From Pseudactinotalea suaedae (GTDB lineage Bacteria > Actinomycetota > Actinomycetes > Actinomycetales > Beutenbergiaceae): a DNA stretch of 64,000 nucleotides. Where the stretch lies: the NCBI RefSeq assembly GCF_009733815.1, contig NZ_WNXY01000004.1, forward strand, positions 248,001-312,000, given 5' to 3'. The position numbers were made by a program, and so were the translations under genes. A model generated the notes under the pieces. That model was not told the DNA's origin, did no database searches, and saw only the letters and a program-made list of their open reading frames with translations. This document shows, piece after piece, positions 1 through 64,000 of the stretch (positions are counted from its first letter, which is position 1; each line of letters opens with the position of its first letter).

Positions 1-429
1 TTCGTCTCGGACCAGGTGGACGCCTACGGGCTCGACGACGGCGAGCGCTGGGTGGGCGCCGTCGTCCAGATCACCAACCAGGGAACCGAGCCGATCAGCG
101 TCACCTTCAGCGACGAGACCTTCGAGCTGCCGGCATCGGTCCCGAACGACGGCTCCGTGAACCCGCACGAGGCGCTCCGCCTCGACACCGCCCGGCCGGT
201 CGGCGAGGCGCAACCCGGGCTGACCTACGAGGTGGCGCTGCTGTGGGGCACCACCGGCATGCAGGACCCGCCACCGGAGCTCACCTTCACGATGAACCGC
301 ACGGCGTGGACCGAGTGGAGCATCGAGGCCGGGTACTCCACGTGGCGCAGCACGGGCGACTCCTACGACGTGCCGCTCCCGCTCGGCGATGCCCCGGCCT
401 CGATCCTCGAGGACGAGGAGGAGGAGTGA
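1..429 (+). CDS. Envelope unit protein A (5' truncated by window edge)
   Basis: The frame is open from the first base and the start codon lies outside the window. The visible part reads as a beta-rich extracytoplasmic domain (WVGAVVQITNQ, then VALLWGTTG) ending in an acidic tail. It is clearly paralogous to the complete protein at 13906-14568: the runs FVSD...W.G.VV.ITN/VEN and VALLW recur in the same order. That complete paralogue has an N-terminal membrane segment, so this protein is probably anchored with its domain outside. Its stop overlaps the start of the next gene. The fold resembles DUF4352-type immunoglobulin-like domains, but that is an impression from the pattern. Function unknown. 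Confidence 0.75.
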   Translation, partial: FVSDQVDAYGLDDGERWVGAVVQITNQGTEPISVTFSDETFELPASVPNDGSVNPHEALRLDTARPVGEAQPGLTYEVALLWGTTGMQDPPPELTFTMNRTAWTEWSIEAGYSTWRSTGDSYDVPLPLGDAPASILEDEEEE

Positions 430-986
430 GGCGCGCGAGATGGGCCGTGGCGGGGATGGCCGCCGTCGCGGTCGCGGTGGGTGGCGGAGCGAACGCCGTC
501 GACAGCAACTACCTCGCCAGCGGGTGGCACACGGTGGTCCGGGGTGAGAGCGCCACCGACGTCGCGGCGGCGAGCTTCCAGGTCCACGTGCACGGGGCCA
601 CCGCCTCGCCGCACCTCGACGACGACGAGCTGGTGACCAGCCCCGGCCTGTTCGTGCTCGTCGACGTGTCCTACGCGACCGAGGACGCGTGGCGCACGCC
701 CGAGGAGATCGTGCTCATCGACGCCGACGGGCGCGAGTTCACCCAGCCCAGCGGGTTCGGGTCCGCGGGCAGCCCCTGGCTCGCCGGACCGGACATCTGG
801 TTCCGGGGCGGCCTGCTGTTCGAGGTGCCCGCCGACGCGGTCGCCGACCTCACCCTGGAGGTCCGGCCGGAGCGTCCCAACGCGCAGCTCCCCTCGACGG
901 TCGTCCGTGTCCCGCTGACGGTGACGACCGAGTCGTCGCCGCTGACCCTGACGTACGAGACCCTGCTGGCGGAGGGCGAGCGATGA
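426..986 (+). CDS. Envelope unit protein B, DUF4352-like
   Basis: About 186 residues. The GTG start sits inside the stop of the preceding gene (GTGA), the usual sign of translational coupling. An N-terminal hydrophobic stretch (about residues 5-20, rich in Ala/Val/Gly) is a signal or anchor, and the rest is a secreted beta-sandwich-like domain. The segments LVDVSYAT, DADGREF and LAGPDIWFRG are shared with the paralogue at 13325-13906 (VVVTLSYAT, SADGREF, LAGPDIWVRG), which fixes the true reading frame and extent. The FxLxDxDGRxF pattern is typical of DUF4352-like domains. No catalytic motif is visible, so a structural, binding or sensor role at the cell surface is more likely than an enzyme. 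Function unknown. Confidence 0.8.
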   Translation: MRRARWAVAGMAAVAVAVGGGANAVDSNYLASGWHTVVRGESATDVAAASFQVHVHGATASPHLDDDELVTSPGLFVLVDVSYATEDAWRTPEEIVLIDADGREFTQPSGFGSAGSPWLAGPDIWFRGGLLFEVPADAVADLTLEVRPERPNAQLPSTVVRVPLTVTTESSPLTLTYETLLAEGER

Positions 987-1660
987 CCGAGCCGCAGCCT
1001 CCCGCGGCCCCCTACGGCGCCGTCGACCCCGACCCCACGCCACCCCACGCCCAGGCCGCTCCTCCCGGGGCGGGCGAGCCGCCGTCGTCGGCTCCCCCAG
1101 GGCCGCCCAGCGGACTCGCGAACGAGCGAGGGCCCCGACGGCGCGTGGCGAGCACCGCCGCCGTCCTCGCTCTCGTGGGCTCCCTCGCGGGATGGGGGTG
1201 GTTCGCGAGCGAGAACGCGCGCGAGGGCTGGTGGGAGTTCGGCAGGCACGTCGCGGTCGAGCCCGGCGACGACGGATGGGCCGACGTGGACACCCTGAGC
1301 GTGCGGCTGACAGCCGCGGACACCGCCACGACGATCGACGGCGTCGAACCGCCGGCAGGGTTCGAGTACCTGGTGCTCGCCTTCGACGTCGAGGCGACCG
1401 AGGTCGAGCTGTACCGCAGCTGCACCGTGGAGGTGCTCGACACCCAGGGCCGGGAGTTCCTCGCCGGACGCGAGGTCCCCAACGGGGACCCGTACACCTC
1501 CGAGCTCATGTGCGGCACCTCCGACCCCGAGGAGGACCCGGTGCCGGGCGCTCAGTCGGTGCTGGTGCTGGTGCCCACCGGTGCCGAGCCGGTCTCGGTG
1601 CGGATCGACTCGCGGGAGTTCCCGCCCGCGACCTTCGTGGAGCTGCCCCTGCGCTCCTGA
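983..1660 (+). CDS. Envelope unit protein C, proline-rich bitopic membrane protein
   Basis: 225 residues. The ATG overlaps the preceding stop as ATGA. Order: a Pro/Ala-rich cytoplasmic N-terminus (about 1-50), a basic patch (PRRRV), one membrane helix (about 55-75), then an extracytoplasmic domain with two cysteines (YRSCTVEV and LMCGTSD) that could form a disulfide. The paralogue at 12603-13328 has the same order and both cysteines (FACDVAL, FSCGVPE). The last 109 bases are also read on the opposite strand as the 3' end of the convergent gene for protein D. Pro-rich tails of this kind are common on actinobacterial membrane proteins. Function unknown. Confidence 0.8.
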   Translation: MTEPQPPAAPYGAVDPDPTPPHAQAAPPGAGEPPSSAPPGPPSGLANERGPRRRVASTAAVLALVGSLAGWGWFASENAREGWWEFGRHVAVEPGDDGWADVDTLSVRLTAADTATTIDGVEPPAGFEYLVLAFDVEATEVELYRSCTVEVLDTQGREFLAGREVPNGDPYTSELMCGTSDPEEDPVPGAQSVLVLVPTGAEPVSVRIDSREFPPATFVELPLRS

Positions 1661-3012
1661 CGCGGGCGCCGGCGCAGCTGACCGACCGCGCCGAACCGGG
1701 TCAGCAGCCGGTCGGCGAACACGGCCGTGAGGGCCACGGTCAGCACGAGCGTGATCATCTCGGCGACCCCGTTGAGGGGGTCGTAGAGGGCGGCCCAGAC
1801 CAGCTCCTCCCGCGACCCGAGCACGAGCCGGGCGAGCCACCAGACGACGACGTCGGCCTGCGCGACCACCGTGAACAGCACGCAGTAGACGAGCACCGGC
1901 GCGAAGGCCGACCGCAGCACCAGGGCAGCGCCCCCGACCAGCGCACCGAACCGTCCGGTGGTGTCGGACAGCCTGCTCCAGGCCTGCCGCAGCGGCGCGT
2001 CCCCCACCCGGTCGCTCAGCGCCGTCCAGCGGCCGCGCTTGACGGCGCCGACGACCTCGTCCGGGCTCACGGTGTCGACGACCTGCAGCCCGTAGACGAT
2101 GACGGCGATCGTGAGCATCGAGAGCGGCACCACCAGACCGGTGACCGCGGCATCGGCAAGCACCGGCAGCGCGCTGGTGACCCAGTCGCCGACGGCGCCG
2201 AGGCTCGGGAGGCTGACGCGGACCCGGGCCCAGGCGTCGAAGACCCCTTGGGCGACCGTGCGCACGGACCACCAGGCGCCGATCCCGCCGAGGACGCCCG
2301 CGAGGACCCAGGCGCCGAGGGTTACCCAGACCGCTTCCGCGTAGCCCACGACGACCTGCAGGACACCGCGGCGCGGGTCGTCGGCCGAGCGCCACCGGTC
2401 GCTGCCGACCAGCCGGCTGCCCACGGTCCGGACCAGGAGCGCCGACGCCACGATGCCGAGCACCAGCCACGAGGCGATCTGCGGGAGCGCGCTCGTGATC
2501 GTGTCGGCGCCGAGCTGCTCGTACAGCGTTCCCCTGACGTAGGCGAGGAGGTCGGCGCGCAGGTCGCCCCGGCTCTCGTACACGACGAGGAACGGCACGA
2601 GCACGCTGCCGGTCGCGGCGACCACGCCCCAGGCGTCGGAGCGCCTCGCCTCGCGGCTGCGCACCACCAGCAGCATCCCCACGAGCGCGGCCACGCTCGC
2701 CAGCGGCACCAGCGCGAGCGCGAGGAACCCGGGCACGGCGCCGACGAGTCCGGCCGCGACGGCCAACCGGGCCAGCAGCTCGCGTGCGAGGAGGCTGGCG
2801 GCGGCGATCGCGAGCAGCGGCAGCCAGTGCTCGGCCAGCAGCGCGCCGGTGCGGCGCAGCAGGGACGCCGACTCCTGCAGCCCGAGCGGGTCGGCCGGCG
2901 CCCGCTGCGCCCGCCGGGAGGGCGGCTTCTCTGCCGGCGGAGCCGTGGGGACCTCGGAGGCACCCCCACGATCGGGCACGTGGCCCTGCTGCTCAGTCTC
3001 GCCGTCGACCAT
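1552..3012 (-). CDS. Envelope unit protein D, polytopic membrane protein
   Basis: 486 residues: a charged N-terminal tail of about 60 residues, then nine or ten predicted membrane helices. It is paralogous to the protein at 11302-12627. The shared landmarks are PFLVVYES after the third helix, VVVGYAE/LVGYAEIVW in the middle, VPLSMLTIAVIVYG, FGALVGGAALVLRS and the end of the last helix, LLTRFGA. Homology stops just after QLR, at the point where the frame crosses the stop of the convergent gene C. The last roughly 36 codons are therefore antisense to C and look like an overprinted Ser/Thr/Arg tail. The start at 3012 is an ATG with a weak ribosome site. No transporter or enzyme motif was recognised. 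Confidence 0.8.
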   Translation of the reverse strand: MVDGETEQQGHVPDRGGASEVPTAPPAEKPPSRRAQRAPADPLGLQESASLLRRTGALLAEHWLPLLAIAAASLLARELLARLAVAAGLVGAVPGFLALALVPLASVAALVGMLLVVRSREARRSDAWGVVAATGSVLVPFLVVYESRGDLRADLLAYVRGTLYEQLGADTITSALPQIASWLVLGIVASALLVRTVGSRLVGSDRWRSADDPRRGVLQVVVGYAEAVWVTLGAWVLAGVLGGIGAWWSVRTVAQGVFDAWARVRVSLPSLGAVGDWVTSALPVLADAAVTGLVVPLSMLTIAVIVYGLQVVDTVSPDEVVGAVKRGRWTALSDRVGDAPLRQAWSRLSDTTGRFGALVGGAALVLRSAFAPVLVYCVLFTVVAQADVVVWWLARLVLGSREELVWAALYDPLNGVAEMITLVLTVALTAVFADRLLTRFGAVGQLRRRPRQERRGSSTKVAGGNSRESIRTETGSAPVGTSTSTD

Positions 3013-3033
3013 CGGGCGTCACTGTAGCGAGGC

Positions 3034-3873
3034 TCACCCGAGGTCGCGGAACCGGGGAAGCATGGCGGCCAGCCGGTCGCCGTCGACCATGGGGTTGGGG
3101 GTGCGCGCGATGAAGATGATCTCGGTGGCGCCGCGGCGCACGGCATCGGCGACGAGCTCGAGGCTGGCGTCCTGGCCGTCGGGCAGCCGGAGCTGGACCG
3201 AGCGGCGGATCTCCTCGGGGTCCCGGCCGATGCTCTCGCAGTGGCCGTCGAGGACGTTCGAGGCGTCGGTGAACTCCGCGAGGTCCGAGCCGGTCCAGTT
3301 CCACACGTCGGCGTGCTGGGCGACGATGCGCAGCGTGCGGCGGCGACCGCTGCCGCCGATCCAGAACGGCACGGGCTGCTGGACGGGCTTGGGCTCGGCG
3401 ACCAGATCGGTGATCGTGTAGTGCTCACCGGCGAACGAGGTCCGCTCCTTCGTCCAGAGCGACTTGACGATCTGGACGGCCTCCTCGAAGCGGCGCAGGC
3501 GTGGGCCGGGCTCGCCGAGCTCCAGACCCATCGCGTCGTGCTCGTAGACGTTCCAGCCGGCGCCGAAGCCGAACTCCAGGCGGCCGCCCGAGAGGTGGTC
3601 CACGGTCACGGCCATCTTGGCGATCTCGGCGGGGTGGCGATAGGTGTTGCCGCTCACCATGCAACCGATCCGGACCCGCGAGGTCGCCACCGCCATCGCG
3701 GCCTGCATGGTCCAGGCCTCGAAGATGTCTCCGGCCTCGTCGTGGTCGATGCTCGCGAAGTGGTCCATCACCCAGGCGTGGTCGAAACCCGCGTCCTCGG
3801 TGAGCTGCCAGAACTCCCGGTACTCCGCCATGCTCGCCCGCTGGCTCAGCTTCAACCCGTACTTCAGCGTCAT
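3034..3873 (-). CDS. LLM-class (luciferase-like) F420/FMN-dependent oxidoreductase
   Basis: 279 residues, a full-length luciferase-like TIM barrel. Visible family features are the N-terminal strand LKYGLKLSQ, the DHAWVMDHFAS segment, IGCMVSGNTYRHPAEIAKMAVTVD (substrate/cofactor strand and following helix), the signature GRLEFGFGAGWN, and PFWIGGSG near the C-terminal part of the barrel. The family uses reduced F420 or FMN. Because the window also encodes the F420-reducing enzyme Fgd, F420 is the likelier cofactor. The substrate cannot be read from the sequence. The gene is 21 bases downstream of the start of membrane gene D on the same strand order and is preceded by a long repeat-rich gap. 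Confidence 0.85.
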   Translation of the reverse strand: MTLKYGLKLSQRASMAEYREFWQLTEDAGFDHAWVMDHFASIDHDEAGDIFEAWTMQAAMAVATSRVRIGCMVSGNTYRHPAEIAKMAVTVDHLSGGRLEFGFGAGWNVYEHDAMGLELGEPGPRLRRFEEAVQIVKSLWTKERTSFAGEHYTITDLVAEPKPVQQPVPFWIGGSGRRRTLRIVAQHADVWNWTGSDLAEFTDASNVLDGHCESIGRDPEEIRRSVQLRLPDGQDASLELVADAVRRGATEIIFIARTPNPMVDGDRLAAMLPRFRDLG

Positions 3874-3948
3874 CCGATCGCTCCCTCTCGTGGTGTGCCC
3901 ACGCTATTGCGACGACGTCCTGGTCCGGCAGCCCCGTCTCACGCCCCG

Positions 3949-4130
3949 GTTTCACCGCACTTTCGACGCACCCCGGGTTTCACCGCACTTTCGACTCGCC
4001 CCGGTTTCACCGCACTTTCGACACACCCCGGGTTTCACCGCACTTTCGACGCGCCGCCGAAAGTGCGTTGAAATCTGGAGCCGGTCGAAAGTGCGTTGAA
4101 ATCGGGATCCGGTCGAAAGTGCGGTGAAAT
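3949..4130. repeat. 28-base-period inverted repeat array (four direct plus three reverse units)
   Basis: Four copies of GTTTCACCGCACTTTCGAC start at 3949, 3977, 4004 and 4032. They are followed by three copies of the reverse complement at 4056, 4084 and 4112, with minor changes in the first two (CGTTGAAAT in place of CGGTGAAAT). Spacing is 27-28 bases throughout; the separators are 8-9 bases and C/G-rich. The array is one large imperfect inverted repeat with a 5-base centre. It lies between the LuxR-type regulator (transcribed into it) and the luciferase-like gene. It is not CRISPR: the gaps are far too short and the orientation reverses. It could act as a transcript-end structure, a protein-binding array or a mobile palindrome cluster. 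Confidence 0.9.
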
Positions 4131-4145
4131 CGCTGGTGGTCGAGG

Positions 4146-7088
4146 TCAGATCAGGCCGCGGGACATCGCCAGGGCGACGGCCTCGGTGCGGGAGGTGGCG
4201 CCGAGCTTGGCCATCACCCGGGTCAGGTGGACGCTCACGGTCTTCTCCGAGATGAACAGCTCTGCGCCGACCGCCCGGTTGGTGAGGCCACGGGCGACCC
4301 GTTCCAGCACCGAACGCTCGCGCGGCGTCAGCAGGTCGGTGCCGATGCGGCGGCTGCCGGGCAGGGTGATCTTGAACCTCCGGCACGCGGCCTCGACCGC
4401 CGCCGACAGCGGGGCTGCCGCCATCTCCGTGGCGAGCGCGTGCGCCCGGATCAGCTCATCGCCCCCGGTGCGATCGCCCGCGGTGAGCAAGGCCTCCCCC
4501 AGACGCCACCGGGCCAGCGCCTCGTGCGGCCGCTCGCCGTACTCGGCGACCTCGACGACGGCCCGCCACAGCCCCGGGTCGTTCTCGCCCCGAGCGCGGG
4601 CTGCCTCGGCACGTGCGCGCGCGAGCCACATCCGTCCCTCGGCGCCGAGCTGGTTGCCGCGCGGCACCCCCACCTGGGCGACCCGCTCGACACGCTGGAG
4701 GATCTCCTCGGTGGACCAGCCGGGGTCGGGGCTCTGGGGTGCGCCGTGACCCAGCGCGTCGGCGCGGGCGGCGAGGAGCGCGGCGCCGATGCGGATCTCG
4801 GCGAGGTCGTCGGGGTACTCGGGCCTGGCCAGCGCTGCGGTCAGCGCCTGCTCGACCAGATCGGGGCGGCCGCGCCACAACCAGGAGTTGACGATGCCGT
4901 GGCCCGCCATGGCCTCGCTCACGCGACCGGTGAGGACGGCACCCGCGATCTGCTCGGCCGTGCCCAGGGCCGCGACGTCGGCATCGAGCAGCTTCCAGTC
5001 GCCCAACCATGACGCCGCGAGCACGCGGGTGGACAGCACGAGCTCACGCTCACCGGCCGGCACCGCCTCCAGGGCCGCCGTGGTGCGGGTCATCACCTCG
5101 GTGAAGGCGCCGCGGGCGATGTCCACGAGGCACAGCAGCCAGGTGAGCTCGCGGCCGTAGCCCGACCAGCTGCGGCCGTGCTTGGCGGCGACGGCGATGC
5201 CCTCCTGGGCGATCTCGACCGCCTCGGGGATGCGGTCGTGGTCGTACCGCAGGATCGCCATGTTGAAGAAGGCGCGGAGCTCGGTGTCGTCGGCTCCGCC
5301 CTCCCGGGCCTTGCGCCGCGCCTCCTGCAGCCGTTCCATCGCGCCGTCGACATCGCCCTCGTGCTGCAGCAGGAACGCCAACGAGATCAGCGCATCCGCC
5401 TCGGCGCCCTGCGCACCCACCGCCCTGGCCTCGGCGATCGCCCGCTCGGCGAGGTCACGACGCTCGGGGGTGATCTCGCCGTAGGACATCGTCGACATCA
5501 CCCAGGCGCGCTCCGCCGTCGAGGGCTCGTTCTCCAGCAGCGCCCAGGCGAGCGCGATCTGCCGTTCCGCCTCCCGCCACTCACCGGAGTTGTAGAGCAG
5601 CTTCGCGATCCGGCGCCGGGCACCCGCCTGCTGCAGCACGGCTCCCGTCGCGGTGGCCATCTCCACCGCGGCTCGTGCGTACGACAGCGCCCGATCGGTG
5701 CGTGCGGCGGCGGTGGCCTCGTCGCAGGCGCGCAGCAGCAGCGTGAGCTCGTCGACGCCGGTGACCGCCTCGGGGTCGGTGACCGCGGGCCAGAGCGCGA
5801 GCGCCTTCTCCACGTGCGCGAGCGCGTCGCTGTGCGCGGCGAACTCCCCGGCGACCGCGCTGGCCTCGAGCCGAGCCCTCAGCGCGCGCGGGAGGTCACC
5901 GGCCCGGGTGGCGTGGAAGGCGATCGCCGCCTGCCAGCCCGAGGGTTGCTCGGCCTCGAGCACCGCGACGTAGGCGCCGTGGAGGCGGGCGCTCTCCCCG
6001 GGCAGCATGTCGGCGAGCAGGGCCTCCCGCAGCAGCGCGTGACGGAAGGCGTAGGCCCCGTCGTGCGCCACCACGAGCACGTGGGACTGCACGCACTCGC
6101 GCAGCGCGGACTCGATCTCCGCCGGTGCGAGCCCCACCACGTCGGTCGCGACCAGCCCTTCCAAGGAGGAGGCCCACAGGTCGCGCTGGCCCACGATCGC
6201 CGCCGCCCGGACGACGCGCTGCGCCGCCGACGACAGCCGCTCGATCCGGTCCAGCAGCACGGAGGTGAGCACGTCGCTGAGCTCGGCGGCGCCACCGCTG
6301 GCCGCGCTCATCAGCTCCTCGGCGAAGAAGGCGTTGCCCTCCGAGCGCGTCGCGACATCGGCCACCAGCTCGTCATCGGCCTGCCCCTCGGGCAGCAGCG
6401 CACGCGCGAAGGCGCGGGCGGCCTCGGGTCCCCACGGCTCGACGTCGACCCGGCGCACCCCCCGCATGCGGGCCACGCTGGCGAGCCAGGGGCGCAGCGG
6501 GTGCTGGCGGTTCAGGTCATCGGAACGGTAGGTGAGCAGCACGAGGATGCGGCTGCTGCCGAGCCGCGAGAGCAGGAACAGCAGCAGGTCGCGGGTGGAG
6601 GGGTCGCTCCAGTGGAGGTCCTCGATCACCACCAGCACCGGCGCCGAGCGGGCGGCGCGCACCAGGAGGGCGAGAACGCCGTCGAACAGCCGCACCTGGT
6701 CACCGGCGACATCGGCCCGCAGCAGCCTCTCGGTGCTCTCGACGATCTCGGTGTCCTCGGTGGCCGCGTGCAGCTGGGAGATGATCTCGAGGATGGGCAG
6801 GAAGGGGGGCGCCGCCTGACCGAGCCCGAGGCAGTGGCCGAGCAGCACGACCCCGCCCTGGGCCTGCACCTCGGCGGAGATCTCGGTGACCAGTCGGGTC
6901 TTGCCGATGCCGGCATCACCGGCGAGGACGACCGCAGCGGCCTCGCCGTCATCGGCTTGCGTCCAGGCATCGCGCAGCGCACCGATCTCGGACTCGCGAC
7001 CGATCAGCGGGGCGGTGAGGGCAGGCGTCGCCACGTCCGGCATCGTCTCACGCAGCAGCGACACCGCTGCTGTGGCGAGCGCCGTCAT
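4146..7088 (-). CDS. LuxR-family transcriptional regulator with AAA ATPase domain (LAL type)
   Basis: 980 residues from an ATG at 7088; the open frame extends further upstream but through a hairpin and a separate small gene. The N-terminal STAND-like ATPase has Walker A GDAGIGKT (about residues 57-64) and a Walker B-like VLVVIEDLHWSD near 150. A long helical, TPR-like middle follows. The C-terminal LuxR helix-turn-helix begins LTPRERSVLERVARGLTNR and ends before the stop. This is the layout of large ATP-binding LuxR regulators, in which ligand and ATP control DNA binding. Its targets are not evident; the flanking F420-linked genes are candidates by position only. The small basic-protein gene upstream is separated by a hairpin, so it likely has its own promoter. 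Confidence 0.9.
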   Translation of the reverse strand: MTALATAAVSLLRETMPDVATPALTAPLIGRESEIGALRDAWTQADDGEAAAVVLAGDAGIGKTRLVTEISAEVQAQGGVVLLGHCLGLGQAAPPFLPILEIISQLHAATEDTEIVESTERLLRADVAGDQVRLFDGVLALLVRAARSAPVLVVIEDLHWSDPSTRDLLLFLLSRLGSSRILVLLTYRSDDLNRQHPLRPWLASVARMRGVRRVDVEPWGPEAARAFARALLPEGQADDELVADVATRSEGNAFFAEELMSAASGGAAELSDVLTSVLLDRIERLSSAAQRVVRAAAIVGQRDLWASSLEGLVATDVVGLAPAEIESALRECVQSHVLVVAHDGAYAFRHALLREALLADMLPGESARLHGAYVAVLEAEQPSGWQAAIAFHATRAGDLPRALRARLEASAVAGEFAAHSDALAHVEKALALWPAVTDPEAVTGVDELTLLLRACDEATAAARTDRALSYARAAVEMATATGAVLQQAGARRRIAKLLYNSGEWREAERQIALAWALLENEPSTAERAWVMSTMSYGEITPERRDLAERAIAEARAVGAQGAEADALISLAFLLQHEGDVDGAMERLQEARRKAREGGADDTELRAFFNMAILRYDHDRIPEAVEIAQEGIAVAAKHGRSWSGYGRELTWLLCLVDIARGAFTEVMTRTTAALEAVPAGERELVLSTRVLAASWLGDWKLLDADVAALGTAEQIAGAVLTGRVSEAMAGHGIVNSWLWRGRPDLVEQALTAALARPEYPDDLAEIRIGAALLAARADALGHGAPQSPDPGWSTEEILQRVERVAQVGVPRGNQLGAEGRMWLARARAEAARARGENDPGLWRAVVEVAEYGERPHEALARWRLGEALLTAGDRTGGDELIRAHALATEMAAAPLSAAVEAACRRFKITLPGSRRIGTDLLTPRERSVLERVARGLTNRAVGAELFISEKTVSVHLTRVMAKLGATSRTEAVALAMSRGLI

Positions 7089-7106
7089 CGCCCGGTGGAA
7101 ATGCCA

Positions 7107-7138
7107 ACGGCCCGGTGGTTTCGCAACCACCGGGCCGT
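7107..7138 (-). terminator. Hairpin terminator after the small basic-protein gene
   Basis: A perfect 14-base-pair stem (7107-7120 with 7125-7138) carries a four-base loop. On the minus strand it is followed by TTGGCATTTCC, a modest T-containing tail. It sits 44 bases after the stop of the 53-codon gene and 19 bases before the start of the LuxR regulator, so it most likely ends the small gene's transcript. Confidence 0.7.
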
Positions 7139-7182
7139 CGGGTCGGTACCGCCAGGGACGCACGCCCTGGCTCGCCGGGCGT

Positions 7183-7344
7183 TCATGCCGCGCGGATGAT
7201 GCTCTCGCGGGCCGCTCGCTCAGCTCGTCGCTGCAGCAGCAGTGCCCGAAGGCGTGCGACCTTCCGGAGCGCCTGTGCGCGCCGGACGTCGCGAAGCTGC
7301 TCGCGTCGATACTCGTTCTCAGATGCATAGAACTGCGGTTCCAT
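7183..7344 (-). CDS. Small basic helical protein
   Basis: 53 residues, starting MEPQFYASENEYRREQL. The start at 7344 is preferred because AAGGAAGGGA lies at ribosome-binding distance upstream. A 16-residue longer version is open but lacks such a site. The rest is almost entirely helix-forming and Arg-rich (VRRAQALRKVARLRALL, RRAERAARE), suggesting an amphipathic or nucleic-acid-contacting helix. The gene has its own terminator and is divergent from fgd. No family assignment. Confidence 0.65.
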   Translation of the reverse strand: MEPQFYASENEYRREQLRDVRRAQALRKVARLRALLLQRRAERAARESIIRAA

Positions 7345-7431
7345 GGCCGTCCCTTCCTTGTGATGTGCCTCCACTCTGTCGGTGAGGGCCACCTCGGGGC
7401 TATGGGAATTCCGCGCACGGTTGTCTCTGAG

Positions 7432-7476
7432 GACCCCTTACCCCACCTCGACGGCGGCTCGTCGGGGTAAGGGGTC
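7432..7476. promoter_or_regulatory. Inverted repeat upstream of fgd
   Basis: Perfect 13-base arms (7432-7444 GACCCCTTACCCC and 7464-7476) are separated by 19 bases, in the divergent gap between the small basic gene and fgd and 40 bases before the fgd start. The position suits an operator. It could also be a leader hairpin of the fgd transcript. Confidence 0.5.
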
Positions 7477-7515
7477 GGGTACCGATCGGGGTGGCGAAGG
7501 TGGAAGGATCGGGTC

Positions 7516-8523
7516 ATGACGCTTCCACTTCGGCTCGGTTACAAGGCATCGGCGGAGCAGTTCGACCCACGCGAGCTCGTCGAGCTCGCGGTGGTGGCCG
7601 AGCAGCGGGGGTTCGAGTCGGCCACGGTGTCCGACCACTTCCAGCCGTGGCGGCACGAGGGCGGCCACGCGCCGTTCTCGCTCACCTGGCTGGCGGCGGT
7701 CGGTGAGCGCACGAGCACGATCCAGCTCGGCACGAGCGTGATGACCCCGACGTTCCGGTACAACCCTGCCGTGATCGCGCAGGCGTTCGCGACCATGGGG
7801 GTGCTCTACCCCGGCCGGATCTTCCTGGGCGTGGGTTCGGGCGAGGCGCTCAACGAGATCGCCTCCGGCTGGACCGGCGAGTGGCCCGCGTTCAAGGAGC
7901 GGTTCGCGCGCCTGCGCGAGTCGGTGGACCTGATGCGCGCGCTGTGGACCCAGGACCGGGTGAGCTTCGACGGCGAGTACTACAAGACGGTCGACGCCTC
8001 GATCTACGACCGCCCCACCGGCGGCGTGCCGGTCTACGTCGCCGCCGGCGGCCCGGTGGTCGCTCGCTACGCCGGCCGCGCCGCGGATGGCTTCATCTGC
8101 ACCTCGGGCAAGGGCGCCGAGCTGTACTCCGAGCAGCTCATCCCGGCCCTGAAGGAGGGCGCGGAGAAGGCCGAGCGGGACGTGGAGCAGATCGACCGGA
8201 TGATCGAGATCAAGCTCTCCTACGACACCGACGGTGACCTCGCGCTGGAGAACACCCGCTTCTGGGCGCCGCTGGCGCTGTCGAAGGAGCAGAAGCACGA
8301 CATCACCGACCCGGTCGAGATGGAGCACGCCGCCGACGCCCTCCCGATCGAGCAGATCGCCTCACGCTGGATCGTGGGATCCGACCCCGACGAGGTGGTG
8401 GCCCAGGTCCGCCAGTACATCGACTGGGGCCTCAACCACCTCGTGTTCCACTTCCCCGGTCACGACCAGCGCCGCGCGATGGAGCTGTTCGAGCGGGACC
8501 TCGCGCCGCGCCTGCGCGGCTAG
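7516..8523 (+). CDS. fgd: F420-dependent glucose-6-phosphate dehydrogenase
   Basis: 335 residues, the usual length. It oxidises glucose 6-phosphate to 6-phosphogluconolactone and reduces coenzyme F420, supplying reduced F420 to other enzymes. It follows mycobacterial Fgd1 almost throughout: [61 protein letters not shown] and FICTSGKG. By alignment from memory, His41, Trp45, Glu14 and Glu110 match the catalytic/F420-site His40, Trp44, Glu13 and Glu109 of the Mycobacterium enzyme. AAGGTGGAAGGA precedes the ATG. The stop overlaps the stop of the convergent membrane gene at a CTAG. No F420 biosynthesis genes are in the window. Confidence 0.95.
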
Positions 8524-10226
8524 AAGCGCTGCTCAGGCGGCTGCGGCTGGTGGGGCGTCTGCAGCTCCACCCGCCGCAGCCCGAGCTGCGCGAGCACACC
8601 GAGCGCGGCCACCAGCAGCAGCATCGGCAGCGGGTAGAGCAGACCCAGCAGCCAGCTGCTGTCCTCGTTGTGGAAGCCCATGGACCCGACGAGACGCACG
8701 AGCGTCACCGGCGCGGTGGCGGTGTCGCCGCCGGAGCTGACGATCAACGAGGGCAGCAACGACTGCGCCTGCGTGATCAGCAGCACCCCCGCCGCCCCGG
8801 CAGCGGCGGCGCCGACCACCCGGCGGTCGGTGCGTCCCGTCCGCTCTCGCATCCCGGCGAACAGCATCGCCATGACCACGACCGCCCCGACGACGACGGT
8901 GGGTCCGGGGATCCGACCGACCCAGGTGTCGAGGATGCCCATCTCGCGCTGCTCCAGGTAGCGCGCGAGCATCAGCGGCGCCGGCCCGACGAAGAGCCAC
9001 GGCGCGAGCGGGAGCAGCAACCACAGGCTTCGCCGCCCGGCAGGCCGGCACCAGCCGATCGCAGCCCCACCCAGCACCGCCACACCCACCTGCAGCACGG
9101 TGGCGATCGCCGCCGGTACCCACGTGGCGAGGCCGACCCGAATCGGTGAGACCTGCCCGCCGGGTGCCGCAGCGAACCCGCCGGCGAGCACGGGCAGGAG
9201 CAGCACCACGGCGGCGAGCAGCACCACACCGGCGATCACCGCTCCGACCACACCGCGCCCGCTCGACCCGGACGGCGGACCGACATCCTCCCGGACGCCG
9301 AGCCGCGCCCCGACCAGCAGCAGCGCAAGGACCGCCACGATGCCCAGGACGCCGGCGAGGAGCAGCAGGAACCCGGCGACCGCGGCCCCGCGTCCGAAGT
9401 CGAACATGATGAAGCCCAGCTGGTAGATCAGCTGAGTCGGAGACTGCGAGCCGCTGTCGGCGCCGCTGCGGCCGAAGACGAACGGGAGCTCGAACAGCTG
9501 CGGACCCAGCGCCAGCGCGCCGGTGACACCGACCAGCAGCACCGCTGCGACCCCGCGCCCGGGCGCGCGGCCAGCCAGCGCCACGGCGAACGCGGTGGCG
9601 AAGGCGGCCGTCAGCAGCGGGAGCGCCGCGAGCGTGACGACCACGACGACGAAGGTCTGCGCCTGCGCGGCAGAGCCGAACCCGTCACCGGCCACGAACC
9701 GGGACAGCCCGATCCCCAGCGGCACGAACAGGGCCGCCAGCACGCCGACGACCACCCGCACCGCACGGGCATGCTGCTGCTGCGGCGTCATCGCACCCCC
9801 GATGACGAACCCCAGCACCGCCGCGACCACGGTGACCGGCAGGACCGCGACGATGGCGAACCCGAGCGCGGGTCCCAGCTGGGGCAGCACGTCCGACCAG
9901 TTCTGCAGGCCGACCGGATCGGCGTCGGCGCCGATCGGGTTCCCGCTGCGTGTGCTCTCCACCAGGGTCGACACCGTGGGGATCACGAGCTGCCAGACCA
10001 CGAGCGCGTACAGCGCCGCCACCCCCACCCATCCCACCGTCCGGGTGTTCGACGGCGGCGCGGGGCTCGCGTAGCTCGGGTCACCTGGTTGCGGGTACGG
10101 ATGGCCCCCGTACGGCCCAGCCGCGGCCTCGTAGCCGCCGGGCTCGGCCTGGTAGCCGCCTGGCCCGGGTTGCTGTGCGCCGCCGTCGGGCTGGTACGGA
10201 CCGGGGCCGGTGGGTGGCATCGTCAT
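8520..10226 (-). CDS. Polytopic membrane protein with Pro/Gly/Tyr-rich N-terminus
   Basis: 568 residues. The ATG at 10226 was chosen because GAGGAGAGGGAGACACC lies just upstream; an 18-residue longer start has none. A disordered tail of about 60 residues is rich in Pro, Gly, Tyr and Gln. Roughly 12 hydrophobic helices follow, spread evenly to the C-terminus, with no long soluble domain. No transporter signature or catalytic motif was recognised. It is convergent with fgd, sharing the four bases CTAG as both stops, and divergent from the hydrolase gene. Function unknown. Confidence 0.8.
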
Positions 10227-10322
10227 GGTGTCTCCCTCTCCTCGACCGGCCCACCTAAGCAGAAGGGCACGAGCCGGCACAGGTCACCGCTGCCCATGCG
10301 GCCGATGGGCGAGGATGGACCG

Positions 10323-11270
10323 ATGACGTGGAGCGAACCTCAGCCCGATGTCCTCGGTGGCGACTGGGTGGCTCGCACCCTGGACCTGACCGATGCGAGC
10401 GGACCGGGCGTGGCCACGCTCGTGCACCGCGCCGACGCCGGAGGCCGCGCGCGGGCGATGCTCTACCTGCACGGGTTCGCCGACTACTTCTTCCAGGAGC
10501 ACCACGCGCAGGAGTGGGCGGACAACGGCTACGACGTGTACGCGCTCGACCTGCGCGACTACGGCCGGTCGATCCGCCCGGGTCGCACACCGAACTGGAT
10601 CACCGATCTGCGTGACTACGACATCGAGATCGACGCCGCGCTGGCGTTCGTGCGCGCGCAGGGCCACGAGGTCGTGGTGCTCGACGGGCACTCGACGGGC
10701 GGCCTCATCGCCGTGCTGTACGCCCACGACCACCCGGGCGCGGTCGATGCGCTCGTGCTCAACAGCCCCTGGTTCGACCTCAACGCCACGTGGTTCGACC
10801 GCGTGATCACCACCCGCGTGATCGATCGGCTGGGCGTCACCCATCCGGACACCCTGATCTCGCGCATCGAGGAGCCGTACGGCCGCTCGCTGCACGTGGG
10901 GTCCGGAGGCGAGTGGGACTACCAGCTCTCCTGGAAACCGCACGACGGCTTCCCGGCGCTGGCCGGCTGGGTGCGCGCGATCCGGCGTGGCCACGCCCGG
11001 CTCGTGAAGGGCCTCGCGATCGTGGTGCCGGTGCTGGTGGCGACATCGGGGCGCAGCGGCGACCGGAAGAAGCCGACCGCGCAGGACCTGGCCGGCTCCG
11101 ACGTCGTGCTCGACGTCGAGCACATGTGGAAGCGCGCCCCGCTGCTCGGTCCTCGCGTGCGGGTGCTGCGCGTGCCGGGCGGGCGGCACGACCTGACGCT
11201 GTCGGAGCGGGCGGTCCGCGAGCGCTACAGCGCGCTGCTGTTCGGATGGTTGGAGCGGGTGCTCCCCTGA
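10323..11270 (+). CDS. Alpha/beta hydrolase (serine hydrolase, lysophospholipase-like)
   Basis: 315 residues from the ATG at 10323; in-frame starts further upstream are possible. Features of the fold: LYLHGFADYF forms the oxyanion strand (about 47-56), GHSTGG (122-127) is the nucleophile elbow with Ser124, and GGRHDLTLS near residue 291 supplies the likely catalytic His. The LHGF...YDVYALDLRDYGRS pattern is typical of the monoglyceride lipase/lysophospholipase branch (serine aminopeptidase S33 domain). There is no signal peptide, so it acts in the cytoplasm. It stands 31 bases before the second copy of membrane gene D and may be cotranscribed with it. Substrate unknown. Confidence 0.85.
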   Translation: MTWSEPQPDVLGGDWVARTLDLTDASGPGVATLVHRADAGGRARAMLYLHGFADYFFQEHHAQEWADNGYDVYALDLRDYGRSIRPGRTPNWITDLRDYDIEIDAALAFVRAQGHEVVVLDGHSTGGLIAVLYAHDHPGAVDALVLNSPWFDLNATWFDRVITTRVIDRLGVTHPDTLISRIEEPYGRSLHVGSGGEWDYQLSWKPHDGFPALAGWVRAIRRGHARLVKGLAIVVPVLVATSGRSGDRKKPTAQDLAGSDVVLDVEHMWKRAPLLGPRVRVLRVPGGRHDLTLSERAVRERYSALLFGWLERVLP

Positions 11271-11301
11271 GGCCGGTCGGCCTCCCCTACAGTGACCAGC
11301 G

Positions 11302-12627
11302 ATGACGCAGACCGTCGAGGCACAGCCCGAGCAGGAGCGCTGGTCGCAGCTGCTCGGCCTCGGGCTGCTGGGCACCGCGTGGCGGCTGCTTGCGGCGCAC
11401 TGGTGGCAGCTGGTCGCGATCGCCGCCTGCGCCTACGTGGCGCACGATCTCGTGATGCGGCTCGCGTTGCTCGCCTACCGCGCCGGTGCCCTCCCGGGGC
11501 TGCTGGTGTTCTCCCTGGTCCCGTTGGTCCCGGTGGTCGCGATCGTGCTGATGCTGCTGGTGCTGCGGCGCCGTCAGGGTGCGAGCGGCGGGTTCGCGGC
11601 GTTCGTCGCGGCGATCGGCAGCGTGCTGATCCCGTTCCTGGTCGTCTACGAGAGCCAGGGCGACTTCAGCGACGACCTCAGCGAGTTCCTGTACGGCGGC
11701 TTCACCCAGGTCCAGGAGGCGCAGTGGGGCATCGACGGCGTCGAGCCCGGCGCCTTCGACGCCCTGGTCCCGGACGCCGGCGACCCGCTCCTGCTCGCCG
11801 TCGTGGTGGTCGCGTTCCTGCTGCGGGCGCTCGGTGCCCGGATCGCCGCCCGCGACTCCCTCTGGCAGGGCTCGGGCGCTAGGCGCGGGCTGCGGGTGAC
11901 GTTGCGCTCCCTGGTCGGGTACGCCGAGATCGTCTGGATCGTCATCGGCGCCGTGGTCGTCAACACCACCGTGAAGGGCCTGCACGACTGGTGGCAGCAG
12001 CGCCGGCTGGGCCGCTCGCTCGACGACTGGTGGCAGTCCGTCACGGTCTCGTTCCCCACCTTCGGTGACGTCGGAGCGTGGCTGGCCACCGTCGTCGGGA
12101 CCGTGCTCGACGGCGTGGTGACCGGTCTCGTGACCCCGCTCGCCTGGTTGACCATCGGCGTCGTGATCTACGGGTTGTCCGCCGCCGAGGGCATCTCCGA
12201 GGACGAGGTCGTCACGGCGATGCAGCGGCAGTCGCGGCTGAAGAAGGTCACGCAGCGCGTCAGCCCCGCGGTCATCAGCCTCGCGTGGCGCCGGATCGCG
12301 GACACCGAGGGCCACTTCGGGGCGCTGCTCGGCGGCGTCGCGATGATCCTGCGCTCCCGCTTCGTGCCGGTGCTGGTGTTCTGCCTCGTGTACACCGCGG
12401 CCACCACATGGTTGCCGTACCTGCTGTGGGACATCCCGCGCTCGCTGCTCACCCGGTTCGACTACGTGGACTGGCTCGCGCTCTACGGCCCGATGCAGGC
12501 GGTGTCCCAGATCCTCGTGCTGTGCGTGACCGCGCCGCTGCTGGCCGCTTTCGCCGACGCGCTGCTGACGCGGTTCGGCGCGCAGTCGCAGCTGCGTCTT
12601 CCTCAGTCGATCTCGAGCTCGATGTAG
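11302..12627 (+). CDS. Envelope unit protein D, second copy
   Basis: 441 residues, nine or ten membrane helices, paralogous to the protein at 1552-3012 over almost its whole length. It has a shorter N-terminal tail and a loop of about 45 residues after PFLVVYESQGD, which the first copy lacks in part. Similarity ends at LLTRFGAQSQLR; only nine unrelated residues follow before the stop. The 3' end overlaps convergent gene C by 25 bases, against 109 bases in the first copy. The ATG lies 31 bases after the hydrolase stop. The repeated pairing of D with A-B-C argues that D is the membrane partner of the three anchored proteins. Confidence 0.8.
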   Translation: MTQTVEAQPEQERWSQLLGLGLLGTAWRLLAAHWWQLVAIAACAYVAHDLVMRLALLAYRAGALPGLLVFSLVPLVPVVAIVLMLLVLRRRQGASGGFAAFVAAIGSVLIPFLVVYESQGDFSDDLSEFLYGGFTQVQEAQWGIDGVEPGAFDALVPDAGDPLLLAVVVVAFLLRALGARIAARDSLWQGSGARRGLRVTLRSLVGYAEIVWIVIGAVVVNTTVKGLHDWWQQRRLGRSLDDWWQSVTVSFPTFGDVGAWLATVVGTVLDGVVTGLVTPLAWLTIGVVIYGLSAAEGISEDEVVTAMQRQSRLKKVTQRVSPAVISLAWRRIADTEGHFGALLGGVAMILRSRFVPVLVFCLVYTAATTWLPYLLWDIPRSLLTRFDYVDWLALYGPMQAVSQILVLCVTAPLLAAFADALLTRFGAQSQLRLPQSISSSM

Positions 12628-13328
12628 CCCGAGCTGAACCCGGTGCTGGTGATCTCCACCGCGGTCGGCTCGGCGTCCGCAGGTACCAGCACCAGCAGCG
12701 CCTGCTGCGCGGGGACGTCGTCATCCGGCTCGGGCACGCCGCAGGAGAAGGTCCACTCGAACCCGTCGACGAAGCTGTCCACGAAGAGGTTGGCCACGAA
12801 GTGCCGGCCGCCGCCGTCAACCAGTGCGACGTCGCAGGCGAAGAGATCGGGGTTGGTCGACTCCGCGTCGAGCACCACCCGCCAGGCGTGGAACCCCGAC
12901 GGCGGCTGCCAGTCGGTCCCGGGCAGCGAGGGTGTCGCGCCGAGGTCCGTAGCCTCGACGAGCGAGACGGTCAACCCCTCGTGGGTGGCCGCGCCCGCTC
13001 CGTCGACGGCCACCGGCTCGTCCCGCTCGGACCCCAGCCACACGGTGCGGAAGTGCTCGCTCGAGATCCACCCGGTGCCGACCAGCCCGACGACGAGGGC
13101 GATCACCTGCAGCACGTGCACGGTGGAGGCGCGGCGTCGCTGCGGCGTCGGTGGTGCCGGTGGCCCGGCTCCCCAGACCGGCGCGGCGCCTGCACCCGGC
13201 CCGGGTGCGGCGCCGGAGTCGGCCGCCGGGACTGGGGGCTGGGCGGCAGGCTCGGGCTGAGGCAAACCGCGCGGCGGCGTGTCGATCTCGGCCTCGGGCC
13301 GCGGTTGCTCCTGCGGCGGTTCGCTCAT
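12603..13328 (-). CDS. Envelope unit protein C, second copy
   Basis: 241 residues: a Pro/Ala/Gly-rich cytoplasmic tail (about 1-65), a basic stop-transfer patch PQRRRAS, one membrane helix (about 70-92, VLQVIALVVGLVGTGW), then an extracytoplasmic domain with two cysteines matching those in the copy at 983-1660. The motif LLVLVPADAEPTAVEI parallels VLVLVPTGAEPVSVRI in that copy. The start overlaps the stop of gene B as ATGA. Function unknown. Confidence 0.8.
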   Translation of the reverse strand: MSEPPQEQPRPEAEIDTPPRGLPQPEPAAQPPVPAADSGAAPGPGAGAAPVWGAGPPAPPTPQRRRASTVHVLQVIALVVGLVGTGWISSEHFRTVWLGSERDEPVAVDGAGAATHEGLTVSLVEATDLGATPSLPGTDWQPPSGFHAWRVVLDAESTNPDLFACDVALVDGGGRHFVANLFVDSFVDGFEWTFSCGVPEPDDDVPAQQALLVLVPADAEPTAVEITSTGFSSGYIELEID

Positions 13329-13906
13329 CTCTCCCCCGCCCCGAGGATCTGCTCCTCGGACAGCTCGATCACGTCGAGCACCGCGCCGGGATCGAGATCG
13401 AGAGGGATCCGGGCGTACTGCGTGGGCATCGGGCCGTAGAGCTGGATCCCGGGGTCGAAGACCAGCGTGAGGCCCTCCAGTGCGTCGGGGGCGACCTCGA
13501 AGGCGAGATCACCGCGGACCCAGATGTCGGGACCGGCCAGCCAGCCGCCCGAGCCCGTGCGGTTGGACACCGGGAACTCCCGCCCGTCCGCCGATCGCAG
13601 CACCAGACCGGTACCCGAGGCGCCGCGGGGGCGATCGGCGGTCGCGTAGGACAGCGTCACGACGACCCAGACGCCGTCGGTCCCCGTCGGTGGCGGCGTC
13701 TCGAAGCGGCAGCACACGAGGACCGTGTGCGCCGCCTGCGCCTGGCTGACGTGGACCGTGAACGGATACGCGCCGGCGTCCTCCCCGATCGCGCCGGTCG
13801 AGGACGTCGGCCCGTACGGGAGCAGCCGTGCGTCGGCCACGTTGGTGGCGATGCCGAGCACGACCGCGAGCGCGGCGAGCCCGACGATCATCCAGCGCCG
13901 TCGCAT
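13325..13906 (-). CDS. Envelope unit protein B, second copy, DUF4352-like
   Basis: 193 residues from the ATG at 13906; an upstream in-frame start would run back into gene A. MRRRWMIVG followed by a hydrophobic stretch forms a signal or anchor. The domain then shows VVVTLSYAT, SADGREF and LAGPDIWVRGDLAFEV, aligning with the copy at 426-986. A pair of cysteines (VLVCCRFE) is particular to this copy. It is translationally coupled to both neighbours through one- and four-base overlaps. A cell-surface binding or sensor role is inferred from topology only. Confidence 0.8.
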   Translation of the reverse strand: MRRRWMIVGLAALAVVLGIATNVADARLLPYGPTSSTGAIGEDAGAYPFTVHVSQAQAAHTVLVCCRFETPPPTGTDGVWVVVTLSYATADRPRGASGTGLVLRSADGREFPVSNRTGSGGWLAGPDIWVRGDLAFEVAPDALEGLTLVFDPGIQLYGPMPTQYARIPLDLDPGAVLDVIELSEEQILGAGER

Positions 13907-14568
13907 CAGAGGTCCTCCTCCGGCTCGAACAGCGCCGGCGGCAGCTCGGTGCGCGGCAGCTCGACGTGCCACACGTCACCCAGAGACATCCACTGGTGCT
14001 CGTTCGACATCGGGCCGAACGTCCACAGCGACTCGGTCATCGACGCGGGGAGCACGTCAGGCACGGCGTCGGCGTCGGTGATCGGCCACAGCAACGCCAC
14101 CTGGGTCCGCACACCGGGCAGCGCAACGGACCCCATGGTTCCGTCGTCGACCCGGTACGCCTCCTTCGCGACCGACGCCCCCGTGACCAGGGTGCCTGCG
14201 GGCAGCTGGGGTGCCAGCGCGTCGCTGGCCGGTCCCGGGAAGGTGAGGGTGATGGCCTCCTCGGTGTGGTTCTCGACCTCGACGACGACCCCGAGCCACG
14301 CCTCGGCGCCGTCGGTGATCTCCAACGTGGTCCGCTGCGTCTCGTCCGAGACGAAGAACGCGATCGGGCGCACGACCATCGGCCCGAGGTCGACGTCCTG
14401 GCCGGGCGCCACGTCGAACGTGCGCGGCTCCGCGGTGCCGAACCCGCCCAGCGCCCCCACGACCACCGGCACCAGCAGCAAACCACCGAGCACGAGCCGC
14501 CTCGGCCATGTGGCGAGCAGCAGCGCCAGCACGGTGCGTACCGTGATCGCCCCCGCCTCCATGCTCAC
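13906..14568 (-). CDS. Envelope unit protein A, second copy (complete)
   Basis: 220 residues from a GTG at 14568; an ATG two codons later is equally possible. One membrane helix (about 20-42, RRLVLGGLLLVPVVVGALGG) is preceded by an Arg pair, then comes an exported domain with VVVEVENHTEEAITLTF, a typical beta-sandwich strand pair, and VALLWPITDADAV, ending in an acidic tail (FEPEEDL). The 5'-truncated gene at 1-429 is its paralogue. It is the first gene of the A-B-C operon and divergent from lsr2 across 135 bases. Confidence 0.8.
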   Translation of the reverse strand: MSMEAGAITVRTVLALLLATWPRRLVLGGLLLVPVVVGALGGFGTAEPRTFDVAPGQDVDLGPMVVRPIAFFVSDETQRTTLEITDGAEAWLGVVVEVENHTEEAITLTFPGPASDALAPQLPAGTLVTGASVAKEAYRVDDGTMGSVALPGVRTQVALLWPITDADAVPDVLPASMTESLWTFGPMSNEHQWMSLGDVWHVELPRTELPPALFEPEEDL

Positions 14569-14663
14569 GCCCGCAGGCTACCCACCTCTCCCGCGATCGA
14601 GCCACGCCTCGCCTCGTGGGCAGCCCTCCCCGCCCGTTCGCGCCGGCCTGGCGACAGGGCGCC

Positions 14664-14669
14664 TATCAT
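14664..14669 (+). promoter_or_regulatory. Possible -10 element of lsr2
   Basis: TATCAT lies 34 bases before the lsr2 ATG in otherwise G/C-rich DNA, a reasonable actinobacterial -10. No clear -35 stands 16-18 bases upstream. Confidence 0.35.
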
Positions 14670-14703
14670 CGGCGCAGCAACAGGCACGAGCCGAAGGGAC
14701 CGC

Positions 14704-15027
14704 ATGGCCACCAAGACGGTGACGGTGCTCATCGACGACGTCGATGGCAGCGCCGCAGACCGCACGGTCGATATCTCTCTCGACGGTGAGCGGTACGAGA
14801 TCGACCTCTCCACCGCCCATCACCACGAGATGGTCAGGGATCTGGCCCGGTACATGGCGGTCGCACGCCGTGTGGGCGGCACCGGCTCCCCCACGCCGTT
14901 CTACAGCGACATCAAGGCGGACCCGCGCGCCGTGCGCGAGTGGGCCCGTTCGAACGGGATCGACCTCCCCGCCAGCAAGCGGGTCCCGAAGGACGTCATC
15001 GCGCAGTTCCACGCCGCGGGCAACTGA
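14704..15027 (+). CDS. lsr2: Lsr2-family nucleoid-associated protein
   Basis: 107 residues. Lsr2 is the actinobacterial H-NS analogue: it bridges AT-rich DNA and silences horizontally acquired genes. The N-terminal dimerisation domain (about 1-60) is well conserved (VTVLIDDVDGS, YEIDLS, VARRVGG), and the C-terminal DNA-binding domain has VREWARSNGIDLP followed by VPKDVIAQFHAAG. The AT-hook-like RGR of the family is replaced by SKR here. This keeps one Arg but loses the Gly and the first Arg, so minor-groove contact may differ. GAAGGGA precedes the ATG. It is convergent with recD at a gap of only seven bases. Confidence 0.92.
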   Translation: MATKTVTVLIDDVDGSAADRTVDISLDGERYEIDLSTAHHHEMVRDLARYMAVARRVGGTGSPTPFYSDIKADPRAVREWARSNGIDLPASKRVPKDVIAQFHAAGN

Positions 15028-15034
15028 TCCGCCG

Positions 15035-16906
15035 CTAGCGCGTCAGCCGTTCCGCGAGGCCCGAGGCTCGCGGCGCCGTCTCCCCGACGGCGGCCCTCAC
15101 GGCTGCTTCTGCCTTGTCCCTGTCGTTCCCGGTCACCACGCGCACACGGTGCTTCGCGCGGGTCACAGCGGTGTAGAGGAGCTGCCGCGTGAGCAGACGC
15201 GAGCCATCCTCCGGCAGGAGCACGGTCACCTCGTCGACCTGACTGCCCTGGCTGCGGTGCACCGTCATCGCGTGCGCCGAACGCACCTCGGGCAGGCGGC
15301 CCACCGGAAGGAGCTTGGGCTGCGTACCGCCCGAGGCCACGGCAGCCACCAGACGCGACCGCCCGGGATCGTCAGCCGGAAGCACCACGGCGAGATCGCC
15401 GTTGTACAGACCCAGGCCGTAGTCGTTCTCCGTGACGATGACCGGCCGGCCGACGTACCAGGTGGGGAGGCTGCGGTGCTGCAGCGCTCCCAGCGCACGT
15501 TCGATCCGGCGGTTCCAGAAACCTTCACCGAAGGGTCCTTCGCGGTGAGCGCACAGCAGCCGGTGCCGCTCGAGGACCCCGATCACGCCGGCCGGGCCGG
15601 CATCTCCCGCCGCGGCCTCCTGCAGCGCGACCGCGTGGTCGATCAGCGTCGGTTCGACGTCGTCCAGCGTCACGAGCTCGACGACTCCGGGATCGCCTTC
15701 GCTGTCGTGGCCGTCGGCGGCGGGCGTGGTGAGCAGCTCGATCGCCCGGTCGGCGTCGCCGTCACGGATCGCGGCTGCGAGGGCGCCGATCCGGCCACCG
15801 AACCTGTGGCTGTGCACCAGCCGCCGCACCTGCGCCGACTCCTCGCCCATGTCGAGACCGGTCACGAGGTCGCCGAGCACCGCACCGGCGTCCACCGACG
15901 CGAGCTGATCGGCGTCTCCGGCCAGCACCAGACGGGCCTGCGGCCGCATCGCGTCGAGCAGCCGCGCCATCATCGTCAGCGAGACCATCGAGGTCTCGTC
16001 GACCACGACGACGTCGTACGGCAGCCGGTTCGAGCGGTTGTGCCGGAACGGCCGCCCGGGCACCGCTCCGAGCAACCGGTGCAGCGTGCGAGCCGACTCG
16101 GCGATGGTCGCGACCCGGTCGGTGACGGGACCCCGCGGGAACCACGACCGGTTGGTCGTCTCGGTCACGGCCTCGCCCATCCGTGCGGCCGCGCGGCCGG
16201 TGGGCGCTGCGAGCGCGATCCGCAGCGACGGGTCGCTCTCGAGGAGCACGCCGAGCAGACCGGCGATCGTGGTCGTCTTGCCGGTGCCGGGACCACCCGT
16301 GATGACCGTGGTCCACCCCTCGCAGGCAGCCTGCGCGGCGGCGCGCTGCTCGGCGAACGGGTCACCGCTGTTCCCGGCGCCGCTCCCGTTGACCTCGATG
16401 CTTGCCGGGAAGTATCGGTGGAGGATCTCCTCGAGCCGGTCGGAGCGCGACGGCGTGGTGGCACCTCGGTCTCGCAGGTCGCGCACGACCTGACCTTCCT
16501 CCTGCCAGTACCGGTCGAGGTAGAGCCGGTTCGCGTCGAGCACGAGGGGGGTCACGGCGTCGTCGCCGGCCTCGCGCACCAGCGTCGAGGTCAGCAGGGC
16601 GGCACGCCACGCCTGGACGTCCCAGTCCTGCGCGAGCAGCTCCCGCACGCGGCTGCTGCCGAGGTCGAGGCACACCGATCCCTGCCGTACGGCCCGCACG
16701 GCCAGGGCGGCCGCGACCAGCACCCGTTCGTCCTCGCAGCCGCCGAGTGCGCCCAGCCGGCGCGCGACGTGCACGTCGGCGGCGCTTAGGCCGTCCGGAT
16801 GGTTGAGCTCCTCGAGCAACCCTGTCGCTGCCCTCGCCACCTCACGTCCGAACGGATCCACGTCGACCGCGGCAGCGACGCGGCCCTGCGCCTCCAGCTC
16901 GCTCAC
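15035..16906 (-). CDS. recD: Exodeoxyribonuclease V subunit alpha (RecD helicase)
   Basis: 623 residues from a GTG that overlaps the recB stop (GTGA); the open frame upstream belongs to recB. RecD is the 5'-3' SF1B helicase motor of RecBCD. Walker A GGPGTGKTTT is near residues 204-213, the DEAD-like motif VVVDETSMVSL near 300, and MTVHRSQGSQVDEV near 560 is the late helicase motif before the C-terminus. There is an N-terminal helical domain of about 150 residues. The length is normal. It is the last gene of the recC-recB-recD operon. Confidence 0.95.
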   Translation of the reverse strand: MSELEAQGRVAAAVDVDPFGREVARAATGLLEELNHPDGLSAADVHVARRLGALGGCEDERVLVAAALAVRAVRQGSVCLDLGSSRVRELLAQDWDVQAWRAALLTSTLVREAGDDAVTPLVLDANRLYLDRYWQEEGQVVRDLRDRGATTPSRSDRLEEILHRYFPASIEVNGSGAGNSGDPFAEQRAAAQAACEGWTTVITGGPGTGKTTTIAGLLGVLLESDPSLRIALAAPTGRAAARMGEAVTETTNRSWFPRGPVTDRVATIAESARTLHRLLGAVPGRPFRHNRSNRLPYDVVVVDETSMVSLTMMARLLDAMRPQARLVLAGDADQLASVDAGAVLGDLVTGLDMGEESAQVRRLVHSHRFGGRIGALAAAIRDGDADRAIELLTTPAADGHDSEGDPGVVELVTLDDVEPTLIDHAVALQEAAAGDAGPAGVIGVLERHRLLCAHREGPFGEGFWNRRIERALGALQHRSLPTWYVGRPVIVTENDYGLGLYNGDLAVVLPADDPGRSRLVAAVASGGTQPKLLPVGRLPEVRSAHAMTVHRSQGSQVDEVTVLLPEDGSRLLTRQLLYTAVTRAKHRVRVVTGNDRDKAEAAVRAAVGETAPRASGLAERLTR

Positions 16907-19900
16907 GCCGCCACCTCCGCGCCGTCGAGCAGGTCCGAGATCTCGCTGACCAGCGCCGCCGGCGGCTGCCACGAGAAGACACCGCACGGGTGGCCGTCGA
17001 CCACGGGCGTGTCCGGTCCGCACATCCCGCGCACGTACAGGTAGAGCACTCCACCGAGGTGGCGCGCCGGGTCGTAGCCGGGCAGCCGCCACCGCAGGAA
17101 TCGGTGCAGCACCACCGCGTACAGGAGCGCCTGCAGCGGGTACGAGGAGTGGGTCATCGCCTCGGCGAGCCGCACCGGTGCGTACGCGCTCGCGCGGAGC
17201 TCCTCGTCGAAGGACCCGAGCCAGTTGGTCTTGTAGTCGACCACGAGATAGCGCTCACCCACCCGGAGCATCACGTCGACAGAACCTGTGAGGTAGCCGC
17301 GCAACCGCTGTGCGGCGTACGCCGGGTCGGCGACGATGCCCGCGTAGGGGAGCAGCGGGTCGCCGGGGCGTAGGTGCTTCCGCAGCAACGGGCCGAGATC
17401 GGCCAGTGTGGCGTCAGCACTGCCGCCGCCGCCGGCATCGCCACCGTGCAGCGGCAGCTCGAAGTCGAGCTCGGCGAGCCTGTCGGCCAGGCCGATCTCT
17501 CGCAGCGTGGTGCCCGCGAGCGGGCCGAGCGGTGTGTCGCAGACCGCGACCAGCGCATCGGCGAGCGCCTCTGTCGCAGCGGGGTCGGCGAGCTCGGCCA
17601 CCGGCCACCGCACCCGCGCCTCGGCGATCCGGGTGAGCATCTCCTCACGCAGGTCCCCGCCGTGCTCGGGCGTGGCCGGGTCGGCGAGCTCGAGCACCTC
17701 GTGCACCAACGATCCGAAGGTCGCCCCGGCCGGCAGCGCTGCCATCGGCGAGGGCAGATCCCCGACGACGGCCACCTCGGTCGTGGGGTCGACATCGGGC
17801 TCGTCGTCGCGGGTGGTGTACTCCGGCTCGCTGTCCACCATCGGGCCACCGACACCGACGACCCGGGTCGCGAGCTCGGCCTCCGCAGCGGCGCTGAGAG
17901 CCGAGTAGGAGGTACGCCGCCAGATCATGTCGATGTGCCGTTCCCAGCGACGCGCACCGAGCGCGGGTCGGATCGGCTCCCCCACGGCATCCGCCACATC
18001 GGCGGGTTCGGCGGTCTCGACGCTGAACGCGCCCACCTTCTCCCAGCGCCGGGCGTACTCCTCGGTGGTGGCATGGTCGAGCACGGGGACGTTCTCGGGC
18101 ACCGCCGCTGCTCGCGGGGCGCGGCCGAAGACCAGCCGGTGCAGCGCCGACTGCGGCGTGTTGCGGTTGCTCGGCAACCACCAGGCGACGACCTGTGACT
18201 TCGCGCGCGTCAGCGCCACGTACAGCAGCCGTAGATCCTCACCGAGATCCTCGGAGCCGGCGGCTCGGAGGTGCTCGCCGGCGAACGGTGCACCGCCGAC
18301 GTCGAGGCACCGGTTCCCGTGCTCGTCGTGGAACAGCGGGAAGTCCGGCTCCATGATGTAGTTGTCGGCGAGGAACGGCAGGTAGACGACGCCGAACTCC
18401 AGGCCCTTGCTGCCGTGGATGGTCAGCACCTGCACCGCCGCGGCGTCGCTGTCGAGCCGTCGAGGTCGCTCCGCTGCTGCCGGTCCGCGGGCGCCGTCAC
18501 GCATCTGCTCGCGAAGCCAGCTGCACAGGGCGATGACGCCGAGATCGTGGTGGTGCGCGTGATCGTGCAGCACCTCGCCCACGTGCCGCAGATCCGTGAG
18601 CAGCCGCTCGCCGCCGATCGTCCCCAGCACGCGCCCGATCATGCCCCGGCCCGCCGCCGCCTCGAGCACGGCCGCGATCCCGCGATCCCGGATGAGGTCG
18701 CTCCACTCGCGGAGGGTCTCGGCGATCTCACCGGTGATCTGGTCGGTGGTGTCGGCGCCGAGATCTTCCGCGCTGTGACCGAAGAAGCCGGTGAGTCCGG
18801 CGGCGCGCACGCGTCCGGTGAGCTGCGGCCGCTCGATCGCCTCCAGCAGGGTCAGCCACTGCCGTGCACCCTCGGTGCCGAACACGCTGCCGCCGGAGGA
18901 CAGCACCGTGGGGATGCCGGCATCGGTGAGCGCATCGGCGACGTACCCGGCCTGCCGATGGCTCTGGCACAGCACCGCGACGTCGCTGGCGCGCAGGTCA
19001 CGCTCGCCGAGCCGCGCGCCGGCGGTCAGCAGCTCACGCACGTCCGCGGCGAGATCCCGTGCGACGTGCTGGCGCAGCGGGCCGATCCGCGGTGAGTCAC
19101 CGGCGAACAGCGCCCGGTCCACGAGCCGGAGCCGGAACGGCGCCGAGTGCGGCGCGCCGACGAGCCGGCCGTGCTCGTGGGCGGCGTCGACCTTGCGCAC
19201 GACGATCCGCGGGTCCCCCAGCTCGGCTCCCTCCAGCAGCGCCTGCATGCGCGTGAGCAGCGGCCCGTCAGAGCGGCGGTTGACGCCCAGGGTCGCGATG
19301 GTCTCGGCGCCCGCACGAGCCTGCAGGTAGGTGACGACGTCACCGCCGCGGAAGGCGTAGATCGCCTGCTTCGGGTCCCCGATCAGCACCATCCGCGCGT
19401 GTCCGGTGAAGGCGCGGTCGAGCACGTGCCACTGCACCGGGTCGGTGTCCTGGAACTCGTCGACCAGGACGACCGACCACCGTTGCCGCATCCTCGTCCG
19501 GGCGGGCGAGTCGGTGGGCTCCAGCGCGTGCGCCAGCTGGCTCAGCAAGTCGTCGTAGGAGAGCAGCCCGAGCCGCCGCTTGCGTACCTCGAGCTCGTCG
19601 CGCACAGCCTGCGCGAAGCCCAGCCGGCGCGCTGCGGGCGACCCCGGATCAGCTGCCTGCGGCTCGAGCCGTGCCGAGGGGTCGGCCACGGCGGCCATGG
19701 CGATCTTCATCGCCAGCCCTCGCGTGAAGACGGGGTTGCTGTCGTCCTTGAAGCCACGCAGGTACAGATCGTCGACGACCTCGCCCAGCAGGTCGTCGAG
19801 ATCCTCGACGAGCGTCGCACCCACGTCGGTGTCACCGGCGACGCCCAGTCCCTTGAGCACCAGCTGGCAGAACTGGTGGGTCGTGACGATGGTCGCGGCG

Positions 19901-20280
19901 TCGAACCTGCCCAGCGCCTCGCGAAGGCGACGGCGGCGCAGGCCGCGCTCCTCGGGATCGACGTCGAGAAGATGGCTCGTCAGCCCGCCGTCGTCGGCGG
20001 GAATCCTCGGGTCCTCACCCCGTGCCGTGGCCGCGAACGCGCGCTCGACGCCGACCAGCCGTTCCCGCACCCGCTCGCGCAGCTCCTGCGAGGCGGCCCG
20101 CCCGAAGGTGACGACCAGCATCTGCTCGAGCGGTGCCACCCCTTCGGCGACCATGCGGGCGACGAGCGCGGCGATCGTCCAGGTCTTGCCGGTGCCCGCG
20201 CTCGCCTCGAGCATCGTGGTCGACCGGTCGGCGGGGAGCTCGCCGAAGACGTCGAACGCCTGCGGCTCGTCCGCGCTCAT
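16903..20280 (-). CDS. recB: Exodeoxyribonuclease V subunit beta (RecB helicase-nuclease)
   Basis: 1125 residues. RecB is the 3'-5' helicase and the only nuclease of RecBCD, processing double-strand breaks for RecA. Visible in order: Walker A LEASAGTGKTWTIAAL (about 24-39), SF1A motif VVLVDEFQDTDPVQW, GDPKQAIYAFRGGD, the late motif VQVLTIHGSKGLEF, and LLYVALTRAKSQV. Near the C-terminus, the nuclease domain has GSVDVMLRVGERYLVVDYKT, with the catalytic Asp...Asp-Tyr-Lys arrangement. It is coupled to recC by ATGA and to recD by GTGA. Confidence 0.95.
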   Translation of the reverse strand: MSADEPQAFDVFGELPADRSTTMLEASAGTGKTWTIAALVARMVAEGVAPLEQMLVVTFGRAASQELRERVRERLVGVERAFAATARGEDPRIPADDGGLTSHLLDVDPEERGLRRRRLREALGRFDAATIVTTHQFCQLVLKGLGVAGDTDVGATLVEDLDDLLGEVVDDLYLRGFKDDSNPVFTRGLAMKIAMAAVADPSARLEPQAADPGSPAARRLGFAQAVRDELEVRKRRLGLLSYDDLLSQLAHALEPTDSPARTRMRQRWSVVLVDEFQDTDPVQWHVLDRAFTGHARMVLIGDPKQAIYAFRGGDVVTYLQARAGAETIATLGVNRRSDGPLLTRMQALLEGAELGDPRIVVRKVDAAHEHGRLVGAPHSAPFRLRLVDRALFAGDSPRIGPLRQHVARDLAADVRELLTAGARLGERDLRASDVAVLCQSHRQAGYVADALTDAGIPTVLSSGGSVFGTEGARQWLTLLEAIERPQLTGRVRAAGLTGFFGHSAEDLGADTTDQITGEIAETLREWSDLIRDRGIAAVLEAAAGRGMIGRVLGTIGGERLLTDLRHVGEVLHDHAHHHDLGVIALCSWLREQMRDGARGPAAAERPRRLDSDAAAVQVLTIHGSKGLEFGVVYLPFLADNYIMEPDFPLFHDEHGNRCLDVGGAPFAGEHLRAAGSEDLGEDLRLLYVALTRAKSQVVAWWLPSNRNTPQSALHRLVFGRAPRAAAVPENVPVLDHATTEEYARRWEKVGAFSVETAEPADVADAVGEPIRPALGARRWERHIDMIWRRTSYSALSAAAEAELATRVVGVGGPMVDSEPEYTTRDDEPDVDPTTEVAVVGDLPSPMAALPAGATFGSLVHEVLELADPATPEHGGDLREEMLTRIAEARVRWPVAELADPAATEALADALVAVCDTPLGPLAGTTLREIGLADRLAELDFELPLHGGDAGGGGSADATLADLGPLLRKHLRPGDPLLPYAGIVADPAYAAQRLRGYLTGSVDVMLRVGERYLVVDYKTNWLGSFDEELRASAYAPVRLAEAMTHSSYPLQALLYAVVLHRFLRWRLPGYDPARHLGGVLYLYVRGMCGPDTPVVDGHPCGVFSWQPPAALVSEISDLLDGAEVAA

Positions 20281-23200
20281 GCCTTGCCTCGCTGCTCGTG
20301 GTCGAGCAAGGGCTTCCAGAGACGCACGGCGTACTGACCGAACCTCGTGCTCTGGGTGGGGCTCCAGAGCTCCTCGCTGCGTGCCGGCTCGGCCAGCAGC
20401 CCGCGCTGCTGCTCGATCGGCAGCTCGGTATCGGGGCGCAGCGGGAATCCCGCACCCCAGACGTACTCGTGGTACTGGTTGGCCTGCTCACCATCGAACC
20501 TGCCGCCGTGCCAGGCCTCGTACGCCGCGTACGCACGGTTGCTGTCGGTGCCGGGCGTCTCGGCCCACACCGCCGAGGTCTTCAGCGGCAGCGGCAACGG
20601 CTCCTGCTGGCCGCGCTCGTACAGGTCGAGCAGCTCGTCGAGGAAGGCGCGCGCGTTCTCGGGATCGACGGGGCCGAGCAGCGACCGGCGCGGCGAGCGC
20701 CCGCCATAGATCTCGGCGGTCCAGGCCACCTCGGGCCGCGCGACGGTGAGCGCCAGCAGGTCCACCCAGGCCGAGAGGCGCTGCTTGGCACCGAGGCTGC
20801 TGTAGGTGACCCGGACGATCCGCCGGCCGCGCACATCGGGAACCTGCCCGGTGACGTGCACCCCGTCGACATCGATCGTCACGTCGATCGTCTCCGCCGG
20901 TTGCGTCCTGGCCTCGGCACTGGCAGCCGCGAGCGCGGTGACCGCGGTGTGGATCTTGTCGAGCACCGGCTGTCCGAGCTGGAGCGGGGGGATCTCACCG
21001 CGGGCTCGCTCGGCCGTCTCGAGCGCGTCGAGATCCTCGCCCGCGAGCAGCCGTGTCAGGACCCGGTCGCCGATCGCCCACGCCTGCAGGCTGTCGAGCT
21101 CGACGGGGATCGAGTCGGAGGGCTCCTCGTCCTCCCACGGCAGCGCGATGTCGAGACGACGACGCACGAACGCACGCACGGGATGAGAGAAGAAGTACTG
21201 GAGGTCGGCGAGCAGCACGCCCGCCCCGCCGTCCTCGCGCACGACCGGCGCGAGCGCCTCGGCGAGGAAGGGCGGCACCCGCCGCCGAGGCCCGGATGCG
21301 GCTCGCGCGCCCTCGAGCGCGGCGACGTCGAACGCGAAGGGCTGCGGTGGCTCGCGACGGCTGAGCACACCCGCGGTGAAGTTGCGTGCGTCGAACGGCT
21401 GCAGCGGGTGGTGCACCACGATCTGGTCGCGGACCGGTGCCGCGCTCGTGACATCGAGCGCGTCGAGAACCTCTCCGATCGGCACGGCCGGCGGACGGTC
21501 GCCACCCTTGACCTCGTCGGCGCCCGTGTAGGTCAGCACCAGGTGCTCGGTGGCCGCGAGCAGGGCGTCGAGCAGCAGCTGCCGGTCCTCGCCGCGGACA
21601 TCCCGCTCACCGGTGCGCGGCATCCGCGCGAGGGCGTCGTCGCCGTCGACGCTCGCCAGCCGGGGATAGGCGCCGTCGTCGAGCCCGACGAGCGCGATCA
21701 CCCGGTGCGGGACCGATCGCATCGGCACCATCGTCGAGACCGTGAGCGCACCGGTGCGGAAGTTGGCCCGCGTGGCCCGCCCGGACAGCCGCTGCTCGAG
21801 CAGCGTGCGGACATCGGCGAGCCGCAGCAGCACGTCGCTGCCACCTGCGGCGTCACGGATCGTGGCGAGCTCGCGGTCGGTCTGGGCCCGCTGCCAGGCG
21901 TCGTCGCCGCCGACCGCGCCGAGCCCGTCGATCGCCTCCTCGAGCGCGGCGATCCACTCCGAGGCGCGGCGAGCCGTGCCGAGCGCCCTGACGGCGCTCT
22001 CCAGACGATCGATCAGCTCGGCCAGCCGCCCGGCGAGATCGATCGCGGCGCTGCCGACACCATCGAGCGGCAGCGTCGCGCCGAACCGACGCTGACCCTG
22101 CTCGGCCATCGCGACACCGACCAGCAGCCGGTCGAGGCCGAGCTTCCAGGTGTTGTGGGGCAGCGACAGCCCGAACGGCTGCCGCAGGTCGGCTGCCAGG
22201 CCCCAGCGAACGCCGGACTCGACGACCCACTGCCCGATCTGCTCGAGATCGTCGTCGCTGAACCCGAATCGGCGACGGACCACCTCGGTGCTTGCGAGGT
22301 CGAGGATCTCGCTCACTCCTGCACGGCCGCCGGCGACCTCCACGACGCGGGCCGCGAGATCGAGCAGCGGGTTCGTCCGGGCGAGGCCGCGGTCGGCGAG
22401 CCGGACGCGCAGACCGTGCGCCGGGTGCCCGCCGCGCACGACCTCGGCCAGCCCGAACCCGGCCTCGAACAGCGAGGCGAAGGACTCGATGTCCGGGCAC
22501 ATCACGAGGATGTCGCGCGGCTCGAGCGTCGGGTCGTCGGCGAGCATCCCGACCAGGACCTCGCGGAGCACCTCGACCTGACGGGCCGGACCGTGACAGG
22601 CGTGCACCTGCACCGAGTCGTCGGTCGGGGCGAGCACGCGGCCCGCGCGGGTGGCGGCATCGGGTTCGGCATCGGCGCGCAGGTCCCGCTGCAGCCAGCC
22701 CAGCAGCGTGTCCGGTACGGCGTCGGAGTGGCTGTCGACCGAGACATCTCCCGCCGGCCCGAGCATCGACAACGTGCGCTGCAGCTCGCGCGAGTCACGC
22801 CCCAGGCTGGCCAGCAGGGGGTGGTCGACCTGGAGCGCTGTCTCGTCACGGGCGCGCAGCACCGGCCCATCAGCGACCACGGGCCGCAGCCGGTCCCAGG
22901 CCACCGCCGAGGCCTGCGGGAGCCACAGGTGCACCTCGCGCTGCTCGCCGACCGCCGCCAGCAGCTCGACCTCGGTCACCGGCAGCCGGGTGTGCCCGAA
23001 CAGCGAGAGCCGGGCCGGCAGCGCGAGCGGCTCCCCCGACCGGATCCGCGCGAGCACATCGGCGTGCCGCACGTCCGGCGGCGGCACGTCCATCCGCTGC
23101 TCGAGGCGGCGGTACAGCTCGGCCTGCCAGACCAGGTCCTCGTCGAGCCGGTGCCCCTGCCCGTCGGAGTCGTCGCCGGCGCGCCAGGCGGCGAGGATCG

Positions 23201-23669
23201 CCGGCCGTTGCACCGCGTAGCCGGAGAGCAGACCCGCGAGGCGCCGCGCGACGGAGTAGCGCCGGTTCTGACGCTGGCCGGACCGGCCCGGACCGCCGTC
23301 CTCAGCATCGGCACCCAGGTGCCGGGCGAGCGTGCTCGCCCACGGCTCCGCCATGACCTCGTCGATCGTGGCGAGAAGTGGCCAGGCAAGCCGGTCCGGG
23401 TCCCACGGATCGGTCCGCTCCGTCCCGGTCAGCTGGGCGACCAAGGACCGTGGCGAGACGAGCCTGATACCCGCGCAGACGCCGTCGGCGCGGCCCTCGC
23501 TCGAACCGAGCCGGTGCGAGAGCCGCTGCGTCAGCCACCGCTCGACCCCGCGCGCGGGCACCACCACGAGCTCCTCGGCGAACGGGTCCGCCATCGGGGT
23601 CGCCAGCAGCCCGGCGAGCTCGTCAGCGAGACGGTCCGTCCGGTGCGCGCGATGGATGTGCACTGCCAC
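20277..23669 (-). CDS. recC: Exodeoxyribonuclease V subunit gamma (RecC)
   Basis: 1130 residues, the normal RecC length. RecC is the helicase-fold subunit without ATPase motifs that holds the complex and recognises the regulatory (Chi) sequence. The N-terminus AVHIHRAHRTDRLADEL matches the usual start, and VVPARGVERWLTQRLSHRLG is a conserved RecC segment, as is LVMCPDIESFASLFEAGFG (here ILVMCPDIESF). No Walker A is present, as expected. The GTG at 23669 or one two codons later is the likely start; no strong ribosome site is visible. It is first in the recCBD operon. Confidence 0.93.
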   Translation of the reverse strand: MAVHIHRAHRTDRLADELAGLLATPMADPFAEELVVVPARGVERWLTQRLSHRLGSSEGRADGVCAGIRLVSPRSLVAQLTGTERTDPWDPDRLAWPLLATIDEVMAEPWASTLARHLGADAEDGGPGRSGQRQNRRYSVARRLAGLLSGYAVQRPAILAAWRAGDDSDGQGHRLDEDLVWQAELYRRLEQRMDVPPPDVRHADVLARIRSGEPLALPARLSLFGHTRLPVTEVELLAAVGEQREVHLWLPQASAVAWDRLRPVVADGPVLRARDETALQVDHPLLASLGRDSRELQRTLSMLGPAGDVSVDSHSDAVPDTLLGWLQRDLRADAEPDAATRAGRVLAPTDDSVQVHACHGPARQVEVLREVLVGMLADDPTLEPRDILVMCPDIESFASLFEAGFGLAEVVRGGHPAHGLRVRLADRGLARTNPLLDLAARVVEVAGGRAGVSEILDLASTEVVRRRFGFSDDDLEQIGQWVVESGVRWGLAADLRQPFGLSLPHNTWKLGLDRLLVGVAMAEQGQRRFGATLPLDGVGSAAIDLAGRLAELIDRLESAVRALGTARRASEWIAALEEAIDGLGAVGGDDAWQRAQTDRELATIRDAAGGSDVLLRLADVRTLLEQRLSGRATRANFRTGALTVSTMVPMRSVPHRVIALVGLDDGAYPRLASVDGDDALARMPRTGERDVRGEDRQLLLDALLAATEHLVLTYTGADEVKGGDRPPAVPIGEVLDALDVTSAAPVRDQIVVHHPLQPFDARNFTAGVLSRREPPQPFAFDVAALEGARAASGPRRRVPPFLAEALAPVVREDGGAGVLLADLQYFFSHPVRAFVRRRLDIALPWEDEEPSDSIPVELDSLQAWAIGDRVLTRLLAGEDLDALETAERARGEIPPLQLGQPVLDKIHTAVTALAAASAEARTQPAETIDVTIDVDGVHVTGQVPDVRGRRIVRVTYSSLGAKQRLSAWVDLLALTVARPEVAWTAEIYGGRSPRRSLLGPVDPENARAFLDELLDLYERGQQEPLPLPLKTSAVWAETPGTDSNRAYAAYEAWHGGRFDGEQANQYHEYVWGAGFPLRPDTELPIEQQRGLLAEPARSEELWSPTQSTRFGQYAVRLWKPLLDHEQRGKA

Positions 23670-23795
23670 GTGGGCAGGCTATCGGCGGGTTCCCACATCG
23701 GCTGCCTGCCACCGTGCCGAGGGGACGGGGGCGGCCGGCGAATGGCAACGGCGACCTTCATCGGCGCCGATCTCTGCTCACCACCCCTCCCGCGC

Positions 23796-23838
23796 CGTGT
23801 GCGATCGTGGCCGACCACGCCCCACATCGCACACGATC
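23796..23838. repeat. Palindromic repeat, copy 1, beside the DUF559 remnant
   Basis: 43 bases beginning CGTGTGCGATCGTGG and ending CGCACACGATC. The outer arms pair over 10 bases (23796-23805 with 23826-23835), with an inner CGTGG/CCACG pair. By eye about 35 of 43 positions match the palindrome at 24230-24272. It touches the stop codon of the DUF559 remnant, which begins at 23837. Confidence 0.8.
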
Positions 23839-24226
23839 AGGATCCGGGGAGGCAGACCGGGCAGGGCACGAGCACCCCGCCCCACCCGCGGACCTGCAGG
23901 ACCGCGGCGACCTGCTGCGCCACGCCGCAAGGATCACCCGAGACGTCGGCACAGCCGCATCTGAGGGTGGCGAGCGAGTCGACGACCGCACGGTTGTCGC
24001 GGCGCATGTCGCGGAACTTCCCGCTGCCGGCGTGGCCGACCCTGCCGTCGAGCTCGACGAGCAGCCGCTGCTCGACGTACAGCACGTCGACCTCCGAGCG
24101 CCGCCGCGCGACCTGACGACGCGCACTCGGAAGTCCGTGGGCCCGCTCGACGTCGCGCAGGTACCGCCGCTCGAGAGGGCTGCGGGCGCCCTCGGCCACC
24201 TCGCCGAGCACCTCGAGGAGGCCCGT
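23837..24226 (-). pseudogene. Truncated DUF559 (Vsr-like nuclease) gene, N-terminus missing
   Basis: About 129 residues of recognisable coding sequence with no start codon of its own. The preserved part is the C-terminal nuclease-like domain: SPLERRYLRDVERAHGLP, then LLVELDGRVGHAGSGKFRD and RRDNRAVVDSLATLRCG, the ELDG...H...D..RDN pattern of DUF559 proteins related to very-short-patch repair endonucleases. In the family, an AbiEi-like winged-helix N-terminal half of about 150-180 residues normally precedes it; here the frame instead enters a palindrome and then the lyase gene. Both ends coincide with related palindromes. It is most likely a remnant, but the nuclease residues look intact. Confidence 0.75.
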
Positions 24227-24228
24227 CC

Positions 24229-24270
24229 TCGTGTGCGTTCCGGGCCGAGAACGGCCCGGACCGCACACGA
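24229..24270. repeat. Palindromic repeat, copy 2, at the truncated end of the DUF559 remnant
   Basis: 18-base arms (24229-24246 with 24253-24270) with a single mismatch and a six-base loop GAGAAC. The flanks CGTGTGCG...CGCACACGATC are shared with the palindrome at 23796. It also lies four bases after the lyase stop, so it may double as a terminator for the pectin operon. Confidence 0.85.
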
Positions 24271-24273
24271 TCC

Positions 24274-26910
24274 TCAGTCGATCGTCTCCGGGAGCCGGTG
24301 ACCGATGAGGGCGAGGCACTGCATGGTCGCGAGGCTGCCCTGCGCGGCGTCGTTGGTCCACAGCGTGGGGGCGTCGTCGACCGGCGCCATCACCTCGGGC
24401 GGCTCCCGCCGCACAGACGTGAAGTCGCCGCGCATCCGCTCGCCGCCCGCGAAGAACGCCCGCCAGGCGCGGTCGGCGAGATCGTCGCGGCCGAGCCGGT
24501 TGGCTGCGAAGGCGAGGATCCGCGAGTGGGGCTGCTCGAACGGCGATCCGTCGTGCTCGCGGCCCAGCTCGGCGACCTGCTCCTCGGGGGTGCCGAGGTA
24601 CAGCCGGCAGTACTGCAGCCACGCGTCACGGAACCCGGGTGCCTCGTCCTCGCCCACGAGGTCGATGAGCTCGCTGCAGATCTCCACGAGCCCGAACATG
24701 ATCGACAGGTGCGAGGCGCCCACCCGGTCCCGGTTCACGTCGAACCGGCCGGTGTCGAGGTCGTACAGCGCCTCGCCGGTGAAGAACCCGTGCGGCATCG
24801 CGCCGATGTCGCTCATCGTCCCCAGCAGCCGGTCTCGCGAGCGCTCGTTCCCGGTGATCTCCCAGTCCGCCAGCCACGTGGACGCGAGCGCGCTCCAGTC
24901 GGTGCCCAGCCCGACCCCGAGGGCGTTCCGCTGCGGCCGGTAGGTCGCCGCATCCCGCCGCACCTTGCGCACCGGGTCGAGCCCGAGGAAGGTCTGGTCG
25001 GAGTCGCGCAACTCGAGCATGAGGTCGCGCGAGTGCTCGTCGGCCGTGAGCAGGTAGTGGTGCCTGCGGTAGACGGGTGAGCTGATCCGCAGCTGCTTGG
25101 CGCTGCAGCCCCAGTGCTGCACGTTGTGCCGGGTGCCCAGGCCCTGCCACCGCCCGGTGTGGTAGACGTCCACGTCCCCGGTGTGACGCGTCAGCCGCTC
25201 CGCGAGCCGGAACACGTCCGCGCGCCCGGTGCGCAGGAACGCCGTCCACAGCCACAGGTCGGGCGACAGCTCGGAGTTGTCCCACGCGTAGCCGCCCACG
25301 TCGTAGCGCCAGGTGTGGCGGTCCTCGTCGTAGGCGTGCATCAGGTCGCCGTAGTTCCAGAAGCCGTACCAGGACCGCTGGTCGATCTGCCCCGCGTAGA
25401 AGTCCAGGAGAGCGCTCAACCGGTTCTCCAGCTGCGCCCGCGCCGGCGTGGAGGAGTCCGGCAGGTCCCAGTCCCCCAGCACCCGGGCCGCGTGCAGCGC
25501 CTCCGGGGTCACCGCGAGCCGCGGCGCCTGCACCACGTGGGCGACGTCGGCAGCCAGCAGCGACAGCGACGGCGTCGCCGCGTAGCCGACCACCTCGAGC
25601 TCGTGGGTGCGGGCGATGCCGTGCGCGTCGCCGAACCCGGGCTCGTAGTCCTCGTAGGTGATCTCGAGCGCGTCGAGCTGGTCGGGGTAGGTCTCCTGCC
25701 CGAGGCCGTCGTGGTAGAACCGCAGGTCCATCGGCTCGGCGTCGGGCGACCAGAGCCAGAGCGTCAACGAGGCGGTGGCCTCGCCGTCGGCTGCGGCGCC
25801 CTCGACGTCGAGGCCGGTGGGGTGGGACTGCCAGAACCCGGTGAGCCCGATCCCGAGCCCGCCACCGGGGTCGCCGACGTACCCGAAGCCGTCGGACCGC
25901 GTTCCCTCGGTCACGCCGATCCACGGCCGCTCGCTCGCGGTCCGCTTGCGCACCGTGAAGCCGTTCGCGCTGTGCTGCCGCAGGCTCCACGCGTCCCAGC
26001 ACGGGATCCATCGCGCGAGCCTGGCCACGTCCTGCTCCCAGGTGGTGCTCGACGGCGTGGCCTCGCCGCGCATCTGTGCCTCTCGGACCGCTCGACCCGG
26101 GTCGCGTCGAAGACCCGTGAGCCCGCGCACGGCCTCGCGCAGCAGCCCGCCCTCCGCGCCGGCGAGGCGCACGTGCCGGTCGTGGGGCTCGGCGCGCAGC
26201 GGCACGTCGAACCGGATCCCGAGCGAGGAGAGGTAGTCGGCCTCGGCGTCGCCGTCCCAGATGAAGGAGTGCACCACCCGCAGGTGCGTGGAGCCGGCGG
26301 TCGCCACCAGCCGCACCGTGAACGGCAGCCAGCGGCGCCCGGCGTCGGTGCGGTGCCACCCCTCGACCCGCACGACCGCGCGCACCGGCCCGCGCTGCTC
26401 GACCGTGACGCTCTCGACCTCGCCGACGCCGTGGTCGCGCCGGTCGTGGTCGGGTCGTGGCGTGCTCTGGACGCTGGAGACCAGCCGGCCGTCGCGCCCG
26501 ACGACGACCCCTCCGATCGCGAGCTCGCTCACCAGGGCGTCGCCCGAGCGAGGCACCGTCACGGTCATCGCGCCGGTGTCCAGCACCACCGCGTCCGTGC
26601 GCTCCTCGACGCTGACGGCCTGCTCCGGGCCGGCGTGCGCGTCCTCGACGAGGCGGTAGCCACGGGCGGGTTCGCCGCGGGCACCGATCGCGATGCCGGT
26701 CCACTTCACGCTGCCGTCCGGCCACGTGGCCAACGGCCACAGCTGCGCCGGGACCGGGGCGCCGCCGTCGTCGACGACACCGAGCGACGCGAGCTCGGTG
26801 ACCACCCCGCGCGGCAGCGGCGCGCCCAGGGTGGCGCCGGCCGGGAGAGCGGCCGGGGCGTGGTCGTCGATCCAGCGGAGCGGGACGTCGATCGTGCGGT
26901 GGGTGCTCAT
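24274..26910 (-). CDS. Exo-rhamnogalacturonan lyase-like protein (PL26 / YetA-like)
   Basis: 878 residues, the size of the PcRGLX/YetA family. Assignment rests on the overall three-part layout (beta barrel to about 300, an alpha/alpha barrel centre, then a C-terminal part) and segments such as YDVGGYAWDNSELSPDLWLW, YGFWNYGDLMHAYDED, GTRHNVQHWGCSAKQLRISS and WLADWEITGNERSRDRLL. Family members cleave the rhamnose-galacturonate backbone of pectin from the chain end by beta-elimination. No signal peptide is visible, so it should act on imported oligosaccharides. It is coupled by ATGA to the YesU-like gene and is last in an operon that also holds a CE12 esterase and a sugar importer, which supports the pectin assignment. 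Confidence 0.8.
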   Translation of the reverse strand: MSTHRTIDVPLRWIDDHAPAALPAGATLGAPLPRGVVTELASLGVVDDGGAPVPAQLWPLATWPDGSVKWTGIAIGARGEPARGYRLVEDAHAGPEQAVSVEERTDAVVLDTGAMTVTVPRSGDALVSELAIGGVVVGRDGRLVSSVQSTPRPDHDRRDHGVGEVESVTVEQRGPVRAVVRVEGWHRTDAGRRWLPFTVRLVATAGSTHLRVVHSFIWDGDAEADYLSSLGIRFDVPLRAEPHDRHVRLAGAEGGLLREAVRGLTGLRRDPGRAVREAQMRGEATPSSTTWEQDVARLARWIPCWDAWSLRQHSANGFTVRKRTASERPWIGVTEGTRSDGFGYVGDPGGGLGIGLTGFWQSHPTGLDVEGAAADGEATASLTLWLWSPDAEPMDLRFYHDGLGQETYPDQLDALEITYEDYEPGFGDAHGIARTHELEVVGYAATPSLSLLAADVAHVVQAPRLAVTPEALHAARVLGDWDLPDSSTPARAQLENRLSALLDFYAGQIDQRSWYGFWNYGDLMHAYDEDRHTWRYDVGGYAWDNSELSPDLWLWTAFLRTGRADVFRLAERLTRHTGDVDVYHTGRWQGLGTRHNVQHWGCSAKQLRISSPVYRRHHYLLTADEHSRDLMLELRDSDQTFLGLDPVRKVRRDAATYRPQRNALGVGLGTDWSALASTWLADWEITGNERSRDRLLGTMSDIGAMPHGFFTGEALYDLDTGRFDVNRDRVGASHLSIMFGLVEICSELIDLVGEDEAPGFRDAWLQYCRLYLGTPEEQVAELGREHDGSPFEQPHSRILAFAANRLGRDDLADRAWRAFFAGGERMRGDFTSVRREPPEVMAPVDDAPTLWTNDAAQGSLATMQCLALIGHRLPETID

Positions 26911-27575
26911 AGGAGTGGGGTCACCTCGAGGTTGCGGTAGTGAGCGGACAGGGGGGCCATCTGGCGGAAGCCGATCCGCCCCGGCCCGAGCGGCGGGCCG
27001 GTGGCGCCGTCGTCGGTCCAGCGGAACAGCTCCAGGTCGTCGATCGCGAAGGCGATCTCGGGACCGCGCTTGGTCACGCGCACCCGGTAGTGGCCGTCGG
27101 CGTCGGCGGGCGCCGGCAGCGGGTCGGCGCCCTGGGCGACCAGGTGGAAGCCGGGGCTCTTGCGGAGATTGCAGGTGTGGAAGCGACGCTCGGCCGGCCA
27201 CCGACGGCGGTAGTAGGAGACATGCAGGGTGCGTACGTCGCCCGAGTGGTACTGCGGGTAGTAGCCGGTGCGCGGCGCGAGGGTGGGGTCGAACAGGTCC
27301 CTGCCCTCGGTGCCGGACGCGGCGAAGAACAGCATCGCCAGCCCGGTGTCCTGCAGCGGCCGGAAGTCCCACGCGATCTCCACGTCGGGGCCGAAGATCT
27401 CGGGGCACCAGACCGTGACGTGCGCGTGGTCGCCACGCCCCTCGGCGGCCAGCGCAGCCTCGTCCGCGGTGCTGAACAGCCGCGCGCCGCCGTCGACGTG
27501 CTCGACGCCGAGCGGACCTTCGGCGACCCAGCCCTGCAGGTCGGCGGCGGTGGCGAGCGGGTTCCGGTACGTCAT
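26907..27575 (-). CDS. YesU-like DUF1961 protein
   Basis: 222 residues, a concanavalin-like beta-jellyroll protein. DUF1961 proteins such as Bacillus YesU occur in rhamnogalacturonan loci. Features seen: AHVTVWCPEIFGPDVEIAWD, then the aromatic-rich TGYYPQYHSGDVRTLHVSYY, FHTCNLRKSPGF and the final strand IGFRQMAPLSAHYRNLEV. Such aromatic-lined jellyrolls usually bind carbohydrate. The precise reaction, if any, is not established here. Both ends overlap neighbours (ATGA), so its amount is tied to the esterase and lyase. Confidence 0.8.
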   Translation of the reverse strand: MTYRNPLATAADLQGWVAEGPLGVEHVDGGARLFSTADEAALAAEGRGDHAHVTVWCPEIFGPDVEIAWDFRPLQDTGLAMLFFAASGTEGRDLFDPTLAPRTGYYPQYHSGDVRTLHVSYYRRRWPAERRFHTCNLRKSPGFHLVAQGADPLPAPADADGHYRVRVTKRGPEIAFAIDDLELFRWTDDGATGPPLGPGRIGFRQMAPLSAHYRNLEVTPLL

Positions 27576-28255
27576 GGGCGCACGAACCGGGCGCCGAGCG
27601 CTTCCGCGTGGTCGTCCAGACCACGGATCACGCGCAGCTGCTGAGCCACGAAGGCCGCCACGGTGGTGGCGCCGAACGCACCGAAGTGGGTGTTGTCGGG
27701 GGCGCCGGTCTCGGGGTGCGCGTGCCCGAAGAGCCGCCACGACTCCTCCTCGCCCATCCAGGCGTAGAGCCACCGCGTGAAGCCGGTGAGCTCCAGGACC
27801 GGCACGTCGAGCTCGGTACCCAGCGCGCGCACCGCCGCGGGGTAGGGGCCGTGCGAGAGCTGCAGGTCGCCGTCGTCGGTGAAGAGCCGACGCTCGACGC
27901 TGGTCCCGAGCACCGGCAGCCCACCGGCGGCGCGCGCCTCCTCGACGAAGGTGCGCAGGTTCCTCGCGTAGCCACCGGTCGCCGCGAGGGTGTCCGGCTC
28001 CTTCTGGTCGTTGTGGCCGAACTGGATCACGACGACGTCGCCCGGCTCGGTCGCGTCCAGCACGCGCTGCCAGCGGCCCTCGGCGCGGAAGGAGTCCGTG
28101 GTCGCTCCGCCGATCGCCTCGTTGTGGACCGGCTCCTCCACGTGCAGGTGAAGGGCCGCACCCCACCCCGCCACACCGGTGTCGTCGAGCGGGCCGGGCG
28201 CCACCGTGGAGTCGCCAGCCAGGTGGATGGTGATGGATGGGCCGCTGCTGCTCAA
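27572..28255 (-). CDS. Rhamnogalacturonan acetylesterase (CE12, SGNH hydrolase)
   Basis: 227 residues from a TTG at 28255, which overlaps the permease stop as TTGA. No ATG or GTG is placed better, and the mature domain begins at once with SITIHLAGDSTVA. It removes acetyl groups from rhamnogalacturonan, opening the backbone to the lyase. Ser16 in GDST is the nucleophile; the family Gly, the GHND block (FGHNDQKEP) and DNTHF with the catalytic Asp and His are all present. No signal peptide, so it is cytoplasmic. The rare TTG start may keep its level low relative to the transporter. Confidence 0.88.
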   Translation of the reverse strand: MSSSGPSITIHLAGDSTVAPGPLDDTGVAGWGAALHLHVEEPVHNEAIGGATTDSFRAEGRWQRVLDATEPGDVVVIQFGHNDQKEPDTLAATGGYARNLRTFVEEARAAGGLPVLGTSVERRLFTDDGDLQLSHGPYPAAVRALGTELDVPVLELTGFTRWLYAWMGEEESWRLFGHAHPETGAPDNTHFGAFGATTVAAFVAQQLRVIRGLDDHAEALGARFVRP

Positions 28256-29136
28256 CCCTTCACGCTCCCGATCAGCATGCCCTTGGCGAAGTGCTTCTGC
28301 AGGAACGGGTAGGCCAGCAGCACCGGGATCGTCGCCACGATCACGACGGCGAACTTGATGCCCTGCGCCGGCGGCGGGACGTCGCTGTTCATGTCGTCGG
28401 CCGTGAGCGTGGCCGAGGCGGTCACCTGCCGCAGGATCATCTGCAGGGTCCACTTGTCCTGGTCGCCGAGGTAGAGCAGCGGCGACATGTAGTCGTTCCA
28501 CAGGCCGACGGCGTAGAAGAGGGCGAAGGTGGCCAGGACGGGCTTGCTCAGCGGGGCGACGATGCTGCGCAGGATCCGGATCTCGTTGGCGCCGTCGATG
28601 CGGGCGGACTCCTCGAGCTCCTTGGGCAGCTCCTGGAAGAAGTTCTTGATGATGATCAGGCTGAAGGGGTTGATCGCCATCGGCAGGATGAGCGCCCAGT
28701 AGCTGTTGAGCAGACCCAGCTCCTTGACGATGAGGAAGGTCGGGATCATGCCGGCCGAGAACACCATGCAGAACACGATCAGGCTCATCATCGTGCGCCG
28801 GCCGGGCAGATCGACCTTCGACAGCGGGTACGCCATCAGTGCGGTGAGCGCCAGCTGGATCACGGTGCCCACACCGGTGACGACGACGGTCGTCACGAAG
28901 GCGCGCACGAACACGCGCGAGCTGAGGATCGAGGCGTAGGACGCCGTCGTGATCTCGTTGGGCCACACGAAGAACGGCCGCGTGGTGATCTCCAGCTCGG
29001 TGGCGAGAGAGCCCGCGAGCACGTAGAGGAAGGGCAGCAGGGCGAGCAGCCCGATGCCGATGAGCACCACGGCGTTGACGGCGTCGAAGGCCCGCCCGGC
29101 CCGGGTGTTGAACCGCTGGTAGGTGCGTCTGTCCAT
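28252..29136 (-). CDS. Carbohydrate ABC transporter permease (YtcP/YesQ-like)
   Basis: 294 residues, six membrane helices, of the MalG-type CUT1 permease family. The coupling loop is SARIDGANEIRILRSIVAP (the EAA motif). The long periplasmic stretch after the first helix (FFVWPNEITTASY) is typical of the LplC/YtcP branch that imports complex plant oligosaccharides. Its start overlaps the stop of the other permease by one base and its stop overlaps the esterase start. No ATPase gene accompanies the pair. Confidence 0.9.
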   Translation of the reverse strand: MDRRTYQRFNTRAGRAFDAVNAVVLIGIGLLALLPFLYVLAGSLATELEITTRPFFVWPNEITTASYASILSSRVFVRAFVTTVVVTGVGTVIQLALTALMAYPLSKVDLPGRRTMMSLIVFCMVFSAGMIPTFLIVKELGLLNSYWALILPMAINPFSLIIIKNFFQELPKELEESARIDGANEIRILRSIVAPLSKPVLATFALFYAVGLWNDYMSPLLYLGDQDKWTLQMILRQVTASATLTADDMNSDVPPPAQGIKFAVVIVATIPVLLAYPFLQKHFAKGMLIGSVKG

Positions 29137-30113
29137 CAGAAGATCCCCGGCTGCTTGAGTCGCTTCGCGAGCGCGTTGGTCCCGAAGATCAGGATCAGGC
29201 CCACGATCGCCTTGGCCAGCCCGACCGCCGTCGAGTAGGAGTAGGCGCCCTGTCGGATGCCCGTGAAGTACACGTAGGTGTCGAACACGTCAGCCACGGA
29301 GCGGTTGAGCGCGTTGGACATCAGGTAGATCTGCTCGAAGCCGGTGTCGAGGATGTTGCCGGTCTGCAGGATCAGCATCACCACGATCGTGGAGCGGATC
29401 GCGGGCAGCGTCACGTGCCAGACCCGCTGCCAGCGGCCTGCGCCGTCGATGATCGCGGCCTCGTACTGCTCCTGGTCGACGCTGGCCAGCGCGGCCAGGA
29501 AGATGATCGTGCCCCACCCGGTGCTCTTCCAGATCGACTGCAGCAGGATCAGCGGCCGGAACCAGTCCGGGTCGGCCAGGAAGTTGGTGTCGCTGCCCAG
29601 CAGGTCGTTCAGGGTGGTCCACAACGGCCCGTTGCCCACCGCGAACAGCAGGCCCGTCAGCGAGACCACCACGGTCCAGGACAGGAAGTGCGGGATGTAG
29701 ACCAGCGTCTGCACGGTGCGCTTGAGGACCTGCAGCCGGACCTCGTTGAGCAGCATCGCCAGCACGATGGTCAGCGGGAACGCGATGAACAGCCCCAGCG
29801 CGGCGAGGATCAGCGTGTTGCCGAGGATCCGGGGGAAGTCCGGGTTGGAGAAGAAGCTCTGGAAGTGCTCCCAGCCCACCCACTCGCTGCCCTCGATGCC
29901 CAGGAACGGGATGTAGTTCCTGAACGCGATCTGCGCCCCGTACATCGGCCAGAACCGGAACAGCGCGAAGTAGAGCACGCCCGGCGCCAGCAGCAGGAAC
30001 AGCCACCGGTAGCGGACCAGGTTGCCCAGCAGGTTGCGGCGGTTCGGTGGGGGCTCGGGCCGCAGCAACGGGCCGTCGTCGACGGCGCCGACATCAGCGG
30101 TGGCAGAGGTCAT
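29136..30113 (-). CDS. Carbohydrate ABC transporter permease (YteP/LplB-like)
   Basis: 325 residues, six membrane helices, CUT1 MalF-like. It starts at an ATG with GAGGAAGAGA nearby and has an N-terminal cytoplasmic tail ending RRNLLGNLVRYRWLF. The EAA loop reads YEAAIIDGAGRWQRVWHVTL. It shows the YteP/LplB pattern QIAFRNYIPFLGIEGSEWVGWEHF before the second helix. It forms the membrane channel with the next gene; the substrate is inferred from the lyase and esterase to be rhamnogalacturonan oligosaccharide. Confidence 0.9.
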   Translation of the reverse strand: MTSATADVGAVDDGPLLRPEPPPNRRNLLGNLVRYRWLFLLLAPGVLYFALFRFWPMYGAQIAFRNYIPFLGIEGSEWVGWEHFQSFFSNPDFPRILGNTLILAALGLFIAFPLTIVLAMLLNEVRLQVLKRTVQTLVYIPHFLSWTVVVSLTGLLFAVGNGPLWTTLNDLLGSDTNFLADPDWFRPLILLQSIWKSTGWGTIIFLAALASVDQEQYEAAIIDGAGRWQRVWHVTLPAIRSTIVVMLILQTGNILDTGFEQIYLMSNALNRSVADVFDTYVYFTGIRQGAYSYSTAVGLAKAIVGLILIFGTNALAKRLKQPGIF

Positions 30114-30159
30114 GGTCTCTTCCTCGGGGACAGGAGCGGTTCACGCGGCGTGCCTGCGT

Positions 30160-30190
30160 GCGAGGTCCGGGGACCTGCCCCGGACCTCGC
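30160..30190 (-). terminator. Intercistronic hairpin between binding protein and permeases
   Basis: A perfect 13-base-pair stem with a five-base loop lies 11 bases after the binding-protein stop, with no T-run. Such hairpins often lower expression of the permeases relative to the abundant binding protein, or protect the upstream mRNA. Confidence 0.65.
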
Positions 30191-30201
30191 GCGCTTCAGC
30201 A

Positions 30202-31755
30202 TCAGCCGAGCTGGCTGTACAGCTCGTTGATCTCGGTGGTCACCTGGTCGCCACCGCTGGTGCGCCAGAGCTCGACCGCCGCGTCCAGCCCGGCCTCGTC
30301 GATCTGGCCCGCGAGGTACTGGATGCGGGCGTCGCCGATGATGTTGTCGAGCTGGGTGCCGTTGGTCGTGTAGGTGTCGGAGACCAGCCCCGCCGCGGGG
30401 TTGAACACGGCGTTGGCGGCGTCCTCCTCCTGCAGCTGCAGGCGCAGCTCGCCGAGCTCACCGAGGAACTCGGTCCGCGGCTGGATCGGGTGCGCGTTGT
30501 AGCCGGCGACGTTCATGCCGAGCTGGGCCCACGCACCGGTCACCTGGTCGGTGAACTCCTGCCGCTCCGGGTTGAACACCGCGAAGCCGTCCTCGACCGT
30601 GTAGTTGTCACCCTCGATGCCGTGGTTCATCAGGTTCTGGGCCTCGGTGGTGTTGAGGTCGTTGAGGATCTGCAGCACCTGCTCCAGCTGCTCCTCGTTC
30701 TCCACCGACGAGCGCGGGATGGCCAGGAATCCGGCGTACCCGGTCGTGGGCAGCGCGAACGTGCCGTTGGGGCCCTCGAGCTGGCCCGCCAGCGCCACCT
30801 TGGTGGCCGCGCTGCCCTCCTCCTGCTGCTCGAAGAGGTCGGCGAGCTGTGCGGCTCGGGACTGCACGTCGAGGATGATCCCGCCCTGACCGTTGAGGAA
30901 CGGCTCGTTCCAGGTCGCGGGGTCCATGGTGGCGTAGTCGGGGTTGACGTAGCCGCTCTGCACGAGCTCGCGCTCGTACTCGAGGGCCTCGCGCCACTCC
31001 GGCGTGGTGAAGGCGGGGACGAGCTCGCCGCCCTCGTCGCGCCAGACGTTCCCGGAGCCGTACCAGACCTCGATCGTGTCGTACGGGCTGCTGGTGCCGA
31101 TGCCGCCGGGCCACTGCGGCGCGATCATGCCGTAGGTGTCGTCCGCGCCGTTGCCGTCGGGGTCGTCCTCGGTGAAGGCGCGTGCGATCTCCGCCAGGTC
31201 CTCGGTGGTCTCGGGCAGCTCCAGCCCCAGGTTGTCGAGCCAGTCCTGCCGGATGATCACGCTGGAGCGGATGACGTCGCGGGCGCGGTAGACGCCGAAG
31301 ATCTGGCCGTTGACACCCGAGGCGAGCTCGACGTCGGGGTTCTCCGAGACCAGGTTCGGGTAGTCCCCGGACTGCAGGTACTCGGTGAGCTCCCAGAAGC
31401 CGCCGGCCAGCGCCGTCGACACGAAGCCCTGGTCCTTGCCGGTGATCACCATGACATCGGGGATGTCGTCGCCAGCCAGCACCGTGTTGATCCGGTCGCC
31501 GTAGGAGGTGTTCGGGACCCACTGCACCTCGAGCGGCACGCCGGCGAGCTCGCTCAGGGCGGTGCCGACCGGGTCGTCGCTCTCGGGCGGCACCTCGGCG
31601 AAGTAGGGCGCCATGATGGTCAGGCTGTCCAGCGCGCCGTCGCCACCCTCGCCGCCGCCGTTGTCGCCACCTCCGTCGCCGCCACCGCTGCAGGCGGTCA
31701 GCACCAGTGCACCCGCCACCGCCGTGGCGATCGGTGCGATCCGTCGCATTCTCAT
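30202..31755 (-). CDS. Sugar ABC transporter substrate-binding lipoprotein (YtcQ/LplA-like)
   Basis: 517 residues. It has a lipoprotein signal MRMRRIAPIATAVAGALVLTAC with lipobox LTAC, followed by a Gly/Asp-rich linker. The mature part is a large extracellular solute-binding protein of the LplA/YtcQ type (LTIMAPYFAEVPPES, GVNGQIFGVYRARDVIRSS, QDWLDNLGLELPETTEDL). Its length (over 500) is usual for binders of long plant oligosaccharides. CACGAAAGGAAATCC precedes the start; a second ATG two codons later is possible. It captures the substrate for the two downstream permeases. Confidence 0.9.
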   Translation of the reverse strand: MRMRRIAPIATAVAGALVLTACSGGGDGGGDNGGGEGGDGALDSLTIMAPYFAEVPPESDDPVGTALSELAGVPLEVQWVPNTSYGDRINTVLAGDDIPDVMVITGKDQGFVSTALAGGFWELTEYLQSGDYPNLVSENPDVELASGVNGQIFGVYRARDVIRSSVIIRQDWLDNLGLELPETTEDLAEIARAFTEDDPDGNGADDTYGMIAPQWPGGIGTSSPYDTIEVWYGSGNVWRDEGGELVPAFTTPEWREALEYERELVQSGYVNPDYATMDPATWNEPFLNGQGGIILDVQSRAAQLADLFEQQEEGSAATKVALAGQLEGPNGTFALPTTGYAGFLAIPRSSVENEEQLEQVLQILNDLNTTEAQNLMNHGIEGDNYTVEDGFAVFNPERQEFTDQVTGAWAQLGMNVAGYNAHPIQPRTEFLGELGELRLQLQEEDAANAVFNPAAGLVSDTYTTNGTQLDNIIGDARIQYLAGQIDEAGLDAAVELWRTSGGDQVTTEINELYSQLG

Positions 31756-31780
31756 GGATTTCCTTTCGTGGTGAGTGAAG

Positions 31781-32449
31781 TCACTCGGGGGACGTGCTGG
31801 ACGAGGACGCCGCGACCAGCTGGTCGTTGCGTGCGAAGCAGGAGAAGCAGATGGCCGACACCGCGTGGACCCAGGCGCCGACCGTCAGCACGGGAAGCAG
31901 CCCGGGCAGGAACCCGGTCAGCAGCACCGCGAGCACCGTGACGACCACGACCAGCGCCGTGGCCGGCAGGTCGTGAAGCAGGTAGCGCACCGCGGTCGTG
32001 GCGTACCGGCGCAGCGGCAGCTCGTAGTGGGTGAAGAGCATCACCGCGAACGTCGCCGCGAGCCCGACGACGCCGAGAGCGACCCAGAGCGCCACCACCA
32101 GCGCGCCACCGAGGGGGCCGAACGAGTACAGGTTGGCGCCGAGCACCAGCGCGAGAACCGCGAACGGTGCCAGCACGGCGTTCGCGCGCCAGAACTCGCG
32201 GCGCCAGACGGCGGCGAAGGTCCGCAGCAGCGGCTGCGCGTCACCGCGGACGCGGGACCGCGACACGCTCGCCGCTGCGGCAAGCGCCGGCGCCAGGCCC
32301 AGCACCACACCACCGAGGAACGTGGTCAGGACGATCATCAGGTTCAGCCCCGCGAGCCAGACCAGCAGCTCGGCGGCGTCGTAGATCCGCCCGCCGGGCA
32401 GGCCCGAGGTGGTGGGAAACGCTTTCCTCGGCGTGGTGACTGCGCTCAC
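31781..32449 (-). CDS. DUF624 membrane protein (YesL/YteU-like)
   Basis: 222 residues from a GTG, with about five hydrophobic helices. DUF624 proteins such as Bacillus YesL and YteU recur in pectin and other sugar transport operons, but their job is not known; they may help importer assembly or regulation. It stands first in the operon, 25 bases before the binding protein. Codons 10-14 contain GGAAACGCTTTCC, which resembles a LacI-type operator half-site pair, but coding constraint may explain it. Confidence 0.82.
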   Translation of the reverse strand: MSAVTTPRKAFPTTSGLPGGRIYDAAELLVWLAGLNLMIVLTTFLGGVVLGLAPALAAAASVSRSRVRGDAQPLLRTFAAVWRREFWRANAVLAPFAVLALVLGANLYSFGPLGGALVVALWVALGVVGLAATFAVMLFTHYELPLRRYATTAVRYLLHDLPATALVVVVTVLAVLLTGFLPGLLPVLTVGAWVHAVSAICFSCFARNDQLVAASSSSTSPE

Positions 32450-32494
32450 CGGGCGCTCCCCTCGAGATCGTCGTCGACGTCAGGTCCTGCGCAT

Positions 32495-32514
32495 CGTCAC
32501 CGCCAGCGGTAACG
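32495..32514. promoter_or_regulatory. Candidate operator upstream of the pectin operon
   Basis: CGTCACCGCCAGCGGTAACG is a near-perfect 20-base palindrome (one mismatch per arm) 46 bases before the DUF624 start. Adjacent to it is AT-rich DNA with two GATTCAT copies 13 bases apart (32514-32520, 32527-32533), the only AT-rich stretch here and so the likely promoter. The 155-base gap carries no gene. Confidence 0.5.
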
Positions 32515-32604
32515 ATTCATTGAATGGATTCATGACGGTACATGCGAGCGCCGGGGCCGTCAAGCCGCTGTCCCCCAACCCCAGCCGGAACGGGGCGGCC
32601 GGGG

Positions 32605-33783
32605 TCAGGGAGCCAGCGGGGCGGCGAGGAGTGGGGCGAACGCAGCCTCGGCCGCGCCGATCATCAGTCGGTCCTCCCCCAGCGCGGCGACGCGCAGCTC
32701 GAGGTCGTCGGCAGCACCGGGGATGACCTGGTCGACGACGGCGCTCAGCAAGCCTGTCATGTCGCGCTCGGCGAGGGTCGCCAGGAAGCCGCCCAGGATC
32801 GCCACCGAGGGGTTGAGCACGTTCACGGCGTTCGCGAGGGCGGTGGCGAGGATCCTGCGCTGGCGTGCGACCTCGGCCGCCACCAGCGTGTCGTCCGAGC
32901 CGGCGATCGCGGCGGCCAGGGTGGGTTCGTCGGCGCTGGACAGGCCGACGGCGTCGAGCAGCCGCGCGCGGCTGACCTCGTCCTCGAGGACACCCGCCCC
33001 CGGCCCCGACCCGCCGCGTCGATCGGCGACCGCCACGATGCCGGGCCGGTTCTGCCCGAACTCCCCCGCGTAGCCGGCGGCACCGGTGACCGCGTGCCCC
33101 TCGACCACCAGACCACCGCCGATGCCGCTCGCGCCGCCGTTGAGGTACACGAGGTCGTCGACGTTGCGTCCGGCACCGAACCGGTGCTCGGCGACGGCGC
33201 CGAGGGTGGCGTCGTTGCCGACCGCTGTCGGCAGCCCGGTCGCCGCAGCGACCAGGTCCCGGACGGGTGCGTCCCGCCAGGCGAGGTGAGGCGCGAGCCG
33301 CACGAGCCCGTCCGAGGCCCGGACGAGGCCCGGCACGGCGAGACCGACGCCTACCAGCCGGGCGCCGTCGAGCTCTTGATCCCGCCAGCGTTCGATGCTC
33401 GCCCGGGTGAGCTCCGCCGTCTGCGCCGGACTGACCACGGTGTCGAGCTCGATGCGCTCACGCGCCACCACCCGGCCGCCGAGCCCGACAGCGGCGACCG
33501 TGACCGCGTCCACCTCGGGGTTGACCGCGATGGCGATCACCCCCGGTGCCACCGACACGACCGGCGAGGGCCGGCCCACCCGGTTCGTCTCCTGCGGCGC
33601 CCGCTCCTGCGCGAGCCCCAGCTCGACCAGCTCGCCCGCCAGCGCGGCCACCGTCGAGCGGTTCAGCCCGGTCACCGCGGTCAGCTGCGAGCGCGACGCC
33701 GGGCCGCGCAGGTGGATAAGCCGCAGCACGGTGGCGAGGTTCCGCTGCCGGACCCCGTCGGCTGCCCCGGCTCGCTCCACCAC
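32605..33783 (-). CDS. ROK-family transcriptional regulator
   Basis: 392 residues. It has an N-terminal winged helix-turn-helix (SRSQLTAVTGLNRSTVAALAG, about 30-50) followed by a ROK sugar-kinase-like domain. The ROK zinc motif CxCGxxGC is absent (region GYAGEFGQNRPGI...RRGGSGPGAG), so it is likely a pure sensor-repressor without kinase activity. It is in the same orientation as, and 155 bases upstream of, the pectin operon, making it the likely regulator of that operon through the intervening palindrome. The GTG start is uncertain by one codon. Confidence 0.85.
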   Translation of the reverse strand: MVERAGAADGVRQRNLATVLRLIHLRGPASRSQLTAVTGLNRSTVAALAGELVELGLAQERAPQETNRVGRPSPVVSVAPGVIAIAVNPEVDAVTVAAVGLGGRVVARERIELDTVVSPAQTAELTRASIERWRDQELDGARLVGVGLAVPGLVRASDGLVRLAPHLAWRDAPVRDLVAAATGLPTAVGNDATLGAVAEHRFGAGRNVDDLVYLNGGASGIGGGLVVEGHAVTGAAGYAGEFGQNRPGIVAVADRRGGSGPGAGVLEDEVSRARLLDAVGLSSADEPTLAAAIAGSDDTLVAAEVARQRRILATALANAVNVLNPSVAILGGFLATLAERDMTGLLSAVVDQVIPGAADDLELRVAALGEDRLMIGAAEAAFAPLLAAPLAP

Positions 33784-33851
33784 ACCGAAACCCTAGTGGG
33801 GGCGTCACGAAAACCCTTGCCCTGCCTCGCAGCGCGGAGCATGGTGGCCGG

Positions 33852-34409
33852 ATGAGCGAGCCTGAGCGCTGGAGCGTCGCCACCGTGTACCCCGACATGT
33901 GGGTCGATCCCGATGACGACCCCCGCAACACCGACGGCGTCAGCGCTGACGGCGAGCTCCCCACGCTGCAGGACTACCTGACCAGCTACCGGCTGACGTT
34001 GCTGATGAAGTGCGACGGGTTGGATCCGGAGCAGCTGGCGCGGCGGTCGGTACCACCCTCGACGATGTCGCTGCTCGGGCTCGTGCGTCATCTGGCGCAG
34101 GTCGAGCGGGACTGGCACCGCACGATCAGGCCCGAGGACGCCGAGCACCGCATCTACGGCCCGGGCGACGCCGACTTCGACGGCGCCGTCGCCGAGCGGG
34201 CGGCGGTCGACGGCGCGTTCGCCGACCTCGCGCGCGAGCAGGAAGCGACGGACGCGGCGGTGGCCGCGCATCCGGACCTCGGCGAGCGGGTCGGCGCGGA
34301 GGGGGTCGCGATCCGGGAGATCCTCGTGCACCTCATCGAGGAGTACGCACGCCACTGCGGCCACGCCGATCTGCTCCGCGAGTGCATCGATGGGCGCGTC
34401 GGGCAGTAG
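33852..34409 (+). CDS. DinB-fold DUF664 protein
   Basis: 185 residues, four-helix-bundle DinB superfamily. Metal-ligand-type histidines are visible in LLGLVRHLAQVERDWH and in IREILVHLIEEYARHCGHADLLRE, the usual pattern of three spaced His residues. Related proteins are thiol-dependent (mycothiol or bacillithiol) transferases, but many remain unassigned. It is divergent from the ROK gene with a 68-base gap. Confidence 0.85.
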   Translation: MSEPERWSVATVYPDMWVDPDDDPRNTDGVSADGELPTLQDYLTSYRLTLLMKCDGLDPEQLARRSVPPSTMSLLGLVRHLAQVERDWHRTIRPEDAEHRIYGPGDADFDGAVAERAAVDGAFADLAREQEATDAAVAAHPDLGERVGAEGVAIREILVHLIEEYARHCGHADLLRECIDGRVGQ

Positions 34410-34441
34410 GTGCCGTCGCGGCAGGGACCTACGATGCCCGC

Positions 34442-35308
34442 GTGGGGGACGATCAGGGAGGATCTCCGGGCGAGAGCGTGCTCACCAGGTTCGCCTCGGG
34501 CATGCGTTCCAGCGCCGGCGCGGCGGTGCGGCGGATTCGCCGCGAGCACCAGTGGCGCCGCCACGGTGTCGCGCTGCGGCTGTCGGTGGAAGGGCCGGAG
34601 CGCTTCGCCCACGCGATCGCCGAGCACGCCAGCCCGACCCGCCGGGTCCTCGCGGGCGTCGACCCCGAGCTGCAGATCTCCAAGGAGACCAACCTCGCGC
34701 TGGCCTGCGCGCAGCTGAGCGGCCGGGTGCTGCGCCCCGGCCAACGCCTCTCGTTCTGGTACCTGGTCGGTCGCCCGACGGCGGCACGCGGCTTCCTCCC
34801 GGGGGTCGTGCTCAGCCATGGAGGGGTCACCTCGGGCATCGGCGGTGGGCTGTGCCAGCTCACGAACCTTCTCTACTGGATCACCCTGCACACGCCGTTG
34901 ACCGTGGTGGAGCGCTGGCGCCACTCCTACGACGTCTTTCCGGACTCGGCACGCACCCTTCCGTTCGCGAGCGGAGCGACCTGCGCATGGCCCGCCCTCG
35001 ACCTGCAGCTCGCGAATCGCACGGAGCACGACTTCCGGCTGGCGGTCGAGGTCGTCGACGGCGAGCTGCGTGGCTCCTGGTCGAGCGGCACCGCTCCCAC
35101 CCAGCGGTACCGGGTCTACGAAGCCGCGCACCGGATCACCAACGACGGCCCGGGGGTGCACAGCCGCCACAACGTGCTGCGGCGACGCGTCTTCGACCTG
35201 GACGGCGTCGAGATCGCCGACGAGCTGGTCGCCGAGAACCACGCGCTGATGATGTACGAGCCGTTCCTGGGTGCCGGACCCGTGCGTCTGCCCCTCGAAC
35301 CGGCCTGA
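34442..35308 (+). CDS. VanW family protein
   Basis: About 288 residues from a GTG at 34442; later starts at 34478 and 34502 are possible and the ribosome site does not decide between them. The VanW domain runs from SKETNLALACAQLSG to about the middle: PGQRLSFWYLVGRPTAARGF, GGVTSGIGGGLCQLTNLLYW, and VVERWRHSYDV. VanW occurs in some vancomycin-resistance clusters and in many cell-wall-related contexts; its reaction is unknown. Here it stands alone, convergent with the polymerase gene (stops abut in TGATCA), so no resistance role can be claimed. Confidence 0.88.
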   Translation: MGDDQGGSPGESVLTRFASGMRSSAGAAVRRIRREHQWRRHGVALRLSVEGPERFAHAIAEHASPTRRVLAGVDPELQISKETNLALACAQLSGRVLRPGQRLSFWYLVGRPTAARGFLPGVVLSHGGVTSGIGGGLCQLTNLLYWITLHTPLTVVERWRHSYDVFPDSARTLPFASGATCAWPALDLQLANRTEHDFRLAVEVVDGELRGSWSSGTAPTQRYRVYEAAHRITNDGPGVHSRHNVLRRRVFDLDGVEIADELVAENHALMMYEPFLGAGPVRLPLEPA

Positions 35309-36358
35309 TCACCCGGGGTCGGCGAGGTCGAACCGGACCCCGAGCAGCCGCACCGGGCGGTCGAGCTCGAAGCGCTCCAGCACGACCTGCGCACGCTCGC
35401 GCAGCGCCGCGAGGTCGGTGGTGGGCGCCGCCAGCTTCGCGGTCTTCGTCCGCGTGAAGAACGTCGCGGTCCGGACCGTCACGCCCACGTGCGTGGCGAC
35501 CCTGCCCTCCTCCAGGAGCAGCGCCTGGACGTCGTCGACCAGCGCGAGCACCGCCGTCGAGACCTCCTCGCGGGTGCGCAGATCAGCGGGGTAGGTGACC
35601 TGCTTGCTGAGCGAGCGGCGGACCCACGGCTCGGTGGTGATCGTGCGGCTGGCGCCGCCGCGCGCGAGCTGACGCAGCCCGGGTCCGATGGTGGGGCCGA
35701 ACCAGCCGGCGAGCGCCTGCTCGTCGGCGTGGCCGAGATCCGCGATCGTCGCGATCCCGTGGTCGGCGAGCTTGGCCGCGGTGCGTGACCCGATCCCCCA
35801 CAGGTCACGTGCCGGCCGCGCGCCCATCACCTCCCACCAGTTGTCCCGGCTCAGCCGGAACACTCCCCCGGGCTTGCCGAACGACGTCGCCATCTTCGCG
35901 CGCTCCTTCGTGTCACCGATCCCGACGGCGCAGCTCAGCCGGGTCCGTTCCCGCACCCGGGCGCGGATCTCGTCGGCGAGCACGAACGGGTCCTCGACGT
36001 CGGCGCCGAGGAACGCCTCGTCCCAGCCCCACACCTCGACCGGGTGGCGGAACGAGCGCAGCACGTCCATCACCTCGGCGGACGCGGCTTCGTACACAGG
36101 GCGGTCGCTGGGCAGGAAGATCGCCTCGGGCGCCTTCCGCAGCGCCGCTCGCAGCGGCATGCCGCTGTGCACGCCGAGGGCGCGGGCCTCGTAGGTGGCG
36201 GTGGCGACGACCTGCCGCGCCCGGGTGGGGTCGCCGTCGCCGCCGACCACGACCGCCTGGCCCGCGAGCTCGGGCCGGCGCCGGATCTCGACCGCGGCGA
36301 GGAACTGGTCGAGGTCGACGTGGAACAGCCACCACGTCGGTGACTCCTCGCCGGCCAT
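35309..36358 (-). CDS. dinB: Y-family DNA polymerase IV (DinB-like)
   Basis: 349 residues from an ATG at 36358; a GTG six codons upstream is possible. It is an error-prone translesion polymerase. The palm begins FHVDLDQFLAAVE, with the first catalytic Asp. The second catalytic block is VWGWDEAFLGAD, in which the usual SxDE reads GWDE but the Asp and Glu are kept. KMATSFGKPGGVFRL and the thumb HhH motif LWGIGSRTAAKLADHGI are clear, and a little-finger domain follows. The C-terminal beta-clamp box is not obvious. The GWDEAFLG variant belongs to a subgroup seen in actinobacteria. Confidence 0.9.
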   Translation of the reverse strand: MAGEESPTWWLFHVDLDQFLAAVEIRRRPELAGQAVVVGGDGDPTRARQVVATATYEARALGVHSGMPLRAALRKAPEAIFLPSDRPVYEAASAEVMDVLRSFRHPVEVWGWDEAFLGADVEDPFVLADEIRARVRERTRLSCAVGIGDTKERAKMATSFGKPGGVFRLSRDNWWEVMGARPARDLWGIGSRTAAKLADHGIATIADLGHADEQALAGWFGPTIGPGLRQLARGGASRTITTEPWVRRSLSKQVTYPADLRTREEVSTAVLALVDDVQALLLEEGRVATHVGVTVRTATFFTRTKTAKLAAPTTDLAALRERAQVVLERFELDRPVRLLGVRFDLADPG

Positions 36359-36399
36359 GGTGGTCAGGCTAGGCACACCGGCGGGCCGGCGCGCGGAGA

Positions 36400-38889
36400 T
36401 TACCTCGCCTCGGTCACCGATGCATCGTCGAGCACGAGCGGTTCGATCGCGCCGCCGAGGAGCTGGTTGGCGGACCGGAGCACGGTCGGCGCCAGCACGG
36501 TCTCCGGGTCGAGCGGGCCGCCGGCCCGCACGGTCAGCTCCGCGCTCTCACCGGGCAGCAGGGTGATCATCGAGTCGTCCACGGTCGCGTCCGGGTGGGC
36601 ACGGTCGGCGAGCACGACGACGTCGCGGACGTAGGACGTCGCGGTCACGGTGATCACCGCACCATCGGCGCTCGTGACCGCCGTGGCGCTCACGGCGCCG
36701 GGGTCGAGCTGCTGGTCGACGACGTCGACGTAGTCGTGGATCACGCGTGCATAACCGGGCAGCTCGGCAAGGAGGATCTCGGCGCCCGGGTCGCCGGGCG
36801 TGGCGACCTCGACGGGGATCGGCACGCGGGTGACCCCACGCGCCGGGGCCGTGACCTCGGCCCTGGTCTCGGCGAGCAGGCCACCGTGGAGATCAAGGCG
36901 GCGCAGCACGGCCTCGCCGATCGTGGGCTCGTCTGTGTCGTTGAGGATCACCAGCTCCATCCCCTCGCCGCCGTGGACCGGTTGCACGGTCGCGAACCGG
37001 GCGGCGTAGACCTGCCGCAACGTGTGCCACAGCGGTTTGCGGCGCTCGGCGTGGTCGACCGCCGCCCAGGAGACCGACGGCCAGTTGTCGTTGAGCTGCC
37101 ACACCACCGTGCCGGTGTTGTACGGGGCGAGGGCACGGAAGTGCGCGATGCCGAACCGGATCGCGTGCGCCTGGTTGAGCTGGGTGGTCAGGTGCCAGTC
37201 GTCGAAGGTCCGCGGCGGCGGGAAGTGGGGCGTGTAGCCGCGCTCGAGCTTGAGGTTGCCGTCCGCGGCCTTCTGGTGCACCAGCAGCTGGTGGCCGTAG
37301 GGGTCGAGCGGGTCGTCGTGGACGACGTCGAGCAGGGTCGTCCACGCCGGCGGCGCCTGGAAGCCGAACTCGGCCACGAAGCGCGGCCGCCAGTCGCGGT
37401 ACCGCGTGTAGTCCTCGCGGTTCCAGACGTCCCAGATGTGCACGGTGCCGTTCGCCTCGTCGTTGGGCGCCATCAACGGTGACGGCGAGAACGGGCTGCC
37501 GGGGATGTAGGGCCGGGTCGGGTCGAGCTCGGCGACCACGCGGGGCAGCAGGTCGAAGTAGTAGCCCTCGCCCCAGCTGCGACCCTGCAGCTCGGCGCGC
37601 CAGCCCCACTCGACGTAACCCCACACGTTCTCGTTGTTGCCGCACCACAGCACCAGCGCGGCGTGCGGGCTCAGCCGTGCGACCTGCTCACGCGCCTCGG
37701 CCTCGACCTCGCGCGCGAGCCACGGCTCCTCGGCGTAGGAGGCGCACGCGAACAGGAAGTCCTGCCACACCATGACGCCCCGCTCCGAGCAGATCTCGTA
37801 GAAGGCCTCGGACTCGTACAGGCCACCGCCCCACACGCGGAGCAGGTTCATGTTCGCCTCGACGGCGTCCCCCACCCGTCGACGCAGCCTCGCCTCGTCG
37901 ATGCCGGGGAAGAAGGCGTGATCGGGGATCCAGTTGGCGCCGCGGACCTGGACCGGGCGGTCGTTGACGCGGACCACGAACGGTGTGCCGTGCTCGTCCG
38001 GCGTGGTGTCGACCTCGACGGTGCGGAACCCGACCTTGCGCGTCCAGGTGTCTCCCGTGACCCGGACCGTGACGTCGTACCGGTGCGGTTCCCCGTGCCC
38101 GAGGGGCCACCAGAGCTCGACGCTCGGCACCCGCACCCGGATCGCGCCGGTCACGCGGACGACGCCGGTGGCGGACCAGCTCTCACCGCCGCGCGAGACC
38201 GTGACCTCGACCTCCCGGTCGCGGGCGAGGCCGTCCTGCTGCAGGTCGACGTGGGCGGTCAGCACACCGTCGGGCCCGACGACGTCCACGAGCGGTCGCA
38301 CCTGGGCGATCCGCACCTCGCTCCAGCCCTCGACGGCGATCGACCGCCAGATCCCGGCCGTGGCCACGTCCGGCCCCCAGTCCCAACCGAAGTTCGACGC
38401 GGTCTTGCGCAGCATGTTGTACGGGTGGTGGTTGGTGTGCGGCAGAGCTCCGCCGTGCTCCCGCTCCCGGCGCTCTGCCTCGGGGACCGGCGCCGCGAAC
38501 GTCACGGCGATCTCGTTGCGGCCCTCGCGCAACAGGTGCCCGACGTCCCACCGGAAGCTGCGGTGCTGGTTCTGCGTGACCGCGACGACTCGACCGTTGA
38601 GCTCGACGGTCGCGAGCGTGTCGAGGCCGTGCGCGACCAGGTCGTGGCGGTCGTCCTCACCCGGGTGCCAGTCGAAGCTGCGGTGGTATCGCCACGCGGT
38701 CGACCCGATCCACTGCTGCTCGCTCTCGTTGTCGCCGTCGAACGGCGGGGCGATCAGCCCGGCGGCGTGCAGGTCGAGGTGGACGCACCCGGGTACCTGC
38801 GCGGCGATGTCCCGGCCGCGGAGCTCCTCCGGCGCTTCTCCGTCGACGACCCGCAGGGTCCAGGGTCCATCCAGGCTGATGCTCGTCAC
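36400..38889 (-). CDS. GH2 beta-mannosidase
   Basis: 829 residues from a GTG at 38889 with GGAAGGACC upstream. It hydrolyses terminal beta-mannosides. N-terminal sugar-binding domain, immunoglobulin-like domain, then the TIM barrel: GANWIPDHAFFPGI, LLRVWGGGLYES, MVWQDFLFACASY, LVLWCGNNE (acid/base Glu420) and FVAEFGFQAPPAW (nucleophile Glu507). NFGWDWGP is the typical beta-mannosidase signature. No signal peptide, so it works in the cytoplasm on imported mannosides. It lies downstream of the ROK regulator, with its own promoter-like gap. Confidence 0.92.
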   Translation of the reverse strand: MTSISLDGPWTLRVVDGEAPEELRGRDIAAQVPGCVHLDLHAAGLIAPPFDGDNESEQQWIGSTAWRYHRSFDWHPGEDDRHDLVAHGLDTLATVELNGRVVAVTQNQHRSFRWDVGHLLREGRNEIAVTFAAPVPEAERREREHGGALPHTNHHPYNMLRKTASNFGWDWGPDVATAGIWRSIAVEGWSEVRIAQVRPLVDVVGPDGVLTAHVDLQQDGLARDREVEVTVSRGGESWSATGVVRVTGAIRVRVPSVELWWPLGHGEPHRYDVTVRVTGDTWTRKVGFRTVEVDTTPDEHGTPFVVRVNDRPVQVRGANWIPDHAFFPGIDEARLRRRVGDAVEANMNLLRVWGGGLYESEAFYEICSERGVMVWQDFLFACASYAEEPWLAREVEAEAREQVARLSPHAALVLWCGNNENVWGYVEWGWRAELQGRSWGEGYYFDLLPRVVAELDPTRPYIPGSPFSPSPLMAPNDEANGTVHIWDVWNREDYTRYRDWRPRFVAEFGFQAPPAWTTLLDVVHDDPLDPYGHQLLVHQKAADGNLKLERGYTPHFPPPRTFDDWHLTTQLNQAHAIRFGIAHFRALAPYNTGTVVWQLNDNWPSVSWAAVDHAERRKPLWHTLRQVYAARFATVQPVHGGEGMELVILNDTDEPTIGEAVLRRLDLHGGLLAETRAEVTAPARGVTRVPIPVEVATPGDPGAEILLAELPGYARVIHDYVDVVDQQLDPGAVSATAVTSADGAVITVTATSYVRDVVVLADRAHPDATVDDSMITLLPGESAELTVRAGGPLDPETVLAPTVLRSANQLLGGAIEPLVLDDASVTEAR

Positions 38890-38945
38890 GATGGTCCTTC
38901 CGCACAGCGGCGTGGTTCGGGCGCCGCACACACTTTCATCGGCAG

Positions 38946-38962
38946 CCTAAGTTAGTCAAGTC
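38946..38962. promoter_or_regulatory. CTAAGTTAGTC motif upstream of beta-mannosidase
   Basis: CCTAAGTTAGTCAAGTC lies in the 83-base gap between the ROK gene and the mannosidase gene; the reverse strand reads TTGACT, a possible -35. The core CTAAGTTA(G/C)TC recurs at 41160-41170 in the promoter of the importer of the same locus, pointing to one shared regulator. Confidence 0.45.
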
Positions 38963-38972
38963 TCGTGCTGGT

Positions 38973-40175
38973 TCACGCGAGCTCGGAGACGACGCCCAGA
39001 TGCCGCGGGGCGAGCTCCTGCTGGAGCACGAGGGCGGCGCTCCCCACCGCGGCGGCGTCCGAGATCTGCGCCGAGAGGCGCACGTCGACGCCGTGCCGGC
39101 CGCGTGCGTGGAAGGACGTCGCGAGGCGGTGCCGCACGGCCGCGAGGTAGATCGAGCCGGCCACGGCGAACGAGGGACCCGCCAGCACGATCGAGTCCAG
39201 GTCGAGGACGTTGGCCAGGGTCAGCGCCGCATCGGCGACGTGCTCGGCCGAGTCCTCGACCAGCGACGTGGCCAGCGGATCGCCCAGCACGGCCGCGGTG
39301 GCCACAGCGGCGAAGTCGGTGAACGGGTCGGCGGGCTCGGGCAGCACGATCGAGGAGGTCCGGCCGCGCGCCAGGGCTGCGCGGGCGTGGGCAGCCACGG
39401 CGGCGGGACCCGCGAGGTCCTCCAGACCGATCTCCCCCGATCGGCCCGAGCCTCCGGCCACCGGACCAATCGCTCCGGCGTTGCCGCTGGCGCCACGGTA
39501 GAGGCTGCCCGCGAGCACGATCCCTGCACCCAGACCCGCGCCCATGTACAGGGTGCCGTGGGCCTTGGAGTCACCGTCGCCACTGGCCCAGAACTCACCG
39601 ATGGCCGCCGCTGCCGAGTTCGTCTCGACCACGACGTCCAGCGCCGCCGCGTCCGCCAGCGCGTCACGGACGCCGAACCCCTCCCACCGCGACAGCGAGC
39701 GCGAGGACACGATGCTGCCGCGCTCCAGGTCGACGACGCCCGGCAGGGCGAGCCCGAGGCCGACGACGACCTCCTGGGGCAGCCCGGCGACCGCGAGCAG
39801 GTGCTCGACGTCGCGCGCGATGCTCGGCACGACGGCCTCCGGTGCCTCGTCCCGAGCGCCACGGACCCGGGTGCGCGCGACGATCGCGCCGGCCGCGTCG
39901 ACCACGGCGAGGATGATCCAGTCGGCGCCGAGCTGAACGCCCACGGCGCAACGGGCGCGCGGGTTGAGCACCAGCTTGATCCGAGGTTTGCCGCCCGTGA
40001 ACTCCCGCTCGCCGGACTCGACGAGCAGGTGGTCGTCGAGCAGGCCCCGCACCACGGTCGAGATCGTGGCCTGCGTGAGTCCCGTGATCTCGGCGAGCTC
40101 GACCCTCGACACAGCCCGACGCTGTCGCACCACGTCGAGGACGAGCCCCCTGCTCGTCGCCGCTGCTGTGCGCAC
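38973..40175 (-). CDS. ROK-family transcriptional repressor of the mannoside locus
   Basis: 400 residues from a GTG at 40175 with GAGGAGAGC just upstream. Winged helix-turn-helix SRVELAEITGLTQATISTVV (about 22-41), then a ROK domain (VVVGLGLALPGVVDLERG; ETNSAAAAIGEFW; YMGAGLGAGIVLAGSLYRGA). The zinc-binding CxCGxxGC is missing, so sugar sensing rather than kinase activity is likely. It is divergent from a LacI-type sensor across 47 bases, so both share a promoter region, and it probably controls the mannosidase and importer genes. Confidence 0.88.
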   Translation of the reverse strand: MRTAAATSRGLVLDVVRQRRAVSRVELAEITGLTQATISTVVRGLLDDHLLVESGEREFTGGKPRIKLVLNPRARCAVGVQLGADWIILAVVDAAGAIVARTRVRGARDEAPEAVVPSIARDVEHLLAVAGLPQEVVVGLGLALPGVVDLERGSIVSSRSLSRWEGFGVRDALADAAALDVVVETNSAAAAIGEFWASGDGDSKAHGTLYMGAGLGAGIVLAGSLYRGASGNAGAIGPVAGGSGRSGEIGLEDLAGPAAVAAHARAALARGRTSSIVLPEPADPFTDFAAVATAAVLGDPLATSLVEDSAEHVADAALTLANVLDLDSIVLAGPSFAVAGSIYLAAVRHRLATSFHARGRHGVDVRLSAQISDAAAVGSAALVLQQELAPRHLGVVSELA

Positions 40176-40222
40176 GCGCTCTCCTCGCTCACCCTGCGAC
40201 GCCGGTGGGCCATACTGCCGAC

Positions 40223-41104
40223 GTGAGCAGTCACGGCCAGGCGTCATCGGCGACCCTACCGGCGCCCACACCCCCCACGCGCTTCGGTATGGCGGTGCTG
40301 CGTGCGCCCGGCCATCGGGGCATGGACGTGTTCTTCTCCGGGCTCCTCGACGGCATGGACCCGGTGCTGCAAGCCGCGGGGGCCGTCATCGACCTGCTGA
40401 TCGTGGGCTCGCCCGAGGAGGAGCGCGTCGCACTGCGACGCTGGGCCGAGCAGCGTCTCGTCATCGGCGTCGTCATCGCGGACCTCGGCGAGGACGACCC
40501 GCGCCCCGCGCTGTGCCGGGAGCTCGGGATGCCGGCCGTCGCCCTGGGGGGCTGCGACGACGAGGCGACCTCCGCCGTCCTCGTGGACAACGCGGCCGCC
40601 ATGCGGCTCGGGGTCGCGCACCTGACCGGACTCGGGCACACACGGCTGGGACGGGTGTCCGGACCGACCCGGTTGCGGCACACGCGTCAGCGGGATGCGG
40701 CCTTCGCCGACGAGCTGGCTGCGCGCGGCGCGTCGAGCGAGACGCTCGAGGGTGACTACACCGAGGATCGCGGCTACCGCGCGACGGCCGAGATGCTGGC
40801 CCGCCCGGACCGCCCGACCGCGATCGTCTACGACAACGACGAGATGGCGATCGGCGGGCTGCGCGCCGCCCGCGAGGCCGGGCTCGAGGTGCCGGCCGAC
40901 CTGTCGGTGCTCGCGTGGGACGACTCCTCGGTCTCGCGTCTGGCCGAGCCGCCGCTGTCGGTCGTGAGCCGCGACGTGCACGAGCTCGGCGGTCTCACGG
41001 CGCGCGCGCTGCTCGCCGCGGCCGCCGGCGACCGCGTGCAGCTGGTGCACGACGCGGACGCGCAGGTGATCACCCGCCGCAGCACCGCTCCCCCGCGGCG
41101 CTGA
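40223..41104 (+). CDS. LacI-type sugar sensor domain protein lacking the DNA-binding domain
   Basis: 293 residues from GTG at 40223. The -10-like CATACT lies six bases before this GTG, suggesting a leaderless message; a GTG six codons earlier is also open. The whole protein is a LacI/GalR periplasmic-binding-like core: FGMAVLRAPGHRGMDVFFSGL, GVVIADLGEDDPR, DNAAAMRLGVAHLTGLGHTRLG, AIVYDNDEMAIGGLRAAREAGLEVPADLSVL. The roughly 60-residue helix-turn-helix that begins every normal LacI repressor is absent, and only 47 bases separate the start from the divergent gene. It may sense sugar and act through the ROK repressor, or be decaying. Confidence 0.82.
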   Translation: MSSHGQASSATLPAPTPPTRFGMAVLRAPGHRGMDVFFSGLLDGMDPVLQAAGAVIDLLIVGSPEEERVALRRWAEQRLVIGVVIADLGEDDPRPALCRELGMPAVALGGCDDEATSAVLVDNAAAMRLGVAHLTGLGHTRLGRVSGPTRLRHTRQRDAAFADELAARGASSETLEGDYTEDRGYRATAEMLARPDRPTAIVYDNDEMAIGGLRAAREAGLEVPADLSVLAWDDSSVSRLAEPPLSVVSRDVHELGGLTARALLAAAAGDRVQLVHDADAQVITRRSTAPPRR

Positions 41105-41137
41105 CCGGCGCAGCCGCGCACCGCGCGAGCCGGAACG

Positions 41138-41170
41138 TTGACAGGCTTACTTAAGCGCTCTAAGTTACTC
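41138..41170 (+). promoter_or_regulatory. Promoter with overlapping operator for the mannoside importer
   Basis: TTGACA (41138-41143), a 17-base spacer and TAAGTT (41161-41166) form a strong sigma-70-type promoter 49 bases before the binding-protein start. ACTTAAGCGCTCTAAGT (41149-41165) is an imperfect dyad filling the spacer and -10, and CTAAGTTACTC repeats the motif upstream of the mannosidase. A repressor bound there would block polymerase. Confidence 0.7.
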
Positions 41171-41214
41171 GCCAGCCGGTCAATGTGCGCCCGGCCACAC
41201 GTGAGGAGACAACG

Positions 41215-42561
41215 ATGCTCTTGACTCGGATGACCAGAGCGACGGTCGTCATGGCCGGAACCGCCGCGATGGTCGCGCTCGCGGCCTGTGGGGGCGGTGG
41301 CGGGGGCGGAGGCGAGCCCGGTGCCCAGGACATGGACCCGGAGACCTGCGGACCGGCGGGCGACCTGACCGTGCTGACGTGGCGCACCGACCTCGTCGAG
41401 GACGGCACCTTCGACGCCTACGTCGCCGACTTCAAGGAGGCGTACCCGGAGATCGGCGACGTCGACATCCAGGGCATCACCGACTACGAGGGCGAGGTGA
41501 AGACCCGGATGAGCACCGACGACTACGGCGACGTGCTCGCGATCCCGGGATCGGTGTCACCCGACCAGCTCTCCCAGTTCTTCGAGCCGCTGGGCGAGCT
41601 GTCCGAGATGCAGACGCAGTACCGCTGGGTCGAGCCGGAGTCCTTCGAGGGCCTGTCCTACGGCATCCCGGTGGTGGGGAACGTGATGGGCGCGGTCTAC
41701 AACGTCGAGGTGTTCGAGAGCGCCGGGGTGACCGACTTCGCGACGACGCCGGAGGAGTTCCTGACCGATCTCGAGGCGGTCAAGGCGGCGAACCCCGGCA
41801 TCGCGCCGCTGTACACCAACTACAAGGACGGCTGGCCGCTGACGGCCTGGCAGTCCTATGTGGGCGGCGTGTCCGGCGACCCCGAGTTCACCAACGGCAT
41901 GACGACCGACGAGGCGCCCTGGTCGGGCGGCAGTGACATGGAGGTCATCGACGGCCTCCTCTACGACGTCGTCGCGCAGGGCCTGACGGAGGCGGACCCG
42001 ACGACGACGAACTGGGAGCAGTCGAAGCAGATGCTCGCCACCGGCCAGATCGGCGTCATGATGCTGGGCTCGTGGGCCATCCCGCAGATGCAGGATGCCG
42101 CCGAGGCCGCGGGTGAGAGCCGCGACATCATCGGCTACATGCCGTTCCCGGTGCAGACCGACGGCACCTTCCACGCTGTCGCGGGTGGCGACTACAACCT
42201 CGCCATCAACGTCCACTCGAGCAACAAGTGCGCCGCGCGCGCGTGGATCGACTGGTTCAACCACGAGTCGGGCTTCTCGGAGTCCCAGATCGGGCTCTCG
42301 CCCCTGGTCGACGGGCCGGTCCCCGAGTCCTTGCAGGCTTTCATCGAGGACGTCGAGCTCGTCGAGATGGCTGCGGCTCCGGAAGGTCAGGAGTCCCTCT
42401 TCAGCGACATCGACACCGAGTCGGGGATCCTCACGACCTCGCCGGACTACCGGATGAAGATCGTCGACGACGCCCGCTCGGGCGCCCGGACCAAGCAGCA
42501 GGTCTTCGACGACCTCAACGCGGCCTGGGGTGAGGCCGTGCAGGCCGTCAGCGCGGGCTGA
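41215..42561 (+). CDS. Sugar ABC transporter substrate-binding lipoprotein (mannoside locus)
   Basis: 448 residues from the ATG at 41215 (GTGAGGAGAC upstream). It has a lipoprotein signal ending VALAAC with a Gly-rich linker after the cysteine. The mature protein is a CUT1-type solute-binding protein: LTVLTWRTDLVEDGTFDAYV, GIPVVGNVMGAVYNVEVFES, MLGSWAIPQMQD, GGDYNLAINVHSSNKCAARA. It delivers sugar to the next two permeases. The mannosidase neighbour suggests manno-oligosaccharide or another beta-mannoside, which is inference. Confidence 0.9.
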   Translation: MLLTRMTRATVVMAGTAAMVALAACGGGGGGGGEPGAQDMDPETCGPAGDLTVLTWRTDLVEDGTFDAYVADFKEAYPEIGDVDIQGITDYEGEVKTRMSTDDYGDVLAIPGSVSPDQLSQFFEPLGELSEMQTQYRWVEPESFEGLSYGIPVVGNVMGAVYNVEVFESAGVTDFATTPEEFLTDLEAVKAANPGIAPLYTNYKDGWPLTAWQSYVGGVSGDPEFTNGMTTDEAPWSGGSDMEVIDGLLYDVVAQGLTEADPTTTNWEQSKQMLATGQIGVMMLGSWAIPQMQDAAEAAGESRDIIGYMPFPVQTDGTFHAVAGGDYNLAINVHSSNKCAARAWIDWFNHESGFSESQIGLSPLVDGPVPESLQAFIEDVELVEMAAAPEGQESLFSDIDTESGILTTSPDYRMKIVDDARSGARTKQQVFDDLNAAWGEAVQAVSAG

Positions 42562-43517
42562 TGGCTCTGATGACGCCGGCGCGGCGGTCTCCCCGACCTG
42601 CCGATGACCCGCCTGCCGGGCGAGCACCCGGCAGGCGGGTCACCGCTCGCCGAGGCCGGGAGCGGGTGGTCCCGTACTTGTTCGTGCTGGCACCGATCGC
42701 GCTGCTCGTGACCTTCACGTACGTGCCGGTGGCCAACATGTTCGCGTACTCGGTCACCGACTGGGACGGCCTGGACCGGGTCAAGAACTTCGTGGGGCTG
42801 GCCAACTACGTCGACGTCTTCACCGAGCCGGACAACCTGCGCGTCTTCGTGGTCTCGCTGTACTACCTGGGCGCCTCCTTCGTGCAGATGGCGCTGGCGC
42901 TCTACTTCGCGACGGTGCTCAGCTTCCGGGTCCGGCTGAAGAACCTCTGGAAAGGGATCCTGTTCTTCCCCTACCTGATCAACGGTGTGGCGATCGGCCT
43001 GATCTTCCTCAACTTCATCAGACCGGGAGGTGGCCTCGACAGCGCCCTGCTCGCCGTCGGCCTCGAGAGCGTGATCCGACAGTGGACCGGCGACCCGGAG
43101 GTCATCAACTACACGCTCGCGGCCGTCAGCGTGTGGCGGTACATGGGTCTGAACTTCGTGATGTTCCTGGGCGCGATCGCCTCGGTCCCCGGCGAGATCT
43201 ACGAGGCGGCCGAGCTCGACGGCGCAAACCGCTGGCACCAGTTCCGTCACCTGATCCTGCCCTCGATCAAGCCGATCGTCGGGTTGAGCTTCATCCTCGC
43301 GATCTCCGGTTCGCTGTCGGTCTTCGAGGTGCCCTACATCATGACCAACGGCGGCAACGGCTCGGAGACCTTCGTGATCCGCACGATCAAGATGGCGTTC
43401 GAGAACAACAAGGTCGGGCTCGCCTCGGCCATGGCTGTGGTGCTGCTGGCCATCGTGCTCGTGGTCACCTGCGTCCAGCGGCGGCTCGTGCCCGAGGAGA
43501 AGGTGGACCTGACATGA
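42561..43517 (+). CDS. Carbohydrate ABC transporter permease (MalF-type)
   Basis: 318 residues with a basic, Pro-rich N-terminal tail of about 30 residues and six membrane helices. EAA coupling loop: EAAELDGANRWHQFRHLILP. The ATG shares one base with the preceding stop (TGATG). GGNGSETFVIRTIKMAFENN before the last helix is typical of the family. It pairs with the next permease; the ATPase must come from elsewhere. Confidence 0.9.
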   Translation: MALMTPARRSPRPADDPPAGRAPGRRVTARRGRERVVPYLFVLAPIALLVTFTYVPVANMFAYSVTDWDGLDRVKNFVGLANYVDVFTEPDNLRVFVVSLYYLGASFVQMALALYFATVLSFRVRLKNLWKGILFFPYLINGVAIGLIFLNFIRPGGGLDSALLAVGLESVIRQWTGDPEVINYTLAAVSVWRYMGLNFVMFLGAIASVPGEIYEAAELDGANRWHQFRHLILPSIKPIVGLSFILAISGSLSVFEVPYIMTNGGNGSETFVIRTIKMAFENNKVGLASAMAVVLLAIVLVVTCVQRRLVPEEKVDLT

Positions 43518-44338
43518 GGCAGATCGTGATCTCCGCCGTCAAGTACGCCTCGCTGGTGGTCGCGTCAGTCATGATGCTGCTGCCGGTCGCGCTGATCATC
43601 ACGGGCTCGTTCAAGACGAACCAGGAGTTCCTCACCACCGGCCCGTTCGACGCCCCCGAGAACTGGCTCAACCTGTCGAACTACGCGACCGCCTTCACGC
43701 GCGGCGGGATGCTGCTGGGGTTCGCCAACACGGCGATCATCCTGGTGGCGGCGATCACCGGCACCATTCTCATCGGCGCCGCCGCCGCGTACGCGATCGA
43801 CCGGTTCACCTTCCGCGGTCGCACGGCCACCCTCGCGCTGTTCCTGCTCGCGACCCTGGTACCCGCGGTGACGACGCAGGTCGCCACGTTCCAGGTGGTC
43901 AAGGCCCTCGGGCTGTACAACAGCCAAGGCGCCCTGATCGTGCTGTTCATGGGCACCGACATCATCTCGATCTACATCTTCGTGCAGTTCATGCGCAGCA
44001 TCCCGCGCTCGCTGGACGAGGCGGCCAAGATCGACGGCGCCGGCCACCTCCGGATCTTCCTGCAGGTGATCCTGCCGAACCTGAAGCCGGCGATCGCGAC
44101 CGTGATCATCATCAAGGGCATCGCGATCTACAACGAGTTCTACATCCCGTTCCTGTACATCACGAACCCGGACCTGCGACCGATCTCGACCTCGCTGTTC
44201 GCGTTCAAGGGACCGTTCGGGGCGCAGTGGGAGGTGATCTCGGCCGGGGTGGTGATCACGATCATCCCGATCCTGGTGCTGTTCCTGGCGCTGCAGCGCT
44301 ACGTCTACAACGGGTTCACCTCGGGCGCGACGAAGTAG
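43514..44338 (+). CDS. Carbohydrate ABC transporter permease (MalG-type)
   Basis: 274 residues, six membrane helices, overlapping the previous stop by ATGA. EAA loop: DEAAKIDGAGHLRIFLQVIL. The first periplasmic loop (TGSFKTNQEFLTTGPFDAP) matches the family. It is the last gene of the importer operon, with no ATPase gene following: the next gene is on the opposite strand after seven bases. Confidence 0.9.
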   Translation: MRQIVISAVKYASLVVASVMMLLPVALIITGSFKTNQEFLTTGPFDAPENWLNLSNYATAFTRGGMLLGFANTAIILVAAITGTILIGAAAAYAIDRFTFRGRTATLALFLLATLVPAVTTQVATFQVVKALGLYNSQGALIVLFMGTDIISIYIFVQFMRSIPRSLDEAAKIDGAGHLRIFLQVILPNLKPAIATVIIIKGIAIYNEFYIPFLYITNPDLRPISTSLFAFKGPFGAQWEVISAGVVITIIPILVLFLALQRYVYNGFTSGATK

Positions 44339-44345
44339 CCGACCC

Positions 44346-44828
44346 TCACCCCGCGATGTCAGCGACGGTCGCGCCAAGGCCGCGCACGAGGTCGTCGACG
44401 TCGACCCACACGCTGTAGCCGTGCGCACCGCTGCCCATCGACACCCGCCGGCCGGTCAGCGAGGCGTCCACGTAGGTCGGGTACTCCTGCAGGCTCCCGA
44501 GCGGGGTGATCGTCCCGCGCTCGTGCCCGACGGCGTCGAGCGCCTCCTGCGCCGAGGGGAACTTCAGCTTGTTGACACCCAGCAACGCGCGGAGCTTGGC
44601 GAACGACACCGAGGCGTCCCCCGGGACGATCGCGAACACGTACTGGCCGGTACCGGCGCGCATGACGATCGACTTCGCGATGTCGGCAGGGCTGATCCCC
44701 AGGATCGCGGCGGCCTCCTCGAGGCTGTTCGCGTAGGGGCGTTCCTTCACCTCGATGGGGATGCTGCGCGCCGTCGCGTCGGCGCGGACACGGACCAGGC
44801 CATCGGGCTCACTCACGCCGACGAGCAT
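44346..44828 (-). CDS. YbaK/ProX-type aminoacyl-tRNA deacylase
   Basis: 160 residues from an ATG at 44828; a GTG four codons later is possible. The YbaK fold hydrolyses mischarged aminoacyl-tRNA in trans. Conserved lysine and loop features: AAAILGISPADIAKSIVMR, then YVFAIVPGDASVSFAKLRAL, EALDAVGHERGTITPLGS and VSMGSGAHGYSVWVD. The exact tRNA specificity (Cys-tRNAPro, Ala-tRNAPro and so on) cannot be read. Monocistronic, convergent with the sugar permease. Confidence 0.88.
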   Translation of the reverse strand: MLVGVSEPDGLVRVRADATARSIPIEVKERPYANSLEEAAAILGISPADIAKSIVMRAGTGQYVFAIVPGDASVSFAKLRALLGVNKLKFPSAQEALDAVGHERGTITPLGSLQEYPTYVDASLTGRRVSMGSGAHGYSVWVDVDDLVRGLGATVADIAG

Positions 44829-44882
44829 ACGAGCCGCATAACCAGGTGACCGGTTCAGCCGTGCGGAGCAGACTCGAGCGCT

Positions 44883-45425
44883 GTGCGCACCACGATCCGT
44901 ACCGAGAACGCCGCCGACCCTGCCGAGGTGGCCGCGATCGCCGTCGTTCACGCGACCGCCTTCGATCGCCCGCAGCACGGAGCGCTCCCCGCCGCCCTGC
45001 GTGCCACCGGCCACCATCGACCGCGGTGGTGCTTCGTGGCGCTCGACGGCGGAGCGGTCGTCGGGCACGTGATGGTCGGTACCGCGTTCCTCGAGCGCCC
45101 CGACGGCCAGGTCATCGAGGTCCCGAACCTCAGCCCGCTCGCGGTGCTGCCGAGCCGCTGGCGCGAGGGGATCGGCCGCGCGCTGGTCGAGGCCGCCGTC
45201 GCAGCCGTGGATGCCGACGGCGAACCGTTCGTCGTCCTGGAGGGCTCGCCCGCCTACTACGGTCGCCTCGCCTTCGAGGATGCGCGTGCGCACGGCGTCA
45301 CGCTCCCGCTGCCCGACTGGGCACCGCCCGCGGCCGGACAGCTCCGCCCGCTCACGCGCTACCGCCGTGTCCCCGGCACGATCGTCTACCCGCCCTCGGT
45401 GCAGGCCGCGTTCGAGGCGGTCTGA
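44883..45425 (+). CDS. GNAT-family N-acetyltransferase
   Basis: 180 residues from a GTG. The acetyl-CoA-binding core is NLSPLAVLPSRWREGIGRAL, with the Q/R-x-x-G-x-G/A-like loop reading RWREGIGRA. It is preceded by VVGHVMVGTAFL and followed by FVVLEGSPAYYGRLAFEDA, the YhbS-like variant. The acceptor substrate is unknown. Divergent from the YbaK gene with a 54-base gap. Confidence 0.85.
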   Translation: MRTTIRTENAADPAEVAAIAVVHATAFDRPQHGALPAALRATGHHRPRWCFVALDGGAVVGHVMVGTAFLERPDGQVIEVPNLSPLAVLPSRWREGIGRALVEAAVAAVDADGEPFVVLEGSPAYYGRLAFEDARAHGVTLPLPDWAPPAAGQLRPLTRYRRVPGTIVYPPSVQAAFEAV

Positions 45426-45478
45426 GCGGACACCTGCCGGTCACCGTGCCGTCACGTCGCCTCGTTAAGGTCGCATGC

Positions 45479-46228
45479 ATGAGCCAGCACCGCCCTGTGA
45501 TCATCGCCCACCGAGGCAACGCCAGCATGGCGCCGCCCAACACCATCGCCGCCTTCGAGTCGGCGTGGCGAGCCGGCGCCGACTACCTCGAGCTCGACAT
45601 CCAGGTGACGGCCGACGGCGATGCCGCCGTCATCCACGACGCCACCCTGGAGGGGACCACCTCGGGCGTCGGACCGGTCGCCGAGCACACCGCGGAGCAG
45701 ATCGTCGCGCTCGACGCCGGATCCTCGTTCTCGCCGGTGTTCGCAGGCGAACCGGTGCCGATGCTGTCGCAGGTGGTGGACTTCCTCCGCAGCCACGTCG
45801 AGATCGGGCTGGTGCTGGAGATCAAGGGCGACTGGGCGCACGAGCCGCTGCAACGAGCCCTCGACCTCGTCGACGACCCGGCACTGGTGGGGCGCCTCGT
45901 CGTGGAGAGCTTCTCGGTCGAGACGATGACGGCGGCGCGCGACCTGGCGCCGCACCTGCGCCGCGAGCTGTTGATCGACGAGGCGCCGGAGCACCTCCTC
46001 GGGCTGTGTGCCGAGCTCGACGTCAAGGGTGTCGGGCCTGACGGCCGGCTGCTGCTGCAGCGTCCCGAGCTCGTCCAGGTCCTGCACGAAGCGGGGCTCA
46101 CCGTCAACGTGTGGACCCTGAACGAGCCGGAGCACTGGGCCGCCGCGACCGCGATCGGTGTCGACGGCATCGTCACCGACCGTCCCGACCGCCTCGCGGG
46201 TTGGTTGAGCGGCCGCACGATGTCGTGA
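45479..46228 (+). CDS. Glycerophosphodiester phosphodiesterase
   Basis: 249 residues from an ATG at 45479. It hydrolyses glycerophosphodiesters to glycerol 3-phosphate and an alcohol using a divalent metal. Catalytic and metal residues are seen: HRGNAS (His11), YLELDIQVTADG (Glu38, Asp40), VIHDATL (His53), LVLEIKGDW, and the closing GVDGIVTDRPDRLAGWL. No signal peptide, so it is cytoplasmic. It is possibly cotranscribed with the acetyltransferase 53 bases upstream. Confidence 0.92.
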   Translation: MSQHRPVIIAHRGNASMAPPNTIAAFESAWRAGADYLELDIQVTADGDAAVIHDATLEGTTSGVGPVAEHTAEQIVALDAGSSFSPVFAGEPVPMLSQVVDFLRSHVEIGLVLEIKGDWAHEPLQRALDLVDDPALVGRLVVESFSVETMTAARDLAPHLRRELLIDEAPEHLLGLCAELDVKGVGPDGRLLLQRPELVQVLHEAGLTVNVWTLNEPEHWAAATAIGVDGIVTDRPDRLAGWLSGRTMS

Positions 46229-46264
46229 CCGCTCGGGCGGTCCGCTCGCCCGCGGTGGGCCGGC

Positions 46265-46726
46265 TCAGTCGAGGCAGAACTCGTTGCCCTCGGGATCGGC
46301 CATGACGATGAAGCCGATGCTCAGCGGCGCCTCCGGCTCGTGCCGCCGCAGCCGGGTGGCGCCGAGCGCGACGAGCCGCTCGCACTCGAGCTCGAGGGCG
46401 GCCATGCGTTCGTCGTCGCGCAGGTCTGAGGCGGTCCGGACGTCCAGATGCACCCGGTTCTTGGCGACCTTGTCCTCGGGGACCTGCTGGAAGTAGATCC
46501 GCGGGCCGGCGCCATCCGGGTCCTCCAGGGCCGAGGCGGTGTTGCGCTGGTCCTCGGGCACGCCGGAGCGCTCGAGAAACTCGTCCCAGGCGGCGAGCGG
46601 ATCGGCACCTGGCGCCAGCTCGACACCGGGTGGCGGCGGGTGGACGTATCCGAGCACGTCCCGCCAGAACGTGGAGAGGACCCGGGGGTCCCGGGCGTCG
46701 AAGGTGATCTGGATCGTGCTGCTCAT
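46265..46726 (-). CDS. VOC-family (glyoxalase-like) protein
   Basis: 153 residues, one glyoxalase-like domain pair: IQITFDARDPRVLSTFWRDVLGY at the N-terminus and GFIVMADPEGNEFCLD at the C-terminus, both standard VOC signatures. Metal ligands (NRVHLDV and the final Glu of GNEFC) look present. Activity is unknown; relatives range from dioxygenases to drug-binding proteins. The start overlaps the stop of the DinB gene (ATGA), so the two are coexpressed under the WYL regulator's palindrome. Confidence 0.85.
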   Translation of the reverse strand: MSSTIQITFDARDPRVLSTFWRDVLGYVHPPPPGVELAPGADPLAAWDEFLERSGVPEDQRNTASALEDPDGAGPRIYFQQVPEDKVAKNRVHLDVRTASDLRDDERMAALELECERLVALGATRLRRHEPEAPLSIGFIVMADPEGNEFCLD

Positions 46727-47310
46727 CGCGGCTCTCCCTCGGTCGCGTTGCGGGTGTCACGGTAGAGGTCACGCAGCAGGCAGACCTCCGAGAGGTGATG
46801 GATCAGCTCCCGGTGGATGTGGAGCACCAGTGCGGCCAACGGCGCCTCGGCGTACGGTCCCTCCGCCTCGCCGCACGGCCTCATCAACCCTTCCTCGCCG
46901 AGCGCCTCGACGCCGGCCAACCAGGTCGCGTACTCGGCCTCGAGCTGGGCGAGGGCCTCCTGGGCGGTGGCCGCGTACTCGAACGACTCGTAGCCGATGG
47001 CGTCGCGGCCGAAGTGGGAGGCGTTGCGCATCGCCAGCACGCCGACGATGACGTGCCCCAGCCGCCAGGAGATCGTCGTGACCGGCGCCGGCTCCGGCTC
47101 CGGGATGGCGAAGTCGATCGTCATGGCGCCGGCGCCGACCTGCACCGGGGCGGTGCCGGTTCCGCGCGGGCGCACGCTCCAGCTGCCGGGCGCGGGTTCC
47201 CAGAAGTACTCGTCGTCGGTGAGGTCGGCCAGGCGGGGGCGGAGGTGGCGGCCCCAGTGCCAGTCGATCTGTTCGCGGAGAAGCTCGTTCCATGAAGGTG
47301 TCGTGCTCAT
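46723..47310 (-). CDS. DinB-superfamily protein
   Basis: 195 residues from the ATG at 47310; the open frame eight codons upstream runs into the palindrome. A four-helix DinB bundle with histidines in WRLGHVIVGVLAMRN and LVLHIHRELIHHLSEVCLLR is the pattern of thiol-transferase or metal-binding DinB proteins. First gene of a two-gene operon with the VOC protein and divergent from the WYL regulator. Confidence 0.85.
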   Translation of the reverse strand: MSTTPSWNELLREQIDWHWGRHLRPRLADLTDDEYFWEPAPGSWSVRPRGTGTAPVQVGAGAMTIDFAIPEPEPAPVTTISWRLGHVIVGVLAMRNASHFGRDAIGYESFEYAATAQEALAQLEAEYATWLAGVEALGEEGLMRPCGEAEGPYAEAPLAALVLHIHRELIHHLSEVCLLRDLYRDTRNATEGEPR

Positions 47311-47317
47311 GGGTTCG

Positions 47318-47366
47318 ACTCTCCCGTCGATCACGGACAGTTACGGTCCGTGATCGGTGGGAGAGT
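47318..47366. promoter_or_regulatory. Long palindromic operator between DinB and WYL genes
   Basis: 21-base arms (47318-47338 and 47346-47366) pair at 19 of 21 positions around a seven-base centre; the core GATCACGGAC/GTCCGTGATC is perfect. It fills the 62-base divergent gap, so one protein bound here could control both directions. The WYL regulator beside it is the obvious candidate. Confidence 0.8.
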
Positions 47367-47372
47367 TTCCAC

Positions 47373-48332
47373 GTGAACACCGAGGGATCCACCGAGCGGG
47401 TGCTGCGACTGCTCGGGCTGCTGCAGCGGCGCCCCTCCTGGACCGCCGTCGAGCTCGCCGAGGAGCTGGGTGTCACCGACCGCTCGGTCCGCCGGGACGT
47501 GGAGCGGTTGCGCAGCCTCGGCTACCCCGTGCGCGCCACGGCCGGGGTGGGCGGCGGTTACCGGCTGGGTGCCGGCAGCCGGATGCCGCCCCTGCTCCTG
47601 GACGACGACGAGGCCACGGCCACGGCCGTCTCGCTGCGGCTCGCGGCGACCAGCGCCGTGGCCGGCGCCGGCGAGGCGGCGGTGCGCACGCTCGCCAAGC
47701 TGGAGCAGGTGATGCCACCGAGGCTCCGCGCCGCGGTCAGCGCCGTCCATCTCGCCACCGACACCCTGGTGGGGGCGCCCGCGGAGGTGGGTGCCGACGT
47801 CCTCGTGACGCTCGCCCGCGCCTGCCGCGACCACGTGCGGGTGCGCTTCATCTACGCGCGCGACGAGGCCGACGAGCACGACCGGACCGTCGAGCCCGTC
47901 CGCATGGTCACCACCGGGCAGCGCTGGTACCTGATGGCCTACGACGTCGACCGCGAGGACTGGCGGACGTTCCGGCTGGACCGGATGCGGCAGGTCGAGG
48001 CCACGACGTGGCGCTTCCGCCCCCGCGACCACCCGGACCCGGCGACCTACGTGCAGGACGCGATCACCACCGCGCCGTACCGGTACCACGCACGGGTTCG
48101 GCTGCGCGCCGCGGCCGACGAGGTCCGCCGCCAGGTCCCGCCGCAGGTGGGGCGGGTGGACGAGGACGTGGACGGCTGGTGCGTGCTCAGCGCCGGCGGC
48201 GATCACCTGGACTGGCTCGCGATGCACATCGCCGCGCTCGGTCTGGAGACCGAGATCCTGGACCCGCCCGAGCTCGCGCACGCGGCGCGGCTGCTGGCCG
48301 ACCGGCTGACGAGGATGGCGGCCACCACCTGA
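47373..48332 (+). CDS. WYL-domain transcriptional regulator
   Basis: 319 residues from a GTG at 47373 with GGGAGAG upstream. N-terminal DeoR-like winged helix (WTAVELAEELGVTDRSVRRD, about 24-43), basic wing GVGGGYRLG, then the WYL domain with MVTTGQRWYLMAYDVDREDW and RTFRLDRM, and a C-terminal WCX-like extension. WYL domains sense nucleic acid or small ligands. It is divergent from the DinB-VOC operon across a 21-base-arm palindrome, which it probably binds, controlling itself and that operon. Confidence 0.9.
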   Translation: MNTEGSTERVLRLLGLLQRRPSWTAVELAEELGVTDRSVRRDVERLRSLGYPVRATAGVGGGYRLGAGSRMPPLLLDDDEATATAVSLRLAATSAVAGAGEAAVRTLAKLEQVMPPRLRAAVSAVHLATDTLVGAPAEVGADVLVTLARACRDHVRVRFIYARDEADEHDRTVEPVRMVTTGQRWYLMAYDVDREDWRTFRLDRMRQVEATTWRFRPRDHPDPATYVQDAITTAPYRYHARVRLRAAADEVRRQVPPQVGRVDEDVDGWCVLSAGGDHLDWLAMHIAALGLETEILDPPELAHAARLLADRLTRMAATT

Positions 48333-48467
48333 GCGGCCGGCTTTCCTGCCGATCACGAGAAGCAGGACGCCGGCGGCGGTCCGCACCTCAGTCGAGCACG
48401 CGCTCGATGTCGACGATGTAGCGTCCAGGCATCGGCGGCGACGGCGCCGCCCCGGAGGGAGAGCACC

Positions 48468-48638
48468 ATGAGTGAGCCAGACGTCGTCGGCGGGGCTGAC
48501 CACACCGATGCCGACGAGCTGAACGAGGACGGCGTGAAGATCGGGCTCGGTGAGGAGAACAACACCTTCGAGCCGGAGGAGGAGCCTGACGCGACGCCCG
48601 AGGAGCCTGCCGAAGGCGCTGACGGGTCCCAGGACTGA
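48468..48638 (+). CDS. Small highly acidic protein
   Basis: 56 residues, ATG preceded by GGAGGGAGAGCACC, an excellent ribosome site. The product is extremely acidic (MSEPDVVGGADHTDADELNE; tail EPEEEPDATPEEPAEG) with one less acidic patch GVKIGLGEENNTF in the middle, likely disordered. The strong ribosome site and in-frame GC-rich third positions support a real gene. No family recognised. Confidence 0.65.
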   Translation: MSEPDVVGGADHTDADELNEDGVKIGLGEENNTFEPEEEPDATPEEPAEGADGSQD

Positions 48639-48717
48639 CGAGCAGAGCCGGCGAGGACGCGGCGCCCAGCACGTCGGCGGACGGCTGGGCGCCGAACGCG
48701 CAGCTCGCCGCGACGGC

Positions 48718-50166
48718 TCAGTGCGTGTCTTCTGCCGCGATCTCGCTGCGGTCGCCCGACCACAGCGTGTGGAAGGTGCCTTCGCGGTCGATCCGCTTGT
48801 AGGTGTGCGCACCGAAGAAGTCGCGCTGCCCCTGGATCAGGGCTGCGGGCAGGCGCGGCGCGCGGAGGCCGTCGTAGTACGCGAGCGAGGCGGCGAACGC
48901 CGGCGCCGGGATCCCGGACATCGCCGCGCCCGCGACGACCTCGCGCCACGCCTTCTGCGCGGCCACGAGCGCGTCGCGGAAGTACGGGGCGGTCGCGAGG
49001 CTGACCAGCCCGGGGTCGGTCTCGTAGGCCTCGGTGATCCGGTTGAGGAACCGTGCCCGGATGATGCAGCCGCCGCGCCAGATCTTGGCGATCTCGCCCT
49101 TCTTGATGTCCCAGCCGTACTGCTTGGCGCCCGCGATGATCTCGTCGAAGCCCTGCGAGTAGGCGATGATCTTCGAGGCGTAGAGCGCCTGGCGGACGTT
49201 CTCGATGAAGGCGGCCTCGTCCTTGACCTCCCAGGTCTGGTCGGGCCCGGGCAGATCGGCGGCGGCGGCGCGGGCCTCGCGGTCGGAGGACAGCGACCGC
49301 GCGAACACGGCCTCGGCGATGCCCGAGACCGGGACCCCGAGGTCGAGCGCGGTCTGCACGGTCCAGGCGCCGGTGCCCTTGGCACCGGCGGAGTCGAGGA
49401 TGACGTCCACGAGCGGCTGGCCGGTGCTGGCGTCGACCTGACGAAGCACCTCGGCGGTGATCTCGATCAGGTAGGAGTCGAGCTCGCCGGTGTTCCACTC
49501 GGCGAAGATGTCCGCGATCTCGGCGGGGCTCTTGCCGGTGCCCTGCCGGATCAGGTCGTAGGCCTCGGCGATCAGCTGCATGTCGGCGTACTCGATGCCG
49601 TTGTGGATCATCTTGACGAAGTGCCCAGCACCATCGGTGCCGACGTGCGTGACGCACGGCTCGCCCTCGGCCACGGCGGCGATCGAGGTGAGGATCGGCC
49701 CCAGCGTCTGCCAGGCCTCGGCGCTGCCGCCGGGCATGATCGACGGGCCCTTCAGTGCGCCCTCCTCGCCGCCCGAGATGCCGGCGCCCACGAAGTTGAT
49801 GCCGGTCTCGCGGACGGCCTTCTCGCGGCGGATCGTGTCGGTGAAGAGCGCGTTCCCGCCGTCGACGATGATGTCGCCCGGCTCGAAGACGCTGACGAGC
49901 TCGTCGATCACGGCGTCGGTGGGTCGCCCGGCCTTCACCATGATGATCGCGGTGCGGGGCTTGACCAGGGAGTCGGCGAGCTCCTGCACCGTGGCGGCCT
50001 TCACGAACCCGGCCTCGGGGTGCTCGGCGAGCAACGTGTCGGTCTTGGCCGTGGTGCGGTTGTACACCGCCACGACGTTGCCCTCGCGGCTCGCGAGGTT
50101 ACGAGCCAGGTTCGACCCCATGACGGCGAGGCCGACGACGGCGATGTTGGCGGTGGGCGTGGTCAT
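48718..50166 (-). CDS. gnd: 6-phosphogluconate dehydrogenase (decarboxylating)
   Basis: 482 residues from the ATG at 50166 (GGAG six bases upstream). It oxidises 6-phosphogluconate to ribulose 5-phosphate and CO2 with NADP. N-terminal Rossmann motif VVGLAVMGSNLA, the cofactor-site VYNRTTAKTD, the signature VGAGISGGEEGALKGPSIMP, catalytic HFVKMIHNGIEYADMQ (Lys and the following Asn/Glu), and the C-terminal domain ending DREGTFHTLWSGDRS. The size is the long dimeric type. It acts directly after the Fgd product is hydrolysed, though the two genes are 40 kb apart. Confidence 0.96.
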   Translation of the reverse strand: MTTPTANIAVVGLAVMGSNLARNLASREGNVVAVYNRTTAKTDTLLAEHPEAGFVKAATVQELADSLVKPRTAIIMVKAGRPTDAVIDELVSVFEPGDIIVDGGNALFTDTIRREKAVRETGINFVGAGISGGEEGALKGPSIMPGGSAEAWQTLGPILTSIAAVAEGEPCVTHVGTDGAGHFVKMIHNGIEYADMQLIAEAYDLIRQGTGKSPAEIADIFAEWNTGELDSYLIEITAEVLRQVDASTGQPLVDVILDSAGAKGTGAWTVQTALDLGVPVSGIAEAVFARSLSSDREARAAAADLPGPDQTWEVKDEAAFIENVRQALYASKIIAYSQGFDEIIAGAKQYGWDIKKGEIAKIWRGGCIIRARFLNRITEAYETDPGLVSLATAPYFRDALVAAQKAWREVVAGAAMSGIPAPAFAASLAYYDGLRAPRLPAALIQGQRDFFGAHTYKRIDREGTFHTLWSGDRSEIAAEDTH

Positions 50167-50329
50167 CGTGACTCCGATCGTGCGCAAACGTGCTGGCAGG
50201 CTCTGCGGTGGCGGCTACCGACGTAGACGATGCCAGCATCCCGCACGGGCGACGAACCCGTCTCACGATCGCCACCCTTTGCCACCTGCGCCCTGCCCCA
50301 TCTCCGCCTTGCGGAAAGCGCTCTGGGGT

Positions 50330-50368
50330 CGTCTGGGGTCACCCCGCGGACCGAGGTGACCCCAGACG
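50330..50368 (-). terminator. Terminator of the symporter gene
   Basis: A perfect 14-base-pair stem (50330-50343 with 50355-50368) and 11-base loop starts nine bases after the symporter stop on the minus strand. There is no T-run, as is common in this GC range. Confidence 0.75.
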
Positions 50369-50376
50369 CCGGATCC

Positions 50377-51810
50377 TCAGACCGACGTGCGCTCCCGGTC
50401 GCGCTCGGTCTCGTCTTGCCCGACGGCGGTGGTCGCCACCGGCTCGCGGCTCACCTCGGGCTCGTCGCGGAACAGGTCCTCGGAGGACGCCGAGTCGTAC
50501 TGCTCCTGGTCGAGGATGCCCTCGCGCTTGGCGACGATCGTCGGCACCAGCGCCTGCCCGGCGACGTTGACCGCGGTCCGGCCCATGTCGAGGATCGGGT
50601 CGATGGCGAGCAGCAGCCCCACGCCCGCCAGCGGCAGCCCGAGCGTGGACAGCGTCAGCGTGAGCATCACGACGGCGCCGGTCACGCCCGCCGTCGCGGC
50701 CGAGCCGAGCACGGAGACGAAGACGATCAGCAGGTAGTCCCAGATCGACAGGTCGATCCCGAAGAACTGCGCGACGAAGATCGCCGACAGCGCCGGGTAG
50801 ACCGCGGCGCACCCGTCCATCTTGGTGGTGGCTCCGAAGGGGACCGCGAACGAGGCGTACTCGCGCGGCACGCCCAGGTTGCGCGTGACCACGCGCTCGG
50901 TCACCGGCAGCGTGCCGATCGAGGAGCGGGAGACGAACGCCAGCTGGATCGCGGGCCAGGCGCCGCGGAAGAACCGCGACACCCGCAGGCCGTGGACGCG
51001 CAGCACCACCGGGTAGAGCAGGAACAGCACCAGGGCCAGCCCGATGTAGATGGCGACGGCGTAGGTCCCCAGCGGCGCGAGCGCGTCCCACCCGTAGGTG
51101 GCCACCGCGCGACCGAGCAGGCCGATGGTGCCGATCGGCGCGAGCCGGATCACCCACCACAGCACCTTCTGGATGACGGCGAGCGCCGAGCGGTTGAAGT
51201 CGAGGAACGGCTGGGCGGAGTCGCCGACCTTGAGCGCCGCGATCCCCACGACGATGCCGATCACCACGAGCTGCAGCACGTTGAAGCCGGCGGCGTCGCC
51301 CGAGGTGTCCAGGCCGAGGAAGTTGGCCGGGATCAGACCGGTGAGGAAGTCGGTCCAGGAGCCGGTCCTGCCGGGCTCGCCCGCAGCGGCCGGGTCCACC
51401 CCGGAGCGCATGCCTGGCTGCAGGATCAGCCCGAGCGCGATGCCGAAGGACACCGAGATCAGCGCGGTGATGGCGAACCAGAGCAGCGTCTGGCCTGCGA
51501 GGCGGGCTGCGTTGGTGACCTTCCGCAGGTTCGCGATCGAGGCGATGATCGCGGTCACGACCAGCGGCGGCACGATCGTGCGCAGCAGGGTGACGAAGCT
51601 CGAACCGATCACGCTGAGTGTCTCGGCGAGCCAGTTGTTGATGTCCTGGCCCTCCTCGTCGACGCCGATCGGGCCCATGCGCAGCGCGATGGCTCCGAGG
51701 ATGACGCCCAGGACGAGCGAGATGACGATCTGCACCGAGAACGACGGCAGCCTCAGCCGGCGCCGCTTCTCCGGCGTCTCAGGATCGGTGGTGGAGGTGG
51801 TGGTGGACAT
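50377..51810 (-). CDS. DAACS-family dicarboxylate/amino acid:cation symporter
   Basis: 477 residues from the ATG at 51810 (AAAGAGGCACC upstream). It has the glutamate/dicarboxylate transporter fold: serine-rich hairpin AFVSRSSIGTLPVTERV, the TM7 motif ATTKMDGCAAVYPALSAIF (NMDG in most relatives, here KMDG), and TM8 DPILDMGRTAVNVAGQ with the substrate-carboxylate Arg kept. That Arg favours acidic or carboxylate-bearing substrates such as aspartate, glutamate, dicarboxylates or cystine/cysteine. A leader peptide of the actinobacterial sulfur type lies 107 bases upstream, which tips the inference towards a sulfur amino acid. The C-terminal tail is long and charged. Confidence 0.88.
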   Translation of the reverse strand: MSTTTSTTDPETPEKRRRLRLPSFSVQIVISLVLGVILGAIALRMGPIGVDEEGQDINNWLAETLSVIGSSFVTLLRTIVPPLVVTAIIASIANLRKVTNAARLAGQTLLWFAITALISVSFGIALGLILQPGMRSGVDPAAAGEPGRTGSWTDFLTGLIPANFLGLDTSGDAAGFNVLQLVVIGIVVGIAALKVGDSAQPFLDFNRSALAVIQKVLWWVIRLAPIGTIGLLGRAVATYGWDALAPLGTYAVAIYIGLALVLFLLYPVVLRVHGLRVSRFFRGAWPAIQLAFVSRSSIGTLPVTERVVTRNLGVPREYASFAVPFGATTKMDGCAAVYPALSAIFVAQFFGIDLSIWDYLLIVFVSVLGSAATAGVTGAVVMLTLTLSTLGLPLAGVGLLLAIDPILDMGRTAVNVAGQALVPTIVAKREGILDQEQYDSASSEDLFRDEPEVSREPVATTAVGQDETERDRERTSV

Positions 51811-51916
51811 GGTGCCTCTTTCGACGATGACGTGCGGATGTGAGCGGTCGAGATGCCGACGCGCGCGTGAGCGCCGGGCGCGATGGCGCTGAGAACGCGG
51901 TGCGAACGGAGCGCAG

Positions 51917-52009
51917 TCAGCGGGCGTGGCGACACAGCGCGCTGGCGACCCGGAGCAGGTCGACGGCACGACGGCTCGTGAAGGAGCCCGATGCGTGGTG
52001 TGCAGCCAT
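51917..52009 (-). CDS. Putative sulfur-type leader peptide upstream of the symporter
   Basis: 30 codons: begins MAAHHASG, then TSRRAVDLLRVASALCR. The RR.VDL.RV.SALCR pattern matches the short actinobacterial leader peptides I recall ahead of sulfur, sulfonate and cysteine-related genes. The single Cys codon is near the 3' end, suiting ribosome-stalling control by cysteinyl-tRNA. A small inverted repeat (51870-51875 with 51885-51890) lies between it and the symporter start. It is in the same orientation as the symporter and 107 bases ahead of it. Confidence 0.75.
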   Translation of the reverse strand: MAAHHASGSFTSRRAVDLLRVASALCRHAR

Positions 52010-52056
52010 GTCGGCTCGACGGTACCCACGTGGTCCCGCCGCGCATCCGACCGAAG

Positions 52057-52091
52057 GCCTCGTCTCAGGATGTGGACCGAGACAAAGAGGC
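52057..52091 (-). terminator. Weak hairpin after the iron-importer operon
   Basis: GCCTCGTCTCAGG (52057-52069) pairs with 52077-52091 through a two-base bulge and one mismatch, seven bases past the ATPase stop on the minus strand. It is a plausible transcript end, separating the operon from the leader peptide. Confidence 0.4.
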
Positions 52092-52098
52092 TGGAGAA

Positions 52099-52914
52099 CT
52101 AGGAGGTGGGAAGGGCTGCGGCGTGGTGGCGGCCCAGCGGGAGCACGAGGGGCTTGCCGTTGGTCGGGTCGGGCACCACGAGGTTGTCGAGACCGAACAC
52201 GTCGCGGACGCAGGTCTCGGTCAGCACCGCGGAGGGCTCGCCGGCGGCGTAGAGTCCGCCGGCCTTGATCGCCACCAGATGGTCGGCGTACCGGGCGGCC
52301 AGGTTGAGGTCGTGCAGCACCATCACGATCGTGGTGCCGAAGTCGCGGTTGAGGTCGGTCAGCAGGTCGAGGACCTCGATCTGGTGGGTGACGTCGAGGA
52401 AGGTCGTGGGCTCGTCGAGCAGCAGCAGCTCGGTCTGCTGGGCCAGCACCATCGCGATCCACACCCGCTGCCGCTGACCACCGGAGAGCTCGTCCACGGA
52501 GCGGTCCGCGAGGTCGGCCGTGCCGGTGACCTGGAGCGCGCGGGCGACAGCGAGGTCGTCGTCGGAGGTCCAGCGGCTCAGCATGCCCTGGTGCGGGTGC
52601 CGGCCGCGGCCCACGAGGTCCGCCACGGCGATGCCCTCGGGCGCGATCGGCGACTGGGGCAGCAGCCCCAGCGTGCGGGCGACCTCCTTGGTCGACATCG
52701 CGTGGATGCTCTTGCCGTCGAGCAGCACCGAGCCGGAGCGGACGGGCAGCAGCCGTGACATCGCCTTGAGGATGGTCGACTTGCCGCAGGCGTTGGCCCC
52801 GACGACCACCGTGATCCGTCCCGGCGGGATCGGCAGGTCGAGACCCTCGACGACGGTGCGCTCGCCATAGCCCAGACCGAGGCCCTCGGCGGTGAGTGAG
52901 TGGGCGTTGCTCAT
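52099..52914 (-). CDS. Iron-siderophore ABC transporter ATPase (FecE/FepC-like)
   Basis: 271 residues. It powers ferric-siderophore import at the inner membrane. Walker A GANACGKST (39-47), Q-loop GLLPQSPIAPEGI, signature ELSGGQRQRVWIAM (about 143), Walker B LLLLDEPTTFLDV (about 165), H-switch MVLHDLNLAARYAD. The GRGRHPHQG stretch is typical of FecE/FhuC ATPases. It is the last gene, coupled to the permease by ATGA. Confidence 0.94.
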   Translation of the reverse strand: MSNAHSLTAEGLGLGYGERTVVEGLDLPIPPGRITVVVGANACGKSTILKAMSRLLPVRSGSVLLDGKSIHAMSTKEVARTLGLLPQSPIAPEGIAVADLVGRGRHPHQGMLSRWTSDDDLAVARALQVTGTADLADRSVDELSGGQRQRVWIAMVLAQQTELLLLDEPTTFLDVTHQIEVLDLLTDLNRDFGTTIVMVLHDLNLAARYADHLVAIKAGGLYAAGEPSAVLTETCVRDVFGLDNLVVPDPTNGKPLVLPLGRHHAAALPTS

Positions 52915-53969
52915 AGCGAGCCTCCGGACCTGTTGGAGCGGACCAGCAGATAGATGAGGAAGGGGGCACCGAGGGCGCCCGTGATGACACCCACCGGGAA
53001 CCGGGTGCCGAGTGCGTACTGAGCGAAGAAGTCGGCCACGAGCACGAGCAAGGCGCCGAACAGGCCCGAGGCGAGCACGGGCGAACCGACCGGACCCAGG
53101 ATCCTGGCCGCGATCGGCCCCGACAGGAACGCGACGAACGCGATCGGGCCGGCGGCCGCCGTCGCGAACGCCATCAGCGTCACCGCGACCACGATCAGCA
53201 GCACCCGGACGCGCTCGACGGGCACGCCGAGCGCAGCGGCGGTCTGGTCACCGAGGCGGATCGCCTCGAGGTCCCGCAGCAGGTACAGCAGCACCGGCGT
53301 CAGCAGCACCACGGCGAGCAGCAGCGGCAGCGTCCGCTCCCAGGTGGCGCCGTTGAGGTTGCCGGTGAGCCACCGCATCGCGACCTGCATGTCCCAGGCG
53401 GCCGCACCCGAGAGCACGTAGGAGACCACGCTGCCGAGCATCGAGGCGACACCGATGCCGATGAGGATCAGCCTGGTGTTCGCCACGCCACCCTGCTTGA
53501 AGGCCAGCAGGTAGATGGCGAAGGCCGTGGCGAGCGCGGCGGCCGTGGCCATCACCGACACCGTCGTGGGGCTGACCGCCAGCACCAGGATGCCGATGAC
53601 GGCGGCCGCGCTGGCGCCCGAGCTGATGCCGATGACGTCGGGGCTCGCCAGCGGGTTGCGGAGCATGGTCTGGAAGGTGGCGCCGGCGAGCCCGAACGCC
53701 AGGCCCACCATCAGCCCGGTACCCGCGCGGGGCAGCCGCAGCGTGCCGACCGTGAAGGAGGCACCGTCGACGTCGCCGCCCAGGATCACCATCAGCACGT
53801 CGGAGAAGGGATAGTTGGTCCGGCCCAGCATCAGCGACAGCCAGAACACCACGACCACCGCGAGCCCGAGCCCGAGGTGCACCAGCAGCCGGCGCCGGCC
53901 GCGGCGCCGGCGGCCGGCCGTGACCGCCTCGAGCGTCGCGGCGAGCGCGTCCGGCTGCACGGCGGTCAC
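52911..53969 (-). CDS. Iron-siderophore ABC transporter permease (FecCD family)
   Basis: 352 residues from a GTG that overlaps the preceding stop. About ten membrane helices; the FecCD signature reads GATFQTMLRNPLASPDVIGI, and GPIAFVAFLSGPIAARILG and the C-terminal RFPVGVITGALGAPFLIYLL are standard. It forms the channel with the adjacent permease. Confidence 0.93.
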   Translation of the reverse strand: MTAVQPDALAATLEAVTAGRRRRGRRRLLVHLGLGLAVVVVFWLSLMLGRTNYPFSDVLMVILGGDVDGASFTVGTLRLPRAGTGLMVGLAFGLAGATFQTMLRNPLASPDVIGISSGASAAAVIGILVLAVSPTTVSVMATAAALATAFAIYLLAFKQGGVANTRLILIGIGVASMLGSVVSYVLSGAAAWDMQVAMRWLTGNLNGATWERTLPLLLAVVLLTPVLLYLLRDLEAIRLGDQTAAALGVPVERVRVLLIVVAVTLMAFATAAAGPIAFVAFLSGPIAARILGPVGSPVLASGLFGALLVLVADFFAQYALGTRFPVGVITGALGAPFLIYLLVRSNRSGGSL

Positions 53970-55006
53970 AGGTCACGCACCTTCTGCCGGCGCACGATCC
54001 AGATGAAGAACGGCGCTCCGAGGATCGCGGTGATGATGCCGGCCTGGATCTCCTCGGTGCCGCCGACCAGCCGACCCACCACGTCCGCCGCCGTCAGCAG
54101 CGCGGCACCGGCGAGCGCGGAGAGCGGGATCAGCCACCGGTGGTCGACCCCGGCGAGCAGGCGGACCACGTGCGGCACGACCAGCCCGACGAAACCGATC
54201 GGACCCGCGACCGCCGTCGCCGCACCGCACAGGACGACCCCACCCACCGCGGCGAGCAGCCGGGCGCGCATCACGTTCTCGCCCAGCCCGGCGGCCAGCT
54301 CGTCACCGAGCGCGAGGGAGTTGAGGGCGCGCGCCGAGGCCAGCGAGAGCAGCATCCCGGCAGCCAGGAACGGCAGCACCAGACCGATCGTGCCCCAGGA
54401 GCCGCCGCCGACTCCCCCGATCTGCCAGAACCGGAACGACTGCATGTCCTGCGCGCGGGGCAGCAGGATCGCGCTCACTATCGCACCGAGCGCCACCGAC
54501 GTGGCGGCACCGGCGAGCGCGAGCTTGAGCGGTGTCGCACCACCACGACCCAGCGAGCCGACGACGTACACGAACACCGCGGCGATCGCCGCGCCGACCA
54601 TCGCCACCCAGATGTAGCCGACCTGGGACGACAGCCCGAGAAACACCATCCCGATCACGACGGCGAGCGAGGCGCCCGAGTTGACGCCGAGGATCTCGGG
54701 GTCGGCGAGCGGGTTCCTGGTGACCCCCTGCATGACCGCACCGGAGACGCCCAGCGCGGCGCCGATGACCAGCCCGAGCACCGTGCGCGGCATCCGCTTG
54801 AGAACGGCTGCCTGCGCCGTGGTCTCCTGCCCGCCTCCGATACCGGCGACCAGGTCGTCCCAGCTGACGTCGAGGACGCCGAACGTGACCGAGGCGAGCC
54901 CCACGAGGACCACCAGCGCCACCAGGCCGAGGGTGGCCAGCACGCGCACGGACACCGGCCGGCGACTCCTGTCGACGGCCGGTGCCACCGTGAGGGTGGC
55001 GGTCAC
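53966..55006 (-). CDS. Iron-siderophore ABC transporter permease (FecCD family)
   Basis: 346 residues from a GTG at 55006. About ten membrane helices; signature GAVMQGVTRNPLADPEILGV, then GPIGFVGLVVPHVVRLLAG and the C-terminal EIQAGIITAILGAPFFIWIV. Paralogous partner of the next permease, expressed from the iron-box promoter with the binding protein. Confidence 0.93.
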   Translation of the reverse strand: MTATLTVAPAVDRSRRPVSVRVLATLGLVALVVLVGLASVTFGVLDVSWDDLVAGIGGGQETTAQAAVLKRMPRTVLGLVIGAALGVSGAVMQGVTRNPLADPEILGVNSGASLAVVIGMVFLGLSSQVGYIWVAMVGAAIAAVFVYVVGSLGRGGATPLKLALAGAATSVALGAIVSAILLPRAQDMQSFRFWQIGGVGGGSWGTIGLVLPFLAAGMLLSLASARALNSLALGDELAAGLGENVMRARLLAAVGGVVLCGAATAVAGPIGFVGLVVPHVVRLLAGVDHRWLIPLSALAGAALLTAADVVGRLVGGTEEIQAGIITAILGAPFFIWIVRRQKVRDL

Positions 55007-55043
55007 GGGACGATCCGCTGTCCGCTGGGCATGAGCTCCGACC

Positions 55044-56096
55044 TCAGGAAGCCTTGCCCGCGGTCTCGTCCAGCAACGGCAGGTAGTTCTCGATCAGGTG
55101 GGAGATGCCGAGCGGGCTGGGGTTCGCCGAGGCGGCGGTGGCCGGGTCGACCGTCTCGTCGAGGAACACGATCGCGCCGTTGGCGACCGCCGGGATCCGC
55201 GACAGCAACGGGTCGGCCTGGAGCACCTCGAGCTCCTCGCCGGTGCCGTAGGTGACGATCACGTCGAAGTCGCTGAGCTCGTCGACCGCCTCCGCAGCCG
55301 CCGAGGCGAGGAACTCCTCGGTGCCGGCCGCGGTGACGGCCTCGGGAACGGTGAAGCCGGCCTGCTCGCTGAGGAAGACCTGGCGGGGGTCCACCATCGT
55401 GTAGAAGCCGACGCTCGACAGGTCGGTGACGTCGAACCATGCGAACGCCGCGCCCTGTCCGCCGCCGAGGTTGGCGTACCCGTCGACGGCCTCGCTGATA
55501 TGGCTCTCGAGGTCGGCGACCAGCGCCTCCGCCTCGGTCTGCAGACCGAGCGCGGTGCCGTTCACGGTGATCGTCTGCTGCCAGGTGGTCCCCCAGGCGA
55601 CGTCCGGGAACGCCACGACCGGCGCGATCTCGCTCAGGATCCCGTAGTCGTCCTCGGTGATGCCCGAGTAGGCCGCGAGGATGACGTCGGGAGCGGCGTC
55701 ACCGATCGCCTCGAAGTCGACGCCGTCGGTGCCGTCGTACATCTCCGGGGTCTGCGCGCCCAGCTCGGTGAGCTTGTCCTCGACCCACGGGAGCACGCCG
55801 TCGCCGTCGTCGTCGCCCCAGGTGGCCTCCTCCATGACGACCGGGACCACGCCGAGGGCGAGGGCAGCCTCCTGGTTGCTCCAGCCCACGGTGGCGATCC
55901 GCTCCGGCTGCTCCTCGATGACGGTCTCGCCGAACGCGTGGGTGACCGTGATCGGGAACTGGGCGGAGGCCTCGGGGACCTCGGACTGATCGCCTCCGGC
56001 GTCGTTGTTTCCCGTGGGGGAACCGGCGCACGCCGCAAGGGCGAGCGATGCTGCTGCGGTCGCGATGATCGCGACGGCGGGGCGCGAGACGCGCAT
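55044..56096 (-). CDS. Iron-siderophore substrate-binding lipoprotein
   Basis: 350 residues from the second ATG (56096), chosen because GGAG lies seven bases upstream; an ATG four codons earlier has no site. Lipoprotein signal with lipobox LAAC. The helical-backbone binding fold is seen in ITVTHAFGETVIEEQPERIATVGWSN, VDFEAIGDAAPDVILAAYSG and FDVIVTYGTGEELEVLQ. It binds a ferric siderophore outside the membrane. The first gene of the operon, immediately after an iron box. Confidence 0.92.
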   Translation of the reverse strand: MRVSRPAVAIIATAAASLALAACAGSPTGNNDAGGDQSEVPEASAQFPITVTHAFGETVIEEQPERIATVGWSNQEAALALGVVPVVMEEATWGDDDGDGVLPWVEDKLTELGAQTPEMYDGTDGVDFEAIGDAAPDVILAAYSGITEDDYGILSEIAPVVAFPDVAWGTTWQQTITVNGTALGLQTEAEALVADLESHISEAVDGYANLGGGQGAAFAWFDVTDLSSVGFYTMVDPRQVFLSEQAGFTVPEAVTAAGTEEFLASAAAEAVDELSDFDVIVTYGTGEELEVLQADPLLSRIPAVANGAIVFLDETVDPATAASANPSPLGISHLIENYLPLLDETAGKAS

Positions 56097-56130
56097 GGAC
56101 AACTCCATCTCGGAGGGGCAGGTAACTCGG

Positions 56131-56149
56131 CAAGGCTAGCCTTACCTAA
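56131..56149. promoter_or_regulatory. DtxR/IdeR-type iron box
   Basis: On the minus strand the site reads TTAGGTAAGGCTAGCCTTG, matching the consensus TTAGGTTAGGCTAACCTAA at about 15 of 19 positions and dyad-symmetric about GGCTAGCC. It lies 35 bases upstream of the binding-protein start, so iron-loaded repressor should switch the importer off. Confidence 0.85.
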
Positions 56150-56297
56150 TTCAATTACGTAACCCTGCACTTGTGTGAATTGGATCGCTCTCCGGACGCC
56201 CCCTCCTATGCTCGGGGGATCCGGCACGCGCCCCACCCTTGGCGCGACGGGCGACGACGCCCCTGCAGCCGGCGCGACCGACCCACGAGGACAGCCT

Positions 56298-57986
56298 GTG
56301 ACCACACTCTCCGCCCACGTCGCCCGCACGCTGGCCCACCACGTCGATCACGTCTTCGGGGTGATGGGCAACGGCAACGCCCACCTCATCGACGCTCTGG
56401 AGCGGCAGGGCCACGTCGGCTACACGCCGATGCGGCACGAGGCCGGCGGCGTGGTCGCGGCCGACGCCTACTTCCGCGCGTCCGGCAGGCTGGCCGCCGC
56501 CACGGCGACCTACGGCGCGGGTTTCACCAACACGATCACCGCCCTCGCCGAGGCCGCGCAGGCGCGGGTGCCGTTGCTGCTGATCGCGGGTGAGGCGCCG
56601 ACGTCGGGCCTGCGACCCTGGGACGTGGATCAGAACGCCCTCGCCTCCGCGGTCGGCGTCCGCACCTACACGGTCGGCCGCGCCGACGCCGGTGGCACCG
56701 TCGTGCTGGCGATCGAGCACGCGCTGAGCTATCGCACCCCGGTGGTGCTCGCGCTCCCGTACGACGTCGTCACGACCGACGTCGTCGCGCTCGACGACGG
56801 CGAAGCGCGCCTGGAGCCTCGCGTGGCGCGCCCACAGGGTCCCTCGGGCGAGGTCGCGCGGGCGCGGGTCGCCGGGTTCGCACGCGCCCTGGCCACCGCC
56901 GAGCGGCCGCTGCTGCTGGCCGGTCGCGGCGCCTGGTTGTCGGGTGCCGGGCCTGCTCTGGGACGCGTCGCCGACCTGACCGGGGCGTTGACGACGACGA
57001 CGGCGCTGGGGCGCAACCTGTTCCCCCGGCCCGAGTACGACCTGGGCGTCGCCGGTGGCTTCGGTGCCGACGGTGCGATGGCGCTGATCCACGAGGCGGA
57101 CGTGGCCCTGGTGGTCGGCGCCTCCCTCAACCAGTTCACGATGCGCTACGGGGACCTGCTCGCCCCGCGTGCGCAGGTGCTCCAGATCGATGCCGCCGCC
57201 AGCGCGACGCACCCGCAGGTCAGCGGCTTCGTCAGCGGCGATGCCCGGCTGGTCGCCGAGGCGCTCTCGGCCGAGCTGGAGGGGCTCGGGGCCGCACCGA
57301 GCGGCTGGCGAGACCGGGTGGAGGTGACGGCCGCCCGTACCTACCCGCGCGGGGCGGGCCAGTGCGCCGACGGAAGGCTCGACCCTCGCAGCGCGGCCGC
57401 CCGCATCGCCGAGCTGCTCCCCGCGGACCGCATCGTCGTCGCCGACGGCGGCCACTTCCTGGGCTGGTCGAACATGTACTGGCCGGTCGCCGCGCCGGAT
57501 CGCGTCATCATGGTCGGCACCGCGTTCCAGTCGATCGGTCTGGGCTTCCCCAGCGTCGCGGGTGCCGCGCGGGCCAACCCGGAGGCGACCGTGGTGCTCA
57601 CCACCGGCGACGGCGGTGGGCTGATGGCGGCAGCCGACCTGGAGTCCGCGGTGCGGGTCGCCGGCGGTCGAGGTCTGGCTGTCGTCTGGAACGACGGCGG
57701 GTACGGCGCGGAGATCCACGTGTACGGCCGCCAGGGCCTGGCGCCCGAGCCGATGCTCATCCCGCAGGTCGACTTCGCTGCGCTCGCCACCGCGATGGGC
57801 GGCGAGGGGGTCGCCGTCGGCACGCTCGAGGACCTCGAGGCGTTGGCGAGCTGGGCGGCGCGACCGGCCTCGGCGCGCCCTTTCCTGCTGCTGGACCTGC
57901 GCATCTCGCCCACGGTGGTCGCGCCGTACATGGACGAGCTGCTGCGAGCGAGCGCCGGAGCCCAGCTCACCTCGCCGGCGCGCTAG
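56298..57986 (+). CDS. ThDP-dependent enzyme of the acetolactate synthase family
   Basis: 562 residues from a GTG at 56298 (GAGGACAGCC upstream). Three-domain ThDP enzyme: activating Glu48 in YTPMRHEAGG, central FAD/transhydrogenase-like domain (RPLLLAGRGAWLSGA), and the ThDP/Mg motif TGDGGG (about 437) with Asn about 27 residues on (VVWNDGGYG). It joins or cleaves 2-oxoacids. It is not a clear IlvB: no regulatory subunit follows and the FAD-site residues are not convincing. The convergent monooxygenase gene suggests a role in aromatic or 2-oxoacid breakdown, but the reaction is unassigned. Confidence 0.85.
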   Translation: MTTLSAHVARTLAHHVDHVFGVMGNGNAHLIDALERQGHVGYTPMRHEAGGVVAADAYFRASGRLAAATATYGAGFTNTITALAEAAQARVPLLLIAGEAPTSGLRPWDVDQNALASAVGVRTYTVGRADAGGTVVLAIEHALSYRTPVVLALPYDVVTTDVVALDDGEARLEPRVARPQGPSGEVARARVAGFARALATAERPLLLAGRGAWLSGAGPALGRVADLTGALTTTTALGRNLFPRPEYDLGVAGGFGADGAMALIHEADVALVVGASLNQFTMRYGDLLAPRAQVLQIDAAASATHPQVSGFVSGDARLVAEALSAELEGLGAAPSGWRDRVEVTAARTYPRGAGQCADGRLDPRSAAARIAELLPADRIVVADGGHFLGWSNMYWPVAAPDRVIMVGTAFQSIGLGFPSVAGAARANPEATVVLTTGDGGGLMAAADLESAVRVAGGRGLAVVWNDGGYGAEIHVYGRQGLAPEPMLIPQVDFAALATAMGGEGVAVGTLEDLEALASWAARPASARPFLLLDLRISPTVVAPYMDELLRASAGAQLTSPAR

Positions 57987-59885
57987 TCAGCGCTGAGGCA
58001 GCAGGCTACGCCCGAGGAAGTCGGCGAGCTCGGCCGTGGCGGTCAGCGGGAGCACGTGCGCGACGTACTGGTCGGGCCGCACCACCACGACCACTCCCTC
58101 GCGCGAGAGGCCGCGCTCGGTGAAGATGTCGACGTCGGTCCAGGCGTTCGGGCCGGCGGCGTACACCTTCTCCCAGTCCATCAGGCCGAGCGGGCCGGTC
58201 CTGGGGAGGAACACCGGTGGCACCGCCGGCAGGTCCACCTCGGCGTAGTCGCACTGATAGATCACCTTGACGTCGAGAACGGCGTCGACGTCGGCATCGG
58301 CCGGGGTGAACCGCGCGAGCGGTGACGACGGCGTCGCCAGCCACGCGGCCCACTGCGCGAGCGCGGAGCCGCCGGAGTCGGGGAACGCGTAGATCCGCCA
58401 CCGGCCGTCGGCTCGCGCGTGGTGCCCGAGATGGACGGCGTTGCCGTCGCAGACGCGCACCACCTGGGCCGACTTGAAACGCATCCCGACCGGGTAACCG
58501 GTGGCGAGGTGCTGGTGCTCGTCGCTCCCGACGATCGACGACGGGGGGTAGCGGGTCATGAAGCCGGACGGGAACTCCGCCGTCGCCAGGTAGTGGGTCG
58601 CCAGATCCTGCGGGTCGGTGATCTCCTCGGGTCGGCGCGCCATCAGCGAGGACCACTCGCGGTCGAAGTCGATCAGCTCCTGCGCCACCGGTCTGCGCTC
58701 GGCCGCATAGGTGGCCAGCAACGTCTCCGGGCTGCGGCCGGTGAGCACCGCCCCCAGCTTCCAGCCGAGGTTGAAGCCGTCCTGCATCGAGACGTTCATG
58801 CCCTGCCCGGCCTTGGCGCTGTGGGTGTGGCACGCATCGCCCGTGAGGAACACGCGCGGGGTGCGAGCCACCCCCGGCAACACGTCGTCGAACCGGTCGG
58901 TGACGCGGTGCCCGACCTCGTAGACGCTGTGCCAGGCGACCTGCCGCACGTCGATCGAGTACGGGCTCAGGATCGCGTTCGCGCGCCGGACGATCTCCTC
59001 GATCGGCGTGCTCCGGACCCGGTGGTTGTCGTCCTCGGCGACCGCGCCCAGGTCGATGTACATCCGGCTCAGGTAGCCGCCCTCGCGCGGGATGTGGAGG
59101 ATGTTGCCGGCCGCGGAGGTGATCGCGCACTTGATGCGCCAGTCCGGGAAGTCGGTGTTGACCAGCACGTCCATCACACCCCAGGCGTGGGCCGAGGCGA
59201 CGCCCACGTGCCGGCACCCGATCGCCGTGCGCACCCCGCTGCGCGCGCCGTCGCAGCCGGCCACGAACGTCGCGCGGACGGTCCGCTCGCGCCCGGCTCG
59301 TGCCTCGGTGCCGTCGGCGTCCTCAGCGACGTGCCGCAGCCGCACCTCGACGGGGTGCTCGCCGCTCTCGTGCACCTGCAGCCCGAGGAACTCCACACCC
59401 CAGTCCGGGACGATCCGCGCCGGACCCTGTGCGGCCGCCTCGGCGAAGTAGTCGAGCACGCGCGCCTGGTTGACGATCAGGTGCGGGAACTCGCTGATCT
59501 TGAGCCCGTAGTCCTCGGTGCGGGTGGTGCGGACGATGTGGCCCGGGTCCGCCGGGTCCGGGCCCCAGAAGTTCATCCATCCGATGTTGTAGGCCTCGGC
59601 GACGATACGCTCGGCGAAACCGAAGGCCTGGAACGTCTCGACGCTGCGGGGCTGGATGCCGTCGGCCTGGCCGAGCGCCAGGCGCCCGGGGCGGCGCCCG
59701 ACGACGCGCGTGACGACGTCCGGGAACTGCGACATCTGGGCCGCCAGCAACATGCCGGCCGGCCCGGAGCCGACGATCAGCACGTCGACCTCGTCCGGCA
59801 GCTCGGCCGGACGGTCCAGACCGGCACCCGCGGCCGGCTGCACCCGAGGATCTCCCGACACGTAGCCGTGGTGGTGGAACTGCAC
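57987..59885 (-). CDS. FAD-binding aromatic monooxygenase, 3-hydroxybenzoate 4-monooxygenase-like
   Basis: 632 residues from a GTG at 59885 with GGGGAGG upstream. N-terminal FAD site DVLIVGSGPAGMLLAAQ, the DG motif VAGCDGARSGVR, the GD motif VFLTGDACHTHSAKAGQGMN, and the C-terminal thioredoxin-like domain of the phenol hydroxylase family, ending VVVVRPDQYVAHVLPL. The segments LGQADGIQPRSVETFQAFGFA, SEFPHLIVNQARV and AWGVMDVLVNTDFPD follow the Comamonas MobA sequence as I recall it. It would hydroxylate 3-hydroxybenzoate to protocatechuate with NADPH and O2. The substrate needs testing. Its stop directly abuts the stop of the ThDP gene. Confidence 0.85.
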   Translation of the reverse strand: MQFHHHGYVSGDPRVQPAAGAGLDRPAELPDEVDVLIVGSGPAGMLLAAQMSQFPDVVTRVVGRRPGRLALGQADGIQPRSVETFQAFGFAERIVAEAYNIGWMNFWGPDPADPGHIVRTTRTEDYGLKISEFPHLIVNQARVLDYFAEAAAQGPARIVPDWGVEFLGLQVHESGEHPVEVRLRHVAEDADGTEARAGRERTVRATFVAGCDGARSGVRTAIGCRHVGVASAHAWGVMDVLVNTDFPDWRIKCAITSAAGNILHIPREGGYLSRMYIDLGAVAEDDNHRVRSTPIEEIVRRANAILSPYSIDVRQVAWHSVYEVGHRVTDRFDDVLPGVARTPRVFLTGDACHTHSAKAGQGMNVSMQDGFNLGWKLGAVLTGRSPETLLATYAAERRPVAQELIDFDREWSSLMARRPEEITDPQDLATHYLATAEFPSGFMTRYPPSSIVGSDEHQHLATGYPVGMRFKSAQVVRVCDGNAVHLGHHARADGRWRIYAFPDSGGSALAQWAAWLATPSSPLARFTPADADVDAVLDVKVIYQCDYAEVDLPAVPPVFLPRTGPLGLMDWEKVYAAGPNAWTDVDIFTERGLSREGVVVVVRPDQYVAHVLPLTATAELADFLGRSLLPQR

Positions 59886-60216
59886 CGGTGAACCTCCCCG
59901 ACGTCGCTGTCGTGCCCGCAGGAGCGGCCTCATCCGAGCGAGGCGCCCCCTGTGTCCGGCGATCGTATACGACCGCGACGACGCCGTAACGAGTGTGTTT
60001 CTGCCCGGGTTCCGACCGATGTCACCGTGCCCCGGACCGCTGCCTCCCGGCAGGATCTTGTGCTCGAGCACAGTTTCGGGCCGGAGATCGTTGGTGCCGG
60101 GCCGGGTGAAGCGGTACGCACTTGTGCGCTTGAGTGTGCCCACGGGGCGCAGGTACGAACCATCCCTACCGTCCTCTCGTGCCTGGTGCACCGATCCCCG
60201 ACCCCTGGAGGCCCTC
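59886..60216. promoter_or_regulatory. Divergent control region with three palindromes
   Basis: 331 bases without a gene between the monooxygenase and the peptide importer. It holds TCGTATACGA (59963-59972), resembling FCD-type GntR operators; a perfect 14-base palindrome TGTGCTCGAGCACA (60059-60072); and CGCACTTGTGCG (60117-60128). No regulator gene is adjacent, so the cognate protein is encoded elsewhere. Confidence 0.55.
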
Positions 60217-61875
60217 GTGAAGTCCCCCCACCGCTCTCGGTCGCACCGCTCACCCTTCCGACGACGCATCGCAGCATCGATCGCACTGGTCGGCCTCGGT
60301 GCGGTCACCATCGCCGGATGCAACGCCGACGCCGGCGGGAACGCCGGTGACGGCGATGCCGGCGCCGGCGACGGCGCCGACAAGCCCACCCTCGTCATCA
60401 GCCTCGACAGCGCCGTCGACATCCTCGACCCGCAGCAGTGGCGCACCCCCGGCGCCATGGTCACCACCGGCAGCCTCGTCGAGCAGCTGATCGAGCAGAC
60501 CTACGAGACCGAGGGCATCGCCAACCTCGGCACCACCGAGATGGAGAACGCGCTCGCCGAGTCCTACACCTACTCCGAGGACGGCACCACGATCACCGCG
60601 GTGCTGCGCGAGGGGCTGACGTTCACGGACGGCACCCCGCTGACCGCGGCGGACGTCGTCTGGAGCTACCAGCGCGGCCTCGAGGGCAACACGACCTACA
60701 CCAAGGTCCTCTACGCGATGGTCGGCCTCACCAGCGAGAGCTTCACCGCCGTCGACGAGCGCACGGTCGAGATCAGGGCCGAGTTCGCCTCGCCGCTGCT
60801 GGACAAGATGCTCGCGATGCAGCCCTTCGGGATCTTGTCCCAGGCCACGGCCGAGGCCAACGGCACCCCCGAGGATCCCTTCGCCGAGGACTGGTACCGC
60901 CAGAACGACAACTCCTCCGGCCCCTACACCGTGGCGTCCTTCGACCCCACCACGAGCATCGTGCTCGAGCCGAACCCGGCCTACTACGACCAGGACAAGA
61001 TCGCCAACTCCCGGATCACGATCCAGTTCGTCTCCGACCCCTCGCAGCGCGCGCTGCTGCTGCAGAGCGGTGAGATCGATCTCGCGGGCGGGCTGCCGCT
61101 CGACCAGGTCGCGCAGCTGGAGGACGTCGAGGGTCTCGAGGTGGTCTCGGAGGCCTCGAACCGTCTGGAGTACCTGGGCATCAACACCACCCAGGCGCCG
61201 TTCGACGACCCCCGGGTGCGGCAGGCGATCGCCCTCGCCCTCCCGTACCAGACGTTCGTCGACGAGATCATGTACGGCTACGCCAATGCCTCGACCGGCC
61301 TGGTGCCCGAGCAGATGGAGACCCACAGCGCCGACGCCGGTGCCTTCGAGGAGGACCTCGACGCCGCGCGTGCGCTGCTCAGCGAGGCCGGTGTCCTCGA
61401 CTTCACCACGACGCTGTCCTTCAAGCAGTCCTCGGCCGTCGAGTCACGCGCCGCCGTCTACATCCAGTCCGCGCTGGCCGAGATCGGGATCACGGTCGAG
61501 ATCAACGCGTTGCCGGACGCCGAGTTCACGCAGCGCACGTCCGCCCGTGACCTCGAGCTGTACCTCAACAACTTCCTGGGCTGGGGCGCCGATCCCTTCT
61601 ACCAGATGAAGTCGCTGGTGGGCACAGGGTCCGGCACCAACTTCAACAACTACGGCAACGCGGACCTCGACGCCCTCATCCAGACGGGCTTCGAGACCCA
61701 GGACGCCGCGGAGCGCGATGCGATCTCGGCCGAGGCGCAGCGGATCATCTTCGACGAGATGCCGCTGATCCCGCTGTGGAACCCCGACTGGACCTACGTG
61801 GTCCGCGACGGCGTCAGCGGGCTGACCAAGGACAACACCGAGCAGCTCCGCCTCCAGTACCTCACCAAGGAGTAG
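60217..61875 (+). CDS. Oligopeptide-type ABC transporter substrate-binding lipoprotein
   Basis: 552 residues from a GTG at 60217 with GGAGG six bases upstream. Lipoprotein signal ending with lipobox TIAGC. Family 5 solute-binding protein: SLDSAVDILDPQQWRTPG, LREGLTFTDGTPLTAADVVW, SYQRGLEGNT, SGPYTVASFDPTTSIVLEPN, LALPYQTFVDEIMYGYA and MPLIPLWNPDWTYVV. Such proteins bind peptides, nickel or glycosides; the closest pattern is peptide/opine. It is followed by a hairpin and the two permeases. Confidence 0.92.
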   Translation: MKSPHRSRSHRSPFRRRIAASIALVGLGAVTIAGCNADAGGNAGDGDAGAGDGADKPTLVISLDSAVDILDPQQWRTPGAMVTTGSLVEQLIEQTYETEGIANLGTTEMENALAESYTYSEDGTTITAVLREGLTFTDGTPLTAADVVWSYQRGLEGNTTYTKVLYAMVGLTSESFTAVDERTVEIRAEFASPLLDKMLAMQPFGILSQATAEANGTPEDPFAEDWYRQNDNSSGPYTVASFDPTTSIVLEPNPAYYDQDKIANSRITIQFVSDPSQRALLLQSGEIDLAGGLPLDQVAQLEDVEGLEVVSEASNRLEYLGINTTQAPFDDPRVRQAIALALPYQTFVDEIMYGYANASTGLVPEQMETHSADAGAFEEDLDAARALLSEAGVLDFTTTLSFKQSSAVESRAAVYIQSALAEIGITVEINALPDAEFTQRTSARDLELYLNNFLGWGADPFYQMKSLVGTGSGTNFNNYGNADLDALIQTGFETQDAAERDAISAEAQRIIFDEMPLIPLWNPDWTYVVRDGVSGLTKDNTEQLRLQYLTKE

Positions 61876-61880
61876 CCCGC

Positions 61881-61918
61881 CGGGTGGGCGGCCGCCCGAG
61901 CGGCGTGCCGCCCACCCG
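61881..61918 (+). terminator. Intercistronic hairpin after the peptide-binding gene
   Basis: Perfect 11-base-pair stem (CGGGTGGGCGG with CCGCCCACCCG) and a 16-base loop, five bases after the stop. It probably limits read-through into the permeases, as in the pectin operon. Confidence 0.65.
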
Positions 61919-61965
61919 AGAGTGCTCCGACCCACCACCCACCCGCACCCCACCGAGGAAGCGAC

Positions 61966-62988
61966 ATGGTCCGATACCTGCTGCGCCGGCTCGCGATCTC
62001 CGCGATCACCGTCGTCGGGCTCGTGCTGGTCGTCTTCCTCGTCGTGCGGATCCTCCCCGGCGACGCCGCGGCCGCGCGCCTCGGCCCCGAGGCCACGCAG
62101 GACGACATCGACGCGCTCCGCACCCGGATGGGGCTCGACCAGCCGATCTGGGTGCAGCTCGGCGACTACCTGGCCGGGCTCGTGCGCGGCGACATGGGCA
62201 CCGCGATCTCCACCGGCCGCCCGGTGGCCGACGAGCTGCTCTCCCGGCTCCCGGCGACCATCGAGCTGGCTGCCGGCGGTCTGTTGATCGCGCTGCTGCT
62301 CGGCTTCCCGCTCGGGATGCTCGCCGCCTCTCGTCGCGGCCGCACCTCCGACGCCGCGGCGCGGCTGTTCGCGGTGCTCGGCTCCAGCATGGCGCCGCTC
62401 TGGCTCGGGCTGCTGCTGATCTACGGCCTCTACTCGCTGGCCGGGCTGTTCCCGGGCCCGGTCGGGCGGCTGCCGATCGGTACCCCGCCGCCGACATCGA
62501 TCACCGGGTTGTTCGTGCTCGACGGCCTGCTCACCGGGAACCTCGACGTCGTCTGGCAGAGCATGCGCGCCCTCGCGCTGCCCGCGCTCACGCTCGGCCT
62601 CGGTGCCTCCGCCGCAGTGCTCAAGATGGTCCGGTCGGCGATGATCGCCACCGAGGACGCCGGGTTCACCCGCACCGCCCGCGCCTACGGCGTGCCGGCC
62701 TCGCAGGTGCTCTGGCGCGACCGGCTCCGCAACGCGATGCTCCAGGTGCTGACGGCGATCGGCCTGGTCATCGGCTTCCTGCTCGGCGGCAACGTCATCG
62801 TCGAGCGGCTCTTCAGCTGGCCCGGCATGGGTCGGATCGCCTACGACGCGCTCGGCTCCAACGACCTCGAGCTGCTGCAGGGCTACGCGCTCATCGTCGG
62901 TGTCATCTACATCGCCCTGAACTTCGTCGTCGACCTCGTCTACGGCGTCATCGACCCACGGATCCGACTCGGAGGGCGGGCAGCATGA
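61966..62988 (+). CDS. Oligopeptide-type ABC transporter permease (DppB-like)
   Basis: 340 residues, six membrane helices; begins YLLRRLAISAITVVGLVLVV and has the DppB pattern VRILPGDAAAARLG, RMGLDQPIWVQLGDYL, and the EAA-like loop YGVPASQVLWRDRLRNAML. ATG preceded by CGAGGAAGCGAC. Pairs with the next gene. Confidence 0.93.
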   Translation: MVRYLLRRLAISAITVVGLVLVVFLVVRILPGDAAAARLGPEATQDDIDALRTRMGLDQPIWVQLGDYLAGLVRGDMGTAISTGRPVADELLSRLPATIELAAGGLLIALLLGFPLGMLAASRRGRTSDAAARLFAVLGSSMAPLWLGLLLIYGLYSLAGLFPGPVGRLPIGTPPPTSITGLFVLDGLLTGNLDVVWQSMRALALPALTLGLGASAAVLKMVRSAMIATEDAGFTRTARAYGVPASQVLWRDRLRNAMLQVLTAIGLVIGFLLGGNVIVERLFSWPGMGRIAYDALGSNDLELLQGYALIVGVIYIALNFVVDLVYGVIDPRIRLGGRAA

Positions 62989-63827
62989 CCGCGCTCACCA
63001 CACCTGCCGCACCGGACACGCTCCGGACCACCGCCCGCCGTCGGCGCCCCTTCCTCGTCCTCGGGGTGGTCGTCATCGGTGCGCTGCTGATCGTCGGGAT
63101 CATCGGCCCGTTCGTGGTCGCGGACCCGGCGGCGCGCATCGCGGCGCCGTTCCTGCCGCCCTCGGCGGAGCACTGGTTCGGGACCGACAGCTACGGCCGC
63201 GACATCCTCGCCCGCTGCATCCACGCGATCCGCCTCGACCTCGCGCTCGGCGTCAGCGTCGCGCTGCTCGCCATGGTGATCGGCTCCGCCGTCGGCGTCG
63301 TCTCGGGCTACCTGGGCGGCAAGGTCGACGACGTCGTGATGCGGCTGGTCGACATCCTCATGGCCTTCCCCGGCTTCATCCTCGCGATGATCCTGCTGGT
63401 CTCGGTGGGTGACTCGATCCCCAACCTCGCGATCGCGCTCGCGATCGCCCAGATCGCGCCGTTCGTGCGGCTGGTGCGGGCCAAGTCGCTCAGCGAGCGC
63501 GAGCTCGACTACGTCGCCGCGGCCCGGGTCTCCGGCGCCGGCTGGCTGCGCACCGCGTTCGCGCACGTGCTGCCCAACTCGATCCGCCCCGCCGCCGTGC
63601 AGCTGACGCTCGTGTGCGGCTACTCGATCCTCAACGTCGCCGGCCTCGCCTACCTGGGCGTCGGCATCCACCCGCCCACCGCCGAGTGGGGCGTCATGGT
63701 GGCCGAGGGCGCCTCGAACATGCTGACCGGTCAGTGGTGGACGGCGTTCTTCCCCGGTCTGCTGATCGCGATCACGGTGGCGGCGTTGCACTTCATCGGT
63801 GACGACCTGGCGGGAGACGGCGCATGA
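62985..63827 (+). CDS. Oligopeptide-type ABC transporter permease (DppC-like)
   Basis: 280 residues; the ATG overlaps the preceding stop (ATGA). DppC pattern HWFGTDSYGRDILARCIHAIR, EAA-like ARVSGAGWLRTAFAHVLPNS, and GVGIHPPTAEWGVMVAEGA before the last helix. Six membrane helices. Confidence 0.93.
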   Translation: MTALTTPAAPDTLRTTARRRRPFLVLGVVVIGALLIVGIIGPFVVADPAARIAAPFLPPSAEHWFGTDSYGRDILARCIHAIRLDLALGVSVALLAMVIGSAVGVVSGYLGGKVDDVVMRLVDILMAFPGFILAMILLVSVGDSIPNLAIALAIAQIAPFVRLVRAKSLSERELDYVAAARVSGAGWLRTAFAHVLPNSIRPAAVQLTLVCGYSILNVAGLAYLGVGIHPPTAEWGVMVAEGASNMLTGQWWTAFFPGLLIAITVAALHFIGDDLAGDGA

Positions 63828-64000
63828 GCGCGACGCGACCGGCGGCCGAGACCACCCGGCGCGACGTCCCGCTGCTCGCGATCGAGGGTCTCGGCGTGGT
63901 CGCCGAGGCCACCGGGGCACCGATCCTCACCGACGTGTCGCTGGAGGTCGCCCCCGGTGAGATCGTCGGACTCGTCGGGGAGTCCGGCTCGGGCAAGTCG
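63824..64000 (+). CDS. Oligopeptide-type ABC transporter ATPase (3' truncated by window edge)
   Basis: 59 codons are visible before the window ends. The start overlaps the permease stop (ATGA). The last residues form Walker A GESGSGKS after LTDVSLEVAPGEIVGLV, typical of DppD. The 14-residue pre-domain tail is unusual but ordinary for actinobacteria. Unlike the two sugar importers, this operon brings its own ATPase. Confidence 0.88.
   Translation, partial: MSATRPAAETTRRDVPLLAIEGLGVVAEATGAPILTDVSLEVAPGEIVGLVGESGSGKS

Follow-up and report, generated by a model that had tools for sequence, protein, structure and literature searches.

Two inverted copies of a four-gene unit

The window analysed here is a 64,000-nucleotide stretch of a 4.54 Mb genome (G000:C15:248001-312000). 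Two sets of four genes, designated A to D, lie in it together with a hydrolase-like gene:

A1, ..429, + strand: 212 aa, one N-terminal TM segment, domain predicted to lie outside; its start is 210 bases before the window edge (L001:9791)
B1, 426..986, + strand: 186 aa, one N-terminal TM segment, then a DUF4352-like beta-sandwich
C1, 983..1660, + strand: 225 aa, Pro-rich N-terminal tail, one TM segment, putative paralogue of B
D1, 1552..3012, - strand: polytopic membrane protein of 486 aa
Hydrolase-like gene, 10323-11270, upstream of D2: likeness judged by eye
D2, 11302..12627, + strand: polytopic membrane protein of 441 aa with conserved R175, E209, W230, R234, P279 and D419
C2, 12603..13328, - strand: 241 aa
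B2, 13325..13906, - strand: DUF4352/MPT63 fold in the predicted model
A2, 13906..14568, - strand: 220 aa, N-terminal TM segment, putative B paralogue by profile comparison

All eight genes that a sequence-only reading had assigned to two inverted A-B-C/D units were confirmed, A1 being cut by the window edge. That reading had also held that the members diverged while gene order and the tail-to-tail layout were kept, and this agrees with pairwise identities of 37-42% between the units (A 40%, B 37%, C 37%, D 42%) and with the convergent layout of both. Purifying selection acts on all four genes, as measured in seven close pairs of relatives to which the window pairs do not belong (dN/dS 0.06-0.42). 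The A, B and C genes overlap one another by 1-4 bases, the start ATG of B2 and the stop of A2 sharing one base, which suggests translational coupling. The 3' coding ends of C and D overlap in both units, by 109 bases in C1/D1 and by 25 bases in C2/D2, a feature absent from the sequence-only reading.

A, B and C as anchored, probably DUF4352-type proteins

A, B and C each carry an N-terminal hydrophobic segment with positive charge before it and an acid after it, a charge pattern that places their domains outside the membrane; A2 has a second, weaker hydrophobic peak. The B2 model (pLDDT 80) matched YxkC, YjhA, YcdA and MPT63, with Foldseek E-values of 3e-5 to 9e-4 to DUF4352/MPT63-type structures (structures matched: 3cfu, 4r4g, 1lmi and 9a4z). 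Structural alignment gave Z scores of 11.0 for YcdA (rmsd 3.0, 127 aligned), 10.9 for YjhA (3.7, 128) and 10.5 for MPT63 (3.0, 121). As modelled, B is an immunoglobulin-like beta-sandwich of the MPT63/YjhA type, DUF4352 (PF11611). We take PF11611, YjhA, YcdA, YxkC and MPT63 to be one family group. Matches to B2 below Z 8, among them a toxin receptor-binding domain, looked like generic beta-sandwiches and were set aside.

At the sequence level, 14 of the 30 B relatives examined matched DUF4352 in Pfam with E-values no higher than 1 (best 7.1e-5), and none of the window A, B and C proteins matched the DUF4352 model over the Pfam cut-off. Profile comparison linked B with C (94.7%) and A with B (92.3%), and A with C weakly (36%); A and C look like paralogues of B. 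The earlier DUF4352-like assignment is borne out for B, by fold and in the sequence of part of its relatives. Like other DUF4352/MPT63 proteins, these are small, anchored or secreted envelope proteins, and the B model has the same fold; unlike them, they come as three apparent paralogues whose genes keep a constant four-gene arrangement with that of a polytopic partner. The B proteins of one genus (g48) have a long, low-complexity N-terminal tail; it contained no Pfam domain and was dropped as a clue to function.

D is a polytopic protein with an invariant membrane acid

D had been read as a membrane protein of nine or ten helices. Its polytopic nature was upheld and the helix count revised: hydropathy peaks number 8 in D2 and 9 in D1, and the D2 model (pLDDT 82, from 23 sequences) has about 8 long helices with further helices between the TM segments. 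Among 122 D proteins from two phyla, residue 209 (D2 numbering) is acidic in every one (102 E, 20 D), residue 175 is basic in 119 and residue 419 acidic in 107; Y116 and P279 are each kept in 121 and W230 in 112. Positions 175, 209 and 419 fall within the D2 hydrophobic peaks 163-181, 204-222 and 404-422. Charges inside the membrane may, however, serve structure alone.

Searches of Pfam, NCBIfam, PDB and structures placed D in no described transporter or secretion family. Pfam and NCBIfam gave nothing credible for the eight window proteins. For 28 D relatives the Pfam families hit were confined to single members (the best being DUF6338 at 9.2e-5 and LptF_LptG at 0.0038, each in 1 of 28) and were rejected. 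The GPDPase_memb model (PF10110) matches two places on contig C18 of the same genome, which are not D genes. PDB sequence searches with D profiles returned chance-level matches, Foldseek with the D model nothing below E 0.001, and the structure search no transporter fold; most structural matches were long helices aligned to ABC exporters and receptors, and were discounted.

One structural resemblance underlies the main rival to a transporter, namely that D is a non-transporting, lipid-associated scaffold with the bowl-like fold of CTL/SLC44 (PNS1), capped externally by A-B-C, which organises or protects the envelope. CTL/SLC44 proteins are eukaryotic, and we know of none with A-B-C partners. 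Yeast PNS1 (9f63) tops the VIA-align matches for residues 12..437 of the D model (Z 9.5, rmsd 4.5), with 235 residues aligned, the most among the 50 matches listed. The D model thus weakly resembles PNS1 along its whole length, at a Z score below the value of about 13 under which, according to the tool's note, scores are common for helical bundles. Several other VIA-align matches also span the model, PNS1 is absent among the 50 Foldseek matches listed, and searching PDB with D profiles A1 and A8 brought up no CTL chain at E-values as high as 10. The CTL/SLC44 fold is a ten-TM bowl with three amphipathic helices. In the part of PMC13160678 drawn on here, the TM segments of PNS1 and CTL1 are described as antiparallel pairs with amphipathic helices between them, and a non-transporting role is proposed for both proteins. 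The D model, too, has helices between its TM segments. On balance we consider such a scaffold unlikely, though it is the alternative that deserves most weight.

Units 1 and 2 arose by block duplication, and one was probably transferred

A single-protein search found two D genes in the genome. A search with a B profile turned up one more B-like place, on contig C19. Around it lies a third unit, very divergent and also convergent, with D at E 9.6e-50. The third unit was found likewise in both congeners. Since it was missed by the single-protein D search and by D profile A1, the genome counts of D given below are lower bounds.

In a tree of concatenated A-D from 33 units, the unit-1 and unit-2 clades are sisters (support 100/98) inside the family. 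Both units are present in all three species of the genus, so the duplication is old; by this phylogeny, units 1 and 2 are a true duplication as a block within the genus. Three Ornithinimicrobium species are nested inside the unit-1 clade, and excluding them from it was rejected (p-AU 4e-5). Judged by this nesting, unit 1 appears to have passed intact into Ornithinimicrobium at a later time; our first idea, from a B alignment, that unit 1 derived from Ornithinimicrobium was given up in view of the same tree.

D is accompanied by A-B-C across the class

The D profile matched 53 of 396 genomes of the order (20 of 109 genera), 60 of 394 genomes of the class (26 of 138 genera) and 6 of 296 genomes of the phylum, the last all within the same class, each count being a lower bound. 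All 27 new order-level D places were taken into the locus set, as were 40 of the 61 class-level places beyond the order; 21 were left out, and one of the 61 is spurious (E 5.6e-4, contains stops). Removal of duplicates (L001, L056, L058, L059, L061-L065 and L068-L070) left 111 D loci, among which those from one genus are not independent.

Far from occurring mostly alone, D is found with C, B and A, all present and convergent with it, at 106 of these 111 loci. Among the exceptions, L116 and L193 have D without A-B-C in the stretch fetched, L177 and L196 have only C beside D (L196 at a contig end), and in L135 the A-B-C block lies on the D strand with one other gene between D and A. The full unit occurs at least once in 40 of 43 genus groups, a count in which three of the genera given by name could be identical with coded ones, and in which the named group is drawn from more than one family. 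This recurrence, together with the purifying selection in relatives, excludes chance as the source of the arrangement. B tracks D as well: 51 of the 53 D genomes of the order have a strong B match (E 7.2e-14 or better), and of the two without one (G264 and G391), G264 has the unit by an iterated profile (L133). Twelve genomes of the order have a B match without D, all at 1.7e-12 or weaker; in two of three that were inspected the match is a single larger protein with D not nearby, and in the remaining one none of the called genes matched.

Within one phylum, the four gene families keep their layout in 11 coded bacterial families and in named genera besides, while the other neighbours change. 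Sixteen other genomes of the family have a counterpart of the hydrolase-like gene upstream of their own D (22 locus identifiers, six of them duplicates). No ATPase is found within the unit; 10 loci have an ABC ATPase cluster, whose position varies. Around the D loci, neither an ATPase nor a substrate gene keeps a constant position next to the unit, and the neighbourhoods therefore indicate neither an energy source nor a substrate.

Neighbouring genes also bear on the idea that the module is a sensor or regulator of envelope stress, with the DUF4352 domains as receptors for a ligand from the cell wall or a lipid, and D as the relay into the cell. Three anchored paralogous domains outside the membrane would suit that role, as would the long tail of the g48 B proteins, and ECF-like sigma genes lie upstream of D in five loci of two families, with three weaker ECF-like matches further off in another family. 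Across the class, however, we saw no kinase, output domain or regulator recurring with the unit, and the ECF-like neighbours are exceptional, which leaves a sensor rather improbable.

The C/D coding-end overlap is widespread

The coding ends of C and D overlap in 83 of 108 loci, by a median of 25 bases, and overlap or lie within 30 bases of each other in 97 of 108; three extreme distances (768, 252 and -439) may be misassigned frames. As a control, 48 further convergent neighbours were taken from these loci, and 5 of them overlap; the control genes came from a simple custom gene caller, and the Fisher test on the comparison ignores the kinship of the loci. As the loci are related, counting by genus is fairer: the overlap predominates in 28 of 41 genus groups. 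It also predominates in 10 of 12 groups at family level, one of which is a mixture of named genera and the other 11 are coded families. In family f35 the overlap is mostly absent, being present in 4 of the 14 loci that have C; in f15 it is present in 3 of 6.

In the window, no terminator-like site separates C from D, and the transcripts of these convergent genes would therefore be expected to overlap in antisense. The A-B-C and D mRNAs would be antisense to each other at their 3' ends, and D could in this way be balanced against A-B-C. Judged from the gene layout, such a balance is possible, with the chances somewhat against it. The arrangement recalls the excludon or noncontiguous operon, for which the part of PMC7154746 drawn on here describes overlaps of transcripts; both window units likewise have convergent, overlapping gene ends. 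It differs in that the coding ends of linked genes overlap, as read from the genes alone, and that this overlap is kept over much of the class and part of another phylum.

The unit is present on Alphaproteobacteria plasmids

A plasmid search with window D2 gave no matches, and one with a distant D found nine Rhizobiaceae records (best E 2e-8, six covering at least 80%). A Shinella D used as query then matched 41 plasmid records (Sinorhizobium 18, Ensifer 9, Rhizobium 6, Paracoccus 4, Shinella 3, Agrobacterium 1), 18 of them conjugative. Fourteen of the 41 were examined for the unit: C, B and A are convergent with D in 12, and the coding ends overlap in 8 of those 12. In Shinella (L218) D, A, B and C form a row on one strand, A overlapping the D stop by 4 bases, and in L222 the unit is broken. 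Profiles built from actinobacterial loci only recognised the plasmid genes, with E-values of 3e-44 to 2e-63 for D, 3e-21 to 5e-27 for B, 9e-14 to 3e-29 for A and 1e-4 to 9e-16 for C. The 13 intact plasmid D proteins form one clade (FastTree support 1.0) and are at most 30% identical to any actinobacterial D. One of the plasmids with the unit is pSMED02 of Sinorhizobium medicae WSM419, a laboratory symbiont. In the six annotated intact loci among those examined, the genes are labelled as hypothetical proteins only.

Carriage on plasmids, 18 of 41 conjugative, fits an accessory module spread by transfer (for defence, immunity or niche resistance) in place of a housekeeping envelope complex, as do the sharing of the unit with Ornithinimicrobium and the patchy occurrence of D in order and class. 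Against this, PADLOC assigned no family to the eight window proteins, and the unit is syntenic in the family, 16 genomes of which share the hydrolase-like gene upstream of D; an accessory role appears distinctly improbable. That the genes are linked by chance or synteny and form no functional complex is very unlikely, close to negligible, given block duplication and transfer, the class-wide recurrence, and the same four families in the same layout across 11 coded families, named genera and a second phylum, with other neighbours changing.

A candidate membrane complex, possibly a transporter

The constant four-part composition, the block duplication and transfer, and the presence in two phyla with different envelopes together argue that A, B, C and D very probably form one physical complex. 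The working complex proposed from the window is backed by co-duplication, co-transfer and two-phylum conservation, and stands as a prediction from the genes. Two observations form a counterpoint to it: the two D loci without A-B-C in the stretch fetched, and the weak likeness of A to C.

D would be the core of the complex, a bundle of about eight TM helices with the intramembrane charges R175, E209 and D419, and the DUF4352-type domains of the single-pass paralogues A, B and C would form a collar on its outer face. The complex may move a small or lipid-like solute across the cytoplasmic membrane by coupling to an ion at E209, and the collar would select or gate that solute. The invariant membrane acid suggests the ion coupling, and that acid and the lack of an ATPase in the unit make a secondary transporter with a DUF4352 collar our first choice. 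We put transport by the complex at not quite an even chance, and hold the whole reading, a membrane complex acting as an ion-coupled transporter, a shade more tentatively. A bolder combination, an undescribed machine of Actinomycetota and Alphaproteobacteria in which D is a prokaryotic CTL/PNS1 bowl with an essential membrane acid, A-B-C a heterotrimeric DUF4352 cap and the stoichiometry set through the antisense coding-end overlap, is a long shot.

The claim that no described system has this composition held in what was searched: nothing fitting D or the four-gene set was found in Pfam, NCBIfam, PADLOC or PDB, and literature searches aimed at the module, with coverage that omits most subscription journals, found nothing on it. 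The fold of B is already known; those sources contain no description of the D family, of this composition or of the retained convergent overlap. The four-gene system looks like a new envelope machine. Its newness concerns the system, and an assay could make it a new family of a known kind, for example of secondary transporters. A fixed four-gene envelope system thus spans two phyla, legume symbionts included. The module is also a natural test of why linked genes stay convergent with overlapping coding ends, for which the two natural co-directional versions, L135 and Shinella L218, where A-B-C stays a block on the D strand, serve as controls.

A third A-B-C/D unit and the surroundings of the window units

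The source genome carries a third copy of the four-gene envelope module outside the window, on contig C19 (G000:C19, locus L203), in which A-B-C again faces D tail to tail and which is highly divergent from both window units. A third unit is also carried by both congeners (L204 and L205). Genes around and between the window units are listed with it.

Contig C19, 4894-8160: third A-B-C/D unit, convergent
Window 8520-10280: in the interval separating unit 1 from unit 2, a polytopic membrane protein whose N-terminus is rich in Pro, Gly and Tyr
Window 10323-11270: gene judged alpha/beta-hydrolase-like by eye, upstream of D2
Window 14722-23669: Lsr2-like gene followed by putative recD, recB and recC (judged by eye), adjoining unit 2

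Equal-scoring D loci lie close to opposite ends of one contig (G017:C1, 40934 and 3640610) and perhaps represent an assembly overlap; the copy on a Rhizobium sp. CC-CFT758 plasmid (L222) is decayed, with D and B fragmented.

Variation among relatives

In five relatives' loci, B bears a long, low-complexity, Gln/Gly/Pro-rich N-terminal tail of up to about 700 residues, as read from the sequence in L123 and L127 and judged from long frames only in L125, L128 and L130. An ECF-like sigma factor gene (named by eye) lies upstream of D in L123, L127, L130, L168 and L169, accompanied in three of these five by a small gene named, also by eye, as DGPF-like. An alpha/beta-hydrolase-like gene precedes D upstream in 16 further genomes of the family.
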